A program made the position numbers and the translations under genes. The notes beneath the pieces are model-generated. The model was not told where the DNA came from. It did no database searches and saw only the letters and a program-made list of their open reading frames with translations. A stretch of DNA of 64,000 nucleotides, taken from Methylophilus sp. (lineage in GTDB: Bacteria > Pseudomonadota > Gammaproteobacteria > Burkholderiales > Methylophilaceae). This document shows positions 1-64,000 of the stretch, piece by piece; position 1 is the stretch's first letter; every line of letters begins with the position of its first letter. The stretch is taken from NCBI RefSeq assembly GCF_008015755.1, contig NZ_SSGF01000006.1, forward strand, positions 62,001 through 126,000. The letters run 5' to 3'.

Positions 1-747
1 ATTCTAGATGAAGAAACCAACACGCCCCTGGTCGATACCGAGTTAGACGAAATTCATTACATTAACCCCAGCCGCGACCTGATTGGCGAAGGTTATGTCT
101 GGACCGGCAACTTAAGTCTGGGCGGCGCCTTTAACAATGGCAACAGTACCAACCGCAACATGCAATTTAACGGTGAGTCGGTGTTACGTGGCCTGGAGAA
201 TCGTTACACAGTACAAGGCTATTACTACTGGGCCGAGGATAACGACCAGCAAACACAAAACAACGCCCGCGTGCGCGGCCAGTATGACCACTTTTTCACC
301 AAAAAATGGTTTAGCTACCTCAACACCATTCAAGAAAAAGACCGCTTCAGAGATATTAAATTACGTAGTACTTACGGTGTGGGGTCGGGTTACCAGATTT
401 TTGAAGGTGAAAAACTGAATCTGTCGGTCGAAGGCGGTGTGTCGCTGATCAAGCAGGATTATTACGAAGAGAGTGATGACAACCATGCTGCGTTGCGCTG
501 GGCGGTCAACTACAACCAATATCTATTTAACTCCTTTGTACAGGCATTCCATCGCCATGAGGTGCTTTACACGGCAAGATCGCCGTCACAAATTCTGGTT
601 TACAGCTCCACCGGCCTGCGTTTTCCGTTTATTTTTGGCTTGAGTGCCTCCACGCAGGTTGACTACAACTATGATAGCCGCCCGGTGGATGACCGCGTCA
701 AAGGTGATACCCGCGCCCTGTTTACTTTGGGTTATAGCTGGAAATAA
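1..747 (+). CDS. DUF481 outer-membrane protein (5' end outside window)
   Basis: The reading frame is open from base 1 (frame 1, beginning ILDEETNTPLVDTELDE) to the TAA at 745-747, giving 248 residues; the ORF-track start at 160 is only an internal Met. The sequence shows repeated amphipathic strands such as YVWTGNLSLGGAFNNGNST and ends in an aromatic beta-strand (LFTLGYSWK), as expected for an outer-membrane beta-barrel. The GNLSLGGAFNNGNS stretch and overall pattern match the DUF481/YdiY family (salt-induced outer membrane protein). Its biochemical role is not established. The N-terminus with the signal peptide lies upstream of the window. Confidence 0.75.
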   Translation: MLDEETNTPLVDTELDEIHYINPSRDLIGEGYVWTGNLSLGGAFNNGNSTNRNMQFNGESVLRGLENRYTVQGYYYWAEDNDQQTQNNARVRGQYDHFFTKKWFSYLNTIQEKDRFRDIKLRSTYGVGSGYQIFEGEKLNLSVEGGVSLIKQDYYEESDDNHAALRWAVNYNQYLFNSFVQAFHRHEVLYTARSPSQILVYSSTGLRFPFIFGLSASTQVDYNYDSRPVDDRVKGDTRALFTLGYSWK

Positions 748-759
748 AATCAAGAGTAT

Positions 760-782
760 CGGCAACATTTAGGGAGTTGCCG
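760..782 (+). terminator. Weak stem-loop after the DUF481 gene
   Basis: CGGCAAC (760-766) and GTTGCCG (776-782) form a 7-bp stem with a 9-base loop, 13 bases after the DUF481 stop. No T-run follows, so this may be only a weak or Rho-assisted terminator or a 3'-end stabilising hairpin. Confidence 0.35.
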
Positions 783-917
783 CATCAATGTTAAAATAGG
801 CGCTTATGTTGATTTAACCCATTGCAATCACCGCATTGCAAGCCTGGGATAAACCAATACCGAGTACGGCAAAGGGCATTGATACCGTATTTTTTGAGTT
901 GAGGATGGAGCAAAAAT

Positions 918-1859
918 ATGGCGATACAATGGTTTCCTGGGCACATGACGTCTGCGCGCAAAAAGGCAGAAGAAACACTAGAGCATATTGACGTGGTGAT
1001 TGAGGTGCTGGATGCGCGCGTGCCAGCCGCCAGCCATAACCCGATGATTGAGGAAATGCGCAACTTCCGCCAGCGCCCTAACCTTAAAATCCTCAACAAG
1101 GCAGACTTGGCCGACCCGCAAGTCACCCAGGCCTGGCTGAATTACTTTAATAAACAACCTAATACCAAAGCCGTCGCGCTGTCTTGCAAAAAGCCAGGCG
1201 ACGCAAAAAAAATCCCCGGCTTGTGCCGCCAACTGGCCCCGCACCGTGGCACGCCGCTCAAACCATTGCGCATGATGATTATGGGCATCCCTAACGTTGG
1301 TAAATCCACGCTGATGAACGCCCTGCTCAATCGCCGCGCAGCTAAAGTGGGCGACGAACCTGCCGTGACCAAAAGCCAACAACGCTTTGATTTAAATGAT
1401 AGCCAGAATATTACCGACACCCCCGGCATGATGTGGCCAAAAATCGAGCATGCGTCAGATGGTTATCTGCTGGCTGCCAGCCATGCCATTGGCCGTAACG
1501 CGGTGATTGATGAGGATGTGGCTGAGTTTTTGGGCAACGTATTATTAAAGCAATATCCAGAACTGATGAACACGCGTTATAAACTGGATGTGATGAAGCT
1601 GGATGTCAGCAACATGGACGGCATTGATTTGCTGCAAGCGATTGCCAAACGCCGCACCTACAAACGAAATGATGGGCAATGGGATATGGAACGCACGGCA
1701 ATGGCTTTGCTGACCGATTACCGCAGCGGGGCGATAGGCCGCGTCAGCCTGGAATCCCCTCAAAGCCGGGCCGAGATGTTGGCACTGGCTGAAGAACAGG
1801 CCGCGGCAGCGAAAAAAGCCAAAGAAGATCAGGCAGCCCCAGAGCCTGATACTCTATAA
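918..1859 (+). CDS. rbgA: Ribosome biogenesis GTPase YlqF/RbgA
   Basis: A 313-residue circularly permuted GTPase. The G motifs come in the permuted order: G4 NKAD (near residue 60), then G1 GIPNVGKST (near 121), then G3 DTPG (near 168). This order, the N-terminal WFPGHMTSARK and the length are diagnostic of the YlqF/RbgA family, which in Bacillus acts in late assembly of the 50S subunit. The C-terminus ends in an Ala/Lys/Glu-rich tail. The ATG is preceded by GGATGGAG at a suitable distance. It converges on the diguanylate cyclase gene, with only 8 bases between the stops. Its role in Gram-negative bacteria is assumed from the family. Confidence 0.9.
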   Translation: MAIQWFPGHMTSARKKAEETLEHIDVVIEVLDARVPAASHNPMIEEMRNFRQRPNLKILNKADLADPQVTQAWLNYFNKQPNTKAVALSCKKPGDAKKIPGLCRQLAPHRGTPLKPLRMMIMGIPNVGKSTLMNALLNRRAAKVGDEPAVTKSQQRFDLNDSQNITDTPGMMWPKIEHASDGYLLAASHAIGRNAVIDEDVAEFLGNVLLKQYPELMNTRYKLDVMKLDVSNMDGIDLLQAIAKRRTYKRNDGQWDMERTAMALLTDYRSGAIGRVSLESPQSRAEMLALAEEQAAAAKKAKEDQAAPEPDTL

Positions 1860-1867
1860 CTTGTTTA

Positions 1868-3133
1868 TCAGGCAATCAGGCTGGCGTGCCGCTTGGCAGG
1901 CTTGGCTTCTTGAGGCGGCTTAGTCAGCAGCTGGTCAATATTGCTGGCAATCCGATTGCGGCCGTTCTGCTTGGCTTTATACAGATTTTGGTCGGCCCCG
2001 GCAAATAAGCCTTCCAGCACATAACCAACAGTTTCAGAGCTCACCGAACCAACGCTGACTGTGCATTTGATGGCCTGGGTATCACTACTCATGCTCTCGA
2101 CCCCGGCAATGCTCACCGGTGTCACTTCAATAATACGGCGGATACGCTCCGCCAGAATCATCGCCTCATGTTCACCCGTGTTGGGCATTAAAATACAAAA
2201 TTCTTCGCCGCCATAACGGCCTATCACATCGCCACCACGCAATGCCGCCCGTATCGTGCCCGCACAGGATTTAAGCACCACGTCACCCACCAGATGGCCA
2301 TACACATCATTGACCTTTTTAAAATAGTCCAGGTCGACAATCAGCAGCCCCATCGGTAAGCGGATGCGTTGTGACACCGCCTGCATACGTGTCGCTGCCT
2401 CTTGCAAACCGCGTCTATTCAACACGCCGGTCAGGCCGTCGAGCGAGGCAATCGCTTGCAAACCGGCCTGCGCTCGCACATGCATCACCAGTAGCAGCAG
2501 ACTGGTCACGGTCGTCATCACCAGCATGATGATACAGGTCATATACGCATGAATCTGCCACTGTGCAAACGTGCGCAGGGTATTGTCGTCTCCGAGCACG
2601 ACTTTCACCGCGATAAACGCCAGCATCAGGCTAATGACGCCAAACAGGCTACAACACAACCAAAACACATTCGCCACAAAGTCTTTACCATGCCCCACCA
2701 AGCTGCGCATGCCGTAGCCAAATACCCACATCAACACCAGCGCGTTACTCAGCAATATCCAACGGTCCGGCGTATGCGTATTCAGCATCACTGCGTTACA
2801 AGCCAGCAACGCAGTGACGACCAGCAAAGCGCCATAGCGATACACACGATAGCCGCGTAGCAAGCGGATACCGTTGATAAATAGGCTGACACCGAGCGCG
2901 ATGATGGTCACGGCCGCCGCCTCATAAATGCTAGCCGGGCCATAGATTAAGGAGGTTTGCGAAAGAAAATAAACCGCTAGGCCAACGCCAAACATCAATA
3001 GTCCACGTACCCAATGCATAATCAGGCTGCGTTGCTGATAGGCGCCAAAAATCGACAAGACCAGAACCAGCGTTAGGGTGAGTCCAATTGATGATAGAAT
3101 GACACTGTTGAGATCAAACACAGGGGTGGACAA
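1868..3133 (-). CDS. Membrane-anchored diguanylate cyclase (GGDEF)
   Basis: A 421-residue protein. The N-terminal ~215 residues carry about six hydrophobic segments, such as IGLTLTLVLVLSIFGAY and MLVMTTVTSLLLLVMHV, that form a membrane sensor module. A GGDEF domain follows from LDGLTGVLNRRG to the C-terminus. The active-site loop reads GGEEF, so synthesis of cyclic di-GMP from two GTP is expected. An RxxD inhibitory I-site (RGGD) sits exactly five residues before GGEEF, so product inhibition is likely. There is no EAL domain. What signal the membrane part senses cannot be told. It is transcribed away from rep, sharing the 127-base intergenic region 3134-3260. Confidence 0.9.
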   Translation of the reverse strand: MSTPVFDLNSVILSSIGLTLTLVLVLSIFGAYQQRSLIMHWVRGLLMFGVGLAVYFLSQTSLIYGPASIYEAAAVTIIALGVSLFINGIRLLRGYRVYRYGALLVVTALLACNAVMLNTHTPDRWILLSNALVLMWVFGYGMRSLVGHGKDFVANVFWLCCSLFGVISLMLAFIAVKVVLGDDNTLRTFAQWQIHAYMTCIIMLVMTTVTSLLLLVMHVRAQAGLQAIASLDGLTGVLNRRGLQEAATRMQAVSQRIRLPMGLLIVDLDYFKKVNDVYGHLVGDVVLKSCAGTIRAALRGGDVIGRYGGEEFCILMPNTGEHEAMILAERIRRIIEVTPVSIAGVESMSSDTQAIKCTVSVGSVSSETVGYVLEGLFAGADQNLYKAKQNGRNRIASNIDQLLTKPPQEAKPAKRHASLIA

Positions 3134-3260
3134 AGTTTGTTTACCTGAAAAACATAATACTATGGTAGTTGGACTATACCCATATAAATGAAGGGGTTAA
3201 ATAGTCCATACAGGCTAATTACTTCCCACTTTGTTGTTTAGCACAAACCCTGACGTCCCC

Positions 3261-5285
3261 ATGCAGCATCTACTAAATCCCCCGCAGCGCGAAGCAATCC
3301 ATTATCTTGATGGCCCCTTATTGGTGCTGGCCGGTGCCGGCAGTGGCAAAACACGCGTCATTACGCAAAAAATTGCCTACCTGATTAACCAGGCCGGCTT
3401 TAAAGGCAACCAGATTGCTGCCATTACCTTTACCAACAAGGCCGCACGCGAAATGCAGGAGCGCGTCACGCCGCTGCTTGAGGGCAAAAGCGGTAAAGGC
3501 CTGACTGTCACCACGTTTCACTCGATGGGTTTGCACATTCTGCGCCAAGAAGCAGCGCTACTCGGCTACAAACCGCAGTTCTCAATTCTGGACGCCTCAG
3601 ACAGCTTCAAAATTCTTAGCGATATTCTTGCCACCACAGACAAACAATTGCTGCGCAAAACCCAATGGCAGATTTCCAGCTGGAAAAACGCCTTTGTCAG
3701 CCCGGACCAAGCTAAGTCCATGGCCGATGAAGAGCTCACGCATGCCGCCGCCCGCGTTTACCAGCTCTACCAGCAAACCTTGCGCGCTTATCAAGCTGTC
3801 GACTTTGATGACTTGATCAAGGTGCCGGTAGAGTTATTTGAGCAGCACGCCGAGACTCTGGACAAATGGCAGCGCAAGCTGCACTACCTGCTGATTGACG
3901 AATATCAGGATACCAACGCTTGCCAATACAAGCTGATTAAACAACTCACCGGCCTGCGTGGACAATTTACCGCCGTGGGTGACGATGACCAAGCGATTTA
4001 CGGCTGGCGTGGCGCCGACGTTGAAAACCTGCGCCAGCTCACTACGGATTTTTCGAAACTCAAAGTGATCAAGTTAGAGCAAAACTACCGCTCTACCGTG
4101 CGCATTTTGCGTGCGGCCAACCAGGTCATCGCCAACAACCCCAAATTATTTGAGAAAAAGCTTTGGAGCGAACTGGGCACCGGTGAGCTATTGCATGTCA
4201 CCGCCACCCAAAGCGAAGAACACGAAGCCGAAACCGTGGTCATGAAATTGCAGGCGCATAAATTCGAGCACCGCACCACTTTTAAAGATTATGCGATTCT
4301 CTATCGCAGTAATCACCAGGCACGCATCATCGAAAAGTTTTTGCGTAACCACAAAATCCCCTACACCATCTCTGGCGGCTCGTCCTTTTTTGACAAAGCC
4401 GAAATTAAAGACATCATCAGCTACCTTCGGTTGATCGCCAACGAAGATGATGATCCAGCGTTTATCCGTGCTGCGACTACGCCGAAAAAAGGCATAGGCA
4501 ACACCACACTGGAGCGGCTGGGCGAATATGCCAGCGCGCACAAAATGTCGCTGTTTTCCGCCGCTTTTGAAGGGGGCTTTCAACACGACATCGGCGCCAA
4601 ACAACTGGACGACCTACTCACCTTCTGCCGCTATATTCAGACGCTACAAGGCCGCGCCGTGAAAGATCCGGCCAATGAGGTACTCAGTGATCTGCTCACC
4701 GCCATTCAATACGAAACCTATCTTTATGATGGCGAAGAAGCGCGCGCCGCAGAAACCCGCTGGGGCAATGTCATGGAGTTTGTCGCCTGGCTCAGCAAAA
4801 AAGGCGAAGGCTCCACCGAATACGGCAACGAGTCAGACGGCAAAAACCTGCTAGAACTCACACAACTGGTCTCGCTCATCACCATGCTAGAAGGCCGCGA
4901 AGACAGCGAGCCAGACGCCGTCAAACTCTCCACCCTGCACGCCTCCAAAGGCCTGGAGTACGGCCACGTCTTTTTAATCGGCTGCGAAGAAGGCATCTTG
5001 CCCCACACTAACTCGATTGACGCCGACCAGATTGAAGAAGAACGCCGCCTCATGTACGTAGGCATCACCCGCGCGCAAAAATCACTTAACATCACCTGGT
5101 GTAAAAAACGCAAACGCGGTGGTGAAATGCAAGCCTGCGAGCCAAGTAGATTTATTGGTGAGTTGCCGAAAGACGACGTCAAACACTTCGGCAACCCTTT
5201 TAACGGGCCGGATCAGGTGTTAAGTAAGGATTATGGCAAGAGCAAGATGGCGAATATTAAGGCGATGCTGGCGAGTAAAGGATAG
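3261..5285 (+). CDS. rep: ATP-dependent DNA helicase Rep (UvrD/Rep superfamily 1)
   Basis: A superfamily 1A 3'-5' helicase. Motifs appear in order: Walker A AGAGSGKT, motif II LLIDEYQDTN, motif III DDDQAIYGWRGA, motif IV QNYRST, motif V TLHASKGLEYGHVFLIG and motif VI EEERRLMYVGITRAQ. In the family, Rep helps replication forks past bound proteins. The track begins at a TTG (3231), but the ATG at 3261 (MQHLLNPPQREAI) matches the usual Rep N-terminus and gives 674 residues, the normal length. The last ~50 codons are repeated about 1 kb downstream, beyond the HEPN/MNT genes. Confidence 0.93.
   Translation: MQHLLNPPQREAIHYLDGPLLVLAGAGSGKTRVITQKIAYLINQAGFKGNQIAAITFTNKAAREMQERVTPLLEGKSGKGLTVTTFHSMGLHILRQEAALLGYKPQFSILDASDSFKILSDILATTDKQLLRKTQWQISSWKNAFVSPDQAKSMADEELTHAAARVYQLYQQTLRAYQAVDFDDLIKVPVELFEQHAETLDKWQRKLHYLLIDEYQDTNACQYKLIKQLTGLRGQFTAVGDDDQAIYGWRGADVENLRQLTTDFSKLKVIKLEQNYRSTVRILRAANQVIANNPKLFEKKLWSELGTGELLHVTATQSEEHEAETVVMKLQAHKFEHRTTFKDYAILYRSNHQARIIEKFLRNHKIPYTISGGSSFFDKAEIKDIISYLRLIANEDDDPAFIRAATTPKKGIGNTTLERLGEYASAHKMSLFSAAFEGGFQHDIGAKQLDDLLTFCRYIQTLQGRAVKDPANEVLSDLLTAIQYETYLYDGEEARAAETRWGNVMEFVAWLSKKGEGSTEYGNESDGKNLLELTQLVSLITMLEGREDSEPDAVKLSTLHASKGLEYGHVFLIGCEEGILPHTNSIDADQIEEERRLMYVGITRAQKSLNITWCKKRKRGGEMQACEPSRFIGELPKDDVKHFGNPFNGPDQVLSKDYGKSKMANIKAMLASKG
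5127..5285 (+). repeat. Direct repeat copy 1: 3' end of intact rep
   Basis: This segment, from ATGCAAGCCTGCGA to the rep stop, encodes MQACEPSRFIGELPKDD and onward. It is duplicated at 6156-6317. The distal ~60 bases (from GATCAGGT through AAGGCGATGCT) differ between copies at only a couple of positions, while the proximal part has diverged at many synonymous sites. Confidence 0.85.
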
Positions 5286-5391
5286 GTGCAAGACCAATCC
5301 CTGTCTGGTAACATTCCTTCAGACACGCAATTTTATTGCAGGTTTTAGACACAAAAAATGCTATGCAGCCATGATGATTGGGGTTCGATAA

Positions 5392-5823
5392 ATGACAGAG
5401 CATAACACTCAAAATTTACGCTGGGTGCAGCGATTAAACAACTATCAAAAAGCGCTTGAAAGTCTGACAGCTGCCATCGATTTGAGTAAGGAAAGAGCAT
5501 TATCTGACCTGGAAAAGCAAGGTTTAATTCAAGCATTTGAATTTACGCACGAGTTGGCCTGGAACGTCTTAAAAGACTATTTTGATTACCAGGGCACACA
5601 AAACATCACAGGCTCACGAGACGCCACGCGTGAAGCATTTAGTAAAGGGCTGATTCTAGATGGTGAAGGATGGATGGCGATGATACAGAGTCGCAACAAA
5701 ACATCACATACTTATAACAAAGCTGTAGCGGAAGAAATCATTGAGGCGATACAAAACAGTTACTATGCCTTATTTGTAGCGCTCATGCATACGCTCAAAA
5801 AGTTGCAGTCAAATTTAGAGTAG
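5392..5823 (+). CDS. HEPN-domain protein, HI0074 family (toxin-like partner of MNT)
   Basis: A 143-residue all-helical protein resembling the HI0074-type nucleotidyltransferase substrate-binding family. It carries the HEPN motif RNKTSHTY, which fits RX4HXY, the RNase active site plus tyrosine that MNT antitoxins AMPylate in characterised HEPN/MNT (type VII) toxin-antitoxin pairs. The conserved FEFTHELAWNVLKDYF helix is also typical. The gene sits 10 bases upstream of the MNT gene, the usual order for a co-transcribed pair. Toxin activity is inferred from the motif and the partner; some HI0074/HI0073 pairs have no demonstrated toxicity. Confidence 0.82.
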   Translation: MTEHNTQNLRWVQRLNNYQKALESLTAAIDLSKERALSDLEKQGLIQAFEFTHELAWNVLKDYFDYQGTQNITGSRDATREAFSKGLILDGEGWMAMIQSRNKTSHTYNKAVAEEIIEAIQNSYYALFVALMHTLKKLQSNLE

Positions 5824-5833
5824 CAAATCAGTC

Positions 5834-6148
5834 ATGACATTTGGACTACCCGATACCGCAATACAAAAACTCAATGACGTGTTTAATCAAGATACGCGTA
5901 TCAAGAGCGTCTGGCTATATGGTTCCAGAGCACTAGGCAGAGAAAAACCGGCCTCTGACATTGATTTATGTATAGAAGCTGAAGCATTAAAGCTTAAAGA
6001 CTTGCACCTGATTGAAAGAAAAATAGATGACTTATACCTACCTTGGAAGGTAGATTTATCTCTCAAACATCACATTGACAACCCTGCGCTGATTGCGCAT
6101 ATAGAGGAATTCGGCATTCGTTTTTTAAATCAAAAAATAGACGCATAA
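5834..6148 (+). CDS. MNT-domain nucleotidyltransferase (antitoxin-like)
   Basis: A 104-residue minimal nucleotidyltransferase. The catalytic signature GSRALGREKPASDID matches GSX10DXD exactly, so the enzyme should be active. In characterised HEPN/MNT pairs, this protein transfers AMP from ATP onto a tyrosine of the HEPN toxin, silencing it. It lies directly after its HEPN partner and directly before the duplicated rep tail. Length and motif fit HI0073-like proteins. Confidence in family is high; the antitoxin role is inferred. Confidence 0.83.
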   Translation: MTFGLPDTAIQKLNDVFNQDTRIKSVWLYGSRALGREKPASDIDLCIEAEALKLKDLHLIERKIDDLYLPWKVDLSLKHHIDNPALIAHIEEFGIRFLNQKIDA

Positions 6149-6155
6149 AGCGAAA

Positions 6156-6317
6156 ATGCAAGCCTGCGAACCGAGTCGCTTTATCGCCGAACTACCCAAA
6201 GAAGACGTTAAACATATTGGCAACCCGTTTAACAGGCCAGATCAGGTATTAAGTAAGGATTATGGTAAGAGCAAGATGGCGAATATTAAGGCGATGCTAA
6301 GTCAAAAAGCGCAGTAA
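6156..6317 (+). pseudogene. Direct repeat copy 2: orphan rep C-terminal remnant
   Basis: This frame encodes MQACEPSRFIAELPKED...MANIKAMLSQKAQ and stop, a 53-residue diverged copy of the Rep C-terminus with no helicase domains. It starts 8 bases after the MNT stop. The intact rep (copy 1) and this remnant flank the HEPN/MNT module as direct repeats. The simplest reading is that the module arrived with a foreign rep 3' end that replaced the original, which was pushed downstream. The opposite order of events is also possible. It is probably not a functional gene. Confidence 0.8.
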
Positions 6318-6430
6318 TTATTGCCGAACAGCCTTCTATTTTTTGTTAATCTCTATTAGCATTTTATTTTTTTAACATCTCGCAAATATTGCAAACTTAT
6401 AAGAAACATATGCCCCTTGAAACTATTGCA

Positions 6431-7462
6431 ATGCAAAGCGACAAAACTCTACATATTTGCAGACTGGATAAATTTATCCCGCCTTTCATCGACCTAGTTA
6501 AAGAAAACTTTTCATTCTCAAAACACGATTTTTTACTCTTTGGGAACCTGCAAGCTTTTCCAACCAAGTTAGATAAAAACGTCATTTACTTCCATCACGC
6601 TTATCAAATATTCGCGCTGATTTTGAAAATGAATCAATCAAAAAAAATCATCTTACACAGTCTGTTTAACCCCCTTGTTGTATTCCTTCTGTTTATGCAA
6701 CCCTGGCTGTTAAAAAAGTGCTACTGGATTATGTGGGGGGGCGATTTATATTATTACAAATTTCGCAATCACACTTTCAAAACAAACCTTTATGAAAATA
6801 TAAGGCGTGTTGTGATTAAGCGAATCGGCCACTTTGTCACTTATTTTGAAGAGGAATATCAGTTAGCACAAGAATGGTATGCGGCATACGGAGTACATCA
6901 TGCATGCTTTAGCTACCCTAGTAATATTTTCAATAATATTGAGCTAGACCAAGTGGCTCATGACTCTATAAACATACAAATTGGAAACTCAGCCACACCA
7001 AGCAATCAACATATGGCTGTACTTGAAAAATTAGCCCCCTACAAAGATCTGAACATCAAGATATATATCCCATTATCTTACGGTGATATTGAATATGCAC
7101 AGCAAGTCATTGATTTTGGGCGTAATATATTTGGCGATAAACTTGTTGCTGTTCAACAGTTTATGCCACTTGATTCATACAAGAAGTTTTTGTCGATTAT
7201 TGACATTGCGATATTCAATAACAACAGACAACAAGCTGTAGGGAATATTATTAGCCTTCTCGGATTTGGTAAAAAAGTGTTCATGAGATCAGACGTCTCA
7301 TCTTGGAAGTCACTCAATAACATGGGGCTTAAAATCTTTGACATCGATAATCTGGGAATTAGCAAACTAGATCCGGATGATTCCAAGCACAACAAAAATA
7401 TAGTATCGACATGCTTTTCAAAGGCTAATTTGATTACGCAACTTGAAAATATTTTTATCTAG
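6431..7462 (+). CDS. WecF-like TDP-Fuc4N(Ac) glycosyltransferase
   Basis: About 343 residues from the ATG at 6431; the track begins at a TTG (6389) and another ATG lies at 6410. I chose 6431 because LHICRLDKFI at its N-terminus resembles the beginning of family members. Features such as WIMWGGDLYYY, VKRIGHFVTYFEEEY and LGFGKKVFMRSD resemble the WecF family (Glyco_transf_56), which transfers 4-acetamido-4,6-dideoxygalactose from TDP to a lipid-linked acceptor at the inner membrane. A wecE gene downstream fits this donor. No convincing ribosome-binding site is seen. Base composition is markedly AT-rich compared with rep. Confidence 0.72.
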   Translation: MQSDKTLHICRLDKFIPPFIDLVKENFSFSKHDFLLFGNLQAFPTKLDKNVIYFHHAYQIFALILKMNQSKKIILHSLFNPLVVFLLFMQPWLLKKCYWIMWGGDLYYYKFRNHTFKTNLYENIRRVVIKRIGHFVTYFEEEYQLAQEWYAAYGVHHACFSYPSNIFNNIELDQVAHDSINIQIGNSATPSNQHMAVLEKLAPYKDLNIKIYIPLSYGDIEYAQQVIDFGRNIFGDKLVAVQQFMPLDSYKKFLSIIDIAIFNNNRQQAVGNIISLLGFGKKVFMRSDVSSWKSLNNMGLKIFDIDNLGISKLDPDDSKHNKNIVSTCFSKANLITQLENIFI

Positions 7463-7506
7463 TTTTTAGACTAGACAACCTACTATTGGAAACATTTGGA
7501 CTTTAA

Positions 7507-8697
7507 ATGAAACGCATCATGATTATTGCTGGTGGAGAGTGGCAGATTCCAGTCATTCGCAAAGCCAAACAATTAGGCTTATTTGTTATAAACACTAACT
7601 TACACCCCCAATCTTTGGGTTTCAACGATGCTGATGTTGGATTAGTTGCAGACGTTTTAGATAAAGAACAAAACCTAGCCTATGCAAAAGAATGGAACGT
7701 AGATGCGGTAATCACAGATCAAAGTGATATTGCTGTCCCGACTGTTGCATATGTTGCAGAACACATGCAATTAAAAGGCGTCGGAACAGCAGTTGCAGCT
7801 CTATTTACAAACAAATCTTTGATGAGAAGTTTTTGTGTGAAACATGGCTTCCCATCACCACGTTTCAAATTGTGTAATGAGTTGAAAGATGGAATTGCGT
7901 TTTTAAACGAGTGTAATTTTCCATTAGTTGTAAAACCACCTGCTAATCAATCAAGCAGAGGGGTTTTAAAAGTTACTAATATGCATGAATTAGAGCATGC
8001 TTACACATTAGCCATGCAGCACAGTAAGGATGAGACAGTACTTATTGAGGAGTTTATTGGTGGGGTCGAACTGACCATTGATGGCGTTCAGTTGAATGCT
8101 GGTGAACATTACAGCTTGGCAACATCGACCAAAACTCATTATGCTCACAATGAAATGATTGCGAACCAATTATGGTTTAGCCAACAACACCCAGAGATTG
8201 ATTTCGATGCTCTTCACGATCAACACAATCAGATGGTAAAACTAATGGGCTTACCTTTTGGATTAACGCATGCAGAGTATAAATATCATGCAGGTAAGTT
8301 TTACCTAGTTGAGATCGCAGCTCGTGGTGGAGGTACAAAGATATCTTCTGATATTGTGCCTTTAATGAGTGGTATTGATAGCAATAATTTGTTAATACGA
8401 ATGGCTTTGGGTGAAAGGATTCATGAAATTCATCCAGAGGCTCGCAAAATTACTTCCGTTTTAGATTTTTTTGAATTCAGTCCAGGAAAAGTCAAAACAA
8501 TTCATGGGATTGAGCAAGCAAGTGTACTCTCTGGAGTTATTAGCATCGGATTAAATATTGTAGAAGGCGACATTATTGAAGAGGTGTCAGATGATCGCTC
8601 CAGGCATGGCTATATTATTGCATACGCAGAAAATACCGAATCTTTAAAAGGGTTGCTACGGAAAATACATCAGACAGTGCAGATTACTTATGAATGA
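7507..8697 (+). CDS. ATP-grasp ligase of the surface-sugar cluster
   Basis: A 396-residue ATP-grasp enzyme. The N-terminal pre-ATP-grasp fold begins MKRIMIIAGGEWQIPVIRKAKQLG. The ATP-binding subdomain contains PLVVKPPANQSSRGV and TVLIEEFIGGVELTIDG, and the metal-binding end is VEIAARGGGTKIS. Such enzymes form an amide or thioester from a carboxylate through an acyl-phosphate. Its stop overlaps the next start by 8 bases, so it is translationally coupled. The cluster has wecE but no evident wecD acetyltransferase, so I infer it could join a carboxylic acid to a 4-amino sugar. The substrate is unknown; PurK-like or amino-acid ligase chemistry is possible. Confidence 0.8.
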   Translation: MKRIMIIAGGEWQIPVIRKAKQLGLFVINTNLHPQSLGFNDADVGLVADVLDKEQNLAYAKEWNVDAVITDQSDIAVPTVAYVAEHMQLKGVGTAVAALFTNKSLMRSFCVKHGFPSPRFKLCNELKDGIAFLNECNFPLVVKPPANQSSRGVLKVTNMHELEHAYTLAMQHSKDETVLIEEFIGGVELTIDGVQLNAGEHYSLATSTKTHYAHNEMIANQLWFSQQHPEIDFDALHDQHNQMVKLMGLPFGLTHAEYKYHAGKFYLVEIAARGGGTKISSDIVPLMSGIDSNNLLIRMALGERIHEIHPEARKITSVLDFFEFSPGKVKTIHGIEQASVLSGVISIGLNIVEGDIIEEVSDDRSRHGYIIAYAENTESLKGLLRKIHQTVQITYE

Positions 8698-9496
8698 AAT
8701 AGCGATTTTTGACAGCCTAACCCACCCGATGCCTAACAGTGGGTGGATCAACTCACAGTTCGATCAGCAAAACTCTATCGAGAAGCTCACTGCGAGTATG
8801 AAGATCCAAAATATACAATGGGCTCTCGCCGTTGGTATGGGAAGCGAAATAGGCGGTTACCATGAAAAAACGTATGCGTCATTTGTACGCGATCACTCAG
8901 ACAATCTTTTTCCAATCGCTTTTTTGAATTTTGAAGTATTGAATACAGGCACGACGGTCATAGCGTATTTAGCGAGTTTAAAAAAGCTGGGGTATGTTGG
9001 AATCAAAATTCACCCAAGAATATCAAGCATTACATACTCGAACAAATTTCTAATCAGCATCATTAAAGAAGCGAATCAACTTGGACTAGTAGTTTTACTA
9101 TGCACATACTTCTGGAGTAGAGATAAGAAAATGTGTGCCAACAATCCAGAACAACTGCTTGAGCTCTTGTGTGAGGTCCCTGAAGAAAAGATAGTCCTTC
9201 TTCATGGTGGCGCAGTAAGACTGCTAGAAGTGGCTGAAATTGCAAGACAATTTCAAGGCGTGCTCTTAGACCTTTCATTTACATTGTGCAAATATGAAGG
9301 TAGTTCTATTGATCTGGATATTAGGTATCTCTTCGAAAAATTTGATCGGAGAATATGCATTGGCTCAGACAGCCCTGAATTCGATCTTTCTAAGTTGAGG
9401 CAACGGTTTAATCAATTAACTGAAGGATTGGATATTGTGAAGAAAAAAAACATTGGATTCCAAAACTTACAGACTTATGTCGGAGCTAACTTATGA
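8690..9496 (+). CDS. Amidohydrolase_2-type TIM-barrel protein with altered metal motif
   Basis: A 268-residue protein of the metal-dependent hydrolase/decarboxylase (ACMSD-like) superfamily. Conserved landmarks are visible: GYVGIKIHPR, KIVLLHGG and the terminal RICIGSDSPEF with the catalytic Asp. The N-terminal metal motif is normally DxHxH but here reads DSLTH, so the first His is Leu; the metal site may be altered. It overlaps the ATP-grasp gene upstream (8 bases) and the methyltransferase downstream (ATGA), so the three are likely made together. The substrate is unknown; hydrolysis or decarboxylation of a small acid used for sugar decoration is one possibility. Confidence 0.72.
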   Translation: MNEIAIFDSLTHPMPNSGWINSQFDQQNSIEKLTASMKIQNIQWALAVGMGSEIGGYHEKTYASFVRDHSDNLFPIAFLNFEVLNTGTTVIAYLASLKKLGYVGIKIHPRISSITYSNKFLISIIKEANQLGLVVLLCTYFWSRDKKMCANNPEQLLELLCEVPEEKIVLLHGGAVRLLEVAEIARQFQGVLLDLSFTLCKYEGSSIDLDIRYLFEKFDRRICIGSDSPEFDLSKLRQRFNQLTEGLDIVKKKNIGFQNLQTYVGANL

Positions 9497-10176
9497 GTAT
9501 TTCTATGCCTTTATCCGATAAGCAAGAAACTATCGAACGATACTCTTCAAGATACCAAAAGTTTGGCTATTCCCCTAAGTCCTTAGGTTGGGACAAAGGT
9601 AAGCAGGACGTGCGCTTTGAGATACTGACATCACAGTATGACTTTTCCGAAAAATCTATACTTGATATTGGTTGTGGATTTGGTGATTTAAATAAAACGC
9701 TTAATGCAAAATATGCAAATAATTACTCTTACCTTGGAGTAGACCTTGTACCGGATTTAGTTATCGAAGCCCGTAAACAGTATGTGGGTGACAAGATTAA
9801 CTTCAGAACAGGAGATTTTTTAGATATATCGTTTGAAAATACATTCGATTTTGTGATTGCCTCCGGGATTTTTAATCACCGCCTCAACAATGCAAATAAT
9901 TACGACTTAATTGAAGCTGCGATTATCAAAGCATTATCATTATCTAAAGATGGGCTAGCTTTTGATTTTCTTTCAGATAAAGTTGACTATCAGTTGGAAC
10001 ATACCTTCCATAGCTCTCCAGAGAAAATATTGTCTATCGCATACAAATACTCCAGAAACATTGTGATGCGTAATGATTATATGCCCTTTGAGTTTGCATT
10101 ATTTATTTTCAAAGATGACTCTTTCTCAACGGAAGATACCCTCTTTAATCGATTTAAAAAGCAAATGAACAAGTAA
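9493..10176 (+). CDS. Class I SAM-dependent methyltransferase
   Basis: A 227-residue Rossmann-fold methyltransferase. Motif I is SILDIGCGFGDLNKTL (near residue 56), followed by the acidic YLGVDLVPDLV and motif IV FDFVIASGIFNHRLN. It starts inside the preceding stop (ATGA overlap at 9493). The substrate is not evident; it may methylate a sugar hydroxyl or the acyl precursor made by its neighbours. The gene is AT-rich like its neighbours. No membrane segments are seen, so it should be cytoplasmic. Confidence 0.85.
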   Translation: MSISMPLSDKQETIERYSSRYQKFGYSPKSLGWDKGKQDVRFEILTSQYDFSEKSILDIGCGFGDLNKTLNAKYANNYSYLGVDLVPDLVIEARKQYVGDKINFRTGDFLDISFENTFDFVIASGIFNHRLNNANNYDLIEAAIIKALSLSKDGLAFDFLSDKVDYQLEHTFHSSPEKILSIAYKYSRNIVMRNDYMPFEFALFIFKDDSFSTEDTLFNRFKKQMNK

Positions 10177-10208
10177 ATTTATCTATCAGAAATTTATTGG
10201 GAAAAAAA

Positions 10209-10928
10209 GTGAGCTATAAAAGTAAAATCATTGATTTTTGTACCGAAAATCGCGTTTCAACAACTGAAGTTGCTGACGCATTGGGAAAGTCAGGTGTACT
10301 GCCAAAAGTAACTGCGCTGAACCCTAATCAGTACAGAGTAGGCCCCGTCAGAGCGATATTTACTGCGCACAACTCGAACTATGCAGTGCATGAGCAAATA
10401 CGAGAAGTAAAAAAGGGCGAAGTTGTTATCATCTTCGCACATGCATGTGAGGACAGGGCCATTATCGGAGATCTGGTTTCTAAATACATCTTATTGTACA
10501 AGGGCGCGGCAGCTCTTGTCGTACAAGGGTTAGTACGAGACGCTGCAACCTTAAAGCGTCAAAATTACTCCGTTTGGGCAGAAGGCGTTTCTCCACTGGG
10601 CTGCTTTAATGATCCAGCCAAACCATATCCCGAAGACTTAGAAAAGCAAATGCGCGCAACCTATGAAGGTGGAATTGCGATATGTGATGATGGTGGAGTG
10701 ACTGTTATACCTGCCGACAGACTGAATGAAGAAATGCTGACCCAGTTAAAACTGATCGAAATGCAAGAGGATATATGGTTCTTTTGTCTTGACACGTTAA
10801 AATGGGATACAAAAAAAATAGTATGCGATAAGGCATATCTAACAGAGCAAAGTCTGCTATCAAGTACCCATATCGAACAGTTAAGCGAGTTATCAAAAGC
10901 CCTAGATCAAGGAAAAACTAGTGAATAA
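10209..10928 (+). CDS. RraA/HMG-aldolase-like protein
   Basis: About 239 residues from a GTG at 10209, preceded by GGGAAA; the track uses a TTG at 10197. The core matches the RraA/4-hydroxy-4-methyl-2-oxoglutarate aldolase fold: STTEVADALGKSG near the N-terminus, then YKGAAALVVQGLVRDAATLK with the conserved Arg-Asp, and SVWAEGVSPLG. Canonical RraA is about 160 residues, so the ~60-residue C-terminal extension is unusual. Family members either cleave or form 2-oxo acids by aldol chemistry or bind RNase E. The location in a sugar-modification cassette favours a metabolic role, perhaps making a hydroxy-acid for the ATP-grasp ligase. Confidence 0.72.
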   Translation: MSYKSKIIDFCTENRVSTTEVADALGKSGVLPKVTALNPNQYRVGPVRAIFTAHNSNYAVHEQIREVKKGEVVIIFAHACEDRAIIGDLVSKYILLYKGAAALVVQGLVRDAATLKRQNYSVWAEGVSPLGCFNDPAKPYPEDLEKQMRATYEGGIAICDDGGVTVIPADRLNEEMLTQLKLIEMQEDIWFFCLDTLKWDTKKIVCDKAYLTEQSLLSSTHIEQLSELSKALDQGKTSE

Positions 10929-10983
10929 TAGTTTTTCAGATTATTTTGTGCTGTAACGTCATAAAAGAAAAGAACCTCAAAGC

Positions 10984-12120
10984 ATGATCCCATTTAATCG
11001 CCCCCCATACACAGGCAATGAAGAGCAGCATGTATTGAATGCTATGCGCAGTGAAAAAATTTCTGGCGATGGCAAATACGGATTACTCTGTCAACAGTGG
11101 TTCGAGGAAAAGCTGAATTGCAACAAAGCACTACTTACGCCCTCGTGCACTCAGGCTCTTGAAATTGCAGCGATACTAATAGATATTCAACCAGGTGACG
11201 AAGTCATTATGCCCAGCTACACGTTTGTGAGCACGGCAAATGCATTCGTTATGCGTGGGGCAAAAATCGTTTTTGTTGACATTAGACCAGATACACTAAA
11301 TATTGACGAACGCCTGATTGAGGCTGCAATTACCCCGAAAACCAAAGCGATAGTGCCAGTACATTATGCGGGTGTTGGCTGTGACATGGATGTGATCATG
11401 GATATTGCTAATAGACACAAATTGTATGTGGTAGAGGATGCTGCACAAGGCATGATGTCGACCTACAAAGGTAAACAACTAGGCTCTATTGGTCATCTTG
11501 CAGCATTCAGCTTTCATGAAACTAAAAACTTCACCAGTGGTGGCGAAGGTGGGTTACTCATCATTAACGATGCACAATTTGTTGCTCGTGCAGAGATTAT
11601 TCGTGAAAAAGGCACCAACCGTAGCCAGTTTTTCCGTGGCATGGTCGACAAATATACCTGGGTAGATATTGGTAGTAGCTATTTGCCGAGTGAGATACAA
11701 GCGGCTTACCTTTGGGGACAGTTAGAGCAAGCGAACCAAATCACTGAGAACAGACTGGCAAGTTGGAATAGTTACTACGAACAACTAAGCAACTTAGCAA
11801 CACAGGAAAAGTTCGAACTTCCGATCAGTCCTGAAGATTGCCAACATAACGGACATATGTTTTACCTTAAAACCAAAAACCTGTTGCAGCGTACCGAATT
11901 GCTGTCACATCTGAAAGCTGAAGGGGTTTACGCTGTTTTTCACTACGTGCCGCTGCACAACGCGCCTGCAGGAAAACAGTTTTCCCGATTTAATGGTGCA
12001 GATCAGTTCACAACGGCAGAGAGTGAGCGACTGATCAGATTACCTATGTGGTTTAATTTTGGCCAGGATTCGTTGAACCATGTAGTGAAAAGTGTTTTGA
12101 GTTTTTATGAGAAAAATTAG
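10984..12120 (+). CDS. wecE: dTDP-4-amino-4,6-dideoxygalactose transaminase WecE
   Basis: A 378-residue PLP-dependent aminotransferase of the DegT/DnrJ/EryC1 family. Long stretches follow E. coli WecE (RffA) closely: LLTPSCTQALEIAA, DIQPGDEVIMPSYTFVSTANAF, YVVEDAAQGMMSTYKGK and REKGTNRSQFFRG. The PLP lysine is in SFHETKNF. The enzyme converts dTDP-4-keto-6-deoxyglucose to dTDP-4-amino-4,6-dideoxygalactose (Fuc4N) with glutamate as donor. The dTDP-glucose genes rmlA and rmlB are not in this window, and no WecD-type acetyltransferase is visible. Its end overlaps the next gene by 14 bases. Confidence 0.92.
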   Translation: MIPFNRPPYTGNEEQHVLNAMRSEKISGDGKYGLLCQQWFEEKLNCNKALLTPSCTQALEIAAILIDIQPGDEVIMPSYTFVSTANAFVMRGAKIVFVDIRPDTLNIDERLIEAAITPKTKAIVPVHYAGVGCDMDVIMDIANRHKLYVVEDAAQGMMSTYKGKQLGSIGHLAAFSFHETKNFTSGGEGGLLIINDAQFVARAEIIREKGTNRSQFFRGMVDKYTWVDIGSSYLPSEIQAAYLWGQLEQANQITENRLASWNSYYEQLSNLATQEKFELPISPEDCQHNGHMFYLKTKNLLQRTELLSHLKAEGVYAVFHYVPLHNAPAGKQFSRFNGADQFTTAESERLIRLPMWFNFGQDSLNHVVKSVLSFYEKN

Positions 12121-12811
12121 TAGTAAGCACTCCAATCGCCGCCTTTACAATTGGTTGGTTTATGACATTGGTGATCGCTTCCTAACAAAGAATAGCGAAA
12201 AATATAAAGGTCAACTTTACGACCTGGGCTGTGGCGAAGCACCTCATAAGGAATTTTTTCTTAATTTTGCCGAGAGGTACATAGGCGTCGACTGGACTGG
12301 CAGCTACCATAACACGCATGCGGATATTAGCGCCGACCTCAATCTTGAACTACCTATAGACTCTGAAGTTGCCGATACTGTTATCTCTATGTCAGTCATG
12401 GAGCACCTTCGCGAGCCACAAACAATGCTCAACGAGGCTAACCGCATTCTAAAACCTGGGGGAAACTTCGTGATGCAGGTGCCATGGCAATGGTGGTTGC
12501 ATGAAGTGCCATACGACTTTTTTAGATATACCCCCTATGGCCTTAAATATATGTTGGAAAAAGCAGGCTTTACTAATGTTGCGGTTGAGCCACAATCGGG
12601 TTTTTTTAGCATGTGGTTTTTAAAATTTAACTATTTTAGTTTGCGAGTTATTCGTGGCCCTCGTTTGCTTAAACGGCTCTTTATGATTACTTGCATCCCT
12701 TTTTGGTATATCGGTCAAATGATTGCCCCGCATCTGGACAAACTAGACTCCGACTGGAGCGCGGAAACAATAGGTTATTTTGTAACAGCCAAAAAACCAT
12801 TGGCCAAATGA
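12107..12811 (+). CDS. Class I SAM-dependent methyltransferase (polysaccharide cluster)
   Basis: A 234-residue methyltransferase with motif I LYDLGCGEAPHKEFF (near residue 38), VISMSVMEHLREP and the post-motif RILKPGGNFVMQVPW. The C-terminus (KRLFMITCIPFWYIGQMI) is hydrophobic and may touch the membrane. It begins inside wecE (14-base overlap) and ends in an ATGA overlap with the flippase gene, so it is firmly part of the operon. The target is unknown; a sugar O-methyl group or a chain-end cap would fit. Confidence 0.83.
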   Translation: MRKISSKHSNRRLYNWLVYDIGDRFLTKNSEKYKGQLYDLGCGEAPHKEFFLNFAERYIGVDWTGSYHNTHADISADLNLELPIDSEVADTVISMSVMEHLREPQTMLNEANRILKPGGNFVMQVPWQWWLHEVPYDFFRYTPYGLKYMLEKAGFTNVAVEPQSGFFSMWFLKFNYFSLRVIRGPRLLKRLFMITCIPFWYIGQMIAPHLDKLDSDWSAETIGYFVTAKKPLAK

Positions 12812-14244
12812 CGCTCAAAAAACAAGCATTTTCTGCCATCAGGTGGACCTCATTCTCGTTGTTTACCAGAGCATTTTTGCAATTTGCTCAAATTGCGATT
12901 CTGGCCAGAATATTAACGCCTGCGGATTTTGGCCTTGCTGCTATCGTGACGTCTATCATGGCTTTTTTGCAGATTTTCGCAGATGCCGGCATCAGTAATG
13001 CGATTATCCATTACCAGAACATCTCTAACACTCAACAATCCAGCCTGTATTGGCTCAATGTTTGTGCCACATCGGTGTTGGCGATAGCGCTAGTGCTATT
13101 TAGTGGGCTGCTGGCAACATGGTATCAACAGCCAAATCTTGAAAACTTAATTACATTAGCTGCGCTGGCAATGATAGCAAGCTCTATTGGTCTACAGCTA
13201 CGCTTAAAAGCACAGAAAAACCTCAATTTTTCACCTCTGGCCAAAGTGGATGTATCAGCGGCGCTTTTAGGCTTTATATCTGCCATCGCCTCCGCATTTG
13301 TTGGGTTTGGCGTTTATTCTTTACTCATTGGTGCATTAATCACCTCAGTATTAAGTAGCTTGTTGTCATGGGTCTATTTATCAGATGGCTGGAGACCTCT
13401 AATAAGACTTAAGCTCAGCGAAATTCGTGAGTTCTTGCAGTTTGGTGGCTATATGATGGCGAACAATCTAGCTAACTCATTCAACTCACAAATTGATGTT
13501 TTGCTGGGTGGAAAAATGATGTCAGCGCAGGCCATTGGCCAATATAGCATTGCCAAAAGTCTTAACTTGAATATCGCCATGATTGTTAACCCGATTGTGA
13601 CGCAAGTTGGCCTGCCTGTAATGGCGCAAGCGCAAAATGACTCAGCTTTGCTAAAACGCATCTATTTACAGACGATGCTCATGACGGCATCGATCAATTT
13701 TCCGATATACATCTTTCTGATCTTTTTTGCCCCCGAAGTTGTAGCTTTATATTTGGGCGAAAGTTGGTCTTCTGCCATCCCGTTAATGCAAATATTTGCA
13801 GCATGGGCACTACTCAGATCTACTGGTAATCCAGTGGGGAGCTTACTGATGGCTAAAGGCAGAGCAGACCTCAGTTTTAAATGGAATCTGACATGGCTGT
13901 TCATCACCCCACCTGCGATTTGGTTAGGCAGTCACTATGGTGCAACAGGCATGGCTATTTCCATGGTGCTTTTGGGCATTGTCGGATACTGGCCTAACTG
14001 GTACTTTCTGATCAAACCATTATCAGGAATAGGCTTTGGCGAGTATTCAGGACACCTGATAAAACCATTACTAATCTCAATGCTTGCTGTGATTACTGGA
14101 TATTTGGCGATAACATTAGCCACAACGCCAATTTACAGACTCATAGGAGCGCTATTAATCTCTTCAGCCTCTTATTTAATAATGAGTTTTTATTTTAATA
14201 AAACATGGTTTAAAGTCATCATGGAGTTTATCAAAGGAAGATAA
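12808..14244 (+). CDS. Wzx-type polysaccharide flippase (MOP superfamily)
   Basis: 478 residues from the ATG at 12808, which overlaps the preceding stop as ATGA; the track start at 12691 is an upstream extension inside the methyltransferase. The protein is almost entirely transmembrane (about 12-14 segments) and opens with AIRWTSFSLFTRAFLQFAQIAILARILTPADFG, typical of the WzxC/RfbX lipopolysaccharide-biosynthesis transporters. It should flip undecaprenyl-linked oligosaccharide across the inner membrane. It supports a Wzx-dependent route, yet no Wzy polymerase is recognisable in the cluster. Confidence 0.87.
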   Translation: MTLKKQAFSAIRWTSFSLFTRAFLQFAQIAILARILTPADFGLAAIVTSIMAFLQIFADAGISNAIIHYQNISNTQQSSLYWLNVCATSVLAIALVLFSGLLATWYQQPNLENLITLAALAMIASSIGLQLRLKAQKNLNFSPLAKVDVSAALLGFISAIASAFVGFGVYSLLIGALITSVLSSLLSWVYLSDGWRPLIRLKLSEIREFLQFGGYMMANNLANSFNSQIDVLLGGKMMSAQAIGQYSIAKSLNLNIAMIVNPIVTQVGLPVMAQAQNDSALLKRIYLQTMLMTASINFPIYIFLIFFAPEVVALYLGESWSSAIPLMQIFAAWALLRSTGNPVGSLLMAKGRADLSFKWNLTWLFITPPAIWLGSHYGATGMAISMVLLGIVGYWPNWYFLIKPLSGIGFGEYSGHLIKPLLISMLAVITGYLAITLATTPIYRLIGALLISSASYLIMSFYFNKTWFKVIMEFIKGR

Positions 14245-14338
14245 GCATTCATGCAACAAAGAATGATTTAAAATCATGAACTCTATGACTTTTTACCAAA
14301 ATGCACTCGCGACCTTATTACTAGGCAATGCTCTCTAA

Positions 14339-15286
14339 ATGCTTCCCCCTCTTGTCAGCATCATCATCCCGTATTTTAACGCAGCGCAATTTATTGAAGA
14401 GTGCGTCAACAGTATTTTGAATCAAAGCTATTCAAACATTGAAATCATCATTGTGGATGATGGCTCTGTAGATAATGGCCTAGAAAAAATCTCACTGATA
14501 CCCCAGCTTAAAATCATTCATCAGAAAAATGCTGGCGCTTGTGTCGCAAGAAACCGGGGATTGGATGCAGCGCGTGGGGAGTTTGTTAAGTTTTTAGATG
14601 CTGATGATTACCTGGAAAAGGACTGTATTGCATTACAAGTAGAGGAAGCGCTCAAACACGATAACAACACAATTGTTTATGGCAACTTTACGATAGTGAG
14701 CCAAAACACGCTCAAACCAGTTAACACGCGTATTGCACCTCAAAATCAAACAGCCACGTTACTGTTTTCTGATTTACTGACCACCACCCCTTTGCATCGC
14801 AAATACATGTTAGAAGCTATTGGCGGCTTTGATACCAGATTTAAAAATGGGCAAGAGTGGAATCTGCATGTCAGGTTGGCCGGTAAAGGTTATCAATTTG
14901 TGCACATGGATACGAATGTTTATTTTTATCGTGTGCATGCGGCTGACGGCAGAATTTCTAATAAAAGAAAAAGGCATACAGACAGCTCAATTGCACATGA
15001 AATAGACAAAGTACGTTTTACTGGTGAGGCTCTACAAAGCGCAGTTTCAGGAGATATGCGACCATATATTTCGATGAGATATTGGTGGGTGGGTAGACTC
15101 GCATTAAGGCATAGCCTACCGTCATTTGCTAGTTTTGCTTTTAATGAAGCCAAATCAACCTATTCAAACTACAAGCAAAAGTGGCCACTATACTATAGGC
15201 TATTGCACACGATCCTCGGTGCCAATCTCGCAGAGAGGGTGCTGTCACCTATTTATGATTGGTTTGGTGGAAAGTATCACAAATAA
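14339..15286 (+). CDS. Family 2 glycosyltransferase
   Basis: A 315-residue GT-A fold enzyme. It begins with PLVSIIIPYFNAAQFIEECVNSIL and has IIIVDDGSVDNG for the nucleotide and a DxD-like FLDADDYLEKD for the metal. Later, the conserved GQEWNLHVRLAGKGY loop is present. It has no transmembrane segments, so it likely works at the cytoplasmic face on lipid-linked oligosaccharide. Donor and linkage cannot be read from the sequence. It is separated from the flippase by 94 bases and nearly abuts the next GT2. Confidence 0.87.
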   Translation: MLPPLVSIIIPYFNAAQFIEECVNSILNQSYSNIEIIIVDDGSVDNGLEKISLIPQLKIIHQKNAGACVARNRGLDAARGEFVKFLDADDYLEKDCIALQVEEALKHDNNTIVYGNFTIVSQNTLKPVNTRIAPQNQTATLLFSDLLTTTPLHRKYMLEAIGGFDTRFKNGQEWNLHVRLAGKGYQFVHMDTNVYFYRVHAADGRISNKRKRHTDSSIAHEIDKVRFTGEALQSAVSGDMRPYISMRYWWVGRLALRHSLPSFASFAFNEAKSTYSNYKQKWPLYYRLLHTILGANLAERVLSPIYDWFGGKYHK

Positions 15287-15288
15287 AT

Positions 15289-16047
15289 ATGAAAGTTTCT
15301 ATCATTACGCCGATGTATAACTCGGGTTTATATATTGAAGAGACCATTCAATCGGTATTGTCACAAACATTACCAGAGTGGGAAATGATCATTGTCGACA
15401 ATTATTCCTCTGATGAATCATGCTCGATTGTTGAAAGTTATGTTCAAAATGATCCCAGAATTAAACTGATCAGGAATCATCGTAATGGTGGCGCCGCTGA
15501 AGCCCGAAATAAAGGAATGGATATCGCACAAGGTGCTTATATTGCTTTTTTAGATAGCGATGATTTTTGGTATCCAACATTCTTAGAGGATATGTATTCT
15601 TTTTCCAGCAAAAATAATTACAGTTTTTGTTACGCCTCTTATGAAATTGCGATCAACACATTATCCAATATACAAAAAGAGTTTACGGTTCCGGTGGTGG
15701 CAACCTATGAAAGCATGCTCAAAGTATGTGTTATCTCTTGTCTAACTGCATTTATACGCCGTGAACTGGTTGGGGACAGCAGAATGGAAGGAAAAATTAA
15801 CGAGGATTACTTCTTCTGGCTAGCATTGCTGAAAAAAACACCTCAGGCTCACGGATACCAGTCTGCGCTCGCTATCTACCGCTTAAGGCCAAACTCGGCA
15901 TCGCGCAATAAACTAGAGGTTGCTTATCAAAAATGGGTGGGATTTAGAACAAGAGAGCAGATTCCTTTTTGGAAGTCTGTTTACTATTTCTCGTATTACT
16001 TTTGGCATGGTTTAAAAAAATACGCCTTTAGTTTCAAAAAACATTAA
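15289..16047 (+). CDS. Family 2 glycosyltransferase
   Basis: 252 residues from the ATG at 15289; the track start at 15259 lies inside the upstream gene and lacks support. MKVSIITPMYNSGLYIEETIQSVL is a classic GT2 start. The motifs MIIVDNYSSDES and FLDSDDFWYP (DxD) follow, and EDYFFWLALLKK provides the usual acceptor-side acid. Donor and acceptor are unknown. It begins just after the preceding GT2 stop, so the two may act in sequence on the same repeat unit. Confidence 0.87.
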   Translation: MKVSIITPMYNSGLYIEETIQSVLSQTLPEWEMIIVDNYSSDESCSIVESYVQNDPRIKLIRNHRNGGAAEARNKGMDIAQGAYIAFLDSDDFWYPTFLEDMYSFSSKNNYSFCYASYEIAINTLSNIQKEFTVPVVATYESMLKVCVISCLTAFIRRELVGDSRMEGKINEDYFFWLALLKKTPQAHGYQSALAIYRLRPNSASRNKLEVAYQKWVGFRTREQIPFWKSVYYFSYYFWHGLKKYAFSFKKH

Positions 16048-16063
16048 CTCCATTCACACTCAG

Positions 16064-16636
16064 ATGCTTAAACGCCTATTAGACATTATTTTGTCTTTAC
16101 TATTATTACTGTTGCTGTTGATTCCGATCGTACTCACTGCTTTAGCTGTGAAACTCACCTCCAAAGGGGATGCACTTTATTGGTCTCGTCGTATTGGCAA
16201 ATGTAATACAATATTTTCAATGCCAAAATTTAGATCCATGCAAACTGGCACCCCACAAATTGCCACGCATTTAATGAATCAACAAAGCAATCCCAATAGT
16301 TTTCTTACACCTATTGGCAGTTTTATACGCAAAACAAGCCTGGATGAATTGCCGCAGTTATGGAGTGTGCTTAAAGGGGACATGTCGATTGTGGGGCCAC
16401 GCCCTGCCCTGTTTAACCAAGATGACCTTGTTAGCTTGCGCACAGAGCAAGGCGTGCACACATTGAAACCCGGCATCACTGGCTGGGCGCAAATCAACGG
16501 CAGGGATGAGATTCCGATTCCGCAAAAAGTGGCTTTGGATGCATATTACCTTGCCCACCAATCAGTTTGGCTGGATTTCAAGATTATTTTACTGACTGCA
16601 ATCAAAGTGTTAAGACGTGATAACATCACGCATTGA
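16064..16636 (+). CDS. PglC-like initiating phosphoglycosyltransferase
   Basis: A 190-residue monotopic sugar-1-phosphate transferase. It has one N-terminal hydrophobic hairpin (LLDIILSLLLLLLLLIPIVLTALAV) followed by the catalytic core KFRSMQT, TSLDELPQLWSVLKGDMSIVGPRPAL and PGITGWAQINGRD. The small size places it with PglC-type enzymes rather than the large WbaP/WcaJ forms. It should start chains by moving a sugar phosphate from UDP-sugar to undecaprenyl phosphate. The next gene, a UDP-GlcNAc 4,6-dehydratase-like enzyme, suggests the first sugar derives from a 6-deoxy-HexNAc such as QuiNAc or bacillosamine. Confidence 0.87.
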   Translation: MLKRLLDIILSLLLLLLLLIPIVLTALAVKLTSKGDALYWSRRIGKCNTIFSMPKFRSMQTGTPQIATHLMNQQSNPNSFLTPIGSFIRKTSLDELPQLWSVLKGDMSIVGPRPALFNQDDLVSLRTEQGVHTLKPGITGWAQINGRDEIPIPQKVALDAYYLAHQSVWLDFKIILLTAIKVLRRDNITH

Positions 16637-16652
16637 TTATTGAATTGCAACC

Positions 16653-18572
16653 ATGCTTAAACTCCATCCAAAATTATTGTCTTTTTTGGCTTTTCTGCAT
16701 GATGCCATCGTAGTCATTGCTGCCTGGCTGATGGCGTTTGCACTTCGTTTTAATTTCCATATCCCTAATCAATTCGTCAGTTTTTTCTTTCAAAGCCTCC
16801 CAATTATCTTCATTTTTCATAGTATTTGCTTCTACAGTTTTGGTTTGTACAAAGGCGTTTGGCGCTTTGCCAGCCTGCCTGACTTAAAACGCATTATGCG
16901 TGCTGTGGCATTTGCTGCGCTACTGAGCGCCACCTTTGCCTTATTGGTACACCCTTCAATCGTCATTCCACGCTCGGTACTAATTCTAAACCCCATGTTA
17001 TTGCTGTTAACCATGGGCGGCAGCCGCTTTATTTATCGCGCCTGGAAAGAGCGCCGTTTGTTTAACGGCATTGCGCTGCAAGGCAAACCTGTGATTGTGA
17101 TTGGTGTTGAAGACGCTTCGTTTAACCTGATTAAAGAGCTGAGCAAAAACCCTGAGTGGCGCGTGGTGGCGATGGTTGACCCTAGCAACAAGTTGGTCGG
17201 GCGAGAGATCATGCACACCAAGGTCGAGGGCGGCTTGGAGGATATGGCGCAGATTGCGGCGCGTCACAACTGCCAGCACTGCATGATTGCAATGCCGGGG
17301 AGTAGACATGAAAAGCGTCGCATGGCGGTTGAGGCAGCGCGTAAAGTCGAGGGCATGGAGGTGTTGACCTTGCCTGCGATGTCGGATCTGATCAGTGGCC
17401 GGATTAGCTTATCGCAGATTCGCAAGATTGATGTAGAGGATTTGCTTGGCCGTGATGTGGTGCAGTTGGATACACATGGCTTAAGCAGTATGCTGGCAAA
17501 TAAAGTGGTGTTGGTGTCTGGTGCCGCTGGCTCGATTGGCTCTGAGTTGTGTCGGCAGATATTGAGTTTTCACCCTGCGCAATTGATTTGTCTGGATATT
17601 TCAGAGTATGCGCTTTATACGCTCCAGCAGGAATTTAGCCAATGGGTGACAGATACCGAGCTGGTTTACCTGGTGGCCGATGTGAAAAACCAGACGCGTA
17701 TTCAGCGCATTTTACAAAGCCATCAACCTGACGTGGTCTTGCATGCTGGCGCTTACAAGCATGTGCCGATGATGGAGCATTTTAATGTGGTGGAGGCCTT
17801 GCAAAACAATGCGCATGGCACTTACCAGATTGCGGCGGCTTGCCAGGCGGCAGGGGTGCCGACGTTTGTCTTGGTATCCACCGATAAAGCCGTTAACCCG
17901 ACGAATGTCATGGGGGCCAGCAAACGATTGGCAGAGCTCATTTGTCAGGGCTTGCAACATGCCGACAGTAGCAATACTCGCTTTATCACCGTGCGCTTTG
18001 GCAATGTGTTGGGCAGCAGTGGCAGCGTGATCCCCAAGTTCCGTGAGCAGATCGCGCACGGCGGGCCACTGACGATTACTCATCCTGACATCACGCGTTA
18101 CTTTATGTCTATCCCCGAGGCAGCCCAGTTGGTGTTGCAAGCCGCGACCATGGGCAATGGCGGCGAAGTGTTTGTGCTGGATATGGGCACACCGGTGAAG
18201 ATTATTGATCTGGCGCGCGACATGATTAAATTATCTGGCTTGCAAGAACAAGAAATTCGCATTGAATTTACCGGATTACGCCCAGGCGAAAAACTCTATG
18301 AAGAGCTGCTGGCAGATGATGAAAACACCCTGCCGACCAGCCACGAAAAATTACGCATTGCACAAGCGCGAAGCGCAGATACGCTTTGGTTAAGTAACTT
18401 GCTGGAGTGGCTGGCAAGCGTGCCACATTTACAAGAAGTGCAAATCAAGCAAGACTTACAGCGTTGGGTAGAAGAATACCAACCGGATACGCGCCCGGCG
18501 CCTGATGTTTCTTTGCGTGGTGGCGTGTTATCACTGGACACCCTGCCCTCACCTTCGCAGCATATACACTGA
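16653..18572 (+). CDS. UDP-HexNAc 4,6-dehydratase, membrane type (WbpM/PglF/CapD family)
   Basis: A 639-residue protein with the WbpM layout. There are about four N-terminal membrane segments (residues 10-125), a first Rossmann domain (VIVIGVEDASF near 145), then the catalytic extended-SDR domain with VSGAAGSIGSELCRQ (near 288) and VSTDKAVNPTNVMGASKRLAE. The catalytic position reads MxxxK instead of YxxxK, the known variant for this family. It should convert UDP-GlcNAc to UDP-4-keto-6-deoxy-HexNAc. Its base composition is closer to the housekeeping genes than the AT-rich cluster start, so this end may be older. Confidence 0.9.
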   Translation: MLKLHPKLLSFLAFLHDAIVVIAAWLMAFALRFNFHIPNQFVSFFFQSLPIIFIFHSICFYSFGLYKGVWRFASLPDLKRIMRAVAFAALLSATFALLVHPSIVIPRSVLILNPMLLLLTMGGSRFIYRAWKERRLFNGIALQGKPVIVIGVEDASFNLIKELSKNPEWRVVAMVDPSNKLVGREIMHTKVEGGLEDMAQIAARHNCQHCMIAMPGSRHEKRRMAVEAARKVEGMEVLTLPAMSDLISGRISLSQIRKIDVEDLLGRDVVQLDTHGLSSMLANKVVLVSGAAGSIGSELCRQILSFHPAQLICLDISEYALYTLQQEFSQWVTDTELVYLVADVKNQTRIQRILQSHQPDVVLHAGAYKHVPMMEHFNVVEALQNNAHGTYQIAAACQAAGVPTFVLVSTDKAVNPTNVMGASKRLAELICQGLQHADSSNTRFITVRFGNVLGSSGSVIPKFREQIAHGGPLTITHPDITRYFMSIPEAAQLVLQAATMGNGGEVFVLDMGTPVKIIDLARDMIKLSGLQEQEIRIEFTGLRPGEKLYEELLADDENTLPTSHEKLRIAQARSADTLWLSNLLEWLASVPHLQEVQIKQDLQRWVEEYQPDTRPAPDVSLRGGVLSLDTLPSPSQHIH

Positions 18573-18665
18573 TATATTGTTGATATTTACCTATTCAGCA
18601 TATTCTGCGGTTTGATGTCGTTTACAATAGTGCCCCTTCCATTCGCACTGCTTTGAGTACTCTTT

Positions 18666-20573
18666 ATGCCCCATATTACGCTTGATAATGCCAGTCTCGC
18701 ATTTGGTCATCATGCCTTACTTGCCCAAGCCTCATTTCAGTTAGATCCTGGTGAACGCGTTGGCTTGATTGGCCGCAATGGAGCCGGTAAATCCAGTTTA
18801 CTCAAAGCCATTGCGGGTACGATCAAACTAGATGATGGCACCGTATGGCGTGCACCCAACGTGCGCGTGGTCTATGTACCACAAGAGCCTGAACTGGATA
18901 ATACACACACCGTATTTGAAGCCGTTGCAGAAGGGTTGGGCAGTTTGCAACAAACCATCATTGACTACCATCAGGTCACCCATGACATGGGCATGCCAGA
19001 TGCCAATATTGAGGTGTTGATGGAACGTATGCAAGCTTTGCAGCATGAAATGGACGCGCAAAACGGCTGGGTTGCGCAATCACGAGTAGAAACCGTGCTC
19101 AGCCGATTGAAACTGGATGCAGATGTACTGGTCTCCACACTGTCTGGTGGCTGGCGTAAACGCGTCGCGCTTGGGCGCGCGCTGGTGGCAGAGCCTGAAG
19201 TACTATTGCTTGATGAGCCAACCAACCACCTGGATCTGGAAGCCATCGAATGGCTGGAAGATTTGTTGTTAGGCTTTAATGGCAGTGTGTTGTTTATTAC
19301 CCATGACCGCCGTTTTTTAGACAAACTGGCTACACGCATTACCGAATTGGACCGTGGCAATTTGACAGACTTTGTGGGCAACTTTTCACAATACCAAATT
19401 AAAAAAGAAGAGTTACTCGCTGTTGAAGAAACCCATGCGGCTAAGTTTGATAAGTTTTTGGCGCAGGAAGAAGTCTGGATCCGCCAAGGCATTAAAGCAC
19501 GTCGCACCCGTAATGAAGGGCGCGTGAGAAGATTAGAAGCGCTCCGCTTAGACCGAGCAGCTAGGCGTGAGCGCCAAGGCGATGTCAAACTCAATCTGGA
19601 TGCGGGCGAACGCAGTGGCAAACTGGTGGCTGAGCTGGACCAGGTTTATAAGTCATATGGCGATAAAACATTAATCAAAGGCTTTAGCACACGTATTTTG
19701 CGTGGCGATAAAATCGGTTTATTAGGGCCCAACGGCATTGGTAAATCCACGCTATTAAAACTGATTTTAGGCGATATTGAAGCAGATAGTGGCGACATTC
19801 AGCGCGGCACTAAAATCAATGTCGCTTATTTTGACCAGATGCGTGAGCAGTTAGATGAAGAAGCCACCTTGGCCGACACCATCAGCCCGGGCTCTGACTT
19901 TGTTGAAATCGGTAATGAGCGCAAACATGTCATCAGCTACCTCGAAGACTTCCTGTTTCCGCCACAACGCTCACGCTCACCCGTCAAATCACTCTCTGGC
20001 GGTGAACGCAACCGTTTACTGTTAGCGCGCCTGTTTGCGCGGCCGGCTAACGTTCTGGTGTTAGATGAGCCGACCAATGACCTGGATATTGATACTTTGG
20101 AGTTATTGGAGACGCTATTACAGGACTATTCAGGCACCCTTTTTCTGGTCAGCCATGACAGAGCCTTTTTAGAAAACACCGTGACGCAAGTGATTGCGTT
20201 TGAAGGCCAAGGCAAATTAACCGAATTTGGTGGTGGTTACGATGACTGGTTAAGATTTACCCAGGATCGCACCAGCAAACCCGCTGCGACGCAAAAACCA
20301 GCGGTGGCCGCGACTGTAGCCAGCAGCCCTATTCCGTCGGTTAGCGCCAAAAAATCGTTGAGCTTTAAAGAACAACGTGAGCTGGAAACGCTGCCAGCAG
20401 AGATTGAGCAGCTGGAGCAAGAGCAAGCTTCAATTCAGAATCAGTTTGCACAAGGTGATATTTACAAACAAGCGCCTGAGCAGGTGAAACAATTACAAGA
20501 CCGGTTGGCCGAGATTGAGTTGCTGATCGTGCAAAAGCTTGCGCGCTGGGAGACACTGGAAAGCTTAGTTTAA
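18666..20573 (+). CDS. uup: ABC-F ATPase Uup
   Basis: A 635-residue soluble protein with two ABC ATPase cassettes. The first has Walker A GRNGAGKSS and signature LSGGWRKR; the second has GPNGIGKST and LSGGERNR, both with LLDEPTNHLDLE or VLDEPTNDLDID Walker B motifs. A C-terminal coiled coil (residues ~560-632) marks it as Uup rather than EttA or YheS. ABC-F proteins act on the ribosome, and Uup is also linked to transposon precise excision and branched-DNA processing. It is followed by a strong terminator. Confidence 0.92.
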   Translation: MPHITLDNASLAFGHHALLAQASFQLDPGERVGLIGRNGAGKSSLLKAIAGTIKLDDGTVWRAPNVRVVYVPQEPELDNTHTVFEAVAEGLGSLQQTIIDYHQVTHDMGMPDANIEVLMERMQALQHEMDAQNGWVAQSRVETVLSRLKLDADVLVSTLSGGWRKRVALGRALVAEPEVLLLDEPTNHLDLEAIEWLEDLLLGFNGSVLFITHDRRFLDKLATRITELDRGNLTDFVGNFSQYQIKKEELLAVEETHAAKFDKFLAQEEVWIRQGIKARRTRNEGRVRRLEALRLDRAARRERQGDVKLNLDAGERSGKLVAELDQVYKSYGDKTLIKGFSTRILRGDKIGLLGPNGIGKSTLLKLILGDIEADSGDIQRGTKINVAYFDQMREQLDEEATLADTISPGSDFVEIGNERKHVISYLEDFLFPPQRSRSPVKSLSGGERNRLLLARLFARPANVLVLDEPTNDLDIDTLELLETLLQDYSGTLFLVSHDRAFLENTVTQVIAFEGQGKLTEFGGGYDDWLRFTQDRTSKPAATQKPAVAATVASSPIPSVSAKKSLSFKEQRELETLPAEIEQLEQEQASIQNQFAQGDIYKQAPEQVKQLQDRLAEIELLIVQKLARWETLESLV

Positions 20574-20594
20574 GCAGGCAGATCGCATTAAAAC

Positions 20595-20627
20595 AAAACA
20601 GCCGAAGATTTATGCTTCGGCTGTTTT
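20595..20627. terminator. Bidirectional Rho-independent terminator between uup and flgN
   Basis: AAAACAGCCGAAG (20595-20607) pairs perfectly with CTTCGGCTGTTTT (20615-20627) around a 7-base loop. The A-run and T-run at the two ends let it work on both strands, separating convergent uup and flgN. Confidence 0.92.
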
Positions 20628-20651
20628 GTGTTTAGTCGTATGTATCAGTCT

Positions 20652-21131
20652 TTATACTGAGAAGCCACTCCGGCTGGCGTTGGCTCTATGGGCTTGGCCG
20701 TTTTTGCCATAAAACTGCGGTGCAGAACTCTTGCCGTTCAACGCATCTAGTTTTTCCTGATTACGCAGAAAGTGTTTATTGATTAAAATGCCATTGACGC
20801 GATTGAGCTCTTTGGCTTGTGTTAGCTGTTGCTGAAAAGTGACCCAGGCACTGTCTAACAATTGGCTGGACTGTTTTTGCAGCCAGACAGACATGCCCTG
20901 CTCGTTCGGCTCAAACCCCGCGGCGGCCAATGCATCGTAACGCGCATTGGCTGCGGCACCGAGTGCTTGTAGCAGTTCTACACGTTTATCGACCATGCGC
21001 TCAATCGTATCCAGATCAGCTGTCACCAAGGCAGATTGCTCAGATTGCAAATCACTCAACAGCTCAGACACCAGTGCGGCGTCTTTTTCAAACGTCACGG
21101 ATGAGGAAGATAAATGATTTGCAGTGGTCAT
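20652..21131 (-). CDS. flgN: Flagellar chaperone FlgN
   Basis: A 159-residue helical protein of the FlgN family, the export chaperone for the hook-filament junction proteins FlgK and FlgL. Heptad-like stretches (LVSELLSDLQSEQSALV, LDTIERMVDKRVELLQAL) and the conserved NGILINKHFLRNQEKLDAL near residue 115 support the call. It lies 5 bases after flgM, the usual pairing. The C-terminal ~25 residues are polar and probably disordered. Confidence 0.85.
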   Translation of the reverse strand: MTTANHLSSSSVTFEKDAALVSELLSDLQSEQSALVTADLDTIERMVDKRVELLQALGAAANARYDALAAAGFEPNEQGMSVWLQKQSSQLLDSAWVTFQQQLTQAKELNRVNGILINKHFLRNQEKLDALNGKSSAPQFYGKNGQAHRANASRSGFSV

Positions 21132-21136
21132 TGTGG

Positions 21137-21454
21137 TCAGCCTTTATTCGGTTGTATCAAATCTTTCACAGATTGCAGCAAGCCATCGGCTACTTTGGCG
21201 GTATCGACTGAGAAATCACCTCGCGCAATCGCGGCTTTGATTTCTTCGACTTTATTGGTGTCAAACACCTCACCAGATGCCATGCCAGCCTCTAATGACT
21301 GCAACTGCACTGAGGCAGAAGATAAAGTCACATTGTCTGAAGAAGCGGTCGATGTGCTCGTTGCTTTTTCACTGCCTTTATTGGCAGTGCCTTTGTCCAA
21401 AGTCGGCTTGTCTACGCCAACACCCATTTTTTTAATCGAATCTGAAATGTTCAT
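21137..21454 (-). CDS. flgM: Anti-sigma-28 factor FlgM
   Basis: 105 residues from the ATG at 21454 (MNISDSIKKMGVG), which has AGAAGAGG upstream; the track start at 21532 would lie inside the promoter. Like other FlgM proteins it is short, with a disordered Ser/Thr-rich first half (STSTASSDNVTLSS) and a helical second half (KVEEIKAAIARGDFSVDTAKVADGLLQSVKDLI) that binds FliA. It holds sigma-28 inactive until the hook-basal body is complete and FlgM is exported. A good sigma-28 promoter lies directly upstream. Confidence 0.9.
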   Translation of the reverse strand: MNISDSIKKMGVGVDKPTLDKGTANKGSEKATSTSTASSDNVTLSSASVQLQSLEAGMASGEVFDTNKVEEIKAAIARGDFSVDTAKVADGLLQSVKDLIQPNKG

Positions 21455-21522
21455 GCCGTACCTCTTCTGATTTTGAATTGTGTCAGGGTTTATCAAAGCC
21501 AAACCCTCATTCGTTAACAGTA

Positions 21523-21549
21523 CTATCGGCATAGTTTAAGCGAACTTTA
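21523..21549 (-). promoter_or_regulatory. Sigma-28 (FliA) promoter of flgM
   Basis: Read on the minus strand it is TAAA, 15 bases, GCCGATAG, against the enterobacterial consensus TAAA-N15-GCCGATAA: eleven of twelve positions match. It lies about 70 bases upstream of the flgM ATG and fits class 3 expression of flgMN. Confidence 0.8.
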
Positions 21550-21622
21550 GTGCTTAATATACTTTTTATCGCATGTTTATAATTTTCAGACATTTTTCAA
21601 TTAAAAATCGTTGTCAGCCTGA

Positions 21623-22384
21623 CTAAAAGCGGACGTCTACCTTACCGGAAGACTGCGCCACGCCTTTTACAATCTGACCACTACTGACTTTCACATCCAC
21701 CACCTGGCCCACATTGGCGGTTTGCATGGCAGTGCCATCGGCAGTGATGACGAAGCCGTCACCACGACTATTTAACTGTACGGTTTGTCCTTGCATAATC
21801 ACTGGCACAGACTTTAATAATTCAGGTCTTAACACAGTGCCTAATGGCAAGTTCAACGCGGCTTGCTTACCAGCCAGCATAGACAAATCTGTAATGATGC
21901 CCGCAGGCAATTTGCTTAAATCACCAGCCTGCATCACCACGTCTGTGGGTTGTACTGCAGAGCCTTGGGCAACCGGCAAACCAGTGACTGCGTATTCTCC
22001 CCACACCTGCACATCGGCCTGCACGTAAAGCGTCCATGGCTTGGTGTCAGATTGCAGGCAACGCACACCAATATGGGTTTTACCCCACAAACGTGCGCCC
22101 TGCACGGTAAACCCTTCCATCAAGGCACACTCGGCAATGCGGATGCGGCTATCCAGCGGCTGAATCTCGATGTTGACTTTGCCCGGATACCCTTGTGTCT
22201 GGCTTTGCACATATTGCATCGCCGTCTGATACAAGCGGCTGTGCATGTCGTTACCCACAGTGGCAGCACCCGCTGCGTGCTGATTCGCAATCACAGTGCG
22301 GTCTGCCGCATGCACAGAGCCACTCATCAGCCATAACAGGCCAACAATGAGCGTCATCACAATCTGGGGCTGGTGTTGTTTCAT
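21623..22384 (-). CDS. flgA: Flagellar P-ring assembly chaperone FlgA
   Basis: 253 residues from the ATG at 22384; the track start at 22489 adds an implausible tail. A signal peptide (IVMTLIVGLLWLMSGSVHAA) directs it to the periplasm. The C-terminal half carries the SAF domain: WGEYAVTGLPVAQGSAVQPTDVVMQAGDLSKLP and GQTVQLNSRGDGFVITADGTAMQTANVGQVVDV. FlgA assists assembly of FlgI into the P ring. It is transcribed divergently from flgB, the common arrangement. Confidence 0.9.
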   Translation of the reverse strand: MKQHQPQIVMTLIVGLLWLMSGSVHAADRTVIANQHAAGAATVGNDMHSRLYQTAMQYVQSQTQGYPGKVNIEIQPLDSRIRIAECALMEGFTVQGARLWGKTHIGVRCLQSDTKPWTLYVQADVQVWGEYAVTGLPVAQGSAVQPTDVVMQAGDLSKLPAGIITDLSMLAGKQAALNLPLGTVLRPELLKSVPVIMQGQTVQLNSRGDGFVITADGTAMQTANVGQVVDVKVSSGQIVKGVAQSSGKVDVRF

Positions 22385-22423
22385 GTGCCCTATTTTACGT
22401 ATCGCGGGCGGATTTAATATCGG

Positions 22424-22451
22424 AATTAAAGGGGATTTCCCCCGTTTAATT
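22424..22451. repeat. Imperfect palindrome in the flgA-flgB divergent region
   Basis: AATTAAAGGGGATTTCCCCCGTTTAATT has arms AATTAAA-GGGG and CCCC-GTTTAATT that pair apart from one inserted base. It sits 40 bases upstream of flgA and 170 bases upstream of flgB. It could be an operator or a 5'-UTR hairpin of flgA; I cannot assign a regulator. Confidence 0.4.
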
Positions 22452-22619
22452 GAAGAATCATCGTATAGGCCGCGGCGTACACTAAGCATAGCTAGTAAAA
22501 GTCACGTGTGCAAACCAGACCTGCTTAATCGGGTTAACGGTCACCACAGACAAAACTTTAGAGGTTCGACAGCAACAAGCGTTGAACAGGGCTTGAGAAC
22601 AGCCAGGAAAGGATAAACG

Positions 22620-23054
22620 ATGATAAACAAACTGGACGCCGCACTGAATTTCCATCAGACGGCATTGCGCGTGCGCAATGAACGTCAAGAGCTGTTGGCA
22701 TCGAATATTGCCAATGCCGATACGCCGCAATATAAAGCACGCGATATCGACTTTCAGTCTGCCATGAAGGCGGCATTACAACCGAATGCTTCTGCGGGCA
22801 CACCTACAAACGGTGGCGCCCTGCAACAAACTAATAGTGGCCATTTAAACGGCATGGGTAACAGTGGCTATGTGAGTGGCGCCAGTGACCCGCTGTTCCG
22901 CTCTGTGGTACAAGGCTCGGCCGATGGCAACACAGTTGATATGGATGTTGAGCGTAATGCTTATGTCGATAACGGTATCCGTTATGAAGCCAGCCTGACC
23001 ATGATAGGCGGCCAGATTAAAAAGATGCTGTCTGCGATTAACGGTCAGCAATAA
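22620..23054 (+). CDS. flgB: Flagellar proximal rod protein FlgB
   Basis: A 144-residue rod protein. The N-terminal MINKLDAALNFHQTALRVRNERQELLASNIANADTPQYKARDIDF is the canonical FlgB signature, with the ASNIANADTPxYKA motif shared by axial proteins. The C-terminal helix (LTMIGGQIKKMLSAINGQQ) completes the coiled-coil D0 domain. It forms part of the proximal rod in the periplasm. It heads the flgBCDEFGHIJ operon, preceded by AGGAAAGG. Confidence 0.93.
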   Translation: MINKLDAALNFHQTALRVRNERQELLASNIANADTPQYKARDIDFQSAMKAALQPNASAGTPTNGGALQQTNSGHLNGMGNSGYVSGASDPLFRSVVQGSADGNTVDMDVERNAYVDNGIRYEASLTMIGGQIKKMLSAINGQQ

Positions 23055-23070
23055 TTAAAGGAGGTCAGTG

Positions 23071-23475
23071 ATGTCTCTGTTTAACGTATTCAAAATTTCC
23101 GGCTCGGCCATGAGTGCGCAATCGCTGCGCCTGAACACCGTCGCCAGTAACTTAGCCAACGCCGATAGTGTGGTGAGCTCAGATGGCAAGCCCTACCAGT
23201 CCAAACAAGTCGTGTTCAAGGCGGTGCAGGATGCCGCCAACAAGAGCAGCACGGTTGAGGTAGATCGCGTCATTGAAGATACCAAGCCAGGCAAAATGGT
23301 CTACGACCCCAAACACCCTATGGCCAATGGCGATGGTTATATCACCATGCCAAATGTCAACGTGACCGAAGAAATGGTGAACATGATTTCAGCCTCACGC
23401 GCCTATCAAAACAACGTGGAAACCATGAATGCGGCGAAAACCATGTTGCTTAAAACACTGAATATCGGTCAATAA
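23071..23475 (+). CDS. flgC: Flagellar proximal rod protein FlgC
   Basis: 134 residues from the ATG at 23071, preceded by AAAGGAGGT; the track GTG at 23068 is unlikely. It shows the axial N-motif RLNTVASNLANADSVVSSDGKPYQSKQVVF and the C-terminal VNVTEEMVNMISASRAYQNNVETMNAAKTMLLKTLNIGQ typical of FlgC. It joins FlgB, FlgF and FliE in the rod. The gap to flgB is 16 bases. Confidence 0.93.
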   Translation: MSLFNVFKISGSAMSAQSLRLNTVASNLANADSVVSSDGKPYQSKQVVFKAVQDAANKSSTVEVDRVIEDTKPGKMVYDPKHPMANGDGYITMPNVNVTEEMVNMISASRAYQNNVETMNAAKTMLLKTLNIGQ

Positions 23476-23495
23476 CCTGCAGAAAGGATTTCAGC

Positions 23496-24164
23496 ATGAC
23501 CACCGTTAATACCAACAATCAGGTGTCACAGGATTTACTGAGTTCAGTGAACACGCGCAATACCGCCAGCACCACCGATGAGACACAAGACCGCTTCATG
23601 ACCCTGCTGGTGACGCAGATGAAAAACCAGGATCCGTTAAACCCGATGGATAACGCCCAGGTGACCAGCCAGATGGCGCAGTTAAACACGGTGACTGGCA
23701 TTAACAAGCTGAATGAAACCATGAGCAGCCTGATTGGCAGCGTACAACTGGGTCAAGCCTACCAGGCCACCAGCATGATAGGCCGTAACGTATTGGTAGA
23801 GGGCAAAACGCTCACCCATACCGAGACGGGTGGTTACTTTGGCGTCAACGTACCTAACGGCGCAGATAGCTTGTCCGTGGCCATTAAAAACGGCTCTGGT
23901 GCCACTATTCGCACACTGACCTTTGGTAAACAGGATGTGGGTGTTAACGCACTGAGCTGGGATGGAAAAATGGATGATGGCACGACGGCACCAAGTGGTG
24001 ACTATAGCTTTGACATTACCGCCAAAACCGGCGATACCGCAGTGAGCAGTACTGCCCTCAGTTTGGCACAGGTCCAAAGCGTCACCACCAGCACCAGTGG
24101 TGCAAAACTGAACCTGAGCAATAACACAACGGTATCTGCATCGGATATTTCAGAGATTTTCTAA
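23496..24164 (+). CDS. flgD: Hook assembly scaffold FlgD
   Basis: A 222-residue hook-capping protein. The conserved N-terminal block DRFMTLLVTQMKNQDPLNPMDNAQVTSQMAQLNTVTGINKLN is diagnostic. The C-terminal part (residues ~85-200) has the FlgD tudor/Ig-like pattern, including NALSWDGKMDDGTTAPSGDYSFDITA. FlgD caps the growing hook and is discarded once the hook is complete. It is the third gene of the operon and is followed by flgE. Confidence 0.93.
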   Translation: MTTVNTNNQVSQDLLSSVNTRNTASTTDETQDRFMTLLVTQMKNQDPLNPMDNAQVTSQMAQLNTVTGINKLNETMSSLIGSVQLGQAYQATSMIGRNVLVEGKTLTHTETGGYFGVNVPNGADSLSVAIKNGSGATIRTLTFGKQDVGVNALSWDGKMDDGTTAPSGDYSFDITAKTGDTAVSSTALSLAQVQSVTTSTSGAKLNLSNNTTVSASDISEIF

Positions 24165-24198
24165 TTTTAATTTTTAGTCCTTACCAAGGAGAGATAAC

Positions 24199-25410
24199 AT
24201 GGCTTTTTCACAAGGCTTAAGTGGTTTAAACGCAGCGTCCAAAGCACTGGAAGTGATTGGCAACAACGTTTCTAACGCTAACACCGTTGGTTTTAAACAG
24301 TCTCGTGCAGAATTTTCTGATGTGTTCGCGGCCTCATTAAGTGGCGCGGGGACGACACAAATCGGTATTGGTACCAAAATCTCTGATGTGGCGCAGCAGT
24401 TTACCCAAGGTAATATTACGGCCACCAACAACACACTGGATGTGGCGATTAACGGCGCCGGCTTTTTCCGCCTGAGCAATAACGGCGCGGTGACCTACAC
24501 GCGTAACGGCCAGTTCCAGATGGATAAAAATGGCTACATTGTCACCAGTGACGGCAAACGCCTGATGGGTAACAGCGCGGACAACCTCAACGGTTCCAGC
24601 CCAGTAGAAATCCAGATCGACACCAGCGACCTGCAACCGGTGGCCTCACAGAAGATTACCGGCACCTTGAATCTGAACTCGGCCAGTGCCAATATTGACC
24701 AAACAGTGACACCATTCAGCTCTACTGACCCAACCAGCTACACCAACTCAACCGCGATTACGGTGTATGACAACCTGGGTAACTCACATAATGTGCAAAA
24801 CTATTATGTGAAAACGGCAGCGAACACCTGGAGCGTGTACACCACTGTAGATGGAAGCGATGTGACGCCAAGCCCAACCCCATCCATGGTATTTAATGCG
24901 GGCGGTTACGACTCAACCAACTCTAGCATCCCGGCAGTCAGCTTCACACCGACCACTGGCGGTGCCACCATGAACATCGGCTTTGATTACTCAAAAAGCA
25001 CACAGTACGGCTCCTCTTTCAGCGTTAACAAGCTGAGCCAAGATGGTTACTCTTCTGGCCGTATTGCCAGCTTTACCATTGGCGATGACGGCATTATTCA
25101 AGGCCGCTATACCAACGGTCAATCTAAAGACTTAGGTCGCGTTGTACTGGCTAACTTTGTAAACCCGAACGGCTTGCAATCGTTGGGTGGCAACCAGTGG
25201 GCATCGACTTATGAGTCTGGCGATGAGCTGATTGGTGCGCCAGGCAGCAGTACCTTGGGCGTATTGCAATCCTCTGCCGTGGAAGACTCCAACGTCGACC
25301 TGACGGCAGAACTGGTCAACATGATTACCGCACAGCGTATCTACCAGGCCAACGCGCAAACCATTAAAACGCAAGATCAGGTCATGCAGACCTTGGTCAA
25401 CCTGCGTTAA
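24199..25410 (+). CDS. flgE: Flagellar hook protein FlgE
   Basis: A 403-residue hook subunit. The N-terminus FSQGLSGLNAASKALEVIGNNVSNANTVGFKQSRAEFSDVFA and the C-terminus SNVDLTAELVNMITAQRIYQANAQTIKTQDQVMQTLVNLR are classic axial-protein ends. The central region contains the FlgE D2 domain. AAGGAGAG precedes the ATG. About 120 copies polymerise to form the hook in the family. Length is typical of short betaproteobacterial FlgE. Confidence 0.94.
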   Translation: MAFSQGLSGLNAASKALEVIGNNVSNANTVGFKQSRAEFSDVFAASLSGAGTTQIGIGTKISDVAQQFTQGNITATNNTLDVAINGAGFFRLSNNGAVTYTRNGQFQMDKNGYIVTSDGKRLMGNSADNLNGSSPVEIQIDTSDLQPVASQKITGTLNLNSASANIDQTVTPFSSTDPTSYTNSTAITVYDNLGNSHNVQNYYVKTAANTWSVYTTVDGSDVTPSPTPSMVFNAGGYDSTNSSIPAVSFTPTTGGATMNIGFDYSKSTQYGSSFSVNKLSQDGYSSGRIASFTIGDDGIIQGRYTNGQSKDLGRVVLANFVNPNGLQSLGGNQWASTYESGDELIGAPGSSTLGVLQSSAVEDSNVDLTAELVNMITAQRIYQANAQTIKTQDQVMQTLVNLR

Positions 25411-25446
25411 TAAAGGTTTGATTCACTTTTTGATAGGGGTAGCTTT

Positions 25447-26190
25447 ATGGATCGTCTGATATATACCGCAATGACTGGCGCCAAGCATATTTTGGAGCAA
25501 CAGGCGACCACTGCCCACAACCTGGCCAACGCCACCACGACCGGCTTTAAAGCCCAAGTGGACAGCTTCCGTGCAGTACCGATTTTAGGCGATGGTTTAC
25601 CTACGCGTGCCTTTGTCGTCGATGCCACCGTCGGCACCGACTATAAGGCTGGCAGTATTCAGCATACCGGCCGCGACCTCGATGTTGCGGTACAGGGTGA
25701 AGGCTGGATTGCCGTACAACGTGCAGATGGTTCAGAAGGTTATACCCGCAACGGCTCACTCAAAATCAATGAGAACGGCCAATTGCAAACCGAGTCAGGT
25801 CTCAATGTGATGGGCGATGGCGGCCCGATCAGCATCCCACCCAACGTGGTGATCAGTATCGGTGGCGACGGCACGATTTCCAGCGTCAATGATTTCACTG
25901 CGCCTGGTGCGACCACCATTTTGGGCCGGATAAAACTGGCTAATCCGCCAGCAGCCTCGCTCAAGCGTGCCGATGATGGCTTGTTTGTGACCAGCAACGG
26001 CCAGGCAGCGCCTTTAGACCCCACGGTCAAAGTCACCGGCGGTGCCCTCGAAACCAGTAATGTCAACGTGGTGGAAACCATGGTGAATATGATCAGCCTG
26101 GCGCGCCAATTTGAAATGCAAATGAAAATGCTGGAAAACGCGCAAAACAACGCTGGAAAAGCCGATCAGCTCTTCAGTATGAATGGCTAA
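25447..26190 (+). CDS. flgF: Flagellar proximal rod protein FlgF
   Basis: A 247-residue rod protein. It begins MDRLIYTAMTGAKHILEQQATTAHNLANATTTGFKAQVDSFRAVP, the FlgF-type start, and ends with SNVNVVETMVNMISLARQFEMQMKMLENAQNNAGKADQLFSMNG. The middle carries the flagellar basal-body domain (DLDVAVQGEGWIAVQ, GYTRNGSLKINENGQL). It forms part of the proximal rod next to FlgG. Confidence 0.93.
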   Translation: MDRLIYTAMTGAKHILEQQATTAHNLANATTTGFKAQVDSFRAVPILGDGLPTRAFVVDATVGTDYKAGSIQHTGRDLDVAVQGEGWIAVQRADGSEGYTRNGSLKINENGQLQTESGLNVMGDGGPISIPPNVVISIGGDGTISSVNDFTAPGATTILGRIKLANPPAASLKRADDGLFVTSNGQAAPLDPTVKVTGGALETSNVNVVETMVNMISLARQFEMQMKMLENAQNNAGKADQLFSMNG

Positions 26191-26243
26191 TGGTTGGAAT
26201 AATATTGCAGTATGAAAACGGCTTTAAGCCCAAGGAGTGAACG

Positions 26244-27026
26244 ATGATACGCTCATTATGGATTTCCAAAACCGGTCTAGATGCACAACAAATGCAGATG
26301 GACGTGATTTCAAACAACCTGGCCAACGTCAGCACCAGCGGCTTTAAAAAGTCTCGTGCGGTGTTTGAGGACCTGCTCTACCAAAACATTCGCCAGGTAG
26401 GCTCGCAAAGCTCACAACAGAGCCAGCTGCCCAGCGGTTTGCAATTAGGTACGGGCGTGAAACCAGTCGCCACCGAGCGTATTTTCACCCAAGGCAATTT
26501 ACAACAAACCAGCAACGACAAAGATATTGCTATCCAGGGCCAGGGCTTTTTCCAGATATTGCTGCCAGATGGCACCACCGCTTACACCCGTGACGGCTCG
26601 TTCCAGGTCGATAGCCAGGGGCAACTGGTGACCGCCAGCGGCTTCCCGGTACAACCGTCGATTACGATTCCAGCCAATGCACAAAGCTTCTCAGTGGGAC
26701 GTGATGGTGTGGTGTCAATCACCACCCCTAACTCAACGGCCACCACGCAAATTGGCCAGATTCAGTTAGCCACGTTTATCAATCCGGCTGGCTTGCAAGC
26801 CAAAGGCGAAAACCTCTATGTAGAGACCACCGCTTCTGGCAACCCAAATACAAATACACCAGGTACCAATGGCGCGGGTCTGCTTTCACAAGGCTATGTT
26901 GAAACCTCTAACGTCAACGTAGTGGAAGAGCTGGTGAGCATGATTCAAACCCAGCGTGCGTATGAAATTAATAGCAAGGCGATTACAACCTCGGACCAGA
27001 TGCTGCAAAAGCTGTCGCAGATGTAA
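26244..27026 (+). CDS. flgG: Flagellar distal rod protein FlgG
   Basis: A 260-residue distal rod subunit. [47 protein letters not shown] at the N-terminus and [39 protein letters not shown] at the C-terminus are the FlgG signatures. The [30 protein letters not shown] core is also conserved. Length is exactly typical of the family. AAGGAG precedes the start. Confidence 0.95.
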
Positions 27027-27048
27027 TCCCTGCTTGAGGATCACTCAA

Positions 27049-27717
27049 ATGATGAATAGAACGATCATGAGCTTACTACTTTGCTTGGCGTTTTCCCAAT
27101 TGCTGAACGGCTGTTCCATCACGCCGTCAACGATTGTACAAAAACCTGAAACGCCGCGGGTAGCGATGGCACGTCCGGATGCGCGCACAGAAGGCGCCAT
27201 TTTCAACAGTGCTGCGTTTCGTCCATTGTTTGAGGACCGTCGTCCACGTTATGTAGGTGATATCGTCACTGTGCGCATTGCAGAAAACACCACCGCTAAC
27301 AAGGCTTCTGATAACGAGCAAACCAAAGACGGCTCAACCGCCGCTTCTGTCACTGGCCTGTTTGGTCATAACGTGCCTAAAGCCGCCTTTAACGCCAGCT
27401 CTGCGCTGTCCTTTAAAGACAAAGCAGCGGCAGATGCCAGCAATACCTTTAGCGGCTCAGTCACGGCGACCGTGGTCGACGTCTTGCCTAATGGCTACCT
27501 GGTCATCAGCGGCGAGAAACAGATCGGCTTTGACAAAGGCACCGAGTACGTCAGGTTCTCAGGCATTGTAAATCCTGACATGATTACCATCGGCAACGAA
27601 GTGGTGTCGACCAAAGTGGCTGATGCCCGCATTGAATATCGCAGCAACAGCAAAATGGATGCCGCAGAAGTGCTATCCATGTTCTCGCGCTTTTTCCTTA
27701 GCATGATTCCATTGTAG
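27049..27717 (+). CDS. flgH: Flagellar L-ring lipoprotein FlgH
   Basis: 222 residues from the ATG at 27049; the track start at 26956 runs into flgG. The lipoprotein signal LLLCLAFSQLLNGC ends in an LLNGC lipobox, so the protein is anchored in the outer membrane. Family motifs follow: LFEDRRPRYVGDIVTVRIAENTTANKASDNEQ, SSLSFKDKAAAD-like stretch, and LPNGYLVISGEKQIGFDKGTEYVRFSGIVNPDMI. It builds the L ring around the rod. Confidence 0.94.
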   Translation: MMNRTIMSLLLCLAFSQLLNGCSITPSTIVQKPETPRVAMARPDARTEGAIFNSAAFRPLFEDRRPRYVGDIVTVRIAENTTANKASDNEQTKDGSTAASVTGLFGHNVPKAAFNASSALSFKDKAAADASNTFSGSVTATVVDVLPNGYLVISGEKQIGFDKGTEYVRFSGIVNPDMITIGNEVVSTKVADARIEYRSNSKMDAAEVLSMFSRFFLSMIPL

Positions 27718-27728
27718 GAGCGTTAATC

Positions 27729-28874
27729 ATGCCCACACTGACACAGACTCTTTTTCACAACGCACAGCGCGGCACACGCGCTGTTGCATATGGCCTGCTG
27801 GCCTGCAGCTTGCTGCTCACCACTCCATTCGCCCAAGCTGAGCGGATCAAGGATATCAGCAATATTCAGGGTGTGCGCGCCAACCAGTTGATTGGTTATG
27901 GCCTGGTCGTTGGCCTCGATGGCACGGGCGACATGACGACACAAACGCCATTCACCGTGCAAAGTATTATCAGCATGATGAACCAGATGGGCATTACCTT
28001 GCCACCTGGCACCAACCTGCAATTGAAAAACGTGGCAGCGGTGATGGTGACCAGCTCCCTGCCCGCTTTTGCGCAACCAGGGCAAACGCTGGATGTGACA
28101 GTCTCCTCCATGGGTAACGCCAAGAGCTTACGTGGCGGCACCCTGCTGATGACGCCATTAAAAGGCGCTGACGGACAAATTTATGCCATGGGCCAAGGCA
28201 ACCTGGTGGTAGGCGGCGTCGGCGCGGCAGCCAATGGTAGCCAAACACAGATCAACCATTTAAGTGTCGGCCGCATTTCAGAAGGCGCCACGGTAGAACG
28301 TGCCTTGCCAAATACCCTGCTCCATCAGGATGTGGTGAAACTTGAATTGAAAGAAAGCGATTTCTCCACCGCCAATAATGTGGTGGAAGCCATTAACAAG
28401 AAATTTGGCCCGATGACCGCACAAGCCGAGAGTGGCCGCGTGATTCAGGTGCGTCCGCCAGAAAGCATGAGCCGTGTGTCGTTTCTGGCCAATCTGGAAA
28501 CCATCAATGTCGCATTGGCGGCTACTCCGGCCAAAATCATCCTCAATGCACGTACCGGCTCTGTGGTCATGAACAAAGCGGTCACACTGGATAGTTGCGC
28601 AGTGTCACACGGCAACCTGTCAGTGGTGATTAATACCTCACCAGTGATTAGCCAGCCTGGCCCGTTCTCTAATGGTCAAACAATTTCGACTGCGGTCTCA
28701 GAAATCAACATCAACAAAGAGCCGGGCAAAGTACTCAAGCTGAATAACGGTGCCAACTTGTCTGATGTGGTGAAAGCGCTCAATGCGATTGGTACCACCC
28801 CCCAGGACCTGCTGGCTATTTTGCAAGCCATGAAAGCTGCTGGCGCATTAAACGCCGAGCTTGAGGTGATTTAG
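27729..28874 (+). CDS. flgI: Flagellar P-ring protein FlgI
   Basis: A 381-residue periplasmic protein with a cleavable signal peptide ending PFAQA-ER. The mature start AERIKDISNIQGVRANQLIGYGLVVGLDGTGD is the FlgI hallmark, and the C-terminus KLNNGANLSDVVKALNAIGTTPQDLLAILQAMKAAGALNAELEVI is equally characteristic. It polymerises into the P ring in the peptidoglycan layer with the help of FlgA. TAGGAG lies just upstream of the start. Confidence 0.95.
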   Translation: MPTLTQTLFHNAQRGTRAVAYGLLACSLLLTTPFAQAERIKDISNIQGVRANQLIGYGLVVGLDGTGDMTTQTPFTVQSIISMMNQMGITLPPGTNLQLKNVAAVMVTSSLPAFAQPGQTLDVTVSSMGNAKSLRGGTLLMTPLKGADGQIYAMGQGNLVVGGVGAAANGSQTQINHLSVGRISEGATVERALPNTLLHQDVVKLELKESDFSTANNVVEAINKKFGPMTAQAESGRVIQVRPPESMSRVSFLANLETINVALAATPAKIILNARTGSVVMNKAVTLDSCAVSHGNLSVVINTSPVISQPGPFSNGQTISTAVSEININKEPGKVLKLNNGANLSDVVKALNAIGTTPQDLLAILQAMKAAGALNAELEVI

Positions 28875-28886
28875 CAGGAGACGGCC

Positions 28887-29963
28887 ATGCAACCACGTGT
28901 CGACCCGACTACTCAGAGCCTGGCGATTGACGGTAACTCGCTCAATAGCCTCAAGCGTGGCAATACAGATTCGCCCGAATCGATTCGGGCGGTGGCACGT
29001 CAATTTGAAGGCGTGCTGATGAACATGATGCTGAAAAGCATGCGTGATACCGTGCCGCAAGATGGCATCACCGATAGCGAACAAGGCAAGATGTTTATGG
29101 GCATGCTCGACCAGCAACTGAGCACCAACCTGAGCCAGAAAGGCTTGGGGCTCACCGAAGTGCTGGTTAGACAATTGAGCAAGTTTACCCAGAAACCGGG
29201 CGATGCCACCGATGGCAGCAAAGATAGCAAATCAACGGGCAAGCTAGATAGCAGCAGTGCCCTGCCCCACACCAGCCAAACAACCAACACTAGCAACGGT
29301 AAAGCCGTGCTGGCACAAGCCGCGCAAAAAATCCGTGAGGCTTACCAGCAGTGGGAGGCCACTGACAGCCCGACCGATAGTAATACCGACATCGCCTGGG
29401 CACGTGGCATTCCAGAATTGCCACCACTGGTGGAGGAAACACAAGCCAATATCCAAAGTTTCACGCTGCCACAAGCACCATTAGCGACCGCCATGCGCGA
29501 AGTCGCAGGTAAAACACAACAGTTTATCCAGAGCATGTTACCGCACGCGCAGGCCGCCAGCAGTAGCTCTGGCATCCCTGCCAAGTTTATGATCGGCCAG
29601 GCTGCGCTTGAGAGCGGCTGGGGCAAGCATGAGATTAAAACCGACAATGGCGTCAACAGCCACAACCTGTTCGGCATCAAGGCAGATGCCAACTGGAAAG
29701 GCAAAGTCGCTACCAGCACAACCACTGAATATATCAACGGCGTCAAACAGACTCGGGTTGAAAAATTCCGCGCTTACGACAGTTACAGCGATGCTTTCAA
29801 GGATTACGCCAAACTCATTTCACAAAATCCGCGCTACCAGCAAGCCATGAGCAATACCCATGATGCCAGCGCTTACGCCAATGCATTGCAGCGTGCAGGC
29901 TATGCGACAGATCCGCAATATGGCAAGAAACTGACGCAAGTGATTAAGAATTTACAAGGTTAA
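28887..29963 (+). CDS. flgJ: FlgJ: rod-capping scaffold with peptidoglycan hydrolase domain
   Basis: A 358-residue dual-domain FlgJ. The N-terminal rod-binding part has VARQFEGVLMNMMLKSMRDTVPQDGI and MFMGMLDQQLSTNLSQKGLGL (residues 37-95). A linker follows, then a C-terminal GH73-type glucosaminidase domain (from ~205) with the catalytic AALESGWGKHEIKTDNG and NLFGIKADANWKGK. It drills the cell wall while capping the rod. Many bacteria have only the first half, so this is the full gamma/betaproteobacterial form. Confidence 0.94.
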   Translation: MQPRVDPTTQSLAIDGNSLNSLKRGNTDSPESIRAVARQFEGVLMNMMLKSMRDTVPQDGITDSEQGKMFMGMLDQQLSTNLSQKGLGLTEVLVRQLSKFTQKPGDATDGSKDSKSTGKLDSSSALPHTSQTTNTSNGKAVLAQAAQKIREAYQQWEATDSPTDSNTDIAWARGIPELPPLVEETQANIQSFTLPQAPLATAMREVAGKTQQFIQSMLPHAQAASSSSGIPAKFMIGQAALESGWGKHEIKTDNGVNSHNLFGIKADANWKGKVATSTTTEYINGVKQTRVEKFRAYDSYSDAFKDYAKLISQNPRYQQAMSNTHDASAYANALQRAGYATDPQYGKKLTQVIKNLQG

Positions 29964-29975
29964 GCAGCGACACCC

Positions 29976-30002
29976 TAAAGAAACAAAAAAAACAGCCGTT
30001 AG
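29976..30002 (+). promoter_or_regulatory. Sigma-28 (FliA) promoter of flgKL
   Basis: TAAA, 15 bases, GCCGTTAG: the TAAA half is perfect and six of eight -10 positions match GCCGATAA. It lies in the 105-base flgJ-flgK gap, about 67 bases before the flgK ATG, and fits late expression of the hook-filament junction proteins. Confidence 0.65.
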
Positions 30003-30068
30003 GCTACATAACCACACTTTAAAGTCGTGTCTGACTCTCTGCAGGGGGCCGACACATGAGGAAATCAC

Positions 30069-31721
30069 ATGTCAAATGCACTCAGCATTGGTAAAAGCGC
30101 TCTAAATGCCGCGCAAATAGGCATCGCTACCGTTGGCCATAACATTGCGAACGCCGCCACAGAAGGCTATAACCGCCAGGTCGTGGTGCAAGCCGCTGCG
30201 CAGGCGCAAAACTTTGGTTATGGCTATGTTGGCCAAGGCACCAATGTGGTGGGCATTCAGCGCGTCTACAACGACACACTTGCTAAGCAGATGATTAATG
30301 CCACCTCTACAGCAAACGCCAGTAGCGCTTATTACAGCAATATCAGCCAAATCAATGGCTTACTGTCTGATAGTACTGCCGGTTTAAACCCGGTCATTAC
30401 CAGTTTTTTCAGCGCAGTGAGTGCTGCAGCCGCCAACCCAAGCGACACAGCCACGCGCCAGACTCTGATTTCTTCAGCACAATCGATGGTGAACCGTTTT
30501 AACGCGGTGAATACCCAGCTGGATCAGATGCACGAAAGCATCAACACCCAGATCACGGCCAGCGTGGATACGATTAACAGTTATTCTTCGCAGATTGCCT
30601 CTTTGAATGACACCATCAGCAAGGCGATTAACGCGACCGGCAACCCACCAAATGATTTAATGGATCAGCGCGATCAGCTAGTGGCAAAGCTGAGTGAACA
30701 AGTTAAAACCAGCGTGATTAAGCAGGATGATGGTTCTTACAATGTGTTTGCCGGTAGCGGCATGCCACTGGTGGTCGGGACACAGCAATACTCGCTCTAC
30801 ACGCGTGCCAGTGACACTGACCCAACGCGCGTAGAAGTTGCTTATGGCAATCCAGCCAGCCCCAAAATCCTCAGTTCAGATACATTGTCTGGGGGCACCT
30901 TGGGGGGCGTCTTGCAGTTTAGAAGCGAAACGCTAGATCCGGTACAAAATCAGGTAGGCCAACTTGCCTTGACCCTGGCCAACCAGTTTAATGCGCAGCA
31001 AACGCAAGGCTATGACTTGAATGGCGTCCTAGGCACTAATCTGTTCACTATCGGCAACCCAACTGCCATCAGCAGTTCCTATAACAGCGATCCAACCAAA
31101 GCGGCCACGGCGACGACTGTCGATGCCAGTCTGCTGACCAGCAGCGACTACACGGTTAAATATAACAGTGGCCAATACACAATCACTCGCTTAAACGATA
31201 AGTCCATCATGTGGCAAGGCGCTTCACTGCCTGCCACGGTCGATGGTATGCAGATTGATGTCAATACCAGCACACCGGCTGAGGGCGACTCTTATCTGAT
31301 TAAGCCGACGCAATACGCAGCGGGCCAACTGACACTGGCATTTACCAATGTAGATAAATTGGCCATGGCTGGCTCCGCCACCAGTGGTCCCAACGACAAC
31401 GAAAACGGCCTTAAACTGGCTGCACTGCAAACCGGCGCCAATGTGCGCGTGGCTGGCAGCAACACCAACAGAACCTACGCGCAGGCGTTTGCTCAGATGG
31501 TGAGTGCCGTGGGCACTAAAACCAACGAACTAAGCATCACCAGCAAGGCCGATGCGACTGCGCTGGAAAACGCTACCAGCGCCATGCAATCAGAATCAGG
31601 CGTTAACCTGGATGAAGAAGCCACCGATTTGCTGCGTTATCAGCAAGCCTACCAGGCGGCGGGCAAAATGATGCAAATTGCTAGTCAGCTGTTTGAAGTC
31701 TTGCTGCAACTGGGTCAATAA
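30069..31721 (+). CDS. flgK: Hook-filament junction protein FlgK (HAP1)
   Basis: A 550-residue HAP1. The N-terminus LSIGKSALNAAQIGIATVGHNIANAATEGYNRQVVVQ and the C-terminus SGVNLDEEATDLLRYQQAYQAAGKMMQIASQLFEVLLQLGQ are canonical. The middle part includes DLMDQRDQLVAKLSEQV. FlgK is exported after the hook is complete, with FlgN as chaperone, and joins the hook to the filament together with FlgL. It is followed by flgL 21 bases downstream. Confidence 0.94.
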   Translation: MSNALSIGKSALNAAQIGIATVGHNIANAATEGYNRQVVVQAAAQAQNFGYGYVGQGTNVVGIQRVYNDTLAKQMINATSTANASSAYYSNISQINGLLSDSTAGLNPVITSFFSAVSAAAANPSDTATRQTLISSAQSMVNRFNAVNTQLDQMHESINTQITASVDTINSYSSQIASLNDTISKAINATGNPPNDLMDQRDQLVAKLSEQVKTSVIKQDDGSYNVFAGSGMPLVVGTQQYSLYTRASDTDPTRVEVAYGNPASPKILSSDTLSGGTLGGVLQFRSETLDPVQNQVGQLALTLANQFNAQQTQGYDLNGVLGTNLFTIGNPTAISSSYNSDPTKAATATTVDASLLTSSDYTVKYNSGQYTITRLNDKSIMWQGASLPATVDGMQIDVNTSTPAEGDSYLIKPTQYAAGQLTLAFTNVDKLAMAGSATSGPNDNENGLKLAALQTGANVRVAGSNTNRTYAQAFAQMVSAVGTKTNELSITSKADATALENATSAMQSESGVNLDEEATDLLRYQQAYQAAGKMMQIASQLFEVLLQLGQ

Positions 31722-31742
31722 GTTTTTGAAGGATAGGCCATC

Positions 31743-32648
31743 ATGAGAATCAGTACCAATACCATTTATCAATCTGGGACTAACCAGTTAAATACTCTGC
31801 AGTCTGACCTCAACAAACTGAGTATTCAAACGGCGACCGGAAAGCGCGTGAACTCGCCAGCAGATGATCCGGTGGCCGCGGCGCGCATACTTGAGCTCAA
31901 CACAGCTAAAGATCAAAACGCGAATTACACCAATACACGTAAAACGGCAGAGACCCTGCTACAAACTTACGAAGCGAACCTGAGCAGCGTCACCGATACC
32001 ATACAATCGATCCAGTCCACACTGATTGCGGCCGGTAACGGCGCTTATACCGATGCTGAACGCGCCAAGCTGGCCAATGAACTGCAAGGCAGCCTCGACA
32101 CGCTCAAAGGCTTGGCCAATACCAAAGACTCACAAGGTAACTATATGTATTCGGGCTACGCATCGACCACCGTGCCTTTTGACGCCAACTATGACTTTGT
32201 TGCAAGCACCAACCGCACCAAGTTGCAGATTGATGTGCAAAGCCAGCTGCCAGTCACTTATACCGGTGACCAGGTGTTTGGTGCTAACGGTGACAATGTA
32301 TTTACCAATCTGCAGGATATCATTTCGCTGCTAAAAACACCGATCACAGACAGCACCACCCAAGCCACTTTTAATAGCGGTCTGGCGACCAGCATTGATA
32401 AAATGAAGGGGTCATTGAACTCGGTATTGGATGCGCGTTCAGAAATTGGGAGTAACCTTAATTTGCTGGATACGCTGAACTCGACGGGTGATAGCCTGGA
32501 TCTGCAATACGATGCGTCTATTTCGACCTTGCAAGACTTGGACTATGCGCAGGCCTTATCTGACATCTCGAAGAAAACCACCATTTTGCAAGCCGCACAG
32601 AAAGCGTTTGTGGCCACCTCTAATATCTCGTTATTTAGCCTGATTTAA
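31743..32648 (+). CDS. flgL: Hook-filament junction protein FlgL (HAP3)
   Basis: A 301-residue flagellin-like HAP3. The N-terminus MRISTNTIYQSGTNQLNTLQSDLNKLSIQTATGKRVNSPADDPVAAARILEL contains the flagellin-family ADDP motif, and the C-terminal helix DLDYAQALSDISKKTTILQAAQKAFVATSNISLFSLI matches FlgL. It converges on fliR with only 13 bases between the stops and no obvious hairpin. Confidence 0.93.
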   Translation: MRISTNTIYQSGTNQLNTLQSDLNKLSIQTATGKRVNSPADDPVAAARILELNTAKDQNANYTNTRKTAETLLQTYEANLSSVTDTIQSIQSTLIAAGNGAYTDAERAKLANELQGSLDTLKGLANTKDSQGNYMYSGYASTTVPFDANYDFVASTNRTKLQIDVQSQLPVTYTGDQVFGANGDNVFTNLQDIISLLKTPITDSTTQATFNSGLATSIDKMKGSLNSVLDARSEIGSNLNLLDTLNSTGDSLDLQYDASISTLQDLDYAQALSDISKKTTILQAAQKAFVATSNISLFSLI

Positions 32649-32661
32649 ACACTCGTCCAGG

Positions 32662-33429
32662 TTAGCGCAGGACTTGCAACATCAGTTGTTGCGCGTCAAC
32701 CAGCCAGCGGCTGACCGGGCTGATGAGTGATGGCAAGCTGAGTAGCGTCATTAAAAAGCCGACTGAAATGGTAATCGGAAAACCAATCCCAAAGATATTG
32801 AACTGCGGGGCGGCTTTGGTTAACACTCCCAGCGCCATGTTGGTAATCAGCAGACTGGCCACCACCGGCAGTGACAGCATCAGGCCTTGTGAAAAAATAT
32901 GGCCGCCCAGGCTAGCAATCGCCTGGCTATTCAATTGCCAGTGCGCCATGCCTATCGGCATGGTTTCAAAGCTTTGCAACATCACAGCCACCACAATCAA
33001 ATGACCATCGAGACTCAAAAACACCAATAGCGCCAGCATGGTTAAAAACTGGCCAACGGCGATGCTTTGGCCGTGTGCCTGCGGATCATAAAAGCTGGCA
33101 AAGCCCAGGCCCATGCTCATCCCCATCATGAACCCGGCCATTTCGACAGCCGTAAACAGCAGCCGCATGACAAAGCCCATGCTGATGCCGATGACAAACT
33201 GCGCCAGCAAAGACAACAAGCCTTGCCAGGAAAGCACTTCAATTGATGGCACCTGGATCGCGGGCACAATGGCCAGTGTGATCACAAAGCCAATGGCGAG
33301 TTTGATACGTTTGGGGATGGAGGGATGACTAAACAGCGGCACAACCGTGAGGCAGCCGAGCACGCGGGTGAGCGGCCACAGGAGCTGGACAATCCACAAT
33401 TGCAGATCTGAAGCATGGATGGTCAGCAT
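32662..33429 (-). CDS. fliR: Flagellar export apparatus protein FliR
   Basis: A 255-residue integral membrane protein with about six transmembrane segments. Conserved features include RVLGCLTVVPLFSHPSIPKRIKLAIGFVITLAIVP and MGMSMGLGFASFYDPQAHGQSIAVGQFLTMLALLVFLSLDGHL. FliR, with FliP and FliQ, forms the export gate in the basal body. It is the last gene of the fliLMNOPQR set. Confidence 0.93.
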   Translation of the reverse strand: MLTIHASDLQLWIVQLLWPLTRVLGCLTVVPLFSHPSIPKRIKLAIGFVITLAIVPAIQVPSIEVLSWQGLLSLLAQFVIGISMGFVMRLLFTAVEMAGFMMGMSMGLGFASFYDPQAHGQSIAVGQFLTMLALLVFLSLDGHLIVVAVMLQSFETMPIGMAHWQLNSQAIASLGGHIFSQGLMLSLPVVASLLITNMALGVLTKAAPQFNIFGIGFPITISVGFLMTLLSLPSLISPVSRWLVDAQQLMLQVLR

Positions 33430-33498
33430 GCGGTCAAATACCTAGTTAAAAAATGACTACCTGGTTAAACAATGACTGCCTGGTTCAGCAATCGCTGC

Positions 33499-33768
33499 TT
33501 AGTTCACCAATTGCGGAATCATGGTGAAAATATGATGCATATAATCCACCATGGTCATCAGCATCCAGTGGCCTGCCAGCAGCAGCACCGCCATGACGCC
33601 GACCAGCTTGGGGATAAATGACAAAGTTTGTTCGTTGATTTGGGTCGCCGCCTGAAAAATACTGACGATCAAACCGATCATCAACGCGGTGCCCAGCACT
33701 GGCGCCGCCACCATCAACGTGGTTTGCATGGCTTCGCTTCCTATCGTCAACACCTGCTCTGGACTCAT
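33499..33768 (-). CDS. fliQ: Flagellar export apparatus protein FliQ
   Basis: An 89-residue protein with two transmembrane helices. MSPEQVLTIGSEAMQTTLMVAAPVLGTALMIGLIVSIFQAATQINEQTLSFIPKLVGV is the canonical FliQ sequence pattern and length. It assembles with FliP and FliR as the export gate. It is separated from fliR by 69 bases and follows fliP by 30 bases. Confidence 0.94.
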   Translation of the reverse strand: MSPEQVLTIGSEAMQTTLMVAAPVLGTALMIGLIVSIFQAATQINEQTLSFIPKLVGVMAVLLLAGHWMLMTMVDYMHHIFTMIPQLVN

Positions 33769-33798
33769 GGCTTACTCCTGTAAATATAACAATGCGGT

Positions 33799-34566
33799 TT
33801 AAAGCACAAAGCTTTGTGCCAGCGAACCCAGCACTAGTTGCCAGCCATCGACCAGCACAAACAACATGAGCTTAAACGGTAGCGACACAATCGCCGGTGA
33901 CACCATCATCATGCCCATGGCCATCAAGATACTGGCGACCACCATGTCGATGATTAAAAACGGGATATAAATGGCAAAGCCAATCTGGAAGGCGGTTTTG
34001 AGCTCACTGGTCATAAACGCAGGCACCAGTATTCTGAGCGGCACATCCTCTGGCGTTTGAATAGTCTCAACATGGGCCATATTCGCAAACATGGCCAGAT
34101 CATTCTCACGCGTTTGCTTGAGCATAAAGCCTTTGAGCGGCAACACGCCGCGCTCTAATGCTTCCTGCATGGTAATTTTGCTTTCAGATAAGGGTTGGTA
34201 GGCGTCGGTATAGATTTTGTCGAATACCGGCCCCATGACAAAAAAGGTAATAAACAAGGCCAGGCCAATCAATACCTGGTTAGAAGGCGCAGACTGGGTG
34301 CCCAGTGCCTGACGCAGCAAAGACAGCACGATGACGATACGTGTGAAGCCGGTCATCATCAGCATGGCGGCAGGAATAAACGTTAAGGAAGTGAGTAAAA
34401 TCAGCGTTTGCAAGCTGAGCGTATAGTCTTGCCCGCCACCTGCCCCGGGGCTGACTGTACCGATGGGCAAGCCACCGGCGGCCAGCGACAACAGCGGCAC
34501 GCTCCAGAGCACAGCGGCAGGTAGTAGCCAAGAGCAGATAGACTTTAATACTGAAAAGACGCGCAT
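33799..34566 (-). CDS. fliP: Flagellar export apparatus protein FliP
   Basis: 255 residues from the ATG at 34566 ([13 protein letters not shown]); the track start at 34611 is a GTG giving an unlikely tail. A cleavable signal-like segment ([19 protein letters not shown]) is followed by the family core [61 protein letters not shown]. The C-terminus has the [33 protein letters not shown] block. FliP lines the export gate pore. Confidence 0.94.
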
Positions 34567-34679
34567 GTATGTGGCACCCGAAACAAGCTTGTGGCCACCA
34601 GCAGCAGACACAAGGCAATCAATAAGTTAGGGGTATAGTACGCCCGGCCTGGTGAAATCAAAGGCCGGAAATGAACGAC

Positions 34680-35195
34680 TCAAGGCTTGTTTTTGAGGGA
34701 TTTGACGGTTTGCTGCAAGGTAGCCTGCATGGCCTGCTGTAAACGTATTGCAAAAGAGGCTTGTGCATCGACACCAGAACGATCAACGCCAGAACTCGGG
34801 GACAAAGACACACTACTGCCCTCTTCTGCTGCGGACTCTCCGGCAGGTGGGTCTACCTCACCCAGGGCGGTCATTTGGCCTGCATTGATCCCGACCACCA
34901 GCCAACGACCCGCGACTTCAAGCACAACTACACGCTCTCTGGGGCTTAACTGCAGCCCACCGACCTGTTTGATCACTCCGCGTTGAGCCATGGTTTGTCC
35001 AGGCAGCACGCGCCTGAGCACCCAGGCAATTGCAGCAATCACCAGCAAGACGATCACCGTGCCATAGACCATACGGCCCAGACTGTCGCTTGTGCTCGGT
35101 GCAGCAGCAACCGTTGCCGCAGGCACCACCGCCCAGGCGACGCCAGTCATTAAGCTGCTAAACAGGGCAATGAACCACTGGCTGAAAGTTTTCAT
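34680..35195 (-). CDS. fliO: Flagellar biosynthesis protein FliO
   Basis: A 171-residue protein with an N-terminal signal-like segment (WFIALFSSLMTGVAWAVVPA) and one transmembrane helix (MVYGTVIVLLVIAAIAWVLRRVLPG). The FliO core KQVGGLQLSPRERVVVLEVAGRWLVVGINAGQMTALGEV follows. FliO assists FliP complex assembly. The C-terminal ~50 residues are polar. A 113-base gap with a small GC hairpin (34644-34668) separates it from fliP. Confidence 0.9.
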   Translation of the reverse strand: MKTFSQWFIALFSSLMTGVAWAVVPAATVAAAPSTSDSLGRMVYGTVIVLLVIAAIAWVLRRVLPGQTMAQRGVIKQVGGLQLSPRERVVVLEVAGRWLVVGINAGQMTALGEVDPPAGESAAEEGSSVSLSPSSGVDRSGVDAQASFAIRLQQAMQATLQQTVKSLKNKP

Positions 35196-35219
35196 GGCGA
35201 TCTAATTCAAAAAAAGCAA

Positions 35220-35705
35220 TTAACGATTCAGTTTGCGAATACGTTCGGCCGGGGTAATGATGTCTGTGAGACGGATACCAAACTTGTCATTCACCACTAC
35301 CACCTCACCTTGCGCAATCAGGCAGCCATTGACCAGCACATCCATCGGTTCACCAGCCATGCCATCCAGCTCCACCACCGAACCCTGTGCCAGTTGCAGC
35401 AGGTTCTTGATCGAAATTTTGGTGCGGCCTAACTCAACCGTCAGCTGTACCGGAATATCCAGAATGAAATCAATGTCATTCTGCGTCCCTTCCAGCTTGT
35501 TGTTGGCGCTAAACTCGTTAAACACCGCCGTCTTGCTGGTCGGCTCTTGCAGCGCCGAAGACTCCGCCTGGGTTTGCTCAGCCAGGGCCGCGCCCCAGTC
35601 ATCCTCGGCAATTGTCTGCACATCACCGGGATCAGACACTCCCATGGCAGCCATCGCTGCATTCATATCATCATCGGCACTATTCGTGGCGGGATCCATA
35701 GCCAT
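35220..35705 (-). CDS. fliN: Flagellar motor switch protein FliN
   Basis: A 161-residue C-ring protein. The C-terminal SpoA domain reads FILDIPVQLTVELGRTKISIKNLLQLAQGSVVELDGMAGEPMDVLVNGCLIAQGEVVVVNDKFGIRLTDIITPAERIRKL, a textbook FliN. The first ~75 residues are an acidic extension longer than in E. coli. Its start overlaps the fliM stop by one base, so translation is coupled. Confidence 0.95.
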   Translation of the reverse strand: MAMDPATNSADDDMNAAMAAMGVSDPGDVQTIAEDDWGAALAEQTQAESSALQEPTSKTAVFNEFSANNKLEGTQNDIDFILDIPVQLTVELGRTKISIKNLLQLAQGSVVELDGMAGEPMDVLVNGCLIAQGEVVVVNDKFGIRLTDIITPAERIRKLNR

Positions 35706-36706
35706 TATGACTCTCCTTGCAATTGCTCCTGACTACCGTCAGCGCGAATTAACTTTTCAACCTTAAGGGCATACTGCCCGTTAAATACCCCATAACGACA
35801 ATCCATCACTGGAATGTTGTCAATTTGTCCTTCAATACTGTCACTGATATTAATCGGGATTACATCACCCTCTTTCAGCTCCAGCAAGTCTGCCACTGTC
35901 AATTTACGCGTCGCCAGATTAGCCACAATCTCCACCTCTGCGGCTTGAATCTGCTGAGTCATCAATTTGACCCAGCGTTTATCGCCACCCAGATTTTCGC
36001 CTTGTAACGGTGAGGTCAGCAGATCTTTGATTGGCTCGACCATGGAATACGGCACGCAAAAATGCATTTCGCCGCTATTCGGGCCCAGCTCAATATTGAA
36101 GGTAATGGCCACGACCACTTCATTTGGCGTGGCAATATTGGCAAACTGTGTATTCATTTCCGAGCGCAGGTATTCAAACTTGACCGGATACACAGGCGCC
36201 CAGGCTTTTTCATACGACTCGAACATAATGCTCAAGATGCGCTGAATAATGCGTTGCTCAGTGGCAGTAAAATCTCGGCCTTCAACGCGGGTATGAAAGC
36301 GGCCATCGCCGCCGAACATATTATCCACCACCAGAAATACCAGTGTCGGATCCAGCACCAGCACGCCTGTGCCGCGCATTGGGTTCATATGAATCAGGTT
36401 GAGATTGGTGGGCACCACCAAGTTACGGATAAAGTCGGTATATTTGATGATTCTGACCGGGCCCACAGAAACCTCTACTGTGCGGCGCAGAAAGTTGAAC
36501 AACTCCACGCGTAATAAACGCGCATAGCGTTCATTGATCATTTCCAGCGTGGCCATGCGGCCGCGCACAATACGCTCTTGCGTGGCTAGGTTGTAATTGC
36601 GTACACCAGCCTCGTCTTTGCTCGACGATTCAGTCTCATCATCGCCCTCAACGCCCTTGAGTAGCGCATCAATTTCATCTTGTGATAAGAACTTGTCAGC
36701 TGACAT
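35705..36706 (-). CDS. fliM: Flagellar motor switch protein FliM
   Basis: A 333-residue C-ring protein. The N-terminal CheY-binding peptide LSQDEIDALLKGV is intact. The middle domain has RGRMATLEMINERYARLLRVELFNFLRRTVEVSVGPVRIIKYTDFIRNL and GTGVLVLDPTLVFLVVDNMFGGDGRF, and the C-terminal SpoA domain includes DLLELKEGDVIPINISDSIEGQIDNIPVM. It couples chemotaxis signals to rotation direction. Confidence 0.95.
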   Translation of the reverse strand: MSADKFLSQDEIDALLKGVEGDDETESSSKDEAGVRNYNLATQERIVRGRMATLEMINERYARLLRVELFNFLRRTVEVSVGPVRIIKYTDFIRNLVVPTNLNLIHMNPMRGTGVLVLDPTLVFLVVDNMFGGDGRFHTRVEGRDFTATEQRIIQRILSIMFESYEKAWAPVYPVKFEYLRSEMNTQFANIATPNEVVVAITFNIELGPNSGEMHFCVPYSMVEPIKDLLTSPLQGENLGGDKRWVKLMTQQIQAAEVEIVANLATRKLTVADLLELKEGDVIPINISDSIEGQIDNIPVMDCRYGVFNGQYALKVEKLIRADGSQEQLQGES

Positions 36707-36739
36707 GATGACTCACTTTAAACAACTAGGCCCATAACA

Positions 36740-37324
36740 TTACTGAATCACAAACGAGGTAAATAATACCTGAGTGACTTTCAGCGGCTTACCGTGTGCT
36801 GCCAGCGGTTTTTTCAATTCAACCAGCAACTCTTCACTGAGTTGGGCTTTGCCTTCTGGTGTAGAGATATCAGACGCTTTTTTGCTGGTGAGCAATAACA
36901 ATACGCGATTACGCAGCACCGGCATTTGTGCCTTCATTTTTTCGGCCAGTTCAGCGCCTTTCACCTCCATCGTCAAATCCAGTTGCAAGAACTTGTCATC
37001 TGGGTCTGGCAATAAATTCACGGTGAATGTCTCAAACTGTACATAGGTCAACGCCGTTTTAGGATCTGCATGACCGCCCGCTTCTTCTTCAGGCGCCTCT
37101 TCCTCAGCGGCCTCGCCTTCAGCGGCTGCATCTTCGTGACCTTCGGCTTTTTCGCCATGCTTGGCTTTGGCTTGCTGTGCATCAGGCTTCTTCATCAAAA
37201 AGAATGCCGCCGCGCCGCCACCGGCAGCCAATGCCATGACCACGGCCAATATGACAATGAGTTTTTTCTTGGATTTAGGCGCCGCTTCTGCTGCGCCTTC
37301 TGCTTTAGCCGGTTGTTGAGCCAT
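36740..37324 (-). CDS. fliL: Flagellar basal body-associated protein FliL
   Basis: A 194-residue single-pass inner-membrane protein. A basic N-terminus is followed by the helix KLIVILAVVMALAAGGGAAAFFLM, then a strongly acidic Ala/Glu linker (residues ~55-90), then the periplasmic FliL domain YVQFETFTVNLLPDPDDKFLQLDLTMEVKG. The terminal KVTQVLFTSFVIQ is conserved. FliL supports stator function. It begins the fliLMNOPQR group; a 174-base gap without a clear element separates it from fliK. Confidence 0.9.
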   Translation of the reverse strand: MAQQPAKAEGAAEAAPKSKKKLIVILAVVMALAAGGGAAAFFLMKKPDAQQAKAKHGEKAEGHEDAAAEGEAAEEEAPEEEAGGHADPKTALTYVQFETFTVNLLPDPDDKFLQLDLTMEVKGAELAEKMKAQMPVLRNRVLLLLTSKKASDISTPEGKAQLSEELLVELKKPLAAHGKPLKVTQVLFTSFVIQ

Positions 37325-37498
37325 GACACAAACCTTTCTTACATCAAACTTTGACTGTTTATGGTGTAATTATGCGCAACACTGCGGTCTGGAGATTGGC
37401 GGATAAAAGGGTAAAATTGGCGTTTAATCGACACTTACGCCACTGGCAGTTCCATCGACTGCCTGCGGCCAACCATGGCTGGTTAAATACATAGTTGA

Positions 37499-38896
37499 TT
37501 AAACAAAGGTGTCGACCAGGCCACGTGCAACGGTGGTATTCACTGCTTGTGGCGCCAGCAAAGTCTCGGATTCACTTGCGGTAGTTGCAGTCTGTCCACC
37601 TTGACGGGAGGTTTGCTGCTCAAAATGTTGCTGCGCCTGCTGGCCATCACCGACAAAAGTTTGGCCCAGTTGCAAGCCTTGTGACTCCATACGGTTACGC
37701 AGGTCCTGCATGCCATCTTCCAGTGCCTGACGTACCAATGGATTATCGGTAATAAAACTGGTATTCACAGACTGGTTATCTACTTTCAGTACCACCTGAA
37801 TCGGCCCCAGATCTGGCGGTGACAAAGTCAGGCTGGCGACATCATCGCCACTGCCCACCATTTTCATCACATGCTGGTTCATGGCGGTTTGCCAGCGCTC
37901 ATTGCCAAATGGCGCCGCAATTTGCGACATCACCACCGGGCTGCTTTGCGCGACACCGGCCGCATTCAACCACGGGCTGTTCGGCAAGGCTTGTGCGGCG
38001 GGTTGTTGCGTTATGTTCAACAGATCGGCCTGCGCATCAGCACCACGCATCTCATTAAAAGCCTGTGTGGGTCGTCCGCCACCTGCCGCCTCTGCCATCA
38101 ATTTGGCATTGACCAGGGTTTCAGAAATACTAGGAGATTCTTTACCGGTCTCGGCGCTGACATTGCCAGCCAGCAATTGTTTGAAATCGACAGCCTGATC
38201 ATCTTGATCAACATTCACTGCAGGCCCGGTCGGCGTTTGCACGCCGGTGGTCTTAGTCATTGCTTCAGTGTTCACAGGCAAAGCCAAGGCATTGCTATCG
38301 AGCACAGGCAGTTGCTCGCTAGCCACCGTTACCGCTGCGCCCTCGGTGCTGATTTCGGCTTTAGGCGTACTATCCACAGACGTCGCCGCCGGACGCATGG
38401 CAATCATGGTTTGCATCCAAGGTGAAATGCCGGTGGGCAATTGATCATTTGCAGCCAAATCTGCCAATAAACGCTTTTTCCGCTCTTGTGCAGTTTCAAT
38501 CACGGTAGCGGGGTCTTTGGTATCGCTGGCAACGGTTGTTGTTTCTTCAGTGCTGGCAGGGGCTTCATGAGTCGCGGTCGACTCATCGCTGCTATCGGCG
38601 GCTGTTTTTTGTGGGCTGTCTTCTGACTTCACGCTATTGTTTGCTGCAGTGGGCGTTTTATCTGTGGCCGCAGCATTGGGTGTTGCCTCAGGTTTAGGCG
38701 TATCAGCCTTATCTGCCATGCTCTTATTGGCCGCTGGCATGACGGGCTTATTGTTTTGCTGCATTTGCTTGCGCAATGCCTGTGCAAACTCATCAGTGCC
38801 ATTGGCCTGAGGTTCCGGTGACACTTGATTGGCAGACGCTGTTTTCACAGCCTCTGCACCCATATTCAGTAAAGTTGCGGAATTCAAAAACGCCAT
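37499..38896 (-). CDS. fliK: Flagellar hook-length control protein FliK
   Basis: 465 residues from the ATG at 38896 (MAFLNSATLLNMG), preceded by GGGAGAG; the track start at 38959 overlaps fliJ. The long N-terminal part is Ala/Thr/Ser-rich and low in complexity, as in other FliK rulers. The C-terminal core SLTLSPPDLGPIQVVLKVDNQSVNTSFITDNPLVRQALEDGMQDLRNRMESQGLQLGQTFV is the Flg_hook/FliK_C domain that switches FlhB specificity. A second, shorter FliK-like gene lies at 45279. Confidence 0.92.
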   Translation of the reverse strand: MAFLNSATLLNMGAEAVKTASANQVSPEPQANGTDEFAQALRKQMQQNNKPVMPAANKSMADKADTPKPEATPNAAATDKTPTAANNSVKSEDSPQKTAADSSDESTATHEAPASTEETTTVASDTKDPATVIETAQERKKRLLADLAANDQLPTGISPWMQTMIAMRPAATSVDSTPKAEISTEGAAVTVASEQLPVLDSNALALPVNTEAMTKTTGVQTPTGPAVNVDQDDQAVDFKQLLAGNVSAETGKESPSISETLVNAKLMAEAAGGGRPTQAFNEMRGADAQADLLNITQQPAAQALPNSPWLNAAGVAQSSPVVMSQIAAPFGNERWQTAMNQHVMKMVGSGDDVASLTLSPPDLGPIQVVLKVDNQSVNTSFITDNPLVRQALEDGMQDLRNRMESQGLQLGQTFVGDGQQAQQHFEQQTSRQGGQTATTASESETLLAPQAVNTTVARGLVDTFV

Positions 38897-38921
38897 ATGA
38901 CTCTCCCGGTCAACACTTGTT

Positions 38922-39368
38922 TTACATGCGCATGCGCTTGGCACGGCTGGCAAACTCATCCATCAGTTTCTGATCACGCTTGCCCTCTGCTTTTGCCTGC
39001 ATGGTTTCTGCCCGTGTCATCAGCACTTCAAAAGATTTTTGTTTGCGCTGTTTTTCCTGCAATTGCTGTCGCTTGTGCACGACATTCGCCTGACATTGTT
39101 CGATTTGAGCATTTTGACTGCGCACGGCCAATTCCAATTGCGAGAAAAAGCCCTGAAAATTGCGGTATAAATCGGCTTTGAGTCCTTTTTGAGAGGCCTG
39201 CTGCCATTGCTGCTCATATTCTTGCTGATATTGTTCCAACATGGTGCGTTGTTGCTGCGCCTGGTCAAGCAGTTGCATGGCTTTCGCCAGGTCCTGCATG
39301 GCCTCCTCAACGGCATCTGTCGCCAACTGGATCAGCAAAGTAAGCGTTTGTGTCGACTGTTTGGCCAT
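38922..39368 (-). CDS. fliJ: Flagellar export chaperone FliJ
   Basis: A 148-residue coiled-coil protein with long Gln/Glu-rich heptads (QQQRTMLEQYQQEYEQQWQQASQ) and the family pattern KRQQLQEKQRKQKSFEVLMTRAE. FliJ works with the FliI-FliH ATPase complex at the export gate. Length and position between fliI and fliK match the standard order. The ATG is 18 bases after the fliI stop. Confidence 0.88.
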   Translation of the reverse strand: MAKQSTQTLTLLIQLATDAVEEAMQDLAKAMQLLDQAQQQRTMLEQYQQEYEQQWQQASQKGLKADLYRNFQGFFSQLELAVRSQNAQIEQCQANVVHKRQQLQEKQRKQKSFEVLMTRAETMQAKAEGKRDQKLMDEFASRAKRMRM

Positions 39369-39386
39369 GGTGTATTAACTATTTCC

Positions 39387-40937
39387 TCAGGACACGGTTT
39401 GTGCCAATTGCTGCAAACAGGCTTGCATATAGGCGCTCTCATCGATATCTTGCTGCAAAAATGCATTGATCTGGTCGCGTTTTTTAATGGCGACATCCAG
39501 CATCGGGTCAGACCCTGGCTGGTAAGCGCCGACAGCGATCAAGTCCTGGTTACGCAAATAGCGTGAATATAACTGCTTGAGCAAACGCGCCGCCTGCTGA
39601 TGTTCTTTGCTGGTGATATTGTGCATGGCGCGGCTGATCGATTGCTCAATATCAATCGCTGGATAATGTCCGCTTTCGGCCAGGGTACGATTAAGCACAA
39701 TATGGCCATCGAGAATCGCCCGTGCCGAATCGGCAATCGGATCCTGCTGGTCATCGCCTTCAGTCAGCACGGTATAAAAAGCGGTAATGGAGCCCTCGCC
39801 TCTGGCACCGTTACCAGTACGCTCTACCAGCGCTGGCAACTTGGCAAACACAGAGGGCGGATAGCCTTTGGTGGCTGGCGGTTCGCCAATCGCCAAGGCG
39901 ATTTCCCGTTGCGCCATGGCATAACGGGTCAGGGAATCCATGATCAACAAAACGTTTTTGCCTTGCGAGCGAAAACGCTCGGCAATCGCGGTGGCGTAAT
40001 TGGCGCCTTGCAAACGCATCAATGCCGACACATCGGCAGGCGCAGCGACAACCACAGAACGCGCCAGGCCTTCTGGCCCTAAAATCTGCTCAATAAATTC
40101 TTGTACTTCGCGGCCGCGCTCACCAATCAGGCCAACCACGATCACATCGGCAGTGGTATACCGTGCCATCATCCCCAGCAACACGCTTTTACCTACGCCA
40201 GACCCGGCAAACAGGCCCAGACGCTGGCCACGGCCGACAGTCAGCATGGCATTGATTGCACGTACACCGACATCCATCGGCTCTTCAATCGGCGCGCGCA
40301 TCAAAGGGTTAATGACGCGACCACTTAAAGGCGCGGTGACTTCGGTTGAAATCGGGCCGAGATTATCCAGCGGATTCCCGGCGGCATCGACGACGCGACC
40401 AAGCAAGGCATCGCCCACTGGAAAGTGGCGTGCACGGTCTTGCGCACGACGGCGAGGCGGACGGCCAAATTGCGGCTTGGGCAAGGTTTCTGTGATTTCC
40501 ATGCTGAACACTTTGGCACCAGGCACCACACCATCCACCGCAGACTGCGGCATCAAGAGCAAATTCTCGCCATCAAAACCGACGACCTCAGCTTCCACGC
40601 GGCCACCATCTTGCAGCGGGATATAACAGGCACCACCGATAGGCATTTTGATGCCAGTAGCGACCATAATCAGGCCAGTGACCTTGACGATACGGCCAGC
40701 AACCTCTAAAGGCTCGACCAAATGAATCAACTCCCGGCAATCTTTGAGGTAGCTTTGCCAACGTTGGTGATGCACGTTGTTTGTGAGGTCTGTGGTCAGC
40801 GGTGACTGTGCATCGGTCGGTGCTGAGACGGCATCAGCATCTGCCACGGCTGTCACAGCCGCATCATTGTTTAACGCTTCGGCCAGCGTTGGGCTGGCGT
40901 CTAAGGTGGCATTAGGTTCTATCATGCTGGAATCCAT
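39387..40937 (-). CDS. fliI: Flagellum-specific export ATPase FliI
   Basis: 516 residues from the ATG at 40937; the track begins at a GTG one codon earlier. Walker A is [16 protein letters not shown] and Walker [71 protein letters not shown] is the FliI/F1-beta signature. The first ~55 residues (an acidic Ala/Asp/Thr-rich stretch) are longer than in most FliI proteins and may be a lineage-specific extension, or the true start may be the Met at 40925. It energises unfolding and export of substrates. Confidence 0.94.
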
Positions 40938-40963
40938 CACAATCAGTGCATGGCCTGCACAGT

Positions 40964-41632
40964 TTATTCGTTGCTCATGGCAGGTTTGTGCCAGTCATCG
41001 ACGCGCGACAAGCCTTGCACCAAGCGTTTCCAGCGCATTTCGTTACTGGCATCAATCTGGTTTTCAGCGGTTTCCACCAGGCAGCCGCCACGCTCAATCT
41101 GCGCATCCTCAAGTAATTGCCACCCCTGCTCTTTTAATTGTTCGCCAATATGGGTGCGCAGCACTTTGGCATCTTCATGATGCACAATCAATCTCGCTGG
41201 CTGTTTGACTTGTGGTAAATAATGCATGGCGTCAAGCACGACCGGAATCACCGCTTGCGGATCTACCTGCAACTTGGTTTTCATCATGGCTTTGGCCAGA
41301 TCCAGCGCCAGACTTAATACTGACTCGGCCACGCAGGTATCTTGCATCGCTAATGCTTGCTGAAAGCTGGCCGCCATTTGTGATAATTGCTGACGCTCGA
41401 CATCAATTTGCGATTGCGCCTGTGTCAGGCCATCACCATAGCCGGTTTTAAAGCCTTCTTCATAAGCTTCTTGCCTAACCTGCTTGAGAATCTGACTCAC
41501 CGTGCGTGCATTTTCTTCAGCCTGTTCGCGCTCACGCTTGACGCGCTCACTCGAGATGGAATCATCAAAGCTGGCCATTTCCCAGCGTTGATAGGCGCTC
41601 ATTTGTTCTTTAGGGATTGCAGGCGCTACCAT
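40964..41632 (-). CDS. fliH: Flagellar assembly protein FliH
   Basis: A 222-residue negative regulator of FliI. It shows the charged helical N-terminus ([42 protein letters not shown]) with the glycine-repeat stretch typical of FliH. The C-terminal V-ATPase subunit E-like domain has [59 protein letters not shown]. It sits between fliG and fliI as usual. Confidence 0.92.
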
Positions 41633-41656
41633 GAGACACTTTCCTTATTCAATGCA

Positions 41657-42655
41657 TTACACATATTGCTCGCTGTCACCTTTACCAGCCAGCATGATCT
41701 GGCCTTCATCTGACAAGCGACGCACAATTTGCAAAATCTGTTTCTGCTGGGTTTCAACCTCTGACAACTTGACCGGGCCACGGCTTTCCAGGTCTTCACG
41801 CATCATGTCCGCCGCACGCGACGACATATTGCGGAAGAATTTTTCTTTCATTTCGTCTGACGTGCCTTTGAGCGCCACAATCAACATATCTGACTGCACT
41901 TCACGCAACAGCACTTGAATCCCGCGATCATCAATCTCCATGATGTTGTCAAACACAAACATCTGGTCCATGATTTGTTGCGCCATGCCGTCATCGTAGC
42001 TTTTGAGGCCGTCCATCAATTTGGCTTCGTGTTCGCCACTGATATAGTTCATGATCTCGGCGGCTGTTTTCACGCCACCAATGGCCTGGCGCTTGAGGTT
42101 GTCGTTACCGGCCAGCATTTTCAACATGCCTTCATTCAACTCGCGCAAGGCGGTCGGCTTGATACTGTCCAGCGTAGCGATGCGCAAAATCACGTCCTGG
42201 CGCAAACGCTCGGTAAAGTGTCCTAAAATCTCGGCCGATTGCTCAGGCTCCAGATGCGACAAAATGGTGGCAATAATCTGCGGATGTTCGTTCTTGATGA
42301 AATCGGCTACACTGAAAGCATCCATCCACTTCAGGCTTTCTATACCAGCCGCATCTTGAGATTGTGGAATACGGTTGAGCAAGTTGGAGGCTTTGTCATC
42401 GCCAAATGCTTTAATCAGCACCGAGCGGATATAGCTGTCTGAATCCAGGCCAAAATCACTACTGCTGGCAAAGTCAATCATGAACTTTTCCAGCACCTGC
42501 TCAACTTCTTCGCGAGGCACCGGCTTCATTGAGGCCATGACGATGCCTAACCGTTGCACCTCTTTAGGTGACAGGTGTTTCATGACTTCAGCGGCTTCGT
42601 CTTCGCCGAGCGCCAGCATCAAAATTGCACTTCTGGTTAATCCCTGGTCACTCAT
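41657..42655 (-). CDS. fliG: Flagellar motor switch protein FliG
   Basis: A 332-residue rotor protein. RSAILMLALGEDEAAEVMKHLSPKEVQRLGIVMASM is the N-terminal FliF-binding domain. The middle has the EHPQIIATILSHLEPEQSAEIL motif. The C-terminal domain MFVFDNIMEIDDRGIQVLLREVQSDMLIVALKGTSDEMKEKFFRNMSSRAADMMREDLESRGPVKLSEVE carries the charged residues that meet MotA. The start lies 3 bases after the fliF stop. Confidence 0.95.
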   Translation of the reverse strand: MSDQGLTRSAILMLALGEDEAAEVMKHLSPKEVQRLGIVMASMKPVPREEVEQVLEKFMIDFASSSDFGLDSDSYIRSVLIKAFGDDKASNLLNRIPQSQDAAGIESLKWMDAFSVADFIKNEHPQIIATILSHLEPEQSAEILGHFTERLRQDVILRIATLDSIKPTALRELNEGMLKMLAGNDNLKRQAIGGVKTAAEIMNYISGEHEAKLMDGLKSYDDGMAQQIMDQMFVFDNIMEIDDRGIQVLLREVQSDMLIVALKGTSDEMKEKFFRNMSSRAADMMREDLESRGPVKLSEVETQQKQILQIVRRLSDEGQIMLAGKGDSEQYV

Positions 42656-42658
42656 GAA

Positions 42659-44374
42659 TTACTTCTCCGCCGAGGTCCAGCCGGAAACCACATTGGCAAC
42701 CATGCGTGGATTATCTTTTGCTACCTGTTTAGCGGCTTGTAAGGTCTGGTCCAGACCGCTGGGCAAGGCAGTGGCGTCGCCACTCAAGGTCACCAGCGCA
42801 TCTTCGCCATCTGCCCCAGCGGCGCCTGCCAATGGCAAGCCATCCGGGCCGCTCAACGCGGCATTGCCTGCGGCCAGCGCGAGTTCTTTTTTATCGGCGC
42901 CAGTCAGTTTCCTGGTCATGGGCTTGAGCAGCTTTTTATACAGCAGCATCAACACAATGGCCCCTGCCAGAAAACGTAAGGCATCTTTGCCATACTCAAT
43001 CACCAGCGGATCTTTCCACAATGGAGGCTCGACCAGTTTTTCCTGCGCCTCGGCGACAAATGGCGTGTTCACCACAGAAATCGTATCACCGCGCTCTTTG
43101 TTAAAGCCCATGGCCTGCATGGCGAGGTCGCTCACTTGCTGCTTCTCGGCATTGCTCAAGGCACGGTAGGTAGTTTTTCCTGTGCTATCCACCACCGGGA
43201 TATGATTGACCACCACCGCCACGTGCAGGCGCTTGATGCCGCCCTTGGCTTGCTGAACATAGCTGACAGTTTTATCCAGCTCGTAGTTAGTGGTGTTATC
43301 TTTTTGTGTATTGAGGGGGGGTGCTGGTGGCGCGGCCGGGGCGGCACCTTCTGCACCAGGCGCTTGGGCACCAGGGGCATTAATCGGGGCGGTAGACTCA
43401 CCAGGTGGCTGGTTGGACAATGCGCCTGGCACGGCACCGTTGCTGCCACCCGTATTTTGTGTTTCATGGCTTTGTGCGCTACGGATCGCCATATCATCCG
43501 GCTTGGTATTCGGTTTGTAAGACTCGTTGGCTTGCTCAGTCATGGAGAAATCAATCTCTGCGCTGGTTTCAGCGTGCACGTTCTTGGCACCGACGATAGG
43601 CGTAATAATCGACTCCACCCGGCGGGCAATGCTATTTTGCATATTCTCAACATAGGCCATTTGCTCTGGGTCGAGACCGTTTTGCTTGAGCTTGTTTGCA
43701 TTGTCAGACAGCAAATTACCGTTCTGGTCGACCACCGTCACATGGTCGGCAGACAAGTTAGGCACGCTACTGGCCACAAGATGCACCACGGCGCCCACTT
43801 GCTGGCCATCCAGACGACGGCCATTGTGCAGATTTAATAATACAGACGCGGTTGGGTACTGTTGCTCGCGCACGAACACGCTGGGTTTTGGAATCGCTAA
43901 ATGAATACGGGCAGCCTGTACCGCAGAGATAGACTGGATGCTGCGCTCAAGTTCACCTTCCAGCCCACGCTGAAAGTTCACTTGCTCGACAAACTGTGAC
44001 ACGCCAAATTTTTGGTTTTCGAGCAGTTCAAAGCCGATATTGCCGCCTTTAGGTAAGCCTTGTGCCGCCAGTTTTAAACGGACTTGATGGACCTGATCTG
44101 CAGGCACTAAAATCGCCCCTCCGCCTTCAGCAAACTTGTAAGGCACACTTAACTTGTCGAGCTCGGCCACAATCGCGCCACCATCTTTGTCAGCAAAGTT
44201 GGAGAACAACACGCGATAGTCCGGCTGTTGACTCCACAGCCAGAACACGACCATCACCGCCACGATGGCTGCAATGCCTGCAACCAATAGCAGTTTTTGT
44301 CCCAACTGACCGAACATATTCGGTGCAGCGTTAGACTCACCCGTTGACGTAAGTAAGGCAGCATCAGCAGCCAT
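42659..44374 (-). CDS. fliF: Flagellar MS-ring protein FliF
   Basis: 571 residues from the ATG at 44374 (MAADAALLTSTG), which has GGAGG at ideal distance; the track start at 44434 and an ATG at 44386 are less likely. There are two transmembrane helices: LLLVAGIAAIVAVMVVFWLW near the N-terminus and FLAGAIVLMLLYKKLLKP near residue 460. PYKFAEGGGAILVPADQVHQVRLKLAAQGLP and the YscJ-like ring motifs lie between. A Pro/Ala-rich insert (PINAPGAQAPGAEGAAPAAPPAPP) interrupts the periplasmic domain. It forms the MS ring, the base of the rotor. Confidence 0.94.
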   Translation of the reverse strand: MAADAALLTSTGESNAAPNMFGQLGQKLLLVAGIAAIVAVMVVFWLWSQQPDYRVLFSNFADKDGGAIVAELDKLSVPYKFAEGGGAILVPADQVHQVRLKLAAQGLPKGGNIGFELLENQKFGVSQFVEQVNFQRGLEGELERSIQSISAVQAARIHLAIPKPSVFVREQQYPTASVLLNLHNGRRLDGQQVGAVVHLVASSVPNLSADHVTVVDQNGNLLSDNANKLKQNGLDPEQMAYVENMQNSIARRVESIITPIVGAKNVHAETSAEIDFSMTEQANESYKPNTKPDDMAIRSAQSHETQNTGGSNGAVPGALSNQPPGESTAPINAPGAQAPGAEGAAPAAPPAPPLNTQKDNTTNYELDKTVSYVQQAKGGIKRLHVAVVVNHIPVVDSTGKTTYRALSNAEKQQVSDLAMQAMGFNKERGDTISVVNTPFVAEAQEKLVEPPLWKDPLVIEYGKDALRFLAGAIVLMLLYKKLLKPMTRKLTGADKKELALAAGNAALSGPDGLPLAGAAGADGEDALVTLSGDATALPSGLDQTLQAAKQVAKDNPRMVANVVSGWTSAEK

Positions 44375-44639
44375 CTGAACCTCCATGTTTACTACCCTAG
44401 GCTTTTGAGTTGTTGCCCAGACTGGCTGGCTCACTCAAAAAATCCCTTTTTGAACTCGAATGCGCTTTAAGGACACACTCACATAGATCACATTATGCGC
44501 TTAGCGCTGATTTTCAAATTGGCAAATAAGACGGATTAATGTTGCCTATTTTACAAAGCACCCCACAGCCCAGAATGCTAAAGTGTCTACCATGACAATT
44601 AAGGGCTTCATGTGCCCGTAACGATGAAAGGAGTCCACC

Positions 44640-45005
44640 ATGAACGCAGGCGGTATTGATGCACAACGCATCTCGTCCATGCTGGCACAATTGCGTGCAG
44701 CCGCGCAAAAACCTGAGGGTTTGGGCAGTGCGGCCATCGCAAGTCCTGTGCAAAAAACCAATGCAGCAGCCCCGACCAGCCAGGTCAGCTTTAGTGATGC
44801 CTTAAAAGCCTCGCTGGATCAGGTCAACAATATGCAACTGCAATCAGAAAAGCTGGGGCAGGATTTTGCCATGGGCAATGATAATGTCAGCCTGTCTGAT
44901 GTGATGATCTCTGGTCAAAAAGCCAACATCGCCTTCCAGGCCACGGTGCAGGTACGCAACAAACTGGTGACGGCTTACCAGGAGATGATGAATATGCAGG
45001 TTTAA
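44640..45005 (+). CDS. fliE: Flagellar hook-basal body complex protein FliE
   Basis: A 121-residue rod-MS ring junction protein. The C-terminal half VSFSDALKASLDQVNNMQLQSEKLGQDFAMGNDNVSLSDVMISGQKANIAFQATVQVRNKLVTAYQEMMNMQV is the FliE signature. It is transcribed divergently from fliF across a 265-base region; GAAAGGAG precedes the start. It overlaps the 3' end of the convergent flhX gene by 4 bases. Confidence 0.94.
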   Translation: MNAGGIDAQRISSMLAQLRAAAQKPEGLGSAAIASPVQKTNAAAPTSQVSFSDALKASLDQVNNMQLQSEKLGQDFAMGNDNVSLSDVMISGQKANIAFQATVQVRNKLVTAYQEMMNMQV

Positions 45006-45322
45006 ACCTTGGGCGCGTCCCGGGTTTCGCCCTGCTCCAGCTGATATAACCACGCCAATATTTCAGCAATCGCCTGATACAACTGTGGCGGAATATGGGC
45101 ATCCAGCTCTACCTGCATCAACAGGCTCAATAAGGCCTGCGATTCATGCACATACACCTCATGTTCTTTTGCCAGCGCAATAATGCGCTCCGCCAGCAAA
45201 CCGTTGCCTTTGGCCACGACGCGTGGTGCCAAGTCTCCGGCCTCGTAGGCCAGCGCTACCGCGCTTTGTGTATAGGCCTTATCCTGCTGCATATTGCGGC
45301 CTGTCTTCTGCGCTATCATCAC
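45002..45322 (-). CDS. FlhX: FlhB C-terminal-domain homologue
   Basis: About 106 residues (or 96 from the ATG at 45292) matching only the cytoplasmic C-terminal domain of FlhB: AVALAYEAGDLAPRVVAKGNGLLAERIIALAKEHEVYVHESQALLSLLMQVELDAHIPPQLYQAIAEILAWLYQL. The transmembrane part and the self-cleaving NPTH motif are absent. Such FlhX proteins can partly replace the cleaved FlhB tail in some bacteria. The gene overlaps the 3' end of the fliK-like gene upstream, so the two are coupled. FlhB itself is outside the window. Confidence 0.83.
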   Translation of the reverse strand: MMIAQKTGRNMQQDKAYTQSAVALAYEAGDLAPRVVAKGNGLLAERIIALAKEHEVYVHESQALLSLLMQVELDAHIPPQLYQAIAEILAWLYQLEQGETRDAPKV

Positions 45323-46418
45323 GGCTAATCTGCAACGACTCCAGCTTTAAGCCCACGGACTGTAAACTCATGGCCAATTGGCTGCGGCCAGACTGCATTT
45401 CTTTCAGTGACTGCGTCTCTGTTGGCTCGACGCGGACACTAAAACGACCATTCACCATGGTAATTTTGACCGAGACCTCGCCCAAGCGTGGCAACTGCAA
45501 GGTCAGGTCGCTCTGCAAGCTGTTTAACACCGGCGCATCTGCTGAGTGCGCCGAATTTTCCTGCTCATTCACCTGCCATTGCATGGTTTGCCCTGGCCAC
45601 ACTTCACCGTGCCAGACCACGCGCTGCTGCTCCAATACCTGCAACTGTTGCGCCACCATTTCAGGCGGCATAAAAGCAGGTTTATTCTGTGGTTCCTGTA
45701 GCAACTGATGCCAGGGGCGGCTGCCTAAGGTCGCTTCTTTCAGGTGTGACTCGTAAAACAAGCCTGAGCTATCCAAAGCATGTTTAAGGTCTTGTGCCAG
45801 CACTTGTGGCTTTTGCGGGCTATGGCTAACCACTGTTTGCGCCTGCAAGGCCGTGGTTTGTTGTTGAAACTCAGACGAACTCAACCAGCGCTGTAAGTTT
45901 TTTGCCGGTGGGCTTAGTTCAACCAGGCTCGCTTGCCCGGCAGCGGTTTTTGCCAGGGTTTGCAGATGCTCTTCATGCCCAGGCTGCGACATATCGGTTA
46001 ACAAAGCCGCCTCGCCTAATGGCATTTGACCGGCGCTCGCCTGGCTATGACCAGGCTGCAAGCCCCACTTAACCTGTGGCAGATTGTCTTTACCAGCGGC
46101 CGACTGGGCCAAGCCCATAAACTGCATATGCAAGGTTTGTTGTTGCGCCAGATAGGCTGGTAACTGCATCTGCACGGTGGCAGGTGGCTGGTTAGGCAGT
46201 TGGATTTGAACTTTGAATTGTGCCAGCTCTGAGGATTTGGCCGCACCTGCTTCTTTTTGCAGAATCAGGCCGGTAAACTGCATGCCGGGTCGCATGCGCT
46301 CCCACAACGGCGCTTCTGACTGCGTGCCTTCGACCGGCATGATCGAAGAAACTGCACGCAAGCTCTCTGTTTCACTGGCGATGACACGTGGTGAGAGAAC
46401 TTGCGGTATCGGTAACAT
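45279..46418 (-). CDS. FliK-like hook-length control family protein
   Basis: A 379-residue protein rich in Gln, Ala and Leu. The C-terminal part (WHGEVWPGQTMQWQVNEQENSAHSADAPVLNSLQSDLTLQLPRLGEVSVKITMVNGRFSVRVEPTETQSLKEMQSGRSQLAMSLQSVGLKLESLQIS) resembles the FliK C-terminal domain. It is distinct from the main fliK at 37499. Pairing with the overlapping flhX mirrors the FliK-FlhB partnership. Its function is inferred from this pairing; similar genes are often annotated only as hypothetical or hook-length control. Confidence 0.68.
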   Translation of the reverse strand: MLPIPQVLSPRVIASETESLRAVSSIMPVEGTQSEAPLWERMRPGMQFTGLILQKEAGAAKSSELAQFKVQIQLPNQPPATVQMQLPAYLAQQQTLHMQFMGLAQSAAGKDNLPQVKWGLQPGHSQASAGQMPLGEAALLTDMSQPGHEEHLQTLAKTAAGQASLVELSPPAKNLQRWLSSSEFQQQTTALQAQTVVSHSPQKPQVLAQDLKHALDSSGLFYESHLKEATLGSRPWHQLLQEPQNKPAFMPPEMVAQQLQVLEQQRVVWHGEVWPGQTMQWQVNEQENSAHSADAPVLNSLQSDLTLQLPRLGEVSVKITMVNGRFSVRVEPTETQSLKEMQSGRSQLAMSLQSVGLKLESLQISRDDSAEDRPQYAAG

Positions 46419-46751
46419 CTATAGGCCGTCCGGTGGGATGCGCGCATGCAATTGCGCATCAAAGATCATATCAGTAATGCGATGCATCACTGGATACAGC
46501 AAATTGCGGATTTCGCCATCATCGGCCAGAATCTTCTGTACCAAGGCCTGTTTACGGGCATTGAGCTCAGGGCTTAATGATTCGGATTCCAGGCGCATGG
46601 TTTGCTCCAGGCTTTTGACCACTTCGAGTTTGAGCATGTAAGACTGCTCCAGCTCTGTGACCTTTTCCCAGGCATTCTGTCGCGCCGCGATCAGCATTTG
46701 CTCCATGAGTTTTGCAGCAGATTCATAAGTATTAACTAATGCTTGTGACAT
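46419..46751 (-). CDS. fliT: Flagellar export chaperone FliT
   Basis: 110 residues from the ATG at 46751 (MSQALVNTYESAAKLMEQM); the track start at 46808 lies within fliS. It is a small helical protein, LIAARQNAWEKVTELEQSYMLKLEVVKSLEQ, with a C-terminal helix, in the position and size expected for FliT, the chaperone for FliD. It starts one base after the fliS stop. Sequence conservation of FliT is low, so the call rests partly on context. Confidence 0.78.
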   Translation of the reverse strand: MSQALVNTYESAAKLMEQMLIAARQNAWEKVTELEQSYMLKLEVVKSLEQTMRLESESLSPELNARKQALVQKILADDGEIRNLLYPVMHRITDMIFDAQLHARIPPDGL

Positions 46752-46752
46752 C

Positions 46753-47244
46753 TTAGGCTCCGGCAGTGGCCAAACGGTTAACTTGCAACTCGTGCGTTTT
46801 TTGGGCAACCATCTGCCCCAAAGACATATCCGCTTGCACTGGACGCGCAGTGGCTGATTTTTCCAGTGTTTCCCATGCGCTTTTCAATTCCATTAATAAT
46901 TGTTGAATTTCTTGCACTTTTTTCACATCCTGACGCACACTGGCTTCCATCAGGCTGCGTGTCATATATTGATAAAGCTGATCCAGGTTCTGGGCGATGT
47001 TGCCACCGGAACGCTTGTCCAGGCAGGCACGTAAGCCGCTATCGATGATGGTGACTGCTTGAGTCAGGTATTGTCCTTTTTTGGCAATATCGTGCTGGGC
47101 CATCGCTTGCTGGGCATGAATACAAGCTGAAATCGCACCGTCATACAGCATCACGATCAACTTCAAAGGGCTGGCATCTACCACACCGGTTTCCAACCCT
47201 ACGCTTGCATAAGCATTCACACCTAATTTCTTCATCCCGAACAT
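46753..47244 (-). CDS. fliS: Flagellin export chaperone FliS
   Basis: A 163-residue four-helix protein. ASPLKLIVMLYDGAISACIHAQQAMAQHDIAKKGQYLTQAVTIIDSGLRACLDKRSGGNIAQNLDQLYQYMTRSLMEASVRQDVKKVQEIQQLLMELKSAWE is the canonical FliS sequence. FliS binds the C-terminus of flagellin and prevents early polymerisation. It lies between fliD and fliT in the usual order. Confidence 0.94.
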   Translation of the reverse strand: MFGMKKLGVNAYASVGLETGVVDASPLKLIVMLYDGAISACIHAQQAMAQHDIAKKGQYLTQAVTIIDSGLRACLDKRSGGNIAQNLDQLYQYMTRSLMEASVRQDVKKVQEIQQLLMELKSAWETLEKSATARPVQADMSLGQMVAQKTHELQVNRLATAGA

Positions 47245-47325
47245 TTTTTACTCCTGAATTCTGCTTAAAAGCGCATGGTTTAAGATCATTTGCCAGCCGC
47301 TCACTGCAGAGATTGACCGCTTCAA

Positions 47326-48993
47326 CTAGTTGTTGGCGCTAATCGCAGCCAGTTGTGAAGTCAGGTTACTGCTTGTGCTCTGCAAGCTACTGAGCAAGGC
47401 ATCCAGCTTCGCATACTGTGCACGGTAACGTGCTTCAATCGCGGGCAGCTTGGCACTTATATCATCGGCCTTTTTGTTCAAATCTTTAATCGAACTTGAA
47501 ATACCATCGGTTTTTGTGGTCAATGCACCATCGGTATCCAGCCAGCCGTCTAGCAAGCTGCTGAGCTCGCCTGCCAGGCCTTTGCTAAAGGTCACCGTGC
47601 CACGACTGCCAGTGGCCGTGCCAGTGACACTCAATTGCAGCCCATAGCTGCCATTACCGGTCACGCCAGTCAGCACGGAACCCGTGGTATTGGCCGTCAC
47701 GCCGTTAATCGTCCCAATCGCATTGACGCCATTGCCGCCCAGTTGCGTAATATTCACCGCATAGGTGCCAGAGGCGGTTTCATCCTTGCTACTGATATAT
47801 GTCACTTGCGGATCAGTAGAGGTCGCCGATGGCGAGAATAACTTGGCCACATCACTCACATTGTTAGTAATGGCTTTTTGTAATTTAGTGCTATCCAGCG
47901 ATAGCGAACCATCTGACCCCATACTCACGCCGACATCGCTCAGGGTTTTATAGGTAGTGGCGGTGGGCGAAGAAGCCGATAACATCGACTTTAACTTGAC
48001 CATGATGTTGCGCGCCGTCGAATCTCCGAGCAAGGCACCATTCGCGCTCGACCCCGCCGATACAAACTTGGTCAGGTTGCGCATACTGGTATTCAGCGCG
48101 TTATAAGCGTCGACAAAGCTTTGTACCGAGCTTTGGATGGTATCCGTGTCCGTGCCCACACTCAGCGTATTACTGGCCGAGGTCACCGACTTCAGTGTCA
48201 AGGTAACACCCTGAATCACATCAGAGACGGTATTACTGGCTTTGCTGATGCTCATGCCATCTACATTGAGCAAAGCATTTTTTGCCGCGGTCATTTGCGT
48301 CATATTATTGCTACTGGCTACAGGATCATAGGCGAGCGCAGACAATCCGCCTGTATCGGTGTTGTTGCTATCATCATCGGCCACCGATACTTTGAGGCTA
48401 TTCACCTCGCCAGTGTCTTTAGAGGTAATCACCAGGCGATTGCCGGTACCATCATTGACAATAGACGCCGACACAGACGCGTTTTTGGCATTGATCGCAT
48501 CACGGATACCTGACAGCGTATTGTTGCTGCTGGTAATGTCTATGGTGATATCGGTTTTATCCGCATTCGCGGTAAATGAGGCAGGTGCCGTCCCAGCCGT
48601 ACCGAAAGAAATGGTGAGTTTGCCAGTGCCCACAATATCGGTCGCGCTGCTGTAAGCAGGCGATGCCAATTTTTGTGAGGTCGCCAGTTGCGTGACTGAC
48701 ACACTGTAGTTACCAAGCACCGCGGTGCCGTTGGCGGTGGCGCTGATGCTGGTCGCATCACTCGCAGTCACCGATTGCGCATTAAACTTGGCAGCAGTAG
48801 CCAATTTATCAACAGCCGTTTGAAACGTACTTAGCCCGCTCTTGAGCGTGCTATAGGCAGACAGCTTGGTGTTGTAAGACGATACTTTGGTTTTAATATC
48901 GGTAATGGGTTGCTGTTCCGCTTGCATCTGTGCCGTGACTAATGAGTCAATCGGCAGCCCGGATGCGCCTGTAGAGGATACAATCGATGCCAT
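47326..48993 (-). CDS. fliD: Flagellar filament cap protein FliD (HAP2)
   Basis: A 555-residue cap protein. The N-terminus MASIVSSTGASGLPIDSLVTAQMQAEQQPITDIKTKVSSYNTKLSAYSTLKSGLSTFQTAVDKL and the C-terminal coiled coil ISSSIKDLNKKADDISAKLPAIEARYRAQYAKLDALLSSLQSTSSNLTSQLAA match HAP2. The Ser/Thr-rich middle is typical. It caps the filament tip and guides flagellin folding. Being near the glycosylation locus, it may also be a target, but nothing in the sequence shows it. Confidence 0.93.
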   Translation of the reverse strand: MASIVSSTGASGLPIDSLVTAQMQAEQQPITDIKTKVSSYNTKLSAYSTLKSGLSTFQTAVDKLATAAKFNAQSVTASDATSISATANGTAVLGNYSVSVTQLATSQKLASPAYSSATDIVGTGKLTISFGTAGTAPASFTANADKTDITIDITSSNNTLSGIRDAINAKNASVSASIVNDGTGNRLVITSKDTGEVNSLKVSVADDDSNNTDTGGLSALAYDPVASSNNMTQMTAAKNALLNVDGMSISKASNTVSDVIQGVTLTLKSVTSASNTLSVGTDTDTIQSSVQSFVDAYNALNTSMRNLTKFVSAGSSANGALLGDSTARNIMVKLKSMLSASSPTATTYKTLSDVGVSMGSDGSLSLDSTKLQKAITNNVSDVAKLFSPSATSTDPQVTYISSKDETASGTYAVNITQLGGNGVNAIGTINGVTANTTGSVLTGVTGNGSYGLQLSVTGTATGSRGTVTFSKGLAGELSSLLDGWLDTDGALTTKTDGISSSIKDLNKKADDISAKLPAIEARYRAQYAKLDALLSSLQSTSSNLTSQLAAISANN

Positions 48994-49026
48994 TTCTTAA
49001 TCTCCCAACCGAATTTAAACGCAATA

Positions 49027-49371
49027 TCAGGCGGTCTGTCGTACCACCAGCCCGCGTAATTTATCCAGCGTTTTACTGATGGCTAACACTTCCTCATTGG
49101 GAATCTGGCGCAATACTTTTTGTGTTTCGGTATCGACCACTTTCACAATGATGCGTTCGCTATCATCGTCGATAGAAAACTCTATCGTTTGTAACGCTGG
49201 TGCTACATAATCATTTAACTTTTTGACAGCACCGGTCAACGCGGCTTTGTCATTCACATCAGCTGTCGCTTTATCAGCAGATGATTCAGCATATTTCACC
49301 AGCTTTAAACTACTGGCTGCCTGCACACCCTGTAAACCACCGCCTACACCATTAACAAATGAATCACTCAT
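49027..49371 (-). CDS. flaG: FlaG family protein
   Basis: A 114-residue protein of the FlaG family. The domain reads DKAALTGAVKKLNDYVAPALQTIEFSIDDDSERIIVKVVDTETQKVLRQIPNEEVLAISKTLDKLRGLVVRQTA, with the hallmark VKVVDxxTxxVLRQIPxEE. FlaG influences filament length in several bacteria. It lies between fliC and fliD, as commonly seen. Confidence 0.92.
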   Translation of the reverse strand: MSDSFVNGVGGGLQGVQAASSLKLVKYAESSADKATADVNDKAALTGAVKKLNDYVAPALQTIEFSIDDDSERIIVKVVDTETQKVLRQIPNEEVLAISKTLDKLRGLVVRQTA

Positions 49372-49394
49372 GATGTTGCTCCTTTACCTAGGCC

Positions 49395-49423
49395 AAATCC
49401 ACAGGGTCTAGGCCTGTGGATTT
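49395..49423 (-). terminator. Stem-loop between fliC and flaG
   Basis: AAATCCACAGG (49395-49405) and CCTGTGGATTT (49413-49423) form an 11-bp stem with a 7-base loop just after the fliC stop. The minus-strand end is only ATTT, so it may attenuate or protect the abundant fliC mRNA while letting some transcription reach flaG. Confidence 0.65.
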
Positions 49424-49442
49424 AGCGTTACCGTGTGATGGA

Positions 49443-50240
49443 TTAACCTCTCAGCAATGTCATCACTTGGTTAGGCAACTGGTTCGCTTGAGCCAGCATC
49501 GCAGTACCAGCTTGTTGCAGAATCTGTGCACGTGTCATCTTGGCTGTTTCTGAAGCAAAGTCAGCATCAGTGATACGTGACTTAGCAGCAGACATGTTCT
49601 CAGAAGCCACACCCAGGTTGCTGACCACTGAAGCAAAACGGTTTTGGTAAGCACCCAATGTCGCACGGCTGGTGTTCACTGTCGTCAGTTGTGCGTCAAT
49701 CGCTGTAATCGCAGATGATGCAGCAGCAGCTGAAGACAGGGAACCGGACAGAGAAGCTGCTGACACAGATGACACGCTAATCGTATCGCCACTGTCTGCA
49801 CCGATCTGGAAGTTATAACCAGCACCGAATGCAGCTTGACCGTTAAACTTGGTTGCAGTACCCAAACGTGTCAGTTCTGATTTCAGTTGTGAAAATTCTG
49901 TATCCAGGTTTGCACGGTCACCAGAGCTGTAAGAACCGTTAGCTGCTTGTACAGCCAGTTCACGCATACGTTGTAAGGCATCAGTTGCGCTGCTCAAACC
50001 ACCTTCTGCAGTTTGCAGGAAAGAGATCGCGTCGTTGGCGTTACGTGTTGCAACATCCATGCCGCGAACTTGTGAGTCCATACGGGTTGCAATCGCCATA
50101 CCAGCCGCATCGTCTTTAGCGCTGTTGATACGCAGACCAGAAGACAAGCGTTGAATAGAAGTATTCAGGCTGCCTTGTGAAGCGTTTAAGTTACGTTGTG
50201 CATTCAAGGATGCCAAGTTGGTGTTGATTACTGAAGCCAT
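49443..50240 (-). CDS. fliC: Flagellin FliC
   Basis: A 265-residue flagellin. The D0/D1 ends are conserved: MASVINTNLASLNAQRNLNASQGSLNTSIQRLSSGLRINSAKDDAAGMAI and RITDADFASETAKMTRAQILQQAGTAMLAQANQLPNQVMTLLRG. The variable middle is very short and serine-rich (SVSSVSAASLSGSLSSAAAASS, residues 156-176), offering several surface hydroxyls for O-glycosylation. AAGGAGAT precedes the ATG, and a sigma-28 promoter lies ~115 bases upstream. The genes beyond, on both strands, are glycosylation or phosphonate genes, so modification is likely. Confidence 0.95.
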   Translation of the reverse strand: MASVINTNLASLNAQRNLNASQGSLNTSIQRLSSGLRINSAKDDAAGMAIATRMDSQVRGMDVATRNANDAISFLQTAEGGLSSATDALQRMRELAVQAANGSYSSGDRANLDTEFSQLKSELTRLGTATKFNGQAAFGAGYNFQIGADSGDTISVSSVSAASLSGSLSSAAAASSAITAIDAQLTTVNTSRATLGAYQNRFASVVSNLGVASENMSAAKSRITDADFASETAKMTRAQILQQAGTAMLAQANQLPNQVMTLLRG

Positions 50241-50353
50241 GTTAAATCTCCTTTAGAGTCGTATATCCAGTTAAGTGTCAAATCGTCATATTACTTTCAA
50301 CGTTGATCGCTATTTACCACTTAATGTTTGCTATCTAGCGTTGTTAGTTGTGT

Positions 50354-50380
50354 TATCGACCGCTTCTGAAATTTCTTTAA
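50354..50380 (-). promoter_or_regulatory. Sigma-28 (FliA) promoter of fliC
   Basis: On the minus strand: TAAA, exactly 15 bases, GTCGATAA, differing from GCCGATAA at one position. It predicts a 5' leader of roughly 105 bases before the fliC ATG, which carries a good Shine-Dalgarno sequence. Confidence 0.85.
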
Positions 50381-50688
50381 TCCTTGTTGCAAATTTCTTT
50401 TTTCGATCAATCATGCACTTGAAACTATTTACGACCCCTTGCTGCAAATCTTTAGCCTTTTATCAAAAACGACACAAAATTGTTTATATCAATCTATTTT
50501 ACAAAAGGAGGCGCTGTCACCATTAACCGAGCTAAACAGAGATTCAGTCTTAATTCCGCTTTTAAAGCTTCCCCTTTAAAACCGTGCATCCTAGCCAGCA
50601 TGTCACACAAGATATAAGGCCAGTTTTCGGCGTTTATCTACAAATCATTCCCAGGCATAGCCAACGATAATCAGGCTATCCATTTCGC
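50381..50688. other. Intergenic stretch between fliC and the phosphonate operon
   Basis: About 308 bases, AT-rich, with no convincing gene. A 83-codon track ORF (50275-50526) lacks a start site and family resemblance. An AAAGGAGG at 50506-50513 is not followed by a start codon at usable distance. The rest presumably holds the upstream regions of the two divergent transcripts; I see no recognisable operator before the palindrome at 50689. Confidence 0.5.
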
Positions 50689-50706
50689 ATACCTTATATA
50701 AGGTAT
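50689..50706. promoter_or_regulatory. Perfect 18-bp palindrome ahead of the phosphonate operon
   Basis: ATACCTTATATAAGGTAT is a perfect inverted repeat with no spacer, ending 24 bases before the first ATG of the operon. Its centre TATATA could serve as a -10 box, so the palindrome may be an operator overlapping the promoter. The regulator is unknown. Confidence 0.55.
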
Positions 50707-50730
50707 CCAAAAAGACTAAAGGAGTTTTGC

Positions 50731-52029
50731 ATGGCATCAGTTTATGTAGGGATGACGGTAGACATCTTGCACCATGGCCATATCAATATTATTGAGCAGG
50801 CCAGAAAGTATGGCGACGTTACCATCGGCCTGTTATCAGACGCCGCGGTGGCAGACCATAAACGTCTGCCTTACCTGACTTATGAACAGCGCAAACAGAT
50901 CGTCAGCAATATTCGCGGCGTGGTGAACGTGGTGCCGCAGGAAGAATGGGACTACGCGCCTAACCTGCTCAAATACAAACCCGACATCATGGTGCATGGC
51001 GACGACTGGCTGGAAGGCCCATTGGTGCCCTACCGTGACCGTGCGCGTGCCGCCCTGGCTGAATATGGCGGCCATTTAATTGAGATTCCTTATACACGCG
51101 GCGTGTCTTCTAATGAAATGCTGGGCCAAATCCAGGCGCTGGGCACCACGCCGGATATTCGCCGCCGCACCCTGAAAAGATTACTCACGGTCAAACCGAT
51201 TTCGCGCTTTATTGAAGCGCACAACCCGATCTCTGCCCTGATTGCCGAACACGCCACCGCACAGCGCAATGGCAAAACCTGCCAGTTTGACGGCTTCTGG
51301 TCGAGCTCTTTGACTGACTCTACCGCCCGCGGCAAGCCGGATATTGAAGCGGTCGAAATCAACAGCCGTTTGTCGAATATTAATGACATTTTTGATGTCA
51401 CCACCAAACCTTTAATTATGGATGCTGACACCGGTGGCAAACTGGAGCACTTTGAACTCAATGTGCGCAGCATGGAACGCCTGGGCATTTCCGCCACCAT
51501 TATTGAAGACAAGATTGGTTTAAAAAAGAATTCTTTATTTGGCAATGAAGTGCCACAGTTACAGGACGAGATTGAGCCGTTTTGCGAAAAAATCATGGCA
51601 GGTCGTGCTGCGCGTGTCAGCGATGACTTTATGGTCATTGCCCGTATCGAGAGCCTGATTCTCGATAAAGGTATGGCAGATGCGGTGAAGCGCGCACAAG
51701 CCTATGTCGGTGCAGGCGTAGATGGCGTCATGATACACAGTCGCCAAAAGTCACCTGATGAAGTATTTGAGTTTGCCAAAATCTTTAAATCAGAGTTTCC
51801 GACCACGCCATTGGTGTGCGTCCCAACCAGTTACAACATGGTGACAGAAGAAGAATTGGCTTTACGTGGATTCAACCTGGTGATTTATGCCAACCACATG
51901 ATGCGCGCAGCTTATCCGGCCATGCAAAATGCGGCGATAGAAATCCTTAAAAATGGCAGGACCGCAGAAATCGAATCCAACCTGATGTCGATTAACGATG
52001 TGCTGGAACTGATTCCAGGCACCAAATAA
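50731..52029 (+). CDS. aepX: Cytidylyltransferase-phosphoenolpyruvate mutase fusion
   Basis: A 432-residue two-domain protein. Residues 1-140 are a TagD/GCT-type cytidylyltransferase: VYVGMTVDILHHGHINIIEQARKYG with the HxGH motif, and PYTRGVSSNEML in place of RTxGISTT. Residues ~155-430 are a PEP mutase: FDGFWSSSLTDS, PLIMDADTGG, and IIEDKIGLKKNSLFG, an exact EDKX5NS signature that separates PEP mutases from isocitrate-lyase relatives. The mutase makes phosphonopyruvate from PEP; the other half should activate a phosphonate as a CMP ester. Nucleotidyltransferase-PEP mutase fusions are known. AAGGAG lies 8 bases before the ATG. It heads the operon. Confidence 0.92.
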   Translation: MASVYVGMTVDILHHGHINIIEQARKYGDVTIGLLSDAAVADHKRLPYLTYEQRKQIVSNIRGVVNVVPQEEWDYAPNLLKYKPDIMVHGDDWLEGPLVPYRDRARAALAEYGGHLIEIPYTRGVSSNEMLGQIQALGTTPDIRRRTLKRLLTVKPISRFIEAHNPISALIAEHATAQRNGKTCQFDGFWSSSLTDSTARGKPDIEAVEINSRLSNINDIFDVTTKPLIMDADTGGKLEHFELNVRSMERLGISATIIEDKIGLKKNSLFGNEVPQLQDEIEPFCEKIMAGRAARVSDDFMVIARIESLILDKGMADAVKRAQAYVGAGVDGVMIHSRQKSPDEVFEFAKIFKSEFPTTPLVCVPTSYNMVTEEELALRGFNLVIYANHMMRAAYPAMQNAAIEILKNGRTAEIESNLMSINDVLELIPGTK

Positions 52030-52053
52030 CCGTCACCACATAAGCGGAGCATC

Positions 52054-53232
52054 ATGATGATACCAGCCGAGGCATTTTTAAGCGCATTACAAACCGAGCA
52101 GGTGCAGTTTTTTGCCGGTGTGCCAGACTCACTGCTCAAAGAGTTGTGCGCCTGCTTTTCAGACACGCTGGCGACAGGTCAGCATGTGATTGCTGCCAAC
52201 GAAGGCGGCGCAATTGGCCTGGCGATTGGTCATTACCTGGCCACGCATCAGCCTGCGCTGGTCTATATGCAAAACTCCGGCCTGGGCAATGTGATCAACC
52301 CGATTGTGTCACTGGCAGATCCACAGGTGTATGGCATTCCGATGTTGCTGGTGGTTGGCTGGCGCGGTGAACTCAATGCGCAAGGTGAACAAATCCATGA
52401 TGAACCGCAGCACGTAAAACAGGGCCAGATTACCTTGTCACAACTTGATGTGCTGGGCTTACCTTATCAAGTGATGGCCGAGGACATAGCCACGGCGCAT
52501 GCGCAAATCAACACCTTATTGCAGCAAGCGATGACTCGCCAAGGTCCGGTCGCATTGGTGGTGCGCAAGCAAAGTTTTGCGCCGTATAAATCGGTGAAAA
52601 CAAGCACGGCCCCCGCCTCAACCCTGGCAGATAAATTACCCGTGCTGCACAGCCGTGAACAGATGATTGAACAAATTGTGTCTGCCTTGCCAGAAGAGGC
52701 TGCCGTGGTAGCGACCACCGGCATGGCCTCACGTGAACTATTTGAACTGCGCAAAGCGCAACAGGCCGGACACGGCCGTGACTTTCTCACCGTTGGCGGC
52801 ATGGGCCATGCCTCGCAAATTGCCTGTGGCATTGCGCTGGCACAACCAGAGCGACAAGTGGTGTGTATTGATGGCGATGGCGCCCTGCTCATGCATATGG
52901 GCAGCCTCACCATCAGTGCCCAGCAGGCGAACTTGCTGCACATTGTGCTGAACAATGGCGCGCATGACTCCGTGGGTGGTCAACCCACAGTAGCTGCACA
53001 ATTGACACTGGCTGAGATTGCCAGTGCCGCAGGCTACGGGCAGGTCTACAGCGTGTCTGGCACAGAATCATTAAACACTGCCTTGCAACAAGCCCTGGTC
53101 AGTGGCAAAAGCAGTTTTATTGAAGTGCTATGCCGTAAAGGGGCGCGGGCTGACCTGGGTCGCCCGACGCGCACCCCGGCCCAAAACAAACAAGATTTCA
53201 TGCAGTTTTTAACCGAGGTGGAATATGCCTGA
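52054..53232 (+). CDS. aepY: Phosphonopyruvate decarboxylase
   Basis: A 392-residue ThDP-dependent enzyme. The N-terminus has VQFFAGVPDSLLKELCACFSD and AANEGGAIGLAIGHYLAT with the catalytic Glu. The ThDP-binding motif is GDGALLMHMGSLTISAQQANLLHIVLNNGAHDSVGGQPT. It converts phosphonopyruvate to phosphonoacetaldehyde, the irreversible step that pulls the PEP mutase reaction forward. It lies 24 bases after the mutase gene and overlaps the transaminase gene by 8 bases. Confidence 0.93.
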   Translation: MMIPAEAFLSALQTEQVQFFAGVPDSLLKELCACFSDTLATGQHVIAANEGGAIGLAIGHYLATHQPALVYMQNSGLGNVINPIVSLADPQVYGIPMLLVVGWRGELNAQGEQIHDEPQHVKQGQITLSQLDVLGLPYQVMAEDIATAHAQINTLLQQAMTRQGPVALVVRKQSFAPYKSVKTSTAPASTLADKLPVLHSREQMIEQIVSALPEEAAVVATTGMASRELFELRKAQQAGHGRDFLTVGGMGHASQIACGIALAQPERQVVCIDGDGALLMHMGSLTISAQQANLLHIVLNNGAHDSVGGQPTVAAQLTLAEIASAAGYGQVYSVSGTESLNTALQQALVSGKSSFIEVLCRKGARADLGRPTRTPAQNKQDFMQFLTEVEYA

Positions 53233-54220
53233 AGCATCGTCTAGCATACACGCCCATGTGGCCACACAAAACCAGCACAAAGTGCTGTTCACAGCCGGGC
53301 CTGCGAGCTTGCTCGAAGAAAACCTGCTTGGATTGCGCCCTTGTTTTGGCCGTGGTGATGTAGATTACAATCAGGTAGAAGATGCGGTATTAAGCGCGCT
53401 CAAAACCATGACAGGGCACACACAGATTGCGCGCCTGCAAGGCTCAGCCAGCCTGGCGCTGGAAATCGCCAGTCTGAACTTTTTACACGGCAAGGTACTG
53501 GTCATCGACAGTGGGTATTACGCCCAGCGATTAGCCAGCTTTGCGCAACTGGCGCAACGCACGGCAGGTGAAGTGTCACTGGTCACCGTCTGCGACTGGC
53601 AGCAATTGACCAATGTCAGCGGTAAATATGACTGGGTCGTCGCCTGCTACACCGAAACCAGCGCCGGTTTATTACTGCCCATAGAGGATTTACGCGCCCT
53701 GGCAGACCGTGTCGGCGCGCAGCTGATGCTGGATGCCACCGCCTCTATCGGCCTCGAAGCCGATCACAATCTGGCTGATGTGATTGCCTACAGCTCCTGC
53801 AAAGGCCTGTTTGGTCTCACCGGTGCCTCATTTATTGCGTTTAACCAGTTACCCAAACACGAGGTCGACTCGTTTTACCTTAACCTGGCCACACATCTCG
53901 AACGCCGCATGACTGGCCCTTATCATGCCATCGCCTCTTTATATGAAGTGTTGCCCAAGCATACCGATTTGCGCGAAGCCGTGTTTATCAACAAGGCGCA
54001 GATGCTGAAGAAAATTGCCGCTTACACCACCCACCCTGTGCATTATCAACCAGTGCTATGCACCTGGGTCGATGCCAAGGTCAGCAGCCAGGATGCGCGC
54101 GCCGTGCTTTACCAGCCACGCGGCATCAGCCGTGGCAGCGTGGTGTGCCATTTAGGCGAAGCACACCTGGGTAGTACCGCACGCGGCGCCATCCTCGATT
54201 TACTGGAGTTACAGCCATGA
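53225..54220 (+). CDS. 2-aminoethylphosphonate-type transaminase (class V)
   Basis: A 331-residue PLP enzyme of the class V aminotransferase family. VLFTAGPASLLEENLLGLRPCFGRGD is the N-terminal pattern seen in 2-AEP and serine-pyruvate transaminases; LMLDATASIGLEADH has the cofactor-binding Asp, and IAYSSCKGLFGLTGASF carries the PLP lysine. Directly after mutase and decarboxylase, it should make 2-aminoethylphosphonate from phosphonoacetaldehyde. It is a little shorter than PhnW (~360-370 residues) and may belong to a separate biosynthetic subfamily. Its stop overlaps the next ATG (ATGA). Confidence 0.87.
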   Translation: MPEASSSIHAHVATQNQHKVLFTAGPASLLEENLLGLRPCFGRGDVDYNQVEDAVLSALKTMTGHTQIARLQGSASLALEIASLNFLHGKVLVIDSGYYAQRLASFAQLAQRTAGEVSLVTVCDWQQLTNVSGKYDWVVACYTETSAGLLLPIEDLRALADRVGAQLMLDATASIGLEADHNLADVIAYSSCKGLFGLTGASFIAFNQLPKHEVDSFYLNLATHLERRMTGPYHAIASLYEVLPKHTDLREAVFINKAQMLKKIAAYTTHPVHYQPVLCTWVDAKVSSQDARAVLYQPRGISRGSVVCHLGEAHLGSTARGAILDLLELQP

Positions 54221-54630
54221 TGCAGCCAGCAAAACGCATTATGGTCGATATGTCAGCCACGCTGATCCACCACGGCCACGTGCGCCTGTTAAAAGCCGCC
54301 AAACAACTAGGCCATGTGGTGGTGGCCTTAACCACCGACGAAGAAATCCGCGCCAAGAAAGGCTACGAGCCCGAGCTGGATTATGCTGCCCGTGCCGAGG
54401 TGTTACTGGCCATGCGCGATGTCGACGAAGTCGTGCCTAGCCCCTGGCTGCTCGATGAAGCCTTTTTGCAACAACACAAGATAGACCTGCTGGTGCATGG
54501 CCACGACAACAGTAATCCGATTGCAGCCGACAAGCTATATATTTTGCCACGCACCGAAGGCATCAGCAGCACCTTGTTGCGTGCCCGCGTGCTCAAAGCC
54601 GTCAGTCAAAAAATGGAAGCAAACACATGA
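54217..54630 (+). CDS. Second TagD/GCT-like cytidylyltransferase
   Basis: A 137-residue stand-alone nucleotidyltransferase. MVDMSATLIHHGHVRLLKAAKQLGHVVVALTTDEEI contains the HxGH motif and RTEGISSTLLRARV is the C-terminal RTxGISTT motif, both in consensus form. The family joins CTP to a phosphorylated alcohol such as glycerol-3-phosphate. The operon therefore has two such domains, the other fused to PEP mutase, so either two substrates are activated or one copy has diverged. ATGA overlaps at both ends show strict translational coupling. Confidence 0.88.
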   Translation: MMQPAKRIMVDMSATLIHHGHVRLLKAAKQLGHVVVALTTDEEIRAKKGYEPELDYAARAEVLLAMRDVDEVVPSPWLLDEAFLQQHKIDLLVHGHDNSNPIAADKLYILPRTEGISSTLLRARVLKAVSQKMEANT

Positions 54631-55325
54631 GTAACCTCTGGCAACAGATTTGGGAAAAACGTACGCTGCAACCGCAACACGCCATCACGCTGGATACCTT
54701 GATTGCGCTCGATGGCTTTGACAGCGGCGCAGGCAAAATCAACCTGGCAGACTGGCAGGAATATACCCGCCGTATCAGTGACAAACTGGGACTTAAGTCT
54801 GGCGACTCAGTGTTTGAAGTCGGTTGCGGTGCTGGGGCGTTTTTATACGCCTTGCGCCAGCAACACAGCCTGACGGTGGGTGGCCTCGATTATGCCGCCG
54901 GACTCATAGAAGCCGCCCAGCAAGCCATGCCGGATGGTGACTTCCAGGCGCAATCTGCGCAAACCATGGCCACCGAGCCGCAATATGATTTTGTGATCGC
55001 CAACAGCGTGTTTCATTATTTTGATGAAGCCATGGCAGCCCAGGTGTTCCAGGCTATGTGGCAAAAAGCCAGAGTTGGCGTCGCCATTCTCGATATTCCG
55101 CATGCCGCGACGCGCGACGCCTGCGAGCACGCCCGCCGCGATGCGCTGAGCATTGCCGAATATGAAGAAAAATACCGTGGCTTGCACCACACCTATTACA
55201 CGCCTGAGTGGTTTAGCCAGCAATTGCCAACCAAACCACAGCAGGTATTTGAAAGCTGCGTGCCAAATTACGCACAAAGCCAATACCGTTTCAGTGTTAT
55301 TTTTACTAAACGCTTGCATGGATAA
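54627..55325 (+). CDS. Class I SAM-dependent methyltransferase of the phosphonate operon
   Basis: A 232-residue methyltransferase with motif I VFEVGCGAGAFLYALRQQ (near residue 62), GGLDYAAGLIEAAQQAM and YDFVIANSVFHYFDEAMAAQV. It has no membrane segments. The position between a cytidylyltransferase and a CDP-alcohol transferase suggests methylation of the phosphonate or its nucleotide-activated form, for instance N-methylation of 2-aminoethylphosphonate. That substrate is an inference. It starts in an ATGA overlap and ends 6 bases before the next gene. Confidence 0.83.
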   Translation: MSNLWQQIWEKRTLQPQHAITLDTLIALDGFDSGAGKINLADWQEYTRRISDKLGLKSGDSVFEVGCGAGAFLYALRQQHSLTVGGLDYAAGLIEAAQQAMPDGDFQAQSAQTMATEPQYDFVIANSVFHYFDEAMAAQVFQAMWQKARVGVAILDIPHAATRDACEHARRDALSIAEYEEKYRGLHHTYYTPEWFSQQLPTKPQQVFESCVPNYAQSQYRFSVIFTKRLHG

Positions 55326-55331
55326 GCCATC

Positions 55332-56720
55332 ATGACGACTACCCCACACCAACCCGTGTTTACTTTCTTTTATACCGACAACTGCGAGCGCCAGGCCTTA
55401 GCGCCGGTGGCCGATGAGATCGCCAGCAGAGGCTATGTGATTCAATGGAGCACCAACTCCAAGCAATATGCTGAGGTCGGAGTGTATTGTGAGCACGCGT
55501 GCAAACCGAATGCCGGATTTTCCGTCATCCTGCTACATGACCTGGCGCAGCGCCATGATATCTGGCCACACTTCTGGCATCACGAACCATGGTCGGCGTT
55601 TGATATCGGCGTGGTGCCTGGCCCAGCCTGGGTTGAGCGCTGGCAGACACAAGCCAATTTTAAGCAGGCACAGCCCAAATTAGGCATGTTTGACCTCGGT
55701 TGGCCCAAAGCCGACCTGGTCTACCGCAACCAGGACACCTTTAAACAGGAGGCGCAAAAACTGCGTGAACAACTGGGCCTGAAATATGAGCACTCCATCC
55801 TCTATGCGCCCTCCTGGGAGAACCATGGCAAGCAGGATGAGTTTGTACAGGCCCTGAAAGACTTACCAGTCAACTTGCTGTTAAAACAAGCGCCCTGGTC
55901 AGACAAATATCGCTGGGTGCTGAATAATATTGACGAGATGGACGCCCTGCATCGCAATTACGCCGACAACGTGTATGTCGTCGATCGCGAAATCAGCATC
56001 ATGTATTGCTTAGGCCTGGCCGATGTCATGGTCTCGGATGAGTCCAGTGTGCTGACAGAAGCCTTGCTGCTGGATGTGCCTGGCATTGCCGTCACCGACT
56101 GGTTGATTCCAGACACTAATCCACCACGTCCGGCCAGTGTGCCCTACGACTATGTAATTAAAACCGTGAAAGCCGACTTGCGCCGCACGGTTGAAGACGT
56201 GTTGCAAAACGCCGCCGTCTATCAACAACAGATCACAGAAAACAAACAACATCAGTTTGCCAACCTAGGCCAAAGTGCAACCTTGATTGCCGATAACATT
56301 CTCGCTGCCCTCGCTGGCGCAACAGAATTGCCGACACCAGCGATCAAATCCCAGGTAGAGATTGACCGCAACACGTATCACTATGCAGAAAAACTGGCCG
56401 CCGAAGGTGATTTGAAATTGTCGACGCAAGTCATGCTGGAGTTGATTAAAAAAGAAAGCTGCTGCTGGGAGCCCTACAATGACCTGGGCACCTTGTTGGT
56501 CAGCCAGGGCCAATTTGAAGATGCTGAGCTGTTGCTTGAAAAAGCCGTGCTGCTGGCACAAGAAAATGCCACGATCCCCCTCAGCAACCTGACTGAGGTG
56601 TATTGCCTGCAAGAAAAAGCCGACAAAGCCTTGCTGACCCTGGCCAAACTCAGTCAATACACACCTAACCCGGTTGGTTCTATTCCGCATATCCGCCGTT
56701 GCATGGAAACCATGTTTTAA
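55332..56720 (+). CDS. TagB/TagF-like CDP-alcohol phosphotransferase with C-terminal TPRs
   Basis: A 462-residue protein. Residues ~1-345 resemble the CDP-glycerol glycerophosphotransferase (TagB/TagF) family: LYAPSWENHGKQDEF, VYVVDREISIMYCLGLADVMVSDESSVLTEALLLDVPGIAVTDW, with the conserved SDESSVLTEALLLD nucleotide-site motif. Residues ~350-460 are TPR-like: WEPYNDLGTLLVSQGQFEDAELLLEKAVLLAQ. It should transfer a phospho- or phosphono-CMP-activated group to an acceptor. TPRs are unusual in TagF relatives and match the TPR-based flagellin transferases across the terminators, suggesting a protein or glycoprotein acceptor. Confidence 0.83.
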   Translation: MTTTPHQPVFTFFYTDNCERQALAPVADEIASRGYVIQWSTNSKQYAEVGVYCEHACKPNAGFSVILLHDLAQRHDIWPHFWHHEPWSAFDIGVVPGPAWVERWQTQANFKQAQPKLGMFDLGWPKADLVYRNQDTFKQEAQKLREQLGLKYEHSILYAPSWENHGKQDEFVQALKDLPVNLLLKQAPWSDKYRWVLNNIDEMDALHRNYADNVYVVDREISIMYCLGLADVMVSDESSVLTEALLLDVPGIAVTDWLIPDTNPPRPASVPYDYVIKTVKADLRRTVEDVLQNAAVYQQQITENKQHQFANLGQSATLIADNILAALAGATELPTPAIKSQVEIDRNTYHYAEKLAAEGDLKLSTQVMLELIKKESCCWEPYNDLGTLLVSQGQFEDAELLLEKAVLLAQENATIPLSNLTEVYCLQEKADKALLTLAKLSQYTPNPVGSIPHIRRCMETMF

Positions 56721-56760
56721 GGCCATTCAATCGTTTTAAATCGCCATACAGCAGCTACAC

Positions 56761-56792
56761 AATCCGGCCACAGCAATGTCGCCGGATTTTTT
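56761..56792 (+). terminator. Rho-independent terminator of the phosphonate operon
   Basis: AATCCGGC (56761-56768) pairs with GCCGGATT (56781-56788) around a 12-base loop, followed by a run of T. It lies 41 bases after the stop of the TagF-like gene on the plus strand. Confidence 0.85.
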
Positions 56793-56823
56793 GTTGACTG
56801 TGCGATTTCAACAGGCAACAAAA

Positions 56824-56849
56824 AAGCATGCACATCACTGTGCATGCTT
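56824..56849 (-). terminator. Rho-independent terminator of the giant glycosyltransferase gene
   Basis: AAGCATGCACA (56824-56834) and TGTGCATGCTT (56839-56849) form an 11-bp stem with a TCAC loop. On the minus strand the stem runs into TTTTTTG, a good intrinsic terminator just after the 56869 stop. Confidence 0.9.
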
Positions 56850-56868
56850 GTTGAATCACCGCTGCTGC

Positions 56869-59800
56869 TTATGTAAACAATTGACGTACCGGCAACTCGG
56901 CACGCGTAAACTCAGCGGTGAGGCCATTCACCACATGCTCTGGTGAACCCTGTGTCATGTTCTGCAAACGGTTAAACACGCTAATCAAGGCCTGCAATTG
57001 ATCATCACGATAATGGTAGCCATTGGCCTCCAGCACCGCCAGCGTCAAGCTGCCAAGGTTGGTTGGCGTGCTGGCATGCGGTTTACCGCAACTACGCACG
57101 CGATGCAAAGTGAGGAACAAACCACGCAAGGCAACAAACGCCACTGGCAGCGGGATTGCAAAGTCCCATTCCAGGTCAAAGAAATGGCCTTGGCCGTTTT
57201 TGTCCATGACAAAGTTGGTCGGGGTGGCGTCAAAATACTGCGAAGGCAACAAGGCCGAATAGCCTGCAAATTCCGGCAAGGTTTTGCCGCCGGTCAGCGC
57301 AGCCGCTTCCAGGCCTTGCAACCATGGCGCAGCCCACGCTGCTAAATCTTCTACACGCCAACCTGGGCGGTTCATCAACTGGGTCAGTTTGTCCATCCAC
57401 AACTGACCGCCATGGTAAGGCGCATGCTCCCAATCGGCTTGCAGCAATTGCGCCGTTTCGCCGGTATTGCGCGTACGGGTGGCCAGGCCTTGTGCATCAT
57501 GCACAAACTGGGTTTCTTTGCTAAACACGGCCTGGCGCTGGCAGCCATAATGTGCTGCCAAGACGTCCGGATGCAATTTTCCAGACTGACGTTGCGGATA
57601 AGCGACAAACATAAAGGAGTTAGCCACATCTTCTACCAGGTTATTGCGTGCAATCACCTGCCAGGCATTTTCTAATGAGAAGGTCGGGTGACGTGGCGAT
57701 TGTCTGTCATGCACCACTGAACCAGCGGCTAAGGCACCGACATCCCAACCTGCGGCACGGTGAGCCTGGTTAAAGCCCTCAGGATAAATCACGCTGACTG
57801 GGGTTTTGTAATCAGGCAATGGTACGTAAAGCTCTGTCGTTTCAAAACCGGCGCTGCGAATCAAGGCATCCAGCTCTACTCGGCCAAACGTGATCGGGCT
57901 GGTTGTGCTGTAAGAATCATTAATGCCATACATGGCCTGCCCCATGTGGTCTTCAGGCGCGCCGCAGAAATACTTGAGGCCGAGCTGGTTTTCAATCGCC
58001 ACAATCAGCATGCCATCTTCTTTAAGGAAAGACTTGGCTGTTTGCAGCAAAAAGCGCAAAGGATCAGCTTCTTTGACATAGACCTGCGCATATTCAAGCA
58101 CGCCAATCAGCGTCACCACATCAAACTTTTCGTCAGTTTCAAACGCCTGGATGAGGTCAGAATAAATGGTCACATTATTTAGGTCTGCACAACGCTGGCC
58201 AATCACGCGTGCACGGTTTGGGCTGCCTTCCAGCGCGACCACTTCGCCCCCCAACTCACCGAGGAAACGCGTAATTGCACCACAACCTGCCCCTAGTTCG
58301 AGCACTTTACCGTTAGCAATTTTGTCAGCAAACGGGCGCAGCAAATTGGCACGCTGTGAAGTGAGGTGATAGTAGCTAGGCCAGTCTGTGGCTTTGGCCG
58401 CCAACTCACTTGAAAACACGCTCTTGTCACGAGACTGGCGGATCATGTCATACAGGCGCTGTTCGGCATTGCCTACATCCTGGTAGCCAAATGCTTCGTT
58501 TTGCGCACGCTGGTAAAAATTGTCTTCCGCACGGTAAATATACGGACCTTTACGCACAGCATCCGCTGCTGGCTGGCTGTACTGCTGTTGCAGTGCATCG
58601 GCATCGGCCGCAGCCAGGCCATTCTGGCGGGCAAATGTGATGACATCCAGCACCTCATTTTTTGGCGCGGTCAGTGACAACACCTCAATATAGGCTTGCC
58701 AATAGGCCGGTTGTTTTGGAGCCAGGATCACCGCTTGCTCCAGCAATGGCAATACCTCTTCTGCCTTGCCTGCTTGCTGTGCCAGCAAGCCCAATTGGTA
58801 ATAAGTCGGCGCATGTTTGTCATCAATGCGCAAAATTTCCTGATAAAAGTGCATCGCCTGGGCCAAGTCGCCTTTTTCCTGCATCTGCAGTGCCTGCTGA
58901 AACACTTCAGTAATCGAGTCTTGCAGTGCGCTAGCTTGTGGGTTTAGTGTTGTATTCATGGGGATACCTTTATCAGAGGGTTCAGTCGCGCCCAGCGCAA
59001 CAGAAGGTTCTTTCAGCGTTAAAGAGGGAATAGCAAAACTGCTCGCAGCCTGCCCCTGGCACCAGCGCTGCCACATCTGGCGCATGGCCTGTGACAGGGA
59101 CTGTGCCAATGGCGCAGGCTGTGCCAGCGGAGACTGCGTAAAAAGGGTGCGCATCGTGGCGCGTAAATCAGCCAATGCCTGCAGATCAGACAACACCTGC
59201 GCGGCCTGTTGTACATAGTGCGTTGGGCTTGCGGCAATATAGTCATTCAAGCCCAGATGCTGCATCAAGGCCATGGCACCACGGCTAGCCAGGCGATCAC
59301 CTGCCACACACAGCGTAGGCACGCCCATCCATAAAGCATGCGCGGTCGTGGTCACGCCGTTAGACGGAAAGGTGTCCAGGCAAATATCCACCTGATGATA
59401 TTGCTGCAAATAACGCAGCATACCGGTGCGGGCATAAAACGATAAACGGTCTGCCGTGATGCCTGCCTCAGCAAACCATTGCTGCACATGCGCACAAGCG
59501 CCCGCCTCTGCCATGCCGCCCAACACCATGCGACTGCCAGCGTAGGCTTGCATCACGGCAGTCCATTGCTGCACCGTGGCCTGGGTAATTTTGTTGGGGC
59601 GGTTAAAGCAGCCAAAAGTGATATAGCCATTGCTGAGTGCAGGCAAAATATTCACATCCGGCGCTTGCGGATGCGGCACAAATGGCGCATTCACAGGCAA
59701 CTGCACCAGTTGCTCGGTAAACTGCTGGTCAAACTGCCCGGCAGGCAACAATGCACTGTCTGCCAGGTAATAATCGATTGACGTCAGGCCTGTGGTATTC

Positions 59801-62800
59801 AAATAGCCCAACCAACTGGCCTGCACCGGTGCCGGTTTTCTGGCGAAGGTTAGCAAACGGTTGCCGGCAGTATGGCCGGACAAATCCATCAGAATATCGA
59901 TCTGGTCTTGTCGGATAGTCTCAGCCAGCGCATCATCAGACAGATTTGAAACCACGCGCCATTGTTTGAAATACTGACGCATCTCGGCCGTGACTTCGTC
60001 TTCCAGGGTGTAATTGGCATAGGCAAACAGTTGTAATGTGTTGTCCTGCGCCAATCCAGGCAATACAGGCAACAGAAAATGCGCCACTGAATGCGCACGC
60101 AAATCGGCAGAGACAAACCCTACGCGTAGTGGCCGCTGTGCCTCACGCGTATTGCTATGCGGCCGCCAATCGGCTTTTAACGGTGCCTCATAGAGTGCGG
60201 CATAAGCCGTATGCGCTTGTAACAAGGCTTCGTTATCCACATGCGCGGCATGCGTCATGCAAAACAGCAAGTTGCTAAAGCAATCGGCATACTGCGGCTG
60301 CAAGCGCAGCGCCTGTTTGAATTGCTTGATGGCTTCATCGACCTCGCCCAAATCTTTGAGCACACTGCCCAGATTGTTATACGCCGCGGCGTAGTCTGGT
60401 TTCAGGTGTATGGCCTGGGCAAAGGCGTCTGCAGCCGCATTGAGATCATTTTGCGCCTTGAGCACTAGCCCGTAGTAGCAATGCTCTTCAGCGCTGTGCT
60501 TATTCAGCGCCAGTGCATTGCTGGCCGCGGTTCGTGCATCTTTTTTCTGGATCATCAACACGTCTGACAGCATTTTCCAGCCACTGAGCCAGGCCGGATA
60601 TTGCTGCAATAGCGTGTGCAATTCACCTTCCATCTCGTCATATTGCTGTTGTTCGAACAAGCCAAGCAATGCGTGCTGGACTTGATCTGACGGCTGTACA
60701 TTAGTCGTTTGCACTGGCAACTGCCAGTCTTGCATCAGCGCTTGTAACGCCTGGGTATGCTGGCCGCTGTTAACGGCTTGCGCCACTACTTGCTCCAGCT
60801 CAGCTGTTGCATCGCTGTGTTTGAGTGCCGACAGATAGCTGCTTAATAACTGCCACTGACTTGGGGCCAGCGCATACGCCTGTGCCAGCAAATGCAAGGC
60901 CTCTGTTGGCTGTTGGTTGTGCCAATAAATCAAGCCCAGATTATGTGTGGCGAGGGCGTGATGAGCATCTACTGCCAGAATTTCTTGGTAAAGCTGTGTG
61001 GCCGTGGCAAAGTCACCCTGCTGCTGCGCACTTGAGGCCAGGTCAAAGACCTCGGCCATAGCGGCCTGCATCGCTGGAGACGTAGTCTGTGCGACTGGCG
61101 TTGCCTCCCATTTTTGGTGGTAACTCACATAGGTTTCGCGCCAACGGGCACTGCCAAACGCGCCGCCACTCTGGTGTGTCATACGCACTGGCCACACGCC
61201 TAGTTTCAACCCGGCACGTGTCGCCGTGCGACAAAAATCCAAGTCATAAAAATGAAACTCAAACTGCTGGTCAAAACGGACACCGCTTTGTAATAAGGTC
61301 TGCTTGTGCGCGGCCAAAAATACGCCATCCATGAGCTGGCATTCGCCAGACACGTCGCCATAACTGGAGGCTGGCCCAAACGCATGCTGACCATGGCTGA
61401 CCGCGCCGCGCAAATATTTGGCATCATCCCAGGTGAATTGCAAATCGACAAAGCACCAACCAGGCTGACCTGCCTGCACTCTTGCATTGCCCGCAATGCC
61501 AATCACATCATAGTGGTCCAGGCCGCGCTGTATAGTGTGGACAAAGGTGTTTTCGTCCAGCCAGACATCATCGTGGATGAGTACCAGCAAAGCCTGGTCT
61601 GGCGCGGCGGAAATCGCTTCGTTAAACACTTGCGACAAACCACGTGTATTTTCATAAGCCACCACTGGCATCAAACGCTTATCCTGCTGCATATGGCGCT
61701 GGAGTGAGCGGCCAAGGGCAGATTCACCCCAGAAAGCTTGTTCTGTCATGCGCGTCGCGCTGACGATCCACACGGGCTGCTCACCGCTAAAAGCGTCCTG
61801 TACTGGCGACTCAGCCAGTAATTGTTGTGCTGTCAGCTGCGGCAGGGCCTGTTGCCATAACTTGAACAATAATTGCTCAAAGTCCTGGGCAAACTGGTCT
61901 GCATTCATCAAGGGCGAAGCTAAAACTTGCTGGCGCAGTTGTGCGCGCAAGGTTGCCAATGCAGCTAAATCACTGGTCAAGGCAATGGCTTTGCGCACGT
62001 AATCCTCACGACTGTTGGCTACCCAGTCATGCAGGCCTGCGCAATGCATCAAGCTTGCGCCTTGGCGGGCGATTAATGTTTCGCCCAGCAACGTCAGTGT
62101 AGGCACGCCCATCCACAAAGCTTCACAGGTTGTGGTGCCGCCAGTAAACGGGAAGGTATCCAGAATCACATCAATCTGGTGATGGTTACGCAGGTATTCA
62201 TCTCTGGGCACCATGCCATGCAAAGTGCAACGCTCAGGGGAAATGCCATATTGCTGCAATCTGGCGAGCGCTTCTGCGCGTACCAAGCCATCATTAAAGG
62301 CTTTGGTTTGCCAGAACAGTTTGGCCGTTGGCAAGGCTTGCATTACCTCGCCCCAGCAAGACAATACGTCATCGCTGACCTTGCTGTAGTTTTGAAAACA
62401 ACCAAAGTTGATGGCGCCGTTAGTCAGTGCAGGCAAGTCATTGACAGCAATCTCAAACGGCGGCGCGGTAAAGCACATGCGCGTATGAGGCAGGTGCACT
62501 ACTTGCTCGGTGAATTGGATCGCGACCTGCGCATCGATACTGATGGGGTCGGCGATCACATAATCCATCACCGGCAAGCCAGTGGTTCCCCAATAGCCCA
62601 ACCAGGTTGCCTGCACGGGCGCAGGTTTATGGGCAAAAATAGGCAAACGTGTACCGCCGGACAAGCCTGATAAATCGAGCAGGATGTGAATCCCATCTTC
62701 ACGAATCTGTTTAGCGGCTTGTGCATCGGTCAACCCGGCCAATGAGCGCCACTGGTTGCAGAGGTCTTTCAGCTCATGTGAAAACGCATCTTCGCGGCCG

Positions 62801-64000
62801 TCAGTAGAGTAACCATAAATTTCTAGGCGGCTGGCATCAAACGCCTGCAACCATTGATGCAGAAAATAGCCCACCGGGTGTTTACGCAAGTCTGCAGACA
62901 CCAGGCCAATACGGAGTCGCTGCTCTTGTGCATGCACATGCCAGCTGTCATATGGCGTCACTTCCTGCATCATGGCAGCACCCAGTCTGTGCGCGTAATC
63001 TAGGCTCTCATGCAGCGGCAAGCTATTGCTATAACTGTTGGCAAATAACAGGTTTCTGAGCGCCATCATATGGGTGGGCGCGATCTGCAAGGCTTGTTTC
63101 AGGGTCGCAATCGCCGTGTCAATCTGCCCCATGTCCAAATACACATTAGCCAGGTTGATATAGCCCGGCATGAACTCAGGCTTGATGCGCAAGGCTTTTT
63201 CCAGGCAGGCTATCGCCTCGGTATAGCGGCCTAACATACGCAAGCTGATGCCGTAATTGCTCAAAATACTTTCTGACTCAGGCAGTTGCGTCAATGCTTT
63301 TTCGCAATAGACACAGGCTTTGTCATAAGCGTTTCTGGCATTCTCAATCAAGCCAAGATTAGCCTGCACATACGGGTTCTCAGGATCCAGCGCCAGTGCT
63401 TTCTGGCAATAATTTTCAGCCTCGCCGTATAACTGCTGGTTCAACATCTCGGTAGCCAGGTTATTCAGTGTCTCCGCACTCACCTCTTGCACCTGCATGA
63501 TCTGGTCAATATAAGCCTGATACTCGCGGGTACGGTGGGTCACACGGTAAAGTTTGGCCAGATTTTTGAGCAGAGACACCTCAGTTGGGTTTAACGCCAT
63601 ACCTGCCAGCAGCCACTGCTCAGCTTCTTCTACATCGCCATGCTTAAGGTATAAGGCACCGAGGTAGCTATAGGCCTCCACATAGTCTTTTTGCAACGCA
63701 ATCGTTTGCTGATAGGCGGCAATCGCTTCTGTCGTATTGCCCAGTTGGTCCAGCGCAAGCGCCATATTGAAAAAGATCACGGCATTGTCAGGCTCAATTG
63801 CCACCGCTTCGCGATAATACTGAATCGCCTCCAGCGGTTTTTCGGCCTCATGTAACAAGGTCGCCAGTTCAAAATTGACACGGCCATCTTGCTGGTGGAT
63901 ATTCAAGCCGCGGCGCAGTAACTTTTCTGCCTCTTTTAACTGACCCGTTTGCTTAAGCACACTGGCCCAGTTGGCATAGGCCTGGCTAAACACCGGGTTG
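56869..64000 (-). CDS. Giant TPR-OGT-GT2-TPR-OGT-TPR-methyltransferase (5' end outside window)
   Basis: At least 2374 residues and open to the window edge; the track start at 63993 is an internal GTG. Positions count from there. TPRs: 1-310. First SPINDLY/OGT domain (GT41): 355-715, with VSADLRKHPVGYF, YSKVSDDVL and DTFPFTGGTTTCEAL. GT2-like domain: 738-965 (VLIHDDVWLDENT, YDLDFCRTATRAG). TPRs: 975-1250. Second OGT domain: 1285-1640, with VSADLRAHSVAHF, NKITQATV and DTFPSNGVTTTAHAL. TPR: 1690-1760. Methyltransferase: 1890-2060 (VLELGAGCGAITRFLGELG). A tail to 2374 has DATPTNFV and GHFFDLEWDF, reminiscent of kinase-fold loops. Catalytic His and Lys equivalents look intact in both OGT units. 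Likely flagellin O-glycosylation; target inferred from position. Confidence 0.9.
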   Translation of the reverse strand, partial: NPVFSQAYANWASVLKQTGQLKEAEKLLRRGLNIHQQDGRVNFELATLLHEAEKPLEAIQYYREAVAIEPDNAVIFFNMALALDQLGNTTEAIAAYQQTIALQKDYVEAYSYLGALYLKHGDVEEAEQWLLAGMALNPTEVSLLKNLAKLYRVTHRTREYQAYIDQIMQVQEVSAETLNNLATEMLNQQLYGEAENYCQKALALDPENPYVQANLGLIENARNAYDKACVYCEKALTQLPESESILSNYGISLRMLGRYTEAIACLEKALRIKPEFMPGYINLANVYLDMGQIDTAIATLKQALQIAPTHMMALRNLLFANSYSNSLPLHESLDYAHRLGAAMMQEVTPYDSWHVHAQEQRLRIGLVSADLRKHPVGYFLHQWLQAFDASRLEIYGYSTDGREDAFSHELKDLCNQWRSLAGLTDAQAAKQIREDGIHILLDLSGLSGGTRLPIFAHKPAPVQATWLGYWGTTGLPVMDYVIADPISIDAQVAIQFTEQVVHLPHTRMCFTAPPFEIAVNDLPALTNGAINFGCFQNYSKVSDDVLSCWGEVMQALPTAKLFWQTKAFNDGLVRAEALARLQQYGISPERCTLHGMVPRDEYLRNHHQIDVILDTFPFTGGTTTCEALWMGVPTLTLLGETLIARQGASLMHCAGLHDWVANSREDYVRKAIALTSDLAALATLRAQLRQQVLASPLMNADQFAQDFEQLLFKLWQQALPQLTAQQLLAESPVQDAFSGEQPVWIVSATRMTEQAFWGESALGRSLQRHMQQDKRLMPVVAYENTRGLSQVFNEAISAAPDQALLVLIHDDVWLDENTFVHTIQRGLDHYDVIGIAGNARVQAGQPGWCFVDLQFTWDDAKYLRGAVSHGQHAFGPASSYGDVSGECQLMDGVFLAAHKQTLLQSGVRFDQQFEFHFYDLDFCRTATRAGLKLGVWPVRMTHQSGGAFGSARWRETYVSYHQKWEATPVAQTTSPAMQAAMAEVFDLASSAQQQGDFATATQLYQEILAVDAHHALATHNLGLIYWHNQQPTEALHLLAQAYALAPSQWQLLSSYLSALKHSDATAELEQVVAQAVNSGQHTQALQALMQDWQLPVQTTNVQPSDQVQHALLGLFEQQQYDEMEGELHTLLQQYPAWLSGWKMLSDVLMIQKKDARTAASNALALNKHSAEEHCYYGLVLKAQNDLNAAADAFAQAIHLKPDYAAAYNNLGSVLKDLGEVDEAIKQFKQALRLQPQYADCFSNLLFCMTHAAHVDNEALLQAHTAYAALYEAPLKADWRPHSNTREAQRPLRVGFVSADLRAHSVAHFLLPVLPGLAQDNTLQLFAYANYTLEDEVTAEMRQYFKQWRVVSNLSDDALAETIRQDQIDILMDLSGHTAGNRLLTFARKPAPVQASWLGYLNTTGLTSIDYYLADSALLPAGQFDQQFTEQLVQLPVNAPFVPHPQAPDVNILPALSNGYITFGCFNRPNKITQATVQQWTAVMQAYAGSRMVLGGMAEAGACAHVQQWFAEAGITADRLSFYARTGMLRYLQQYHQVDICLDTFPSNGVTTTAHALWMGVPTLCVAGDRLASRGAMALMQHLGLNDYIAASPTHYVQQAAQVLSDLQALADLRATMRTLFTQSPLAQPAPLAQSLSQAMRQMWQRWCQGQAASSFAIPSLTLKEPSVALGATEPSDKGIPMNTTLNPQASALQDSITEVFQQALQMQEKGDLAQAMHFYQEILRIDDKHAPTYYQLGLLAQQAGKAEEVLPLLEQAVILAPKQPAYWQAYIEVLSLTAPKNEVLDVITFARQNGLAAADADALQQQYSQPAADAVRKGPYIYRAEDNFYQRAQNEAFGYQDVGNAEQRLYDMIRQSRDKSVFSSELAAKATDWPSYYHLTSQRANLLRPFADKIANGKVLELGAGCGAITRFLGELGGEVVALEGSPNRARVIGQRCADLNNVTIYSDLIQAFETDEKFDVVTLIGVLEYAQVYVKEADPLRFLLQTAKSFLKEDGMLIVAIENQLGLKYFCGAPEDHMGQAMYGINDSYSTTSPITFGRVELDALIRSAGFETTELYVPLPDYKTPVSVIYPEGFNQAHRAAGWDVGALAAGSVVHDRQSPRHPTFSLENAWQVIARNNLVEDVANSFMFVAYPQRQSGKLHPDVLAAHYGCQRQAVFSKETQFVHDAQGLATRTRNTGETAQLLQADWEHAPYHGGQLWMDKLTQLMNRPGWRVEDLAAWAAPWLQGLEAAALTGGKTLPEFAGYSALLPSQYFDATPTNFVMDKNGQGHFFDLEWDFAIPLPVAFVALRGLFLTLHRVRSCGKPHASTPTNLGSLTLAVLEANGYHYRDDQLQALISVFNRLQNMTQGSPEHVVNGLTAEFTRAELPVRQLFT

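Follow-up and report, generated by a model that had tools for sequence, protein, structure and literature searches.

The six-gene operon beside the flagellin gene of Methylophilus sp. is probably a cassette for phosphonyl tailoring that was recruited to this site; its products would make 2-aminoethylphosphonate (AEP), probably N-methylate it, activate it with CTP and transfer it onto a flagellin sugar placed by an OGT-type enzyme. The modification proposed here would be a C–P counterpart of the C. difficile type A and P. aeruginosa b-type flagellin modifications. If this is correct, the operon provides a genetic basis for phosphonate-bearing flagella and points to organisms with the whole pathway at one locus. 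Phosphatases do not readily cleave C–P bonds, and such a coat could therefore influence how phages adsorb, grazing and innate recognition, as well as how much phosphorus is spent on a protein that is expressed at a high level.

Organization of the locus in Methylophilus

The window, i.e. the whole 64,000 nt stretch of DNA that was analysed, corresponds to positions 62,001–126,000 of the forward strand of NZ_SSGF01000006.1 (assembly GCF_008015755.1). The operon (50731–56720, + strand) is composed of six closely spaced open reading frames, the position and strand of which were verified. A GGAG ribosome-binding site precedes the first gene, and the distances between consecutive genes are, in operon order, a gap of 24 nt, overlaps of 8, 4 and 4 nt, and a gap of 6 nt. 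The flagellin gene fliC (49443–50240, − strand; 265 aa, PF00669/PF00700), which encodes the proposed acceptor and is followed by flaG, fliD and fliS, is divergent from the operon, and the gene for a giant OGT-type protein converges on it. An earlier note on this DNA had described six coupled genes in this arrangement, and the reading frames, strands and families confirm it.

The order fliS–fliD–flaG–fliC/operon/OGT is identical in all 11 PepM-positive Methylophilus genomes (the window genome and 10 of 10 congeners), and the dN/dS values of 0.02–0.09 for each operon gene in this genus indicate strong purifying selection; on the basis of the gene order in the congeners and these values, a chance arrangement was dismissed. 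The earlier note had counted a lack of conserved synteny with fliC in relatives as a refutation. This synteny is conserved across Methylophilus, whereas the operon was found in none of 15 other genera of the same family, so that the synteny is genus-wide and not beta-wide. Other Methylophilus congeners carry flagellin without the cassette. The G+C content, 50–56% for the operon and its neighbours, gave no clear signal of horizontal transfer.

A σ28-type promoter, TAAA-N15-GTCGATAA (50353–50379, − strand), precedes fliC in the window and in all 10 congeners. It was the only one found; a search of the operon strand gave none, and co-regulation of the operon with fliC is thus not obvious. A perfect 18 bp palindrome, ATACCTTATATAAGGTAT (50689–50706), lies upstream of the operon as a candidate operator and is kept in most, not all, congeners. 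A hairpin resembling an intrinsic terminator (56824–56849) separates the convergent operon and OGT gene, with such sites being about as numerous in the region as in shuffled sequences.

The lack of a σ28 promoter would also fit a rather unlikely alternative, in which the cassette makes CMP-AEP or a methylated form of it for LPS, capsule or another surface polysaccharide and its place beside fliC is a chance integration site. Known phosphonyl tailoring is mainly on glycans and lipids (PMC6697681), and the window itself holds an O-antigen-like cluster at ∼6.4–18.6 kb. However, polysaccharide genes adjoin the cassette in none of the 11 Methylophilus genomes, its sole immediate neighbours being fliC and the OGT-type gene.

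Predicted route to an activated phosphonate

The first gene (50731–52029, + strand) encodes an N-terminal HxGH cytidylyltransferase domain (CyT1; PF01467) fused to phosphoenolpyruvate mutase (PepM), with a TIGR02320 score of 410 bits against a cut-off of 319.6 and the sequence EDKIGLKKNS at the EDKX5NS motif, which is kept in every aligned CyT–PepM fusion. The second (52054–53232, + strand) encodes a ThDP-type phosphonopyruvate decarboxylase (Ppd; TIGR03297, 480 bits against a cut-off of 312.5). These strong family matches support the assignment of the first two steps, in which PepM would convert PEP to phosphonopyruvate and Ppd would convert phosphonopyruvate to phosphonoacetaldehyde.

The third gene (53225–54220, + strand) encodes a class V PLP aminotransferase, the proposed transaminase AepT, which would form AEP from phosphonoacetaldehyde. 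Its PF00266 score is barely above the cut-off, its best NCBIfam match is PhnW-AepZ, and it is shorter than the PhnW family and scores well below the corresponding models (77.8 against 361 bits for TIGR03301 and 62.3 against 401 bits for TIGR02326). A moderate structure model (pTM 0.64, TM-scores of around 0.5), used for the fold class only, matched 7e7g, 1m32 and 6pd1, with AEP aminotransferases among the best structural matches. This fold and the lysine of SSCKG, K193, which is invariant in the alignments, fit a class V PLP aminotransferase, so that PhnW-like action is possible, yet the protein is not filed as PhnW. Its role as the AEP-forming enzyme is supported by homology, albeit through a remote family call, and by comparison across lineages.

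The fourth gene (54217–54630, + strand) encodes a second cytidylyltransferase, CyT2 (PF01467, CTP_transf_like), in which the HxGH and RTxGIS[ST]T signature is complete (HHGH and RTEGISST) and which was aligned to glycerol-3-phosphate cytidylyltransferase (1coz) and ethanolamine-phosphate cytidylyltransferase (3elb). The two TagD-like domains of the earlier note are indeed two PF01467 cytidylyltransferases, although the first is a domain of the mutase protein and not a separate gene. AepT and CyT2 co-occur in five lineages, where they replace the usual alcohol dehydrogenase, and are fused together in one of them, L093, a 1.5 Mb gammaproteobacterium. The fused CyT1 has lost active-site residues in three of these five lineages, compared with none of 77 other sequences. 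Homology and this comparison support CyT2, a putative CTP:(N-methyl)AEP cytidylyltransferase, as the most likely enzyme to form the CMP-phosphonate from CTP; CyT1 would be either a remnant of a hydroxyethylphosphonate (HEP) version or a helper. The exchange of alcohol dehydrogenase for AepT and CyT2 in five lineages is new here, as is the loss of CyT1 residues in three of them. The exchange represents a natural experiment on changing phosphonate surface chemistry, from HEP to AEP, and predicts which CyT domain is active.

The Methylophilus CyT1 retains the main catalytic residues H14, H17, K44, R45 and S126, which favours a different assignment, judged improbable, in which the phosphonate on flagellin is activated by CyT1, while CyT2 and the methyltransferase belong to a different step, such as the addition of a second phospho-substituent or the methylation of a sugar or protein. 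Against this stand the tie of CyT2 to AepT in five lineages, including the one fusion, the decay of CyT1 in three, and M. rhizosphaerae, in which CyT1 is separated from PepM at a UAG–AUG junction. The in-frame TAG in that species had been considered as the mark of a pseudogene, which was rejected, since both frames are intact on either side of the junction.

The order of the CyT and PepM domains and the CyT family are those of Fom1 in fosfomycin biosynthesis (PMC6697681), and the closest solved structure to the fused CyT domain is 5x3d, annotated as PEP phosphomutase. This architecture would suit an operon making a secreted small phosphonate natural product, an explanation to which we give very little weight: the operon contains no exporter, resistance, amide-bond or ligase gene, it ends with a TagF-like transferase, and its gene content is that of the cassette in a surface-glycan-type locus of L179, a Pelagibacteraceae SAG. 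Unlike Fom1, the CyT of which acts on HEP, the operon lacks an alcohol dehydrogenase and contains a transaminase and a second CyT.

Methylation, transfer and flagellin as the putative acceptor

The fifth gene (54627–55325, + strand; PF13649) encodes a class I SAM methyltransferase, the proposed AEP N-methyltransferase, which would probably add one or more N-methyl groups to AEP before or after activation. Apart from weak PDB matches to the phosphoethanolamine N-methyltransferases 5wp4 and 5wp5, its matches are generic, which leaves some room for the assignment of CyT1 as the activating enzyme. Homologues that could link it to the Pseudomonas b-type cluster were absent at 1e-12 from 56 genomes of the genus Stutzerimonas, an uninformative result given that none of these genomes is known to carry that cluster.

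The last gene (55332–56720, + strand) encodes a TagF/CD0244-like phosphotransferase with a C-terminal TPR tail, for which we propose the activity of a CMP-phosphonate:glycan phosphonotransferase. The match to PF04464 (Glyphos_transf) is remote, covering only part of the domain with a score of 29.9 bits (cut-off 22.1), and the protein also matches the TagF-like structure of Cps3D (8qoy; E = 4e-4); its structure model is poor (mean pLDDT 40) and was left out of the evidence. This predicted enzyme would act in the cytoplasm, transferring the phosphonate to a sugar already on FliC. Of the three lineages compared, the TPR tail is present in Methylophilus alone and is missing from the homologues of L179 and L093, which argues against a role in LPS or capsule.

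That sugar would be placed on FliC before export by the giant OGT-type protein (56869–63999, − strand, running ∼422 nt past the window), a proposed flagellin glycosyltransferase of ∼2,500 aa in full length (a frame of ∼2,518 aa) with TPRs of several families, two GT41 domains (PF13844, 353.8 bits) and a methyltransferase domain. TPR–glycosyltransferase proteins can bind and glycosylate flagellin, as in Caulobacter FlmG, the TPR of which binds flagellin (PMC7591256). The two proteins share a combination of TPR and GT-B-type transferase, but differ in the size, second GT41 domain and methyltransferase domain of the Methylophilus protein. The giant OGT gene also occurs without the cassette, adjacent to fliC in one genome (G011) and 10–15 kb away in two others (G015 and G021), as expected if the cassette decorates a pre-existing flagellin sugar.

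In C. difficile (cd0240–0244) and P. aeruginosa (pa1088–1091), a cytidylyltransferase, an N-methyltransferase and a TagF-like protein are proposed to act together in attaching a phospho-amino acid, an amine-bearing phospho group activated with CTP, to the sugar of flagellin (PMC10714395, PMC11833859). The type A locus of the former and the b-type locus of P. aeruginosa PAO1 resemble that of Methylophilus in combining these three with a glycosyltransferase at the flagellin locus, by functional type only. The donor in Methylophilus is a predicted phosphonate formed by PepM, Ppd and AepT, in place of phosphothreonine; the ThrH-like phosphotransferase (CD0241/PA1089) is absent from the operon. The cytidylyltransferases are of the HxGH type rather than LicC-like, and the glycosyltransferase belongs to GT41/OGT rather than GT2. 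The gene content of pnt clusters (PEP mutase, cytidylyltransferase and transferase) is also present, with a putative surface acceptor. In those systems PEP mutase is fused or linked to an AEP-activating cytidylyltransferase for surface glycans, and a cytidylyltransferase–transaminase fusion is possible (PntC-AEPT, 6pd1), as in L093. However, the characterized PntC has a PF12804/LicC fold, whereas both Methylophilus cytidylyltransferases belong to PF01467 and the locus is flagellar.

The route from PEP to AEP, CMP activation, methylation and transfer given in the earlier note is supported by the families, the class V PLP fold match and the comparison of lineages, with methylation and transfer being steps that we infer. 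Its suggestion that phosphonate-decorated flagella would be new was overstated and partly wrong: AEP was reported on the C. difficile flagellin glycan in 2022, with some GlcNAc carrying AEP (PMC8861647), and phosphonate moieties appear among flagellin glycan parts in a 2025 review (PMC12645811). Unlike Methylophilus, C. difficile lacks PepM, which leaves its source of AEP unexplained. A literature search, mostly without subscription papers, found no account of PepM or a dedicated C–P biosynthesis operon at a flagellin locus.

Phosphonate operons in other lineages

Close relatives of the cassette occur without flagellar neighbours, in surface-polysaccharide-type loci, in L093, L179 and L117 (a Balneolaceae MAG), the neighbours in L093 being LicD, GT25 and an O-antigen-ligase-like gene. 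The module is thus not flagellin-specific, which favours the LPS or capsule explanation. The recurrence of phosphonate operons in flagellin islands elsewhere counts against it. Related HEP-type operons were found within 18 kb of flagellin in four gammaproteobacterial genera (Alteromonas, Paraglaciecola, Nitrincola and Stutzerimonas), an arrangement that is new here. Of the 17 genomes examined, nine have an independent phosphonate operon no more than 18 kb from flagellin, corresponding to five of ten genera as grouped here, against a roughly estimated expectation of ∼2%, the gammaproteobacterial genomes sharing phylogeny and not being independent. In a class survey, no flagellin was found within ∼10 kb of PepM loci with longer (∼550 aa) frames.

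Similar gene sets in the flagellum-decorating islands of unrelated bacteria make C–P-coated flagella look like a recurring trait. The chances seem to us about even that phosphonate-bearing flagella recur among bacteria as a trait with its own biosynthesis genes, and that at least two chemical versions reached flagellin loci by independent recruitment: an AEP version with TagF-like and OGT-type proteins in Methylophilus and an HEP version in the four gammaproteobacterial genera. The earlier note had put forward flagellin or its glycan as the target; the synteny in Methylophilus and these flagellin islands strengthen flagellin as the putative acceptor, which is still reached by inference. The flagellin-linked operons of the HEP version are often accompanied by LicD, Maf and pseudaminic acid genes.

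The operon and its locus in Methylophilus

All six plus-strand open reading frames that the earlier note had claimed at window positions 50731–56720 are present as described, nearly contiguous or overlapping, with a ribosome-binding site 5′ of the first gene. Pfam and NCBIfam assign them to a fusion of a cytidylyltransferase domain (CyT1) with PepM, a phosphonopyruvate decarboxylase (Ppd), a class V aminotransferase (AepT), a separate PF01467 cytidylyltransferase (CyT2), a class I methyltransferase and a PF04464 (TagF-like) transferase with a TPR tail. Both CyT-PepM and Ppd score above the equivalog cut-offs, which makes their assignment secure. The aminotransferase, distantly related to PhnW, scores under every family cut-off; the expected lysine, K193 (in SSCKG), is invariant in an alignment of relatives at 40–92% identity, and the top PDB matches of its AlphaFold model are class V aminotransferases, led by the 2-aminoethylphosphonate (AEP):pyruvate aminotransferase 7e7g, with PntC-AEPT 6pd1 also among the matches. 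The three PDB matches of the methyltransferase are all weak, and two are phosphoethanolamine N-methyltransferases; since AEP is the C–P analogue of phosphoethanolamine, N-methylation of AEP is a reasonable guess.

The same locus is present in named records of M. aquaticus and M. rhizosphaerae. A homologue search located CyT-PepM in 11 of 22 Methylophilus genomes and in none of the family's 15 other genera or of the other-family genomes searched, and the TagF-like gene in 13 of the 22, the two additional genomes being fragmented assemblies. The order fliS-fliD-flaG-fliC, divergent operon and convergent gene for the giant OGT-type protein is kept in all ten congeners read, and every operon gene has pairwise dN/dS values of 0.02–0.09. 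The sigma-28 promoter of fliC is conserved; none was found for the operon. A perfect 18-bp palindrome, ATACCTTATATAAGGTAT, at window positions 50689–50706, just 5′ of the operon, is kept in most congeners and is a possible operator.

Cassette-free congeners still contain fliC where the assembly permits. In one of them (G011), a giant OGT homologue and a methyltransferase-like gene adjoin fliC, and in two others (G015 and G021) an OGT homologue lies 10–15 kb from fliC; the OGT–flagellin association is therefore independent of the cassette. The PepM-negative congener loci L080 (5331–10132) and L081 (9620–14427) each contain three consecutive flagellin genes; in L080, two of these are separated by a DegT-type sugar aminotransferase gene.

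Cassette types and the fused cytidylyltransferase domain

CyT-PepM fusions are common, with at least 588 stretches in the genome collection, 80 of which were read. Nearly all complete stretches carry an iron alcohol dehydrogenase (Fe-ADH), usually also with a Ppd match, the arrangement that would be expected for hydroxyethylphosphonate (HEP), as in fosfomycin biosynthesis, where the CyT domain of Fom1 activates HEP (PMC6697681). In five lineages, an AepT homologue and a free-standing CyT2 are present and Fe-ADH is absent: Methylophilus, a 1.5-Mb gammaproteobacterium (L093), a Balneolaceae MAG (L117), Puteibacter (L122) and a Pelagibacteraceae SAG (L179). In L093 (7108–8409), CyT2 and an AepT-type aminotransferase form a single 433-residue polypeptide, a PF01467 counterpart of the PntC-AEPT fusion, at a locus that also holds LicD, GT25-like and O-antigen-ligase-like genes. 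Another cassette variant is found in a Pseudomonadaceae-family genome (L232, 7887–10964): CyT-PepM occurs there together with a related methyltransferase (38%), while AepT is matched weakly and Ppd not at all.

In an alignment of CyT1 with 77 sequences from outside the CyT2 lineages, H14, H17, K44, R45 and S126 are invariant, as is D91 in 76 of the 77, that is, in all those readable there. K44 and R45 are lost in L093, H17 in L122 and D91 in L117. The association of residue loss with the presence of CyT2 has a Fisher P of 1e-4 for the five lineages and of 8e-6 when L120 is added, a partial near relative (77% identical, gene content not seen) that has lost H17. In our reading, activation passed to CyT2 upon the change of substrate from hydroxyethyl- to aminoethylphosphonate; for Methylophilus this takeover is tentative, because its CyT1 is still intact at these residues. 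In M. rhizosphaerae (L023, 8037–9335; L116, 10001–11299), a TAG followed directly by ATG (UAG-AUG) divides CyT-PepM at the linker and leaves two coupled intact frames.

Phosphonate operons near flagellin in other genera

The most interesting part is the recurrence of flagellin-linked phosphonate operons across genera. In Alteromonas lipotrueae a HEP-type operon (CyT-PepM, Ppd, Fe-ADH and LicD) comes immediately after the gene for a Maf flagellin glycosyltransferase (PF20157, 401 bits), and pseudaminic-acid-type genes lie upstream; the operon is followed by flagellin and then by fleQ-, fleS-, fleR-, fliE-, fliF- and fliG-like genes, the fle and pse names having been assigned by us from the sequences. 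Comparable settings, in which flagellin is no more than 18 kb away, occur in two more Alteromonas, two Paraglaciecola, another Alteromonadaceae, Nitrincola and two Stutzerimonas-genus genomes. The HEP-type operons near flagellin, often with LicD and mostly in Maf or pseudaminic-acid flagellin islands, lie in stretches L135 (9992–14499, with L201), L198, L199/L204, L206–L208, L211, L212, L217 and L227. The two Stutzerimonas-genus genomes showed just the phosphonate genes and a fliC-flaG-fliD-fliS block, with no Maf seen, and in Alteromonas G468 Maf is present and no flagellin was found within the stretch read. Xanthomonas, Aliidiomarina, Arenimonas, Methylonatrum and an Arcobacter were among those with no flagellin link in the stretch read.

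Flanking sequence was read for 17 genomes of this kind, and in nine of them the operon is flagellin-linked; by our grouping this corresponds to five of ten genera. Chance would bring one or two flagellin clusters within a random 20-kb reach in about 2% of cases in a genome of about 4.4 Mb, and against this expectation the binomial P is 4e-12 for genomes and 4e-7 for genera. Given the relatedness of the genomes, the roughness of the expectation and a sample taken from the closest matches, the result is a strong indication and not a proof.

Likely acceptor and known flagellin modifications

The earlier note had regarded phosphonate-decorated flagella as new. AEP on flagellin is already known chemically from C. 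difficile, an organism without PepM (PMC8861647). No phosphonate operon at a flagellin locus was found described in the literature searched. Marine bacteria, SAR11 among them, have been postulated to make phosphonoglycoproteins (PMC8931226).

The nearest worked-out logic for the operon is that of type A/b-type flagellin modification, in which a phospho-amino acid undergoes CTP activation, N-methylation and TagF-like transfer to a flagellin sugar (PMC10714395, PMC11833859). For these three steps the operon encodes enzymes of matching kinds, but it differs in its C–P biosynthesis front end, the fold of its cytidylyltransferase and its OGT-type sugar enzyme. Flagellin can be bound by TPR-glycosyltransferase proteins (FlmG; PMC7591256), and the TPR tail of the Methylophilus TagF-like protein, which the L093 and L179 homologues do not have, could likewise serve flagellin binding. 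From the position of the locus and these parallels we infer that flagellin would be the acceptor in Methylophilus. Upstream of the flagellar genes, window positions 6389–18572 hold a surface-polysaccharide-type cluster, judged from the starts of the sequences to encode a DegT aminotransferase, glycosyltransferases, a flippase-like protein, a sugar transferase and a CapD-like protein, which is a possible alternative acceptor pathway.

Follow-up and report, generated by a model that had tools for sequence, protein, structure and literature searches.

The window analyzed here is a 64,000-nucleotide stretch of DNA from Methylophilus sp., a methanol-consuming bacterium, G000:C39:62001-126000 in the numbering of the source contig. 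Toward its end lie a flagellin gene (fliC), a six-gene phosphonate operon (50731-56720, plus strand) and a giant glycosyltransferase gene on the minus strand, with the operon placed between the other two and facing the giant (Table 1). The frame of the giant (56869-63999) contains 2,376 codons without a stop up to the window edge, and extension of the contig to the N-terminus placed the start at an ATG at G000:C39:126344, for 2,491 amino acids in total. A scan of genome contigs found full-length intact orthologues in seven named Methylophilus genomes (best-segment identity 68-94%), among them Methylophilus methylotrophus DSM 46235 (L018), two Methylophilus contigs with the C-terminal part only and three distant partial matches. 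The position of the ATG is kept in seven orthologues, and the eight full-length orthologues compared are 2,491-2,521 amino acids long with zero internal stops. Values of dN/dS for the modules with computable dS were 0.002-0.17, i.e. purifying selection. The giant is therefore a real and conserved ORF, neither a chance frame nor the assembly chimera which a preliminary description of this DNA had named as one of two findings that would overturn it, since intact orthologues are present in seven genomes and dN/dS does not exceed 0.17.

Table 1. Features of the fliC, phosphonate operon and giant glycosyltransferase locus. Coordinates are those of the window unless marked; residue numbers are those of the full-length giant.
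Feature	Coordinates	Strand	Evidence and remarks
Flagellin FliC, 265 aa, presumed substrate	49443..50240	-	PF00669 and PF00700
PEP mutase with N-terminal cytidylyltransferase-like domain	50731..52029	+	TIGR02320 equivalog, 410 bits (cut-off 319.6); EDK-x5-NS motif (EDKIGLKKNS)
Phosphonopyruvate decarboxylase	52054..53232	+	TIGR03297 equivalog, 480 bits (cut-off 312.5)
2-Aminoethylphosphonate aminotransferase-like protein	53225..54220	+	TIGR03301, 77.8 bits (below cut-off 360.8)
TagD-like cytidylyltransferase	54217..54630	+	TIGR00125 above cut-off
SAM methyltransferase, possible N-methylation of aminoethylphosphonate	54627..55325	+	Pfam; substrate proposed
TagF-like phosphotransferase with C-terminal TPR, proposed CMP-phosphonate transferase	55332..56720	+	Pfam, PF04464
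Giant modular flagellin glycosyltransferase (putative substrate), 2,491 aa	56869..64000; G000:C39:118869-126344	-	344 bases lie beyond the window end
Kinase-like C-terminal domain	56872..57561	-	D-x4-N-x12-D-x-E-W; predicted catalytic Asp D2372, codon 57229-57231
SAM methyltransferase domain	57598..58551	-	Most conserved module of the giant, 89-100% identity
Linker and TPR3 block	58570..58968	-	Least conserved part, 48-92% identity
OGT2, second GT41 unit, SPINDLY-like	58990..60159	-	Catalytic H1418, K1585
TPR2 block	60175..61032	-	Pfam TPR matches
GT2-like unit	61045..61791	-	PF13712 Glyco_tranf_2_5; HDDV motif
OGT1, GT41 unit	61801..62934	-	PF13844; catalytic H489, K655
TPR1, N-terminal TPR array, proposed flagellin-binding	62935..63999, extends past the window	-	Pfam TPR; binding by FlmG precedent (PMC7591256)

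From the N-terminus, the modules of the giant are TPR, GT41 (OGT1), GT2-like, TPR, GT41 (OGT2), TPR, methyltransferase and a kinase-like C-terminal domain. Pfam matched Glyco_transf_41 twice (353.8 bits in all against a curated cut-off of 25) together with many TPRs and a methyltransferase. The GT2-like unit scores 28.6 bits against a cut-off of 27 for PF13712 and 38-44 bits in several homologues, and its HDDV motif is invariant in the eight orthologues compared. The catalytic His and Lys of both OGT units are likewise invariant in 8/8 orthologues. These results bear out what the preliminary description had observed, namely an open frame of more than 2370 codons, three potential glycosyltransferase modules and a methyltransferase set among TPR blocks, and retained catalytic His and Lys in both OGT units.

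The two GT41 units have different affinities. The best PDB match of OGT1 is 5djs (E 1.2e-75), followed by SPINDLY, while that of OGT2 is SPINDLY itself (7y4i, E 4.8e-69); of the two units, OGT1 alone retains the second OGT His, which in OGT2 is replaced by Asp, as in SPINDLY. In a tree the two units fall into separate clades (support 0.92 and 0.998), which rejects the possibility that OGT2 is an internal duplicate of OGT1. OGT1 forms a clade of its own, while OGT2 clusters with OGT2 genes that stand alone in other genera, therefore the chain appears to have grown by gene fusion.

Regulatory proteins are known targets of GT41 enzymes, SPINDLY among them. Together with the PDB search placing OGT2 closest to SPINDLY, this raises the question of whether the giant is a SPINDLY/OGT-like regulator that modifies other cytoplasmic or surface proteins, with fliC nearby by coincidence. 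We consider this very unlikely, as the linkage to fliC persists in two genera with different architectures and a separate GT41 protein of 609 aa is encoded elsewhere in the same genome (C33). The order fliC, phosphonate operon, giant is kept in all seven full-length loci. A precedent in domain layout is FlmG of Caulobacter crescentus, a TPR flagellin O-glycosyltransferase with flagellin-binding and glycosyltransferase domains which uses pseudaminic acid (PMC7591256). Both proteins combine an N-terminal TPR region with a soluble glycosyltransferase domain, and FlmG works on cytoplasmic flagellin. FlmG has two parts, whereas the giant joins two GT41 units, a GT2-like unit and a methyltransferase-kinase-like unit in one chain. 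By this analogy, the giant may be a variant of FlmG-like TPR flagellin glycosyltransferases, with flagellin as its putative substrate.

The domain of approximately 230 residues that follows the methyltransferase was missed in the preliminary description, yet it is conserved. It has zero Pfam matches, and PDB sequence searches with it gave no kinase. All 12 homologues aligned, the most distant at 27% identity, share D441, N446, D459, E461 and W462 (module numbering) without exception, and protein-kinase-like catalytic cores have the same D-x4-N-x12-D spacing. Comparison with an APH-type kinase profile, using a profile of 19 sequences, showed weak similarity, with a score of 27.4, an E-value of 0.0027 (single comparison) and a probability of 11%, and a four-sequence profile gave no match. 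The match beats 40/40 column shuffles (best 19.05) with both motifs in catalytic register, at a probability of only 11%. An AlphaFold model of the methyltransferase-kinase module reached a pLDDT of 42 and was unusable, and a search of viral contigs for more diverse homologues of this module found none.

A similar pairing is known from Klebsiella pneumoniae O7, in which ORF6 is a proven methyltransferase-kinase that adds methyl-phosphate to a terminal sugar (PMC11231755). Its kinase is an unannotated 223-residue domain, AmiN-like, with catalytic D441, and its SAM residues are Y28, Y66, G91, G93, E112 and Y158 (PMC11231755). The module of the giant has Y23, Y61, G87, G89, E108 and Y154 (module numbering) at the SAM site. 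Judged from the published residue positions and our module numbering rather than from a sequence alignment, the spacings of 38, 26, 2, 19 and 46 match those of O7 ORF6, with 26 becoming 25 by a one-residue gap which is also seen in homologues. Thus both proteins have a methyltransferase followed by an unannotated kinase or kinase-like domain, and the spacing of Y, Y, G, G, E, Y and D along these published positions is nearly equal. They differ in context. In O7 ORF6 the capped glycan is an O-polysaccharide exported through an ABC transporter, and a coiled coil and GT2 modules follow the methyltransferase-kinase part, while the unit of the giant stands last in a flagellin-linked glycosyltransferase chain. 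WbdD of Escherichia coli O9a also has a methyltransferase and a kinase and puts methyl-phosphate on the glycan end (PMC3482155). The O7-type kinase is described as distinct from WbdD, and WbdD was absent among the best 60 of the 108 PDB sequences that the profile of the C-terminal unit matched, those listed being other methyltransferases. Assignment of the unit to WbdD was rejected on these listed matches.

Homologues of the whole methyltransferase and tail unit are present elsewhere in the class, the aligned ones being 27-34% identical to the unit of the giant, and stand-alone members within the family share 57% identity with it. In two annotated plasmid loci, such homologues lie directly downstream of ABC-transporter permease and ATPase genes, and two further genomes (loci L150 and L151) probably have the same arrangement, going by the sequences of the neighboring genes. 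Others are found in different glycan loci (L148 and L149) or without a recognizable glycan locus (L152). The invariant tail motif, the residue spacing shared with O7 ORF6 and the ABC-transporter-linked homologues make phospho-methyl capping the best reading, although the kinase activity is predicted. On sequence grounds, the C-terminal unit is more likely to phosphorylate and then methylate the end of a glycan than to perform simple O-methylation of a sugar. The methyltransferase of the preliminary description thus stands, while methylation by itself is probably an incomplete account, given the kinase-like tail and the O7 ORF6-like spacing.

Under the earlier assumption, the unit would only methylate a sugar at O or N, and its tail would have no catalytic role. 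This view agrees with Pfam, which sees a methyltransferase only, with the fact that a possible beta-3 (N-lobe) lysine of some homologues was not seen in Methylophilaceae, and with shorter homologues of one genus (L144-L146, 409-421 aa) that are without the kinase-like half. On the other hand, the D-x4-N-D-x-E-W core of the tail is invariant at 27-37% identity, the tail is under strong purifying selection, and kinase activity is proven for O7 ORF6, whose residues are laid out alike and whose kinase domain likewise lacks annotation. We therefore regard a plain methyltransferase as unlikely and retain phospho-methyl capping.

Relatives carry the same parts in other arrangements. In genus g7, genomes G051 and G027 encode a TPR-OGT1-GT2 protein (1,223 and 1,275 aa) separate from the methyltransferase-kinase (559-560 aa). 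In both genomes these genes belong to one co-directional run of separate genes in the order TPR-OGT1-GT2, six phosphonate genes and methyltransferase-kinase; the run also includes a GT9-like gene, and in G051 (L087) fliC lies at its end. Two other g7 genomes (G096 and G112) have an OGT1-GT2 protein of 1,701-1,703 aa and a stand-alone OGT2 of approximately 690 aa. The stand-alone OGT2 adjoins fliC in G096, G107 and G117 (loci L126, L127 and L131), and in G004 OGT2 is fused to a DegT-type aminotransferase. Four Methylophilus genomes without the methyltransferase-kinase carry other giants: OGT1-GT2-OGT2-radical SAM/SPASM in G105 (2,406 aa), OGT1-GT2-OGT2-GT61-GT2 in G087 (3,017 aa), OGT1-GT2-GT61-GT2 in G048 and, in G057, a protein that resembles the G048 one over the scanned part, upstream of the tail. 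In L123 (5865-13085, plus strand) the 2,406-aa giant has radical SAM/SPASM replacing the methyltransferase-kinase and is followed by a 1,153-aa TPR protein. Separately, L155 (G105, 3430-8231) contains three flagellin genes, compared with one in the other loci examined.

Across these relatives, as judged from their predicted domains, the OGT1-GT2 front end does not change, whereas the back end can be exchanged. Because close relatives encode these parts in separate genes or exchange them for others, the giant is probably a mix-and-match machine for decoration of flagella. The preliminary description had proposed an assembly line in which the order of modules may give the order of sugars. Its multi-enzyme chain and its link to flagellin gain support from the fliC synteny and from separate modules adjoining fliC. 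The proposed order is weakened by relatives in which the same modules are separate genes, differently arranged, missing or replaced (radical SAM, GT61): if such separate proteins act in trans on one glycan, the sugars need not follow the order of the modules.

The facing operon probably supplies a decoration of the 2-aminoethylphosphonate type, judging from its gene annotations. The aminotransferase-like protein is related but divergent, falling below the TIGR03301 cut-off, therefore the amino product is a predicted one. A homologue of the cytidylyltransferase in L090 is fused to an aminotransferase-like domain. In Pnt clusters with PntC, PEP mutase is fused to a cytidylyltransferase-type domain for nucleotidyl activation of surface phosphonates (PMC6697681), and the Methylophilus PEP mutase likewise carries a cytidylyltransferase-type domain. 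The characterized PntC enzymes are MobA/LicC-like, while in Methylophilus both cytidylyltransferase domains resemble TagD and the final transferase proposed here resembles TagF. In L020 (Methylophilus rhizosphaerae, 22316-23668) an in-frame stop separates the cytidylyltransferase-like part of PEP mutase from the mutase part, so that the gene is read as two ORFs of 150 and 299 aa.

Among 120 genomes of the family, strong matches to the methyltransferase-kinase were found in 13, strong matches to the PEP mutase fusion in 13 and both in 12, a co-occurrence count that is inflated by shared ancestry and comes from unevenly sampled species. Only G102 has the methyltransferase-kinase without the PEP mutase fusion, and only G070 (48% complete) shows the converse. 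The G102 locus (L089, 9631-10438) has an internal deletion in its phosphonate genes, of which cytidylyltransferase fragments and the part of the TagF-like gene for the TPR tail remain, and both OGT1-GT2 and the methyltransferase-kinase are intact. Outside the family, among 274 genomes of the class, a close TagF-like gene was found only in G216, where it overlaps a methyltransferase-kinase gene by four bases and where a PEP mutase is also encoded in the genome.

The phosphonate operon could be merely a neighbor that decorates another surface polymer such as LPS or capsule while the giant glycosylates flagellin. Surface tailoring, for example with AEP, is the destination of most bacterial phosphonate capacity (PMC6697681), the related cluster in G070 lies among sugar-nucleotide rather than flagellar genes, and G102 has dropped the phosphonate genes and kept the glycosyltransferases and methyltransferase-kinase. 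Yet in g7 the phosphonate genes lie inside the co-directional run, between the OGT1-GT2 and methyltransferase-kinase genes and upstream of fliC in L087, presence and absence of the phosphonate genes track the methyltransferase-kinase across the family, and the TagF-like protein has a TPR tail, whereas the match in the G216 homologue ends before that part. A separate target for the phosphonate therefore seems to us rather improbable.

With slightly better than even confidence, we favor a cytoplasmic flagellin-decorating system in which the giant glycosylates flagellin and caps the glycan with methyl-phosphate, and the operon adds phosphonate to the same glycan. The TPR array of the giant would hold cytoplasmic flagellin as FlmG does, OGT1 would prime an O-glycan on Ser/Thr, and the GT2-like unit and OGT2 would lengthen or branch it; we infer these sugars and this order of steps. 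The operon would make cytidylyl-activated 2-aminoethylphosphonate, possibly N-methylated, for attachment to this glycan by the TagF-like TPR-bearing transferase, and the C-terminal methyltransferase-kinase would add the methyl-phosphate cap. The chain would have arisen by fusion of genes still separate in relatives, with exchangeable C-terminal modules. More tentatively, and with more doubt than confidence on our part, Methylophilus flagella may carry a glycan that bears a C-P group and ends in methyl-phosphate, the product of a polypeptide made of swappable modules; an enzyme of the O-antigen-terminator type would then have been recruited to end a flagellin glycan. Among the papers searched, none was recognized as relevant to glycosylation of Methylophilus flagellin or to flagellin bearing methyl-phosphate.

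Type A flagellin of Clostridioides difficile carries GlcNAc with a phospho-linked methylated group and sometimes 2-AEP, as detected by mass spectrometry, and a methyltransferase is encoded in the cluster (PMC8861647). The search for pepM was negative and the source of 2-AEP is still open (PMC8861647). In contrast to C. difficile, which lacks a known pepM, Methylophilus has a PEP-mutase operon beside fliC, and its genes are candidates for phosphonate placement on flagellin. The locus links TPR-type flagellin glycosyltransferases, SPINDLY-like enzymes, O-antigen chain terminators and phosphonate tailoring, which are usually studied apart. Methylophilaceae offer a natural series of separate genes, partial fusions, one giant chain and swapped modules, which is suited to asking if fusion of glycan enzymes fixes order or only proximity.

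A sigma-28-like promoter was sought at the phosphonate operon and the giant and none was convincing; the only well-placed site is at fliC, where TAAAGAAATTTCAGAAGCGGTCGATAA lies upstream of the gene with one mismatch (window 50353-50379, minus strand). Directly upstream of the ATG of the giant and outside the window, at G000:C39:126345-126380, there is a highly conserved leader, AATAATAAGAGAAA..TTTTGGAAT, with equivalents in L015-L021. This leader occurs as a single copy in the genome and may form a hairpin (z -1.4 to -2.3, not strong).
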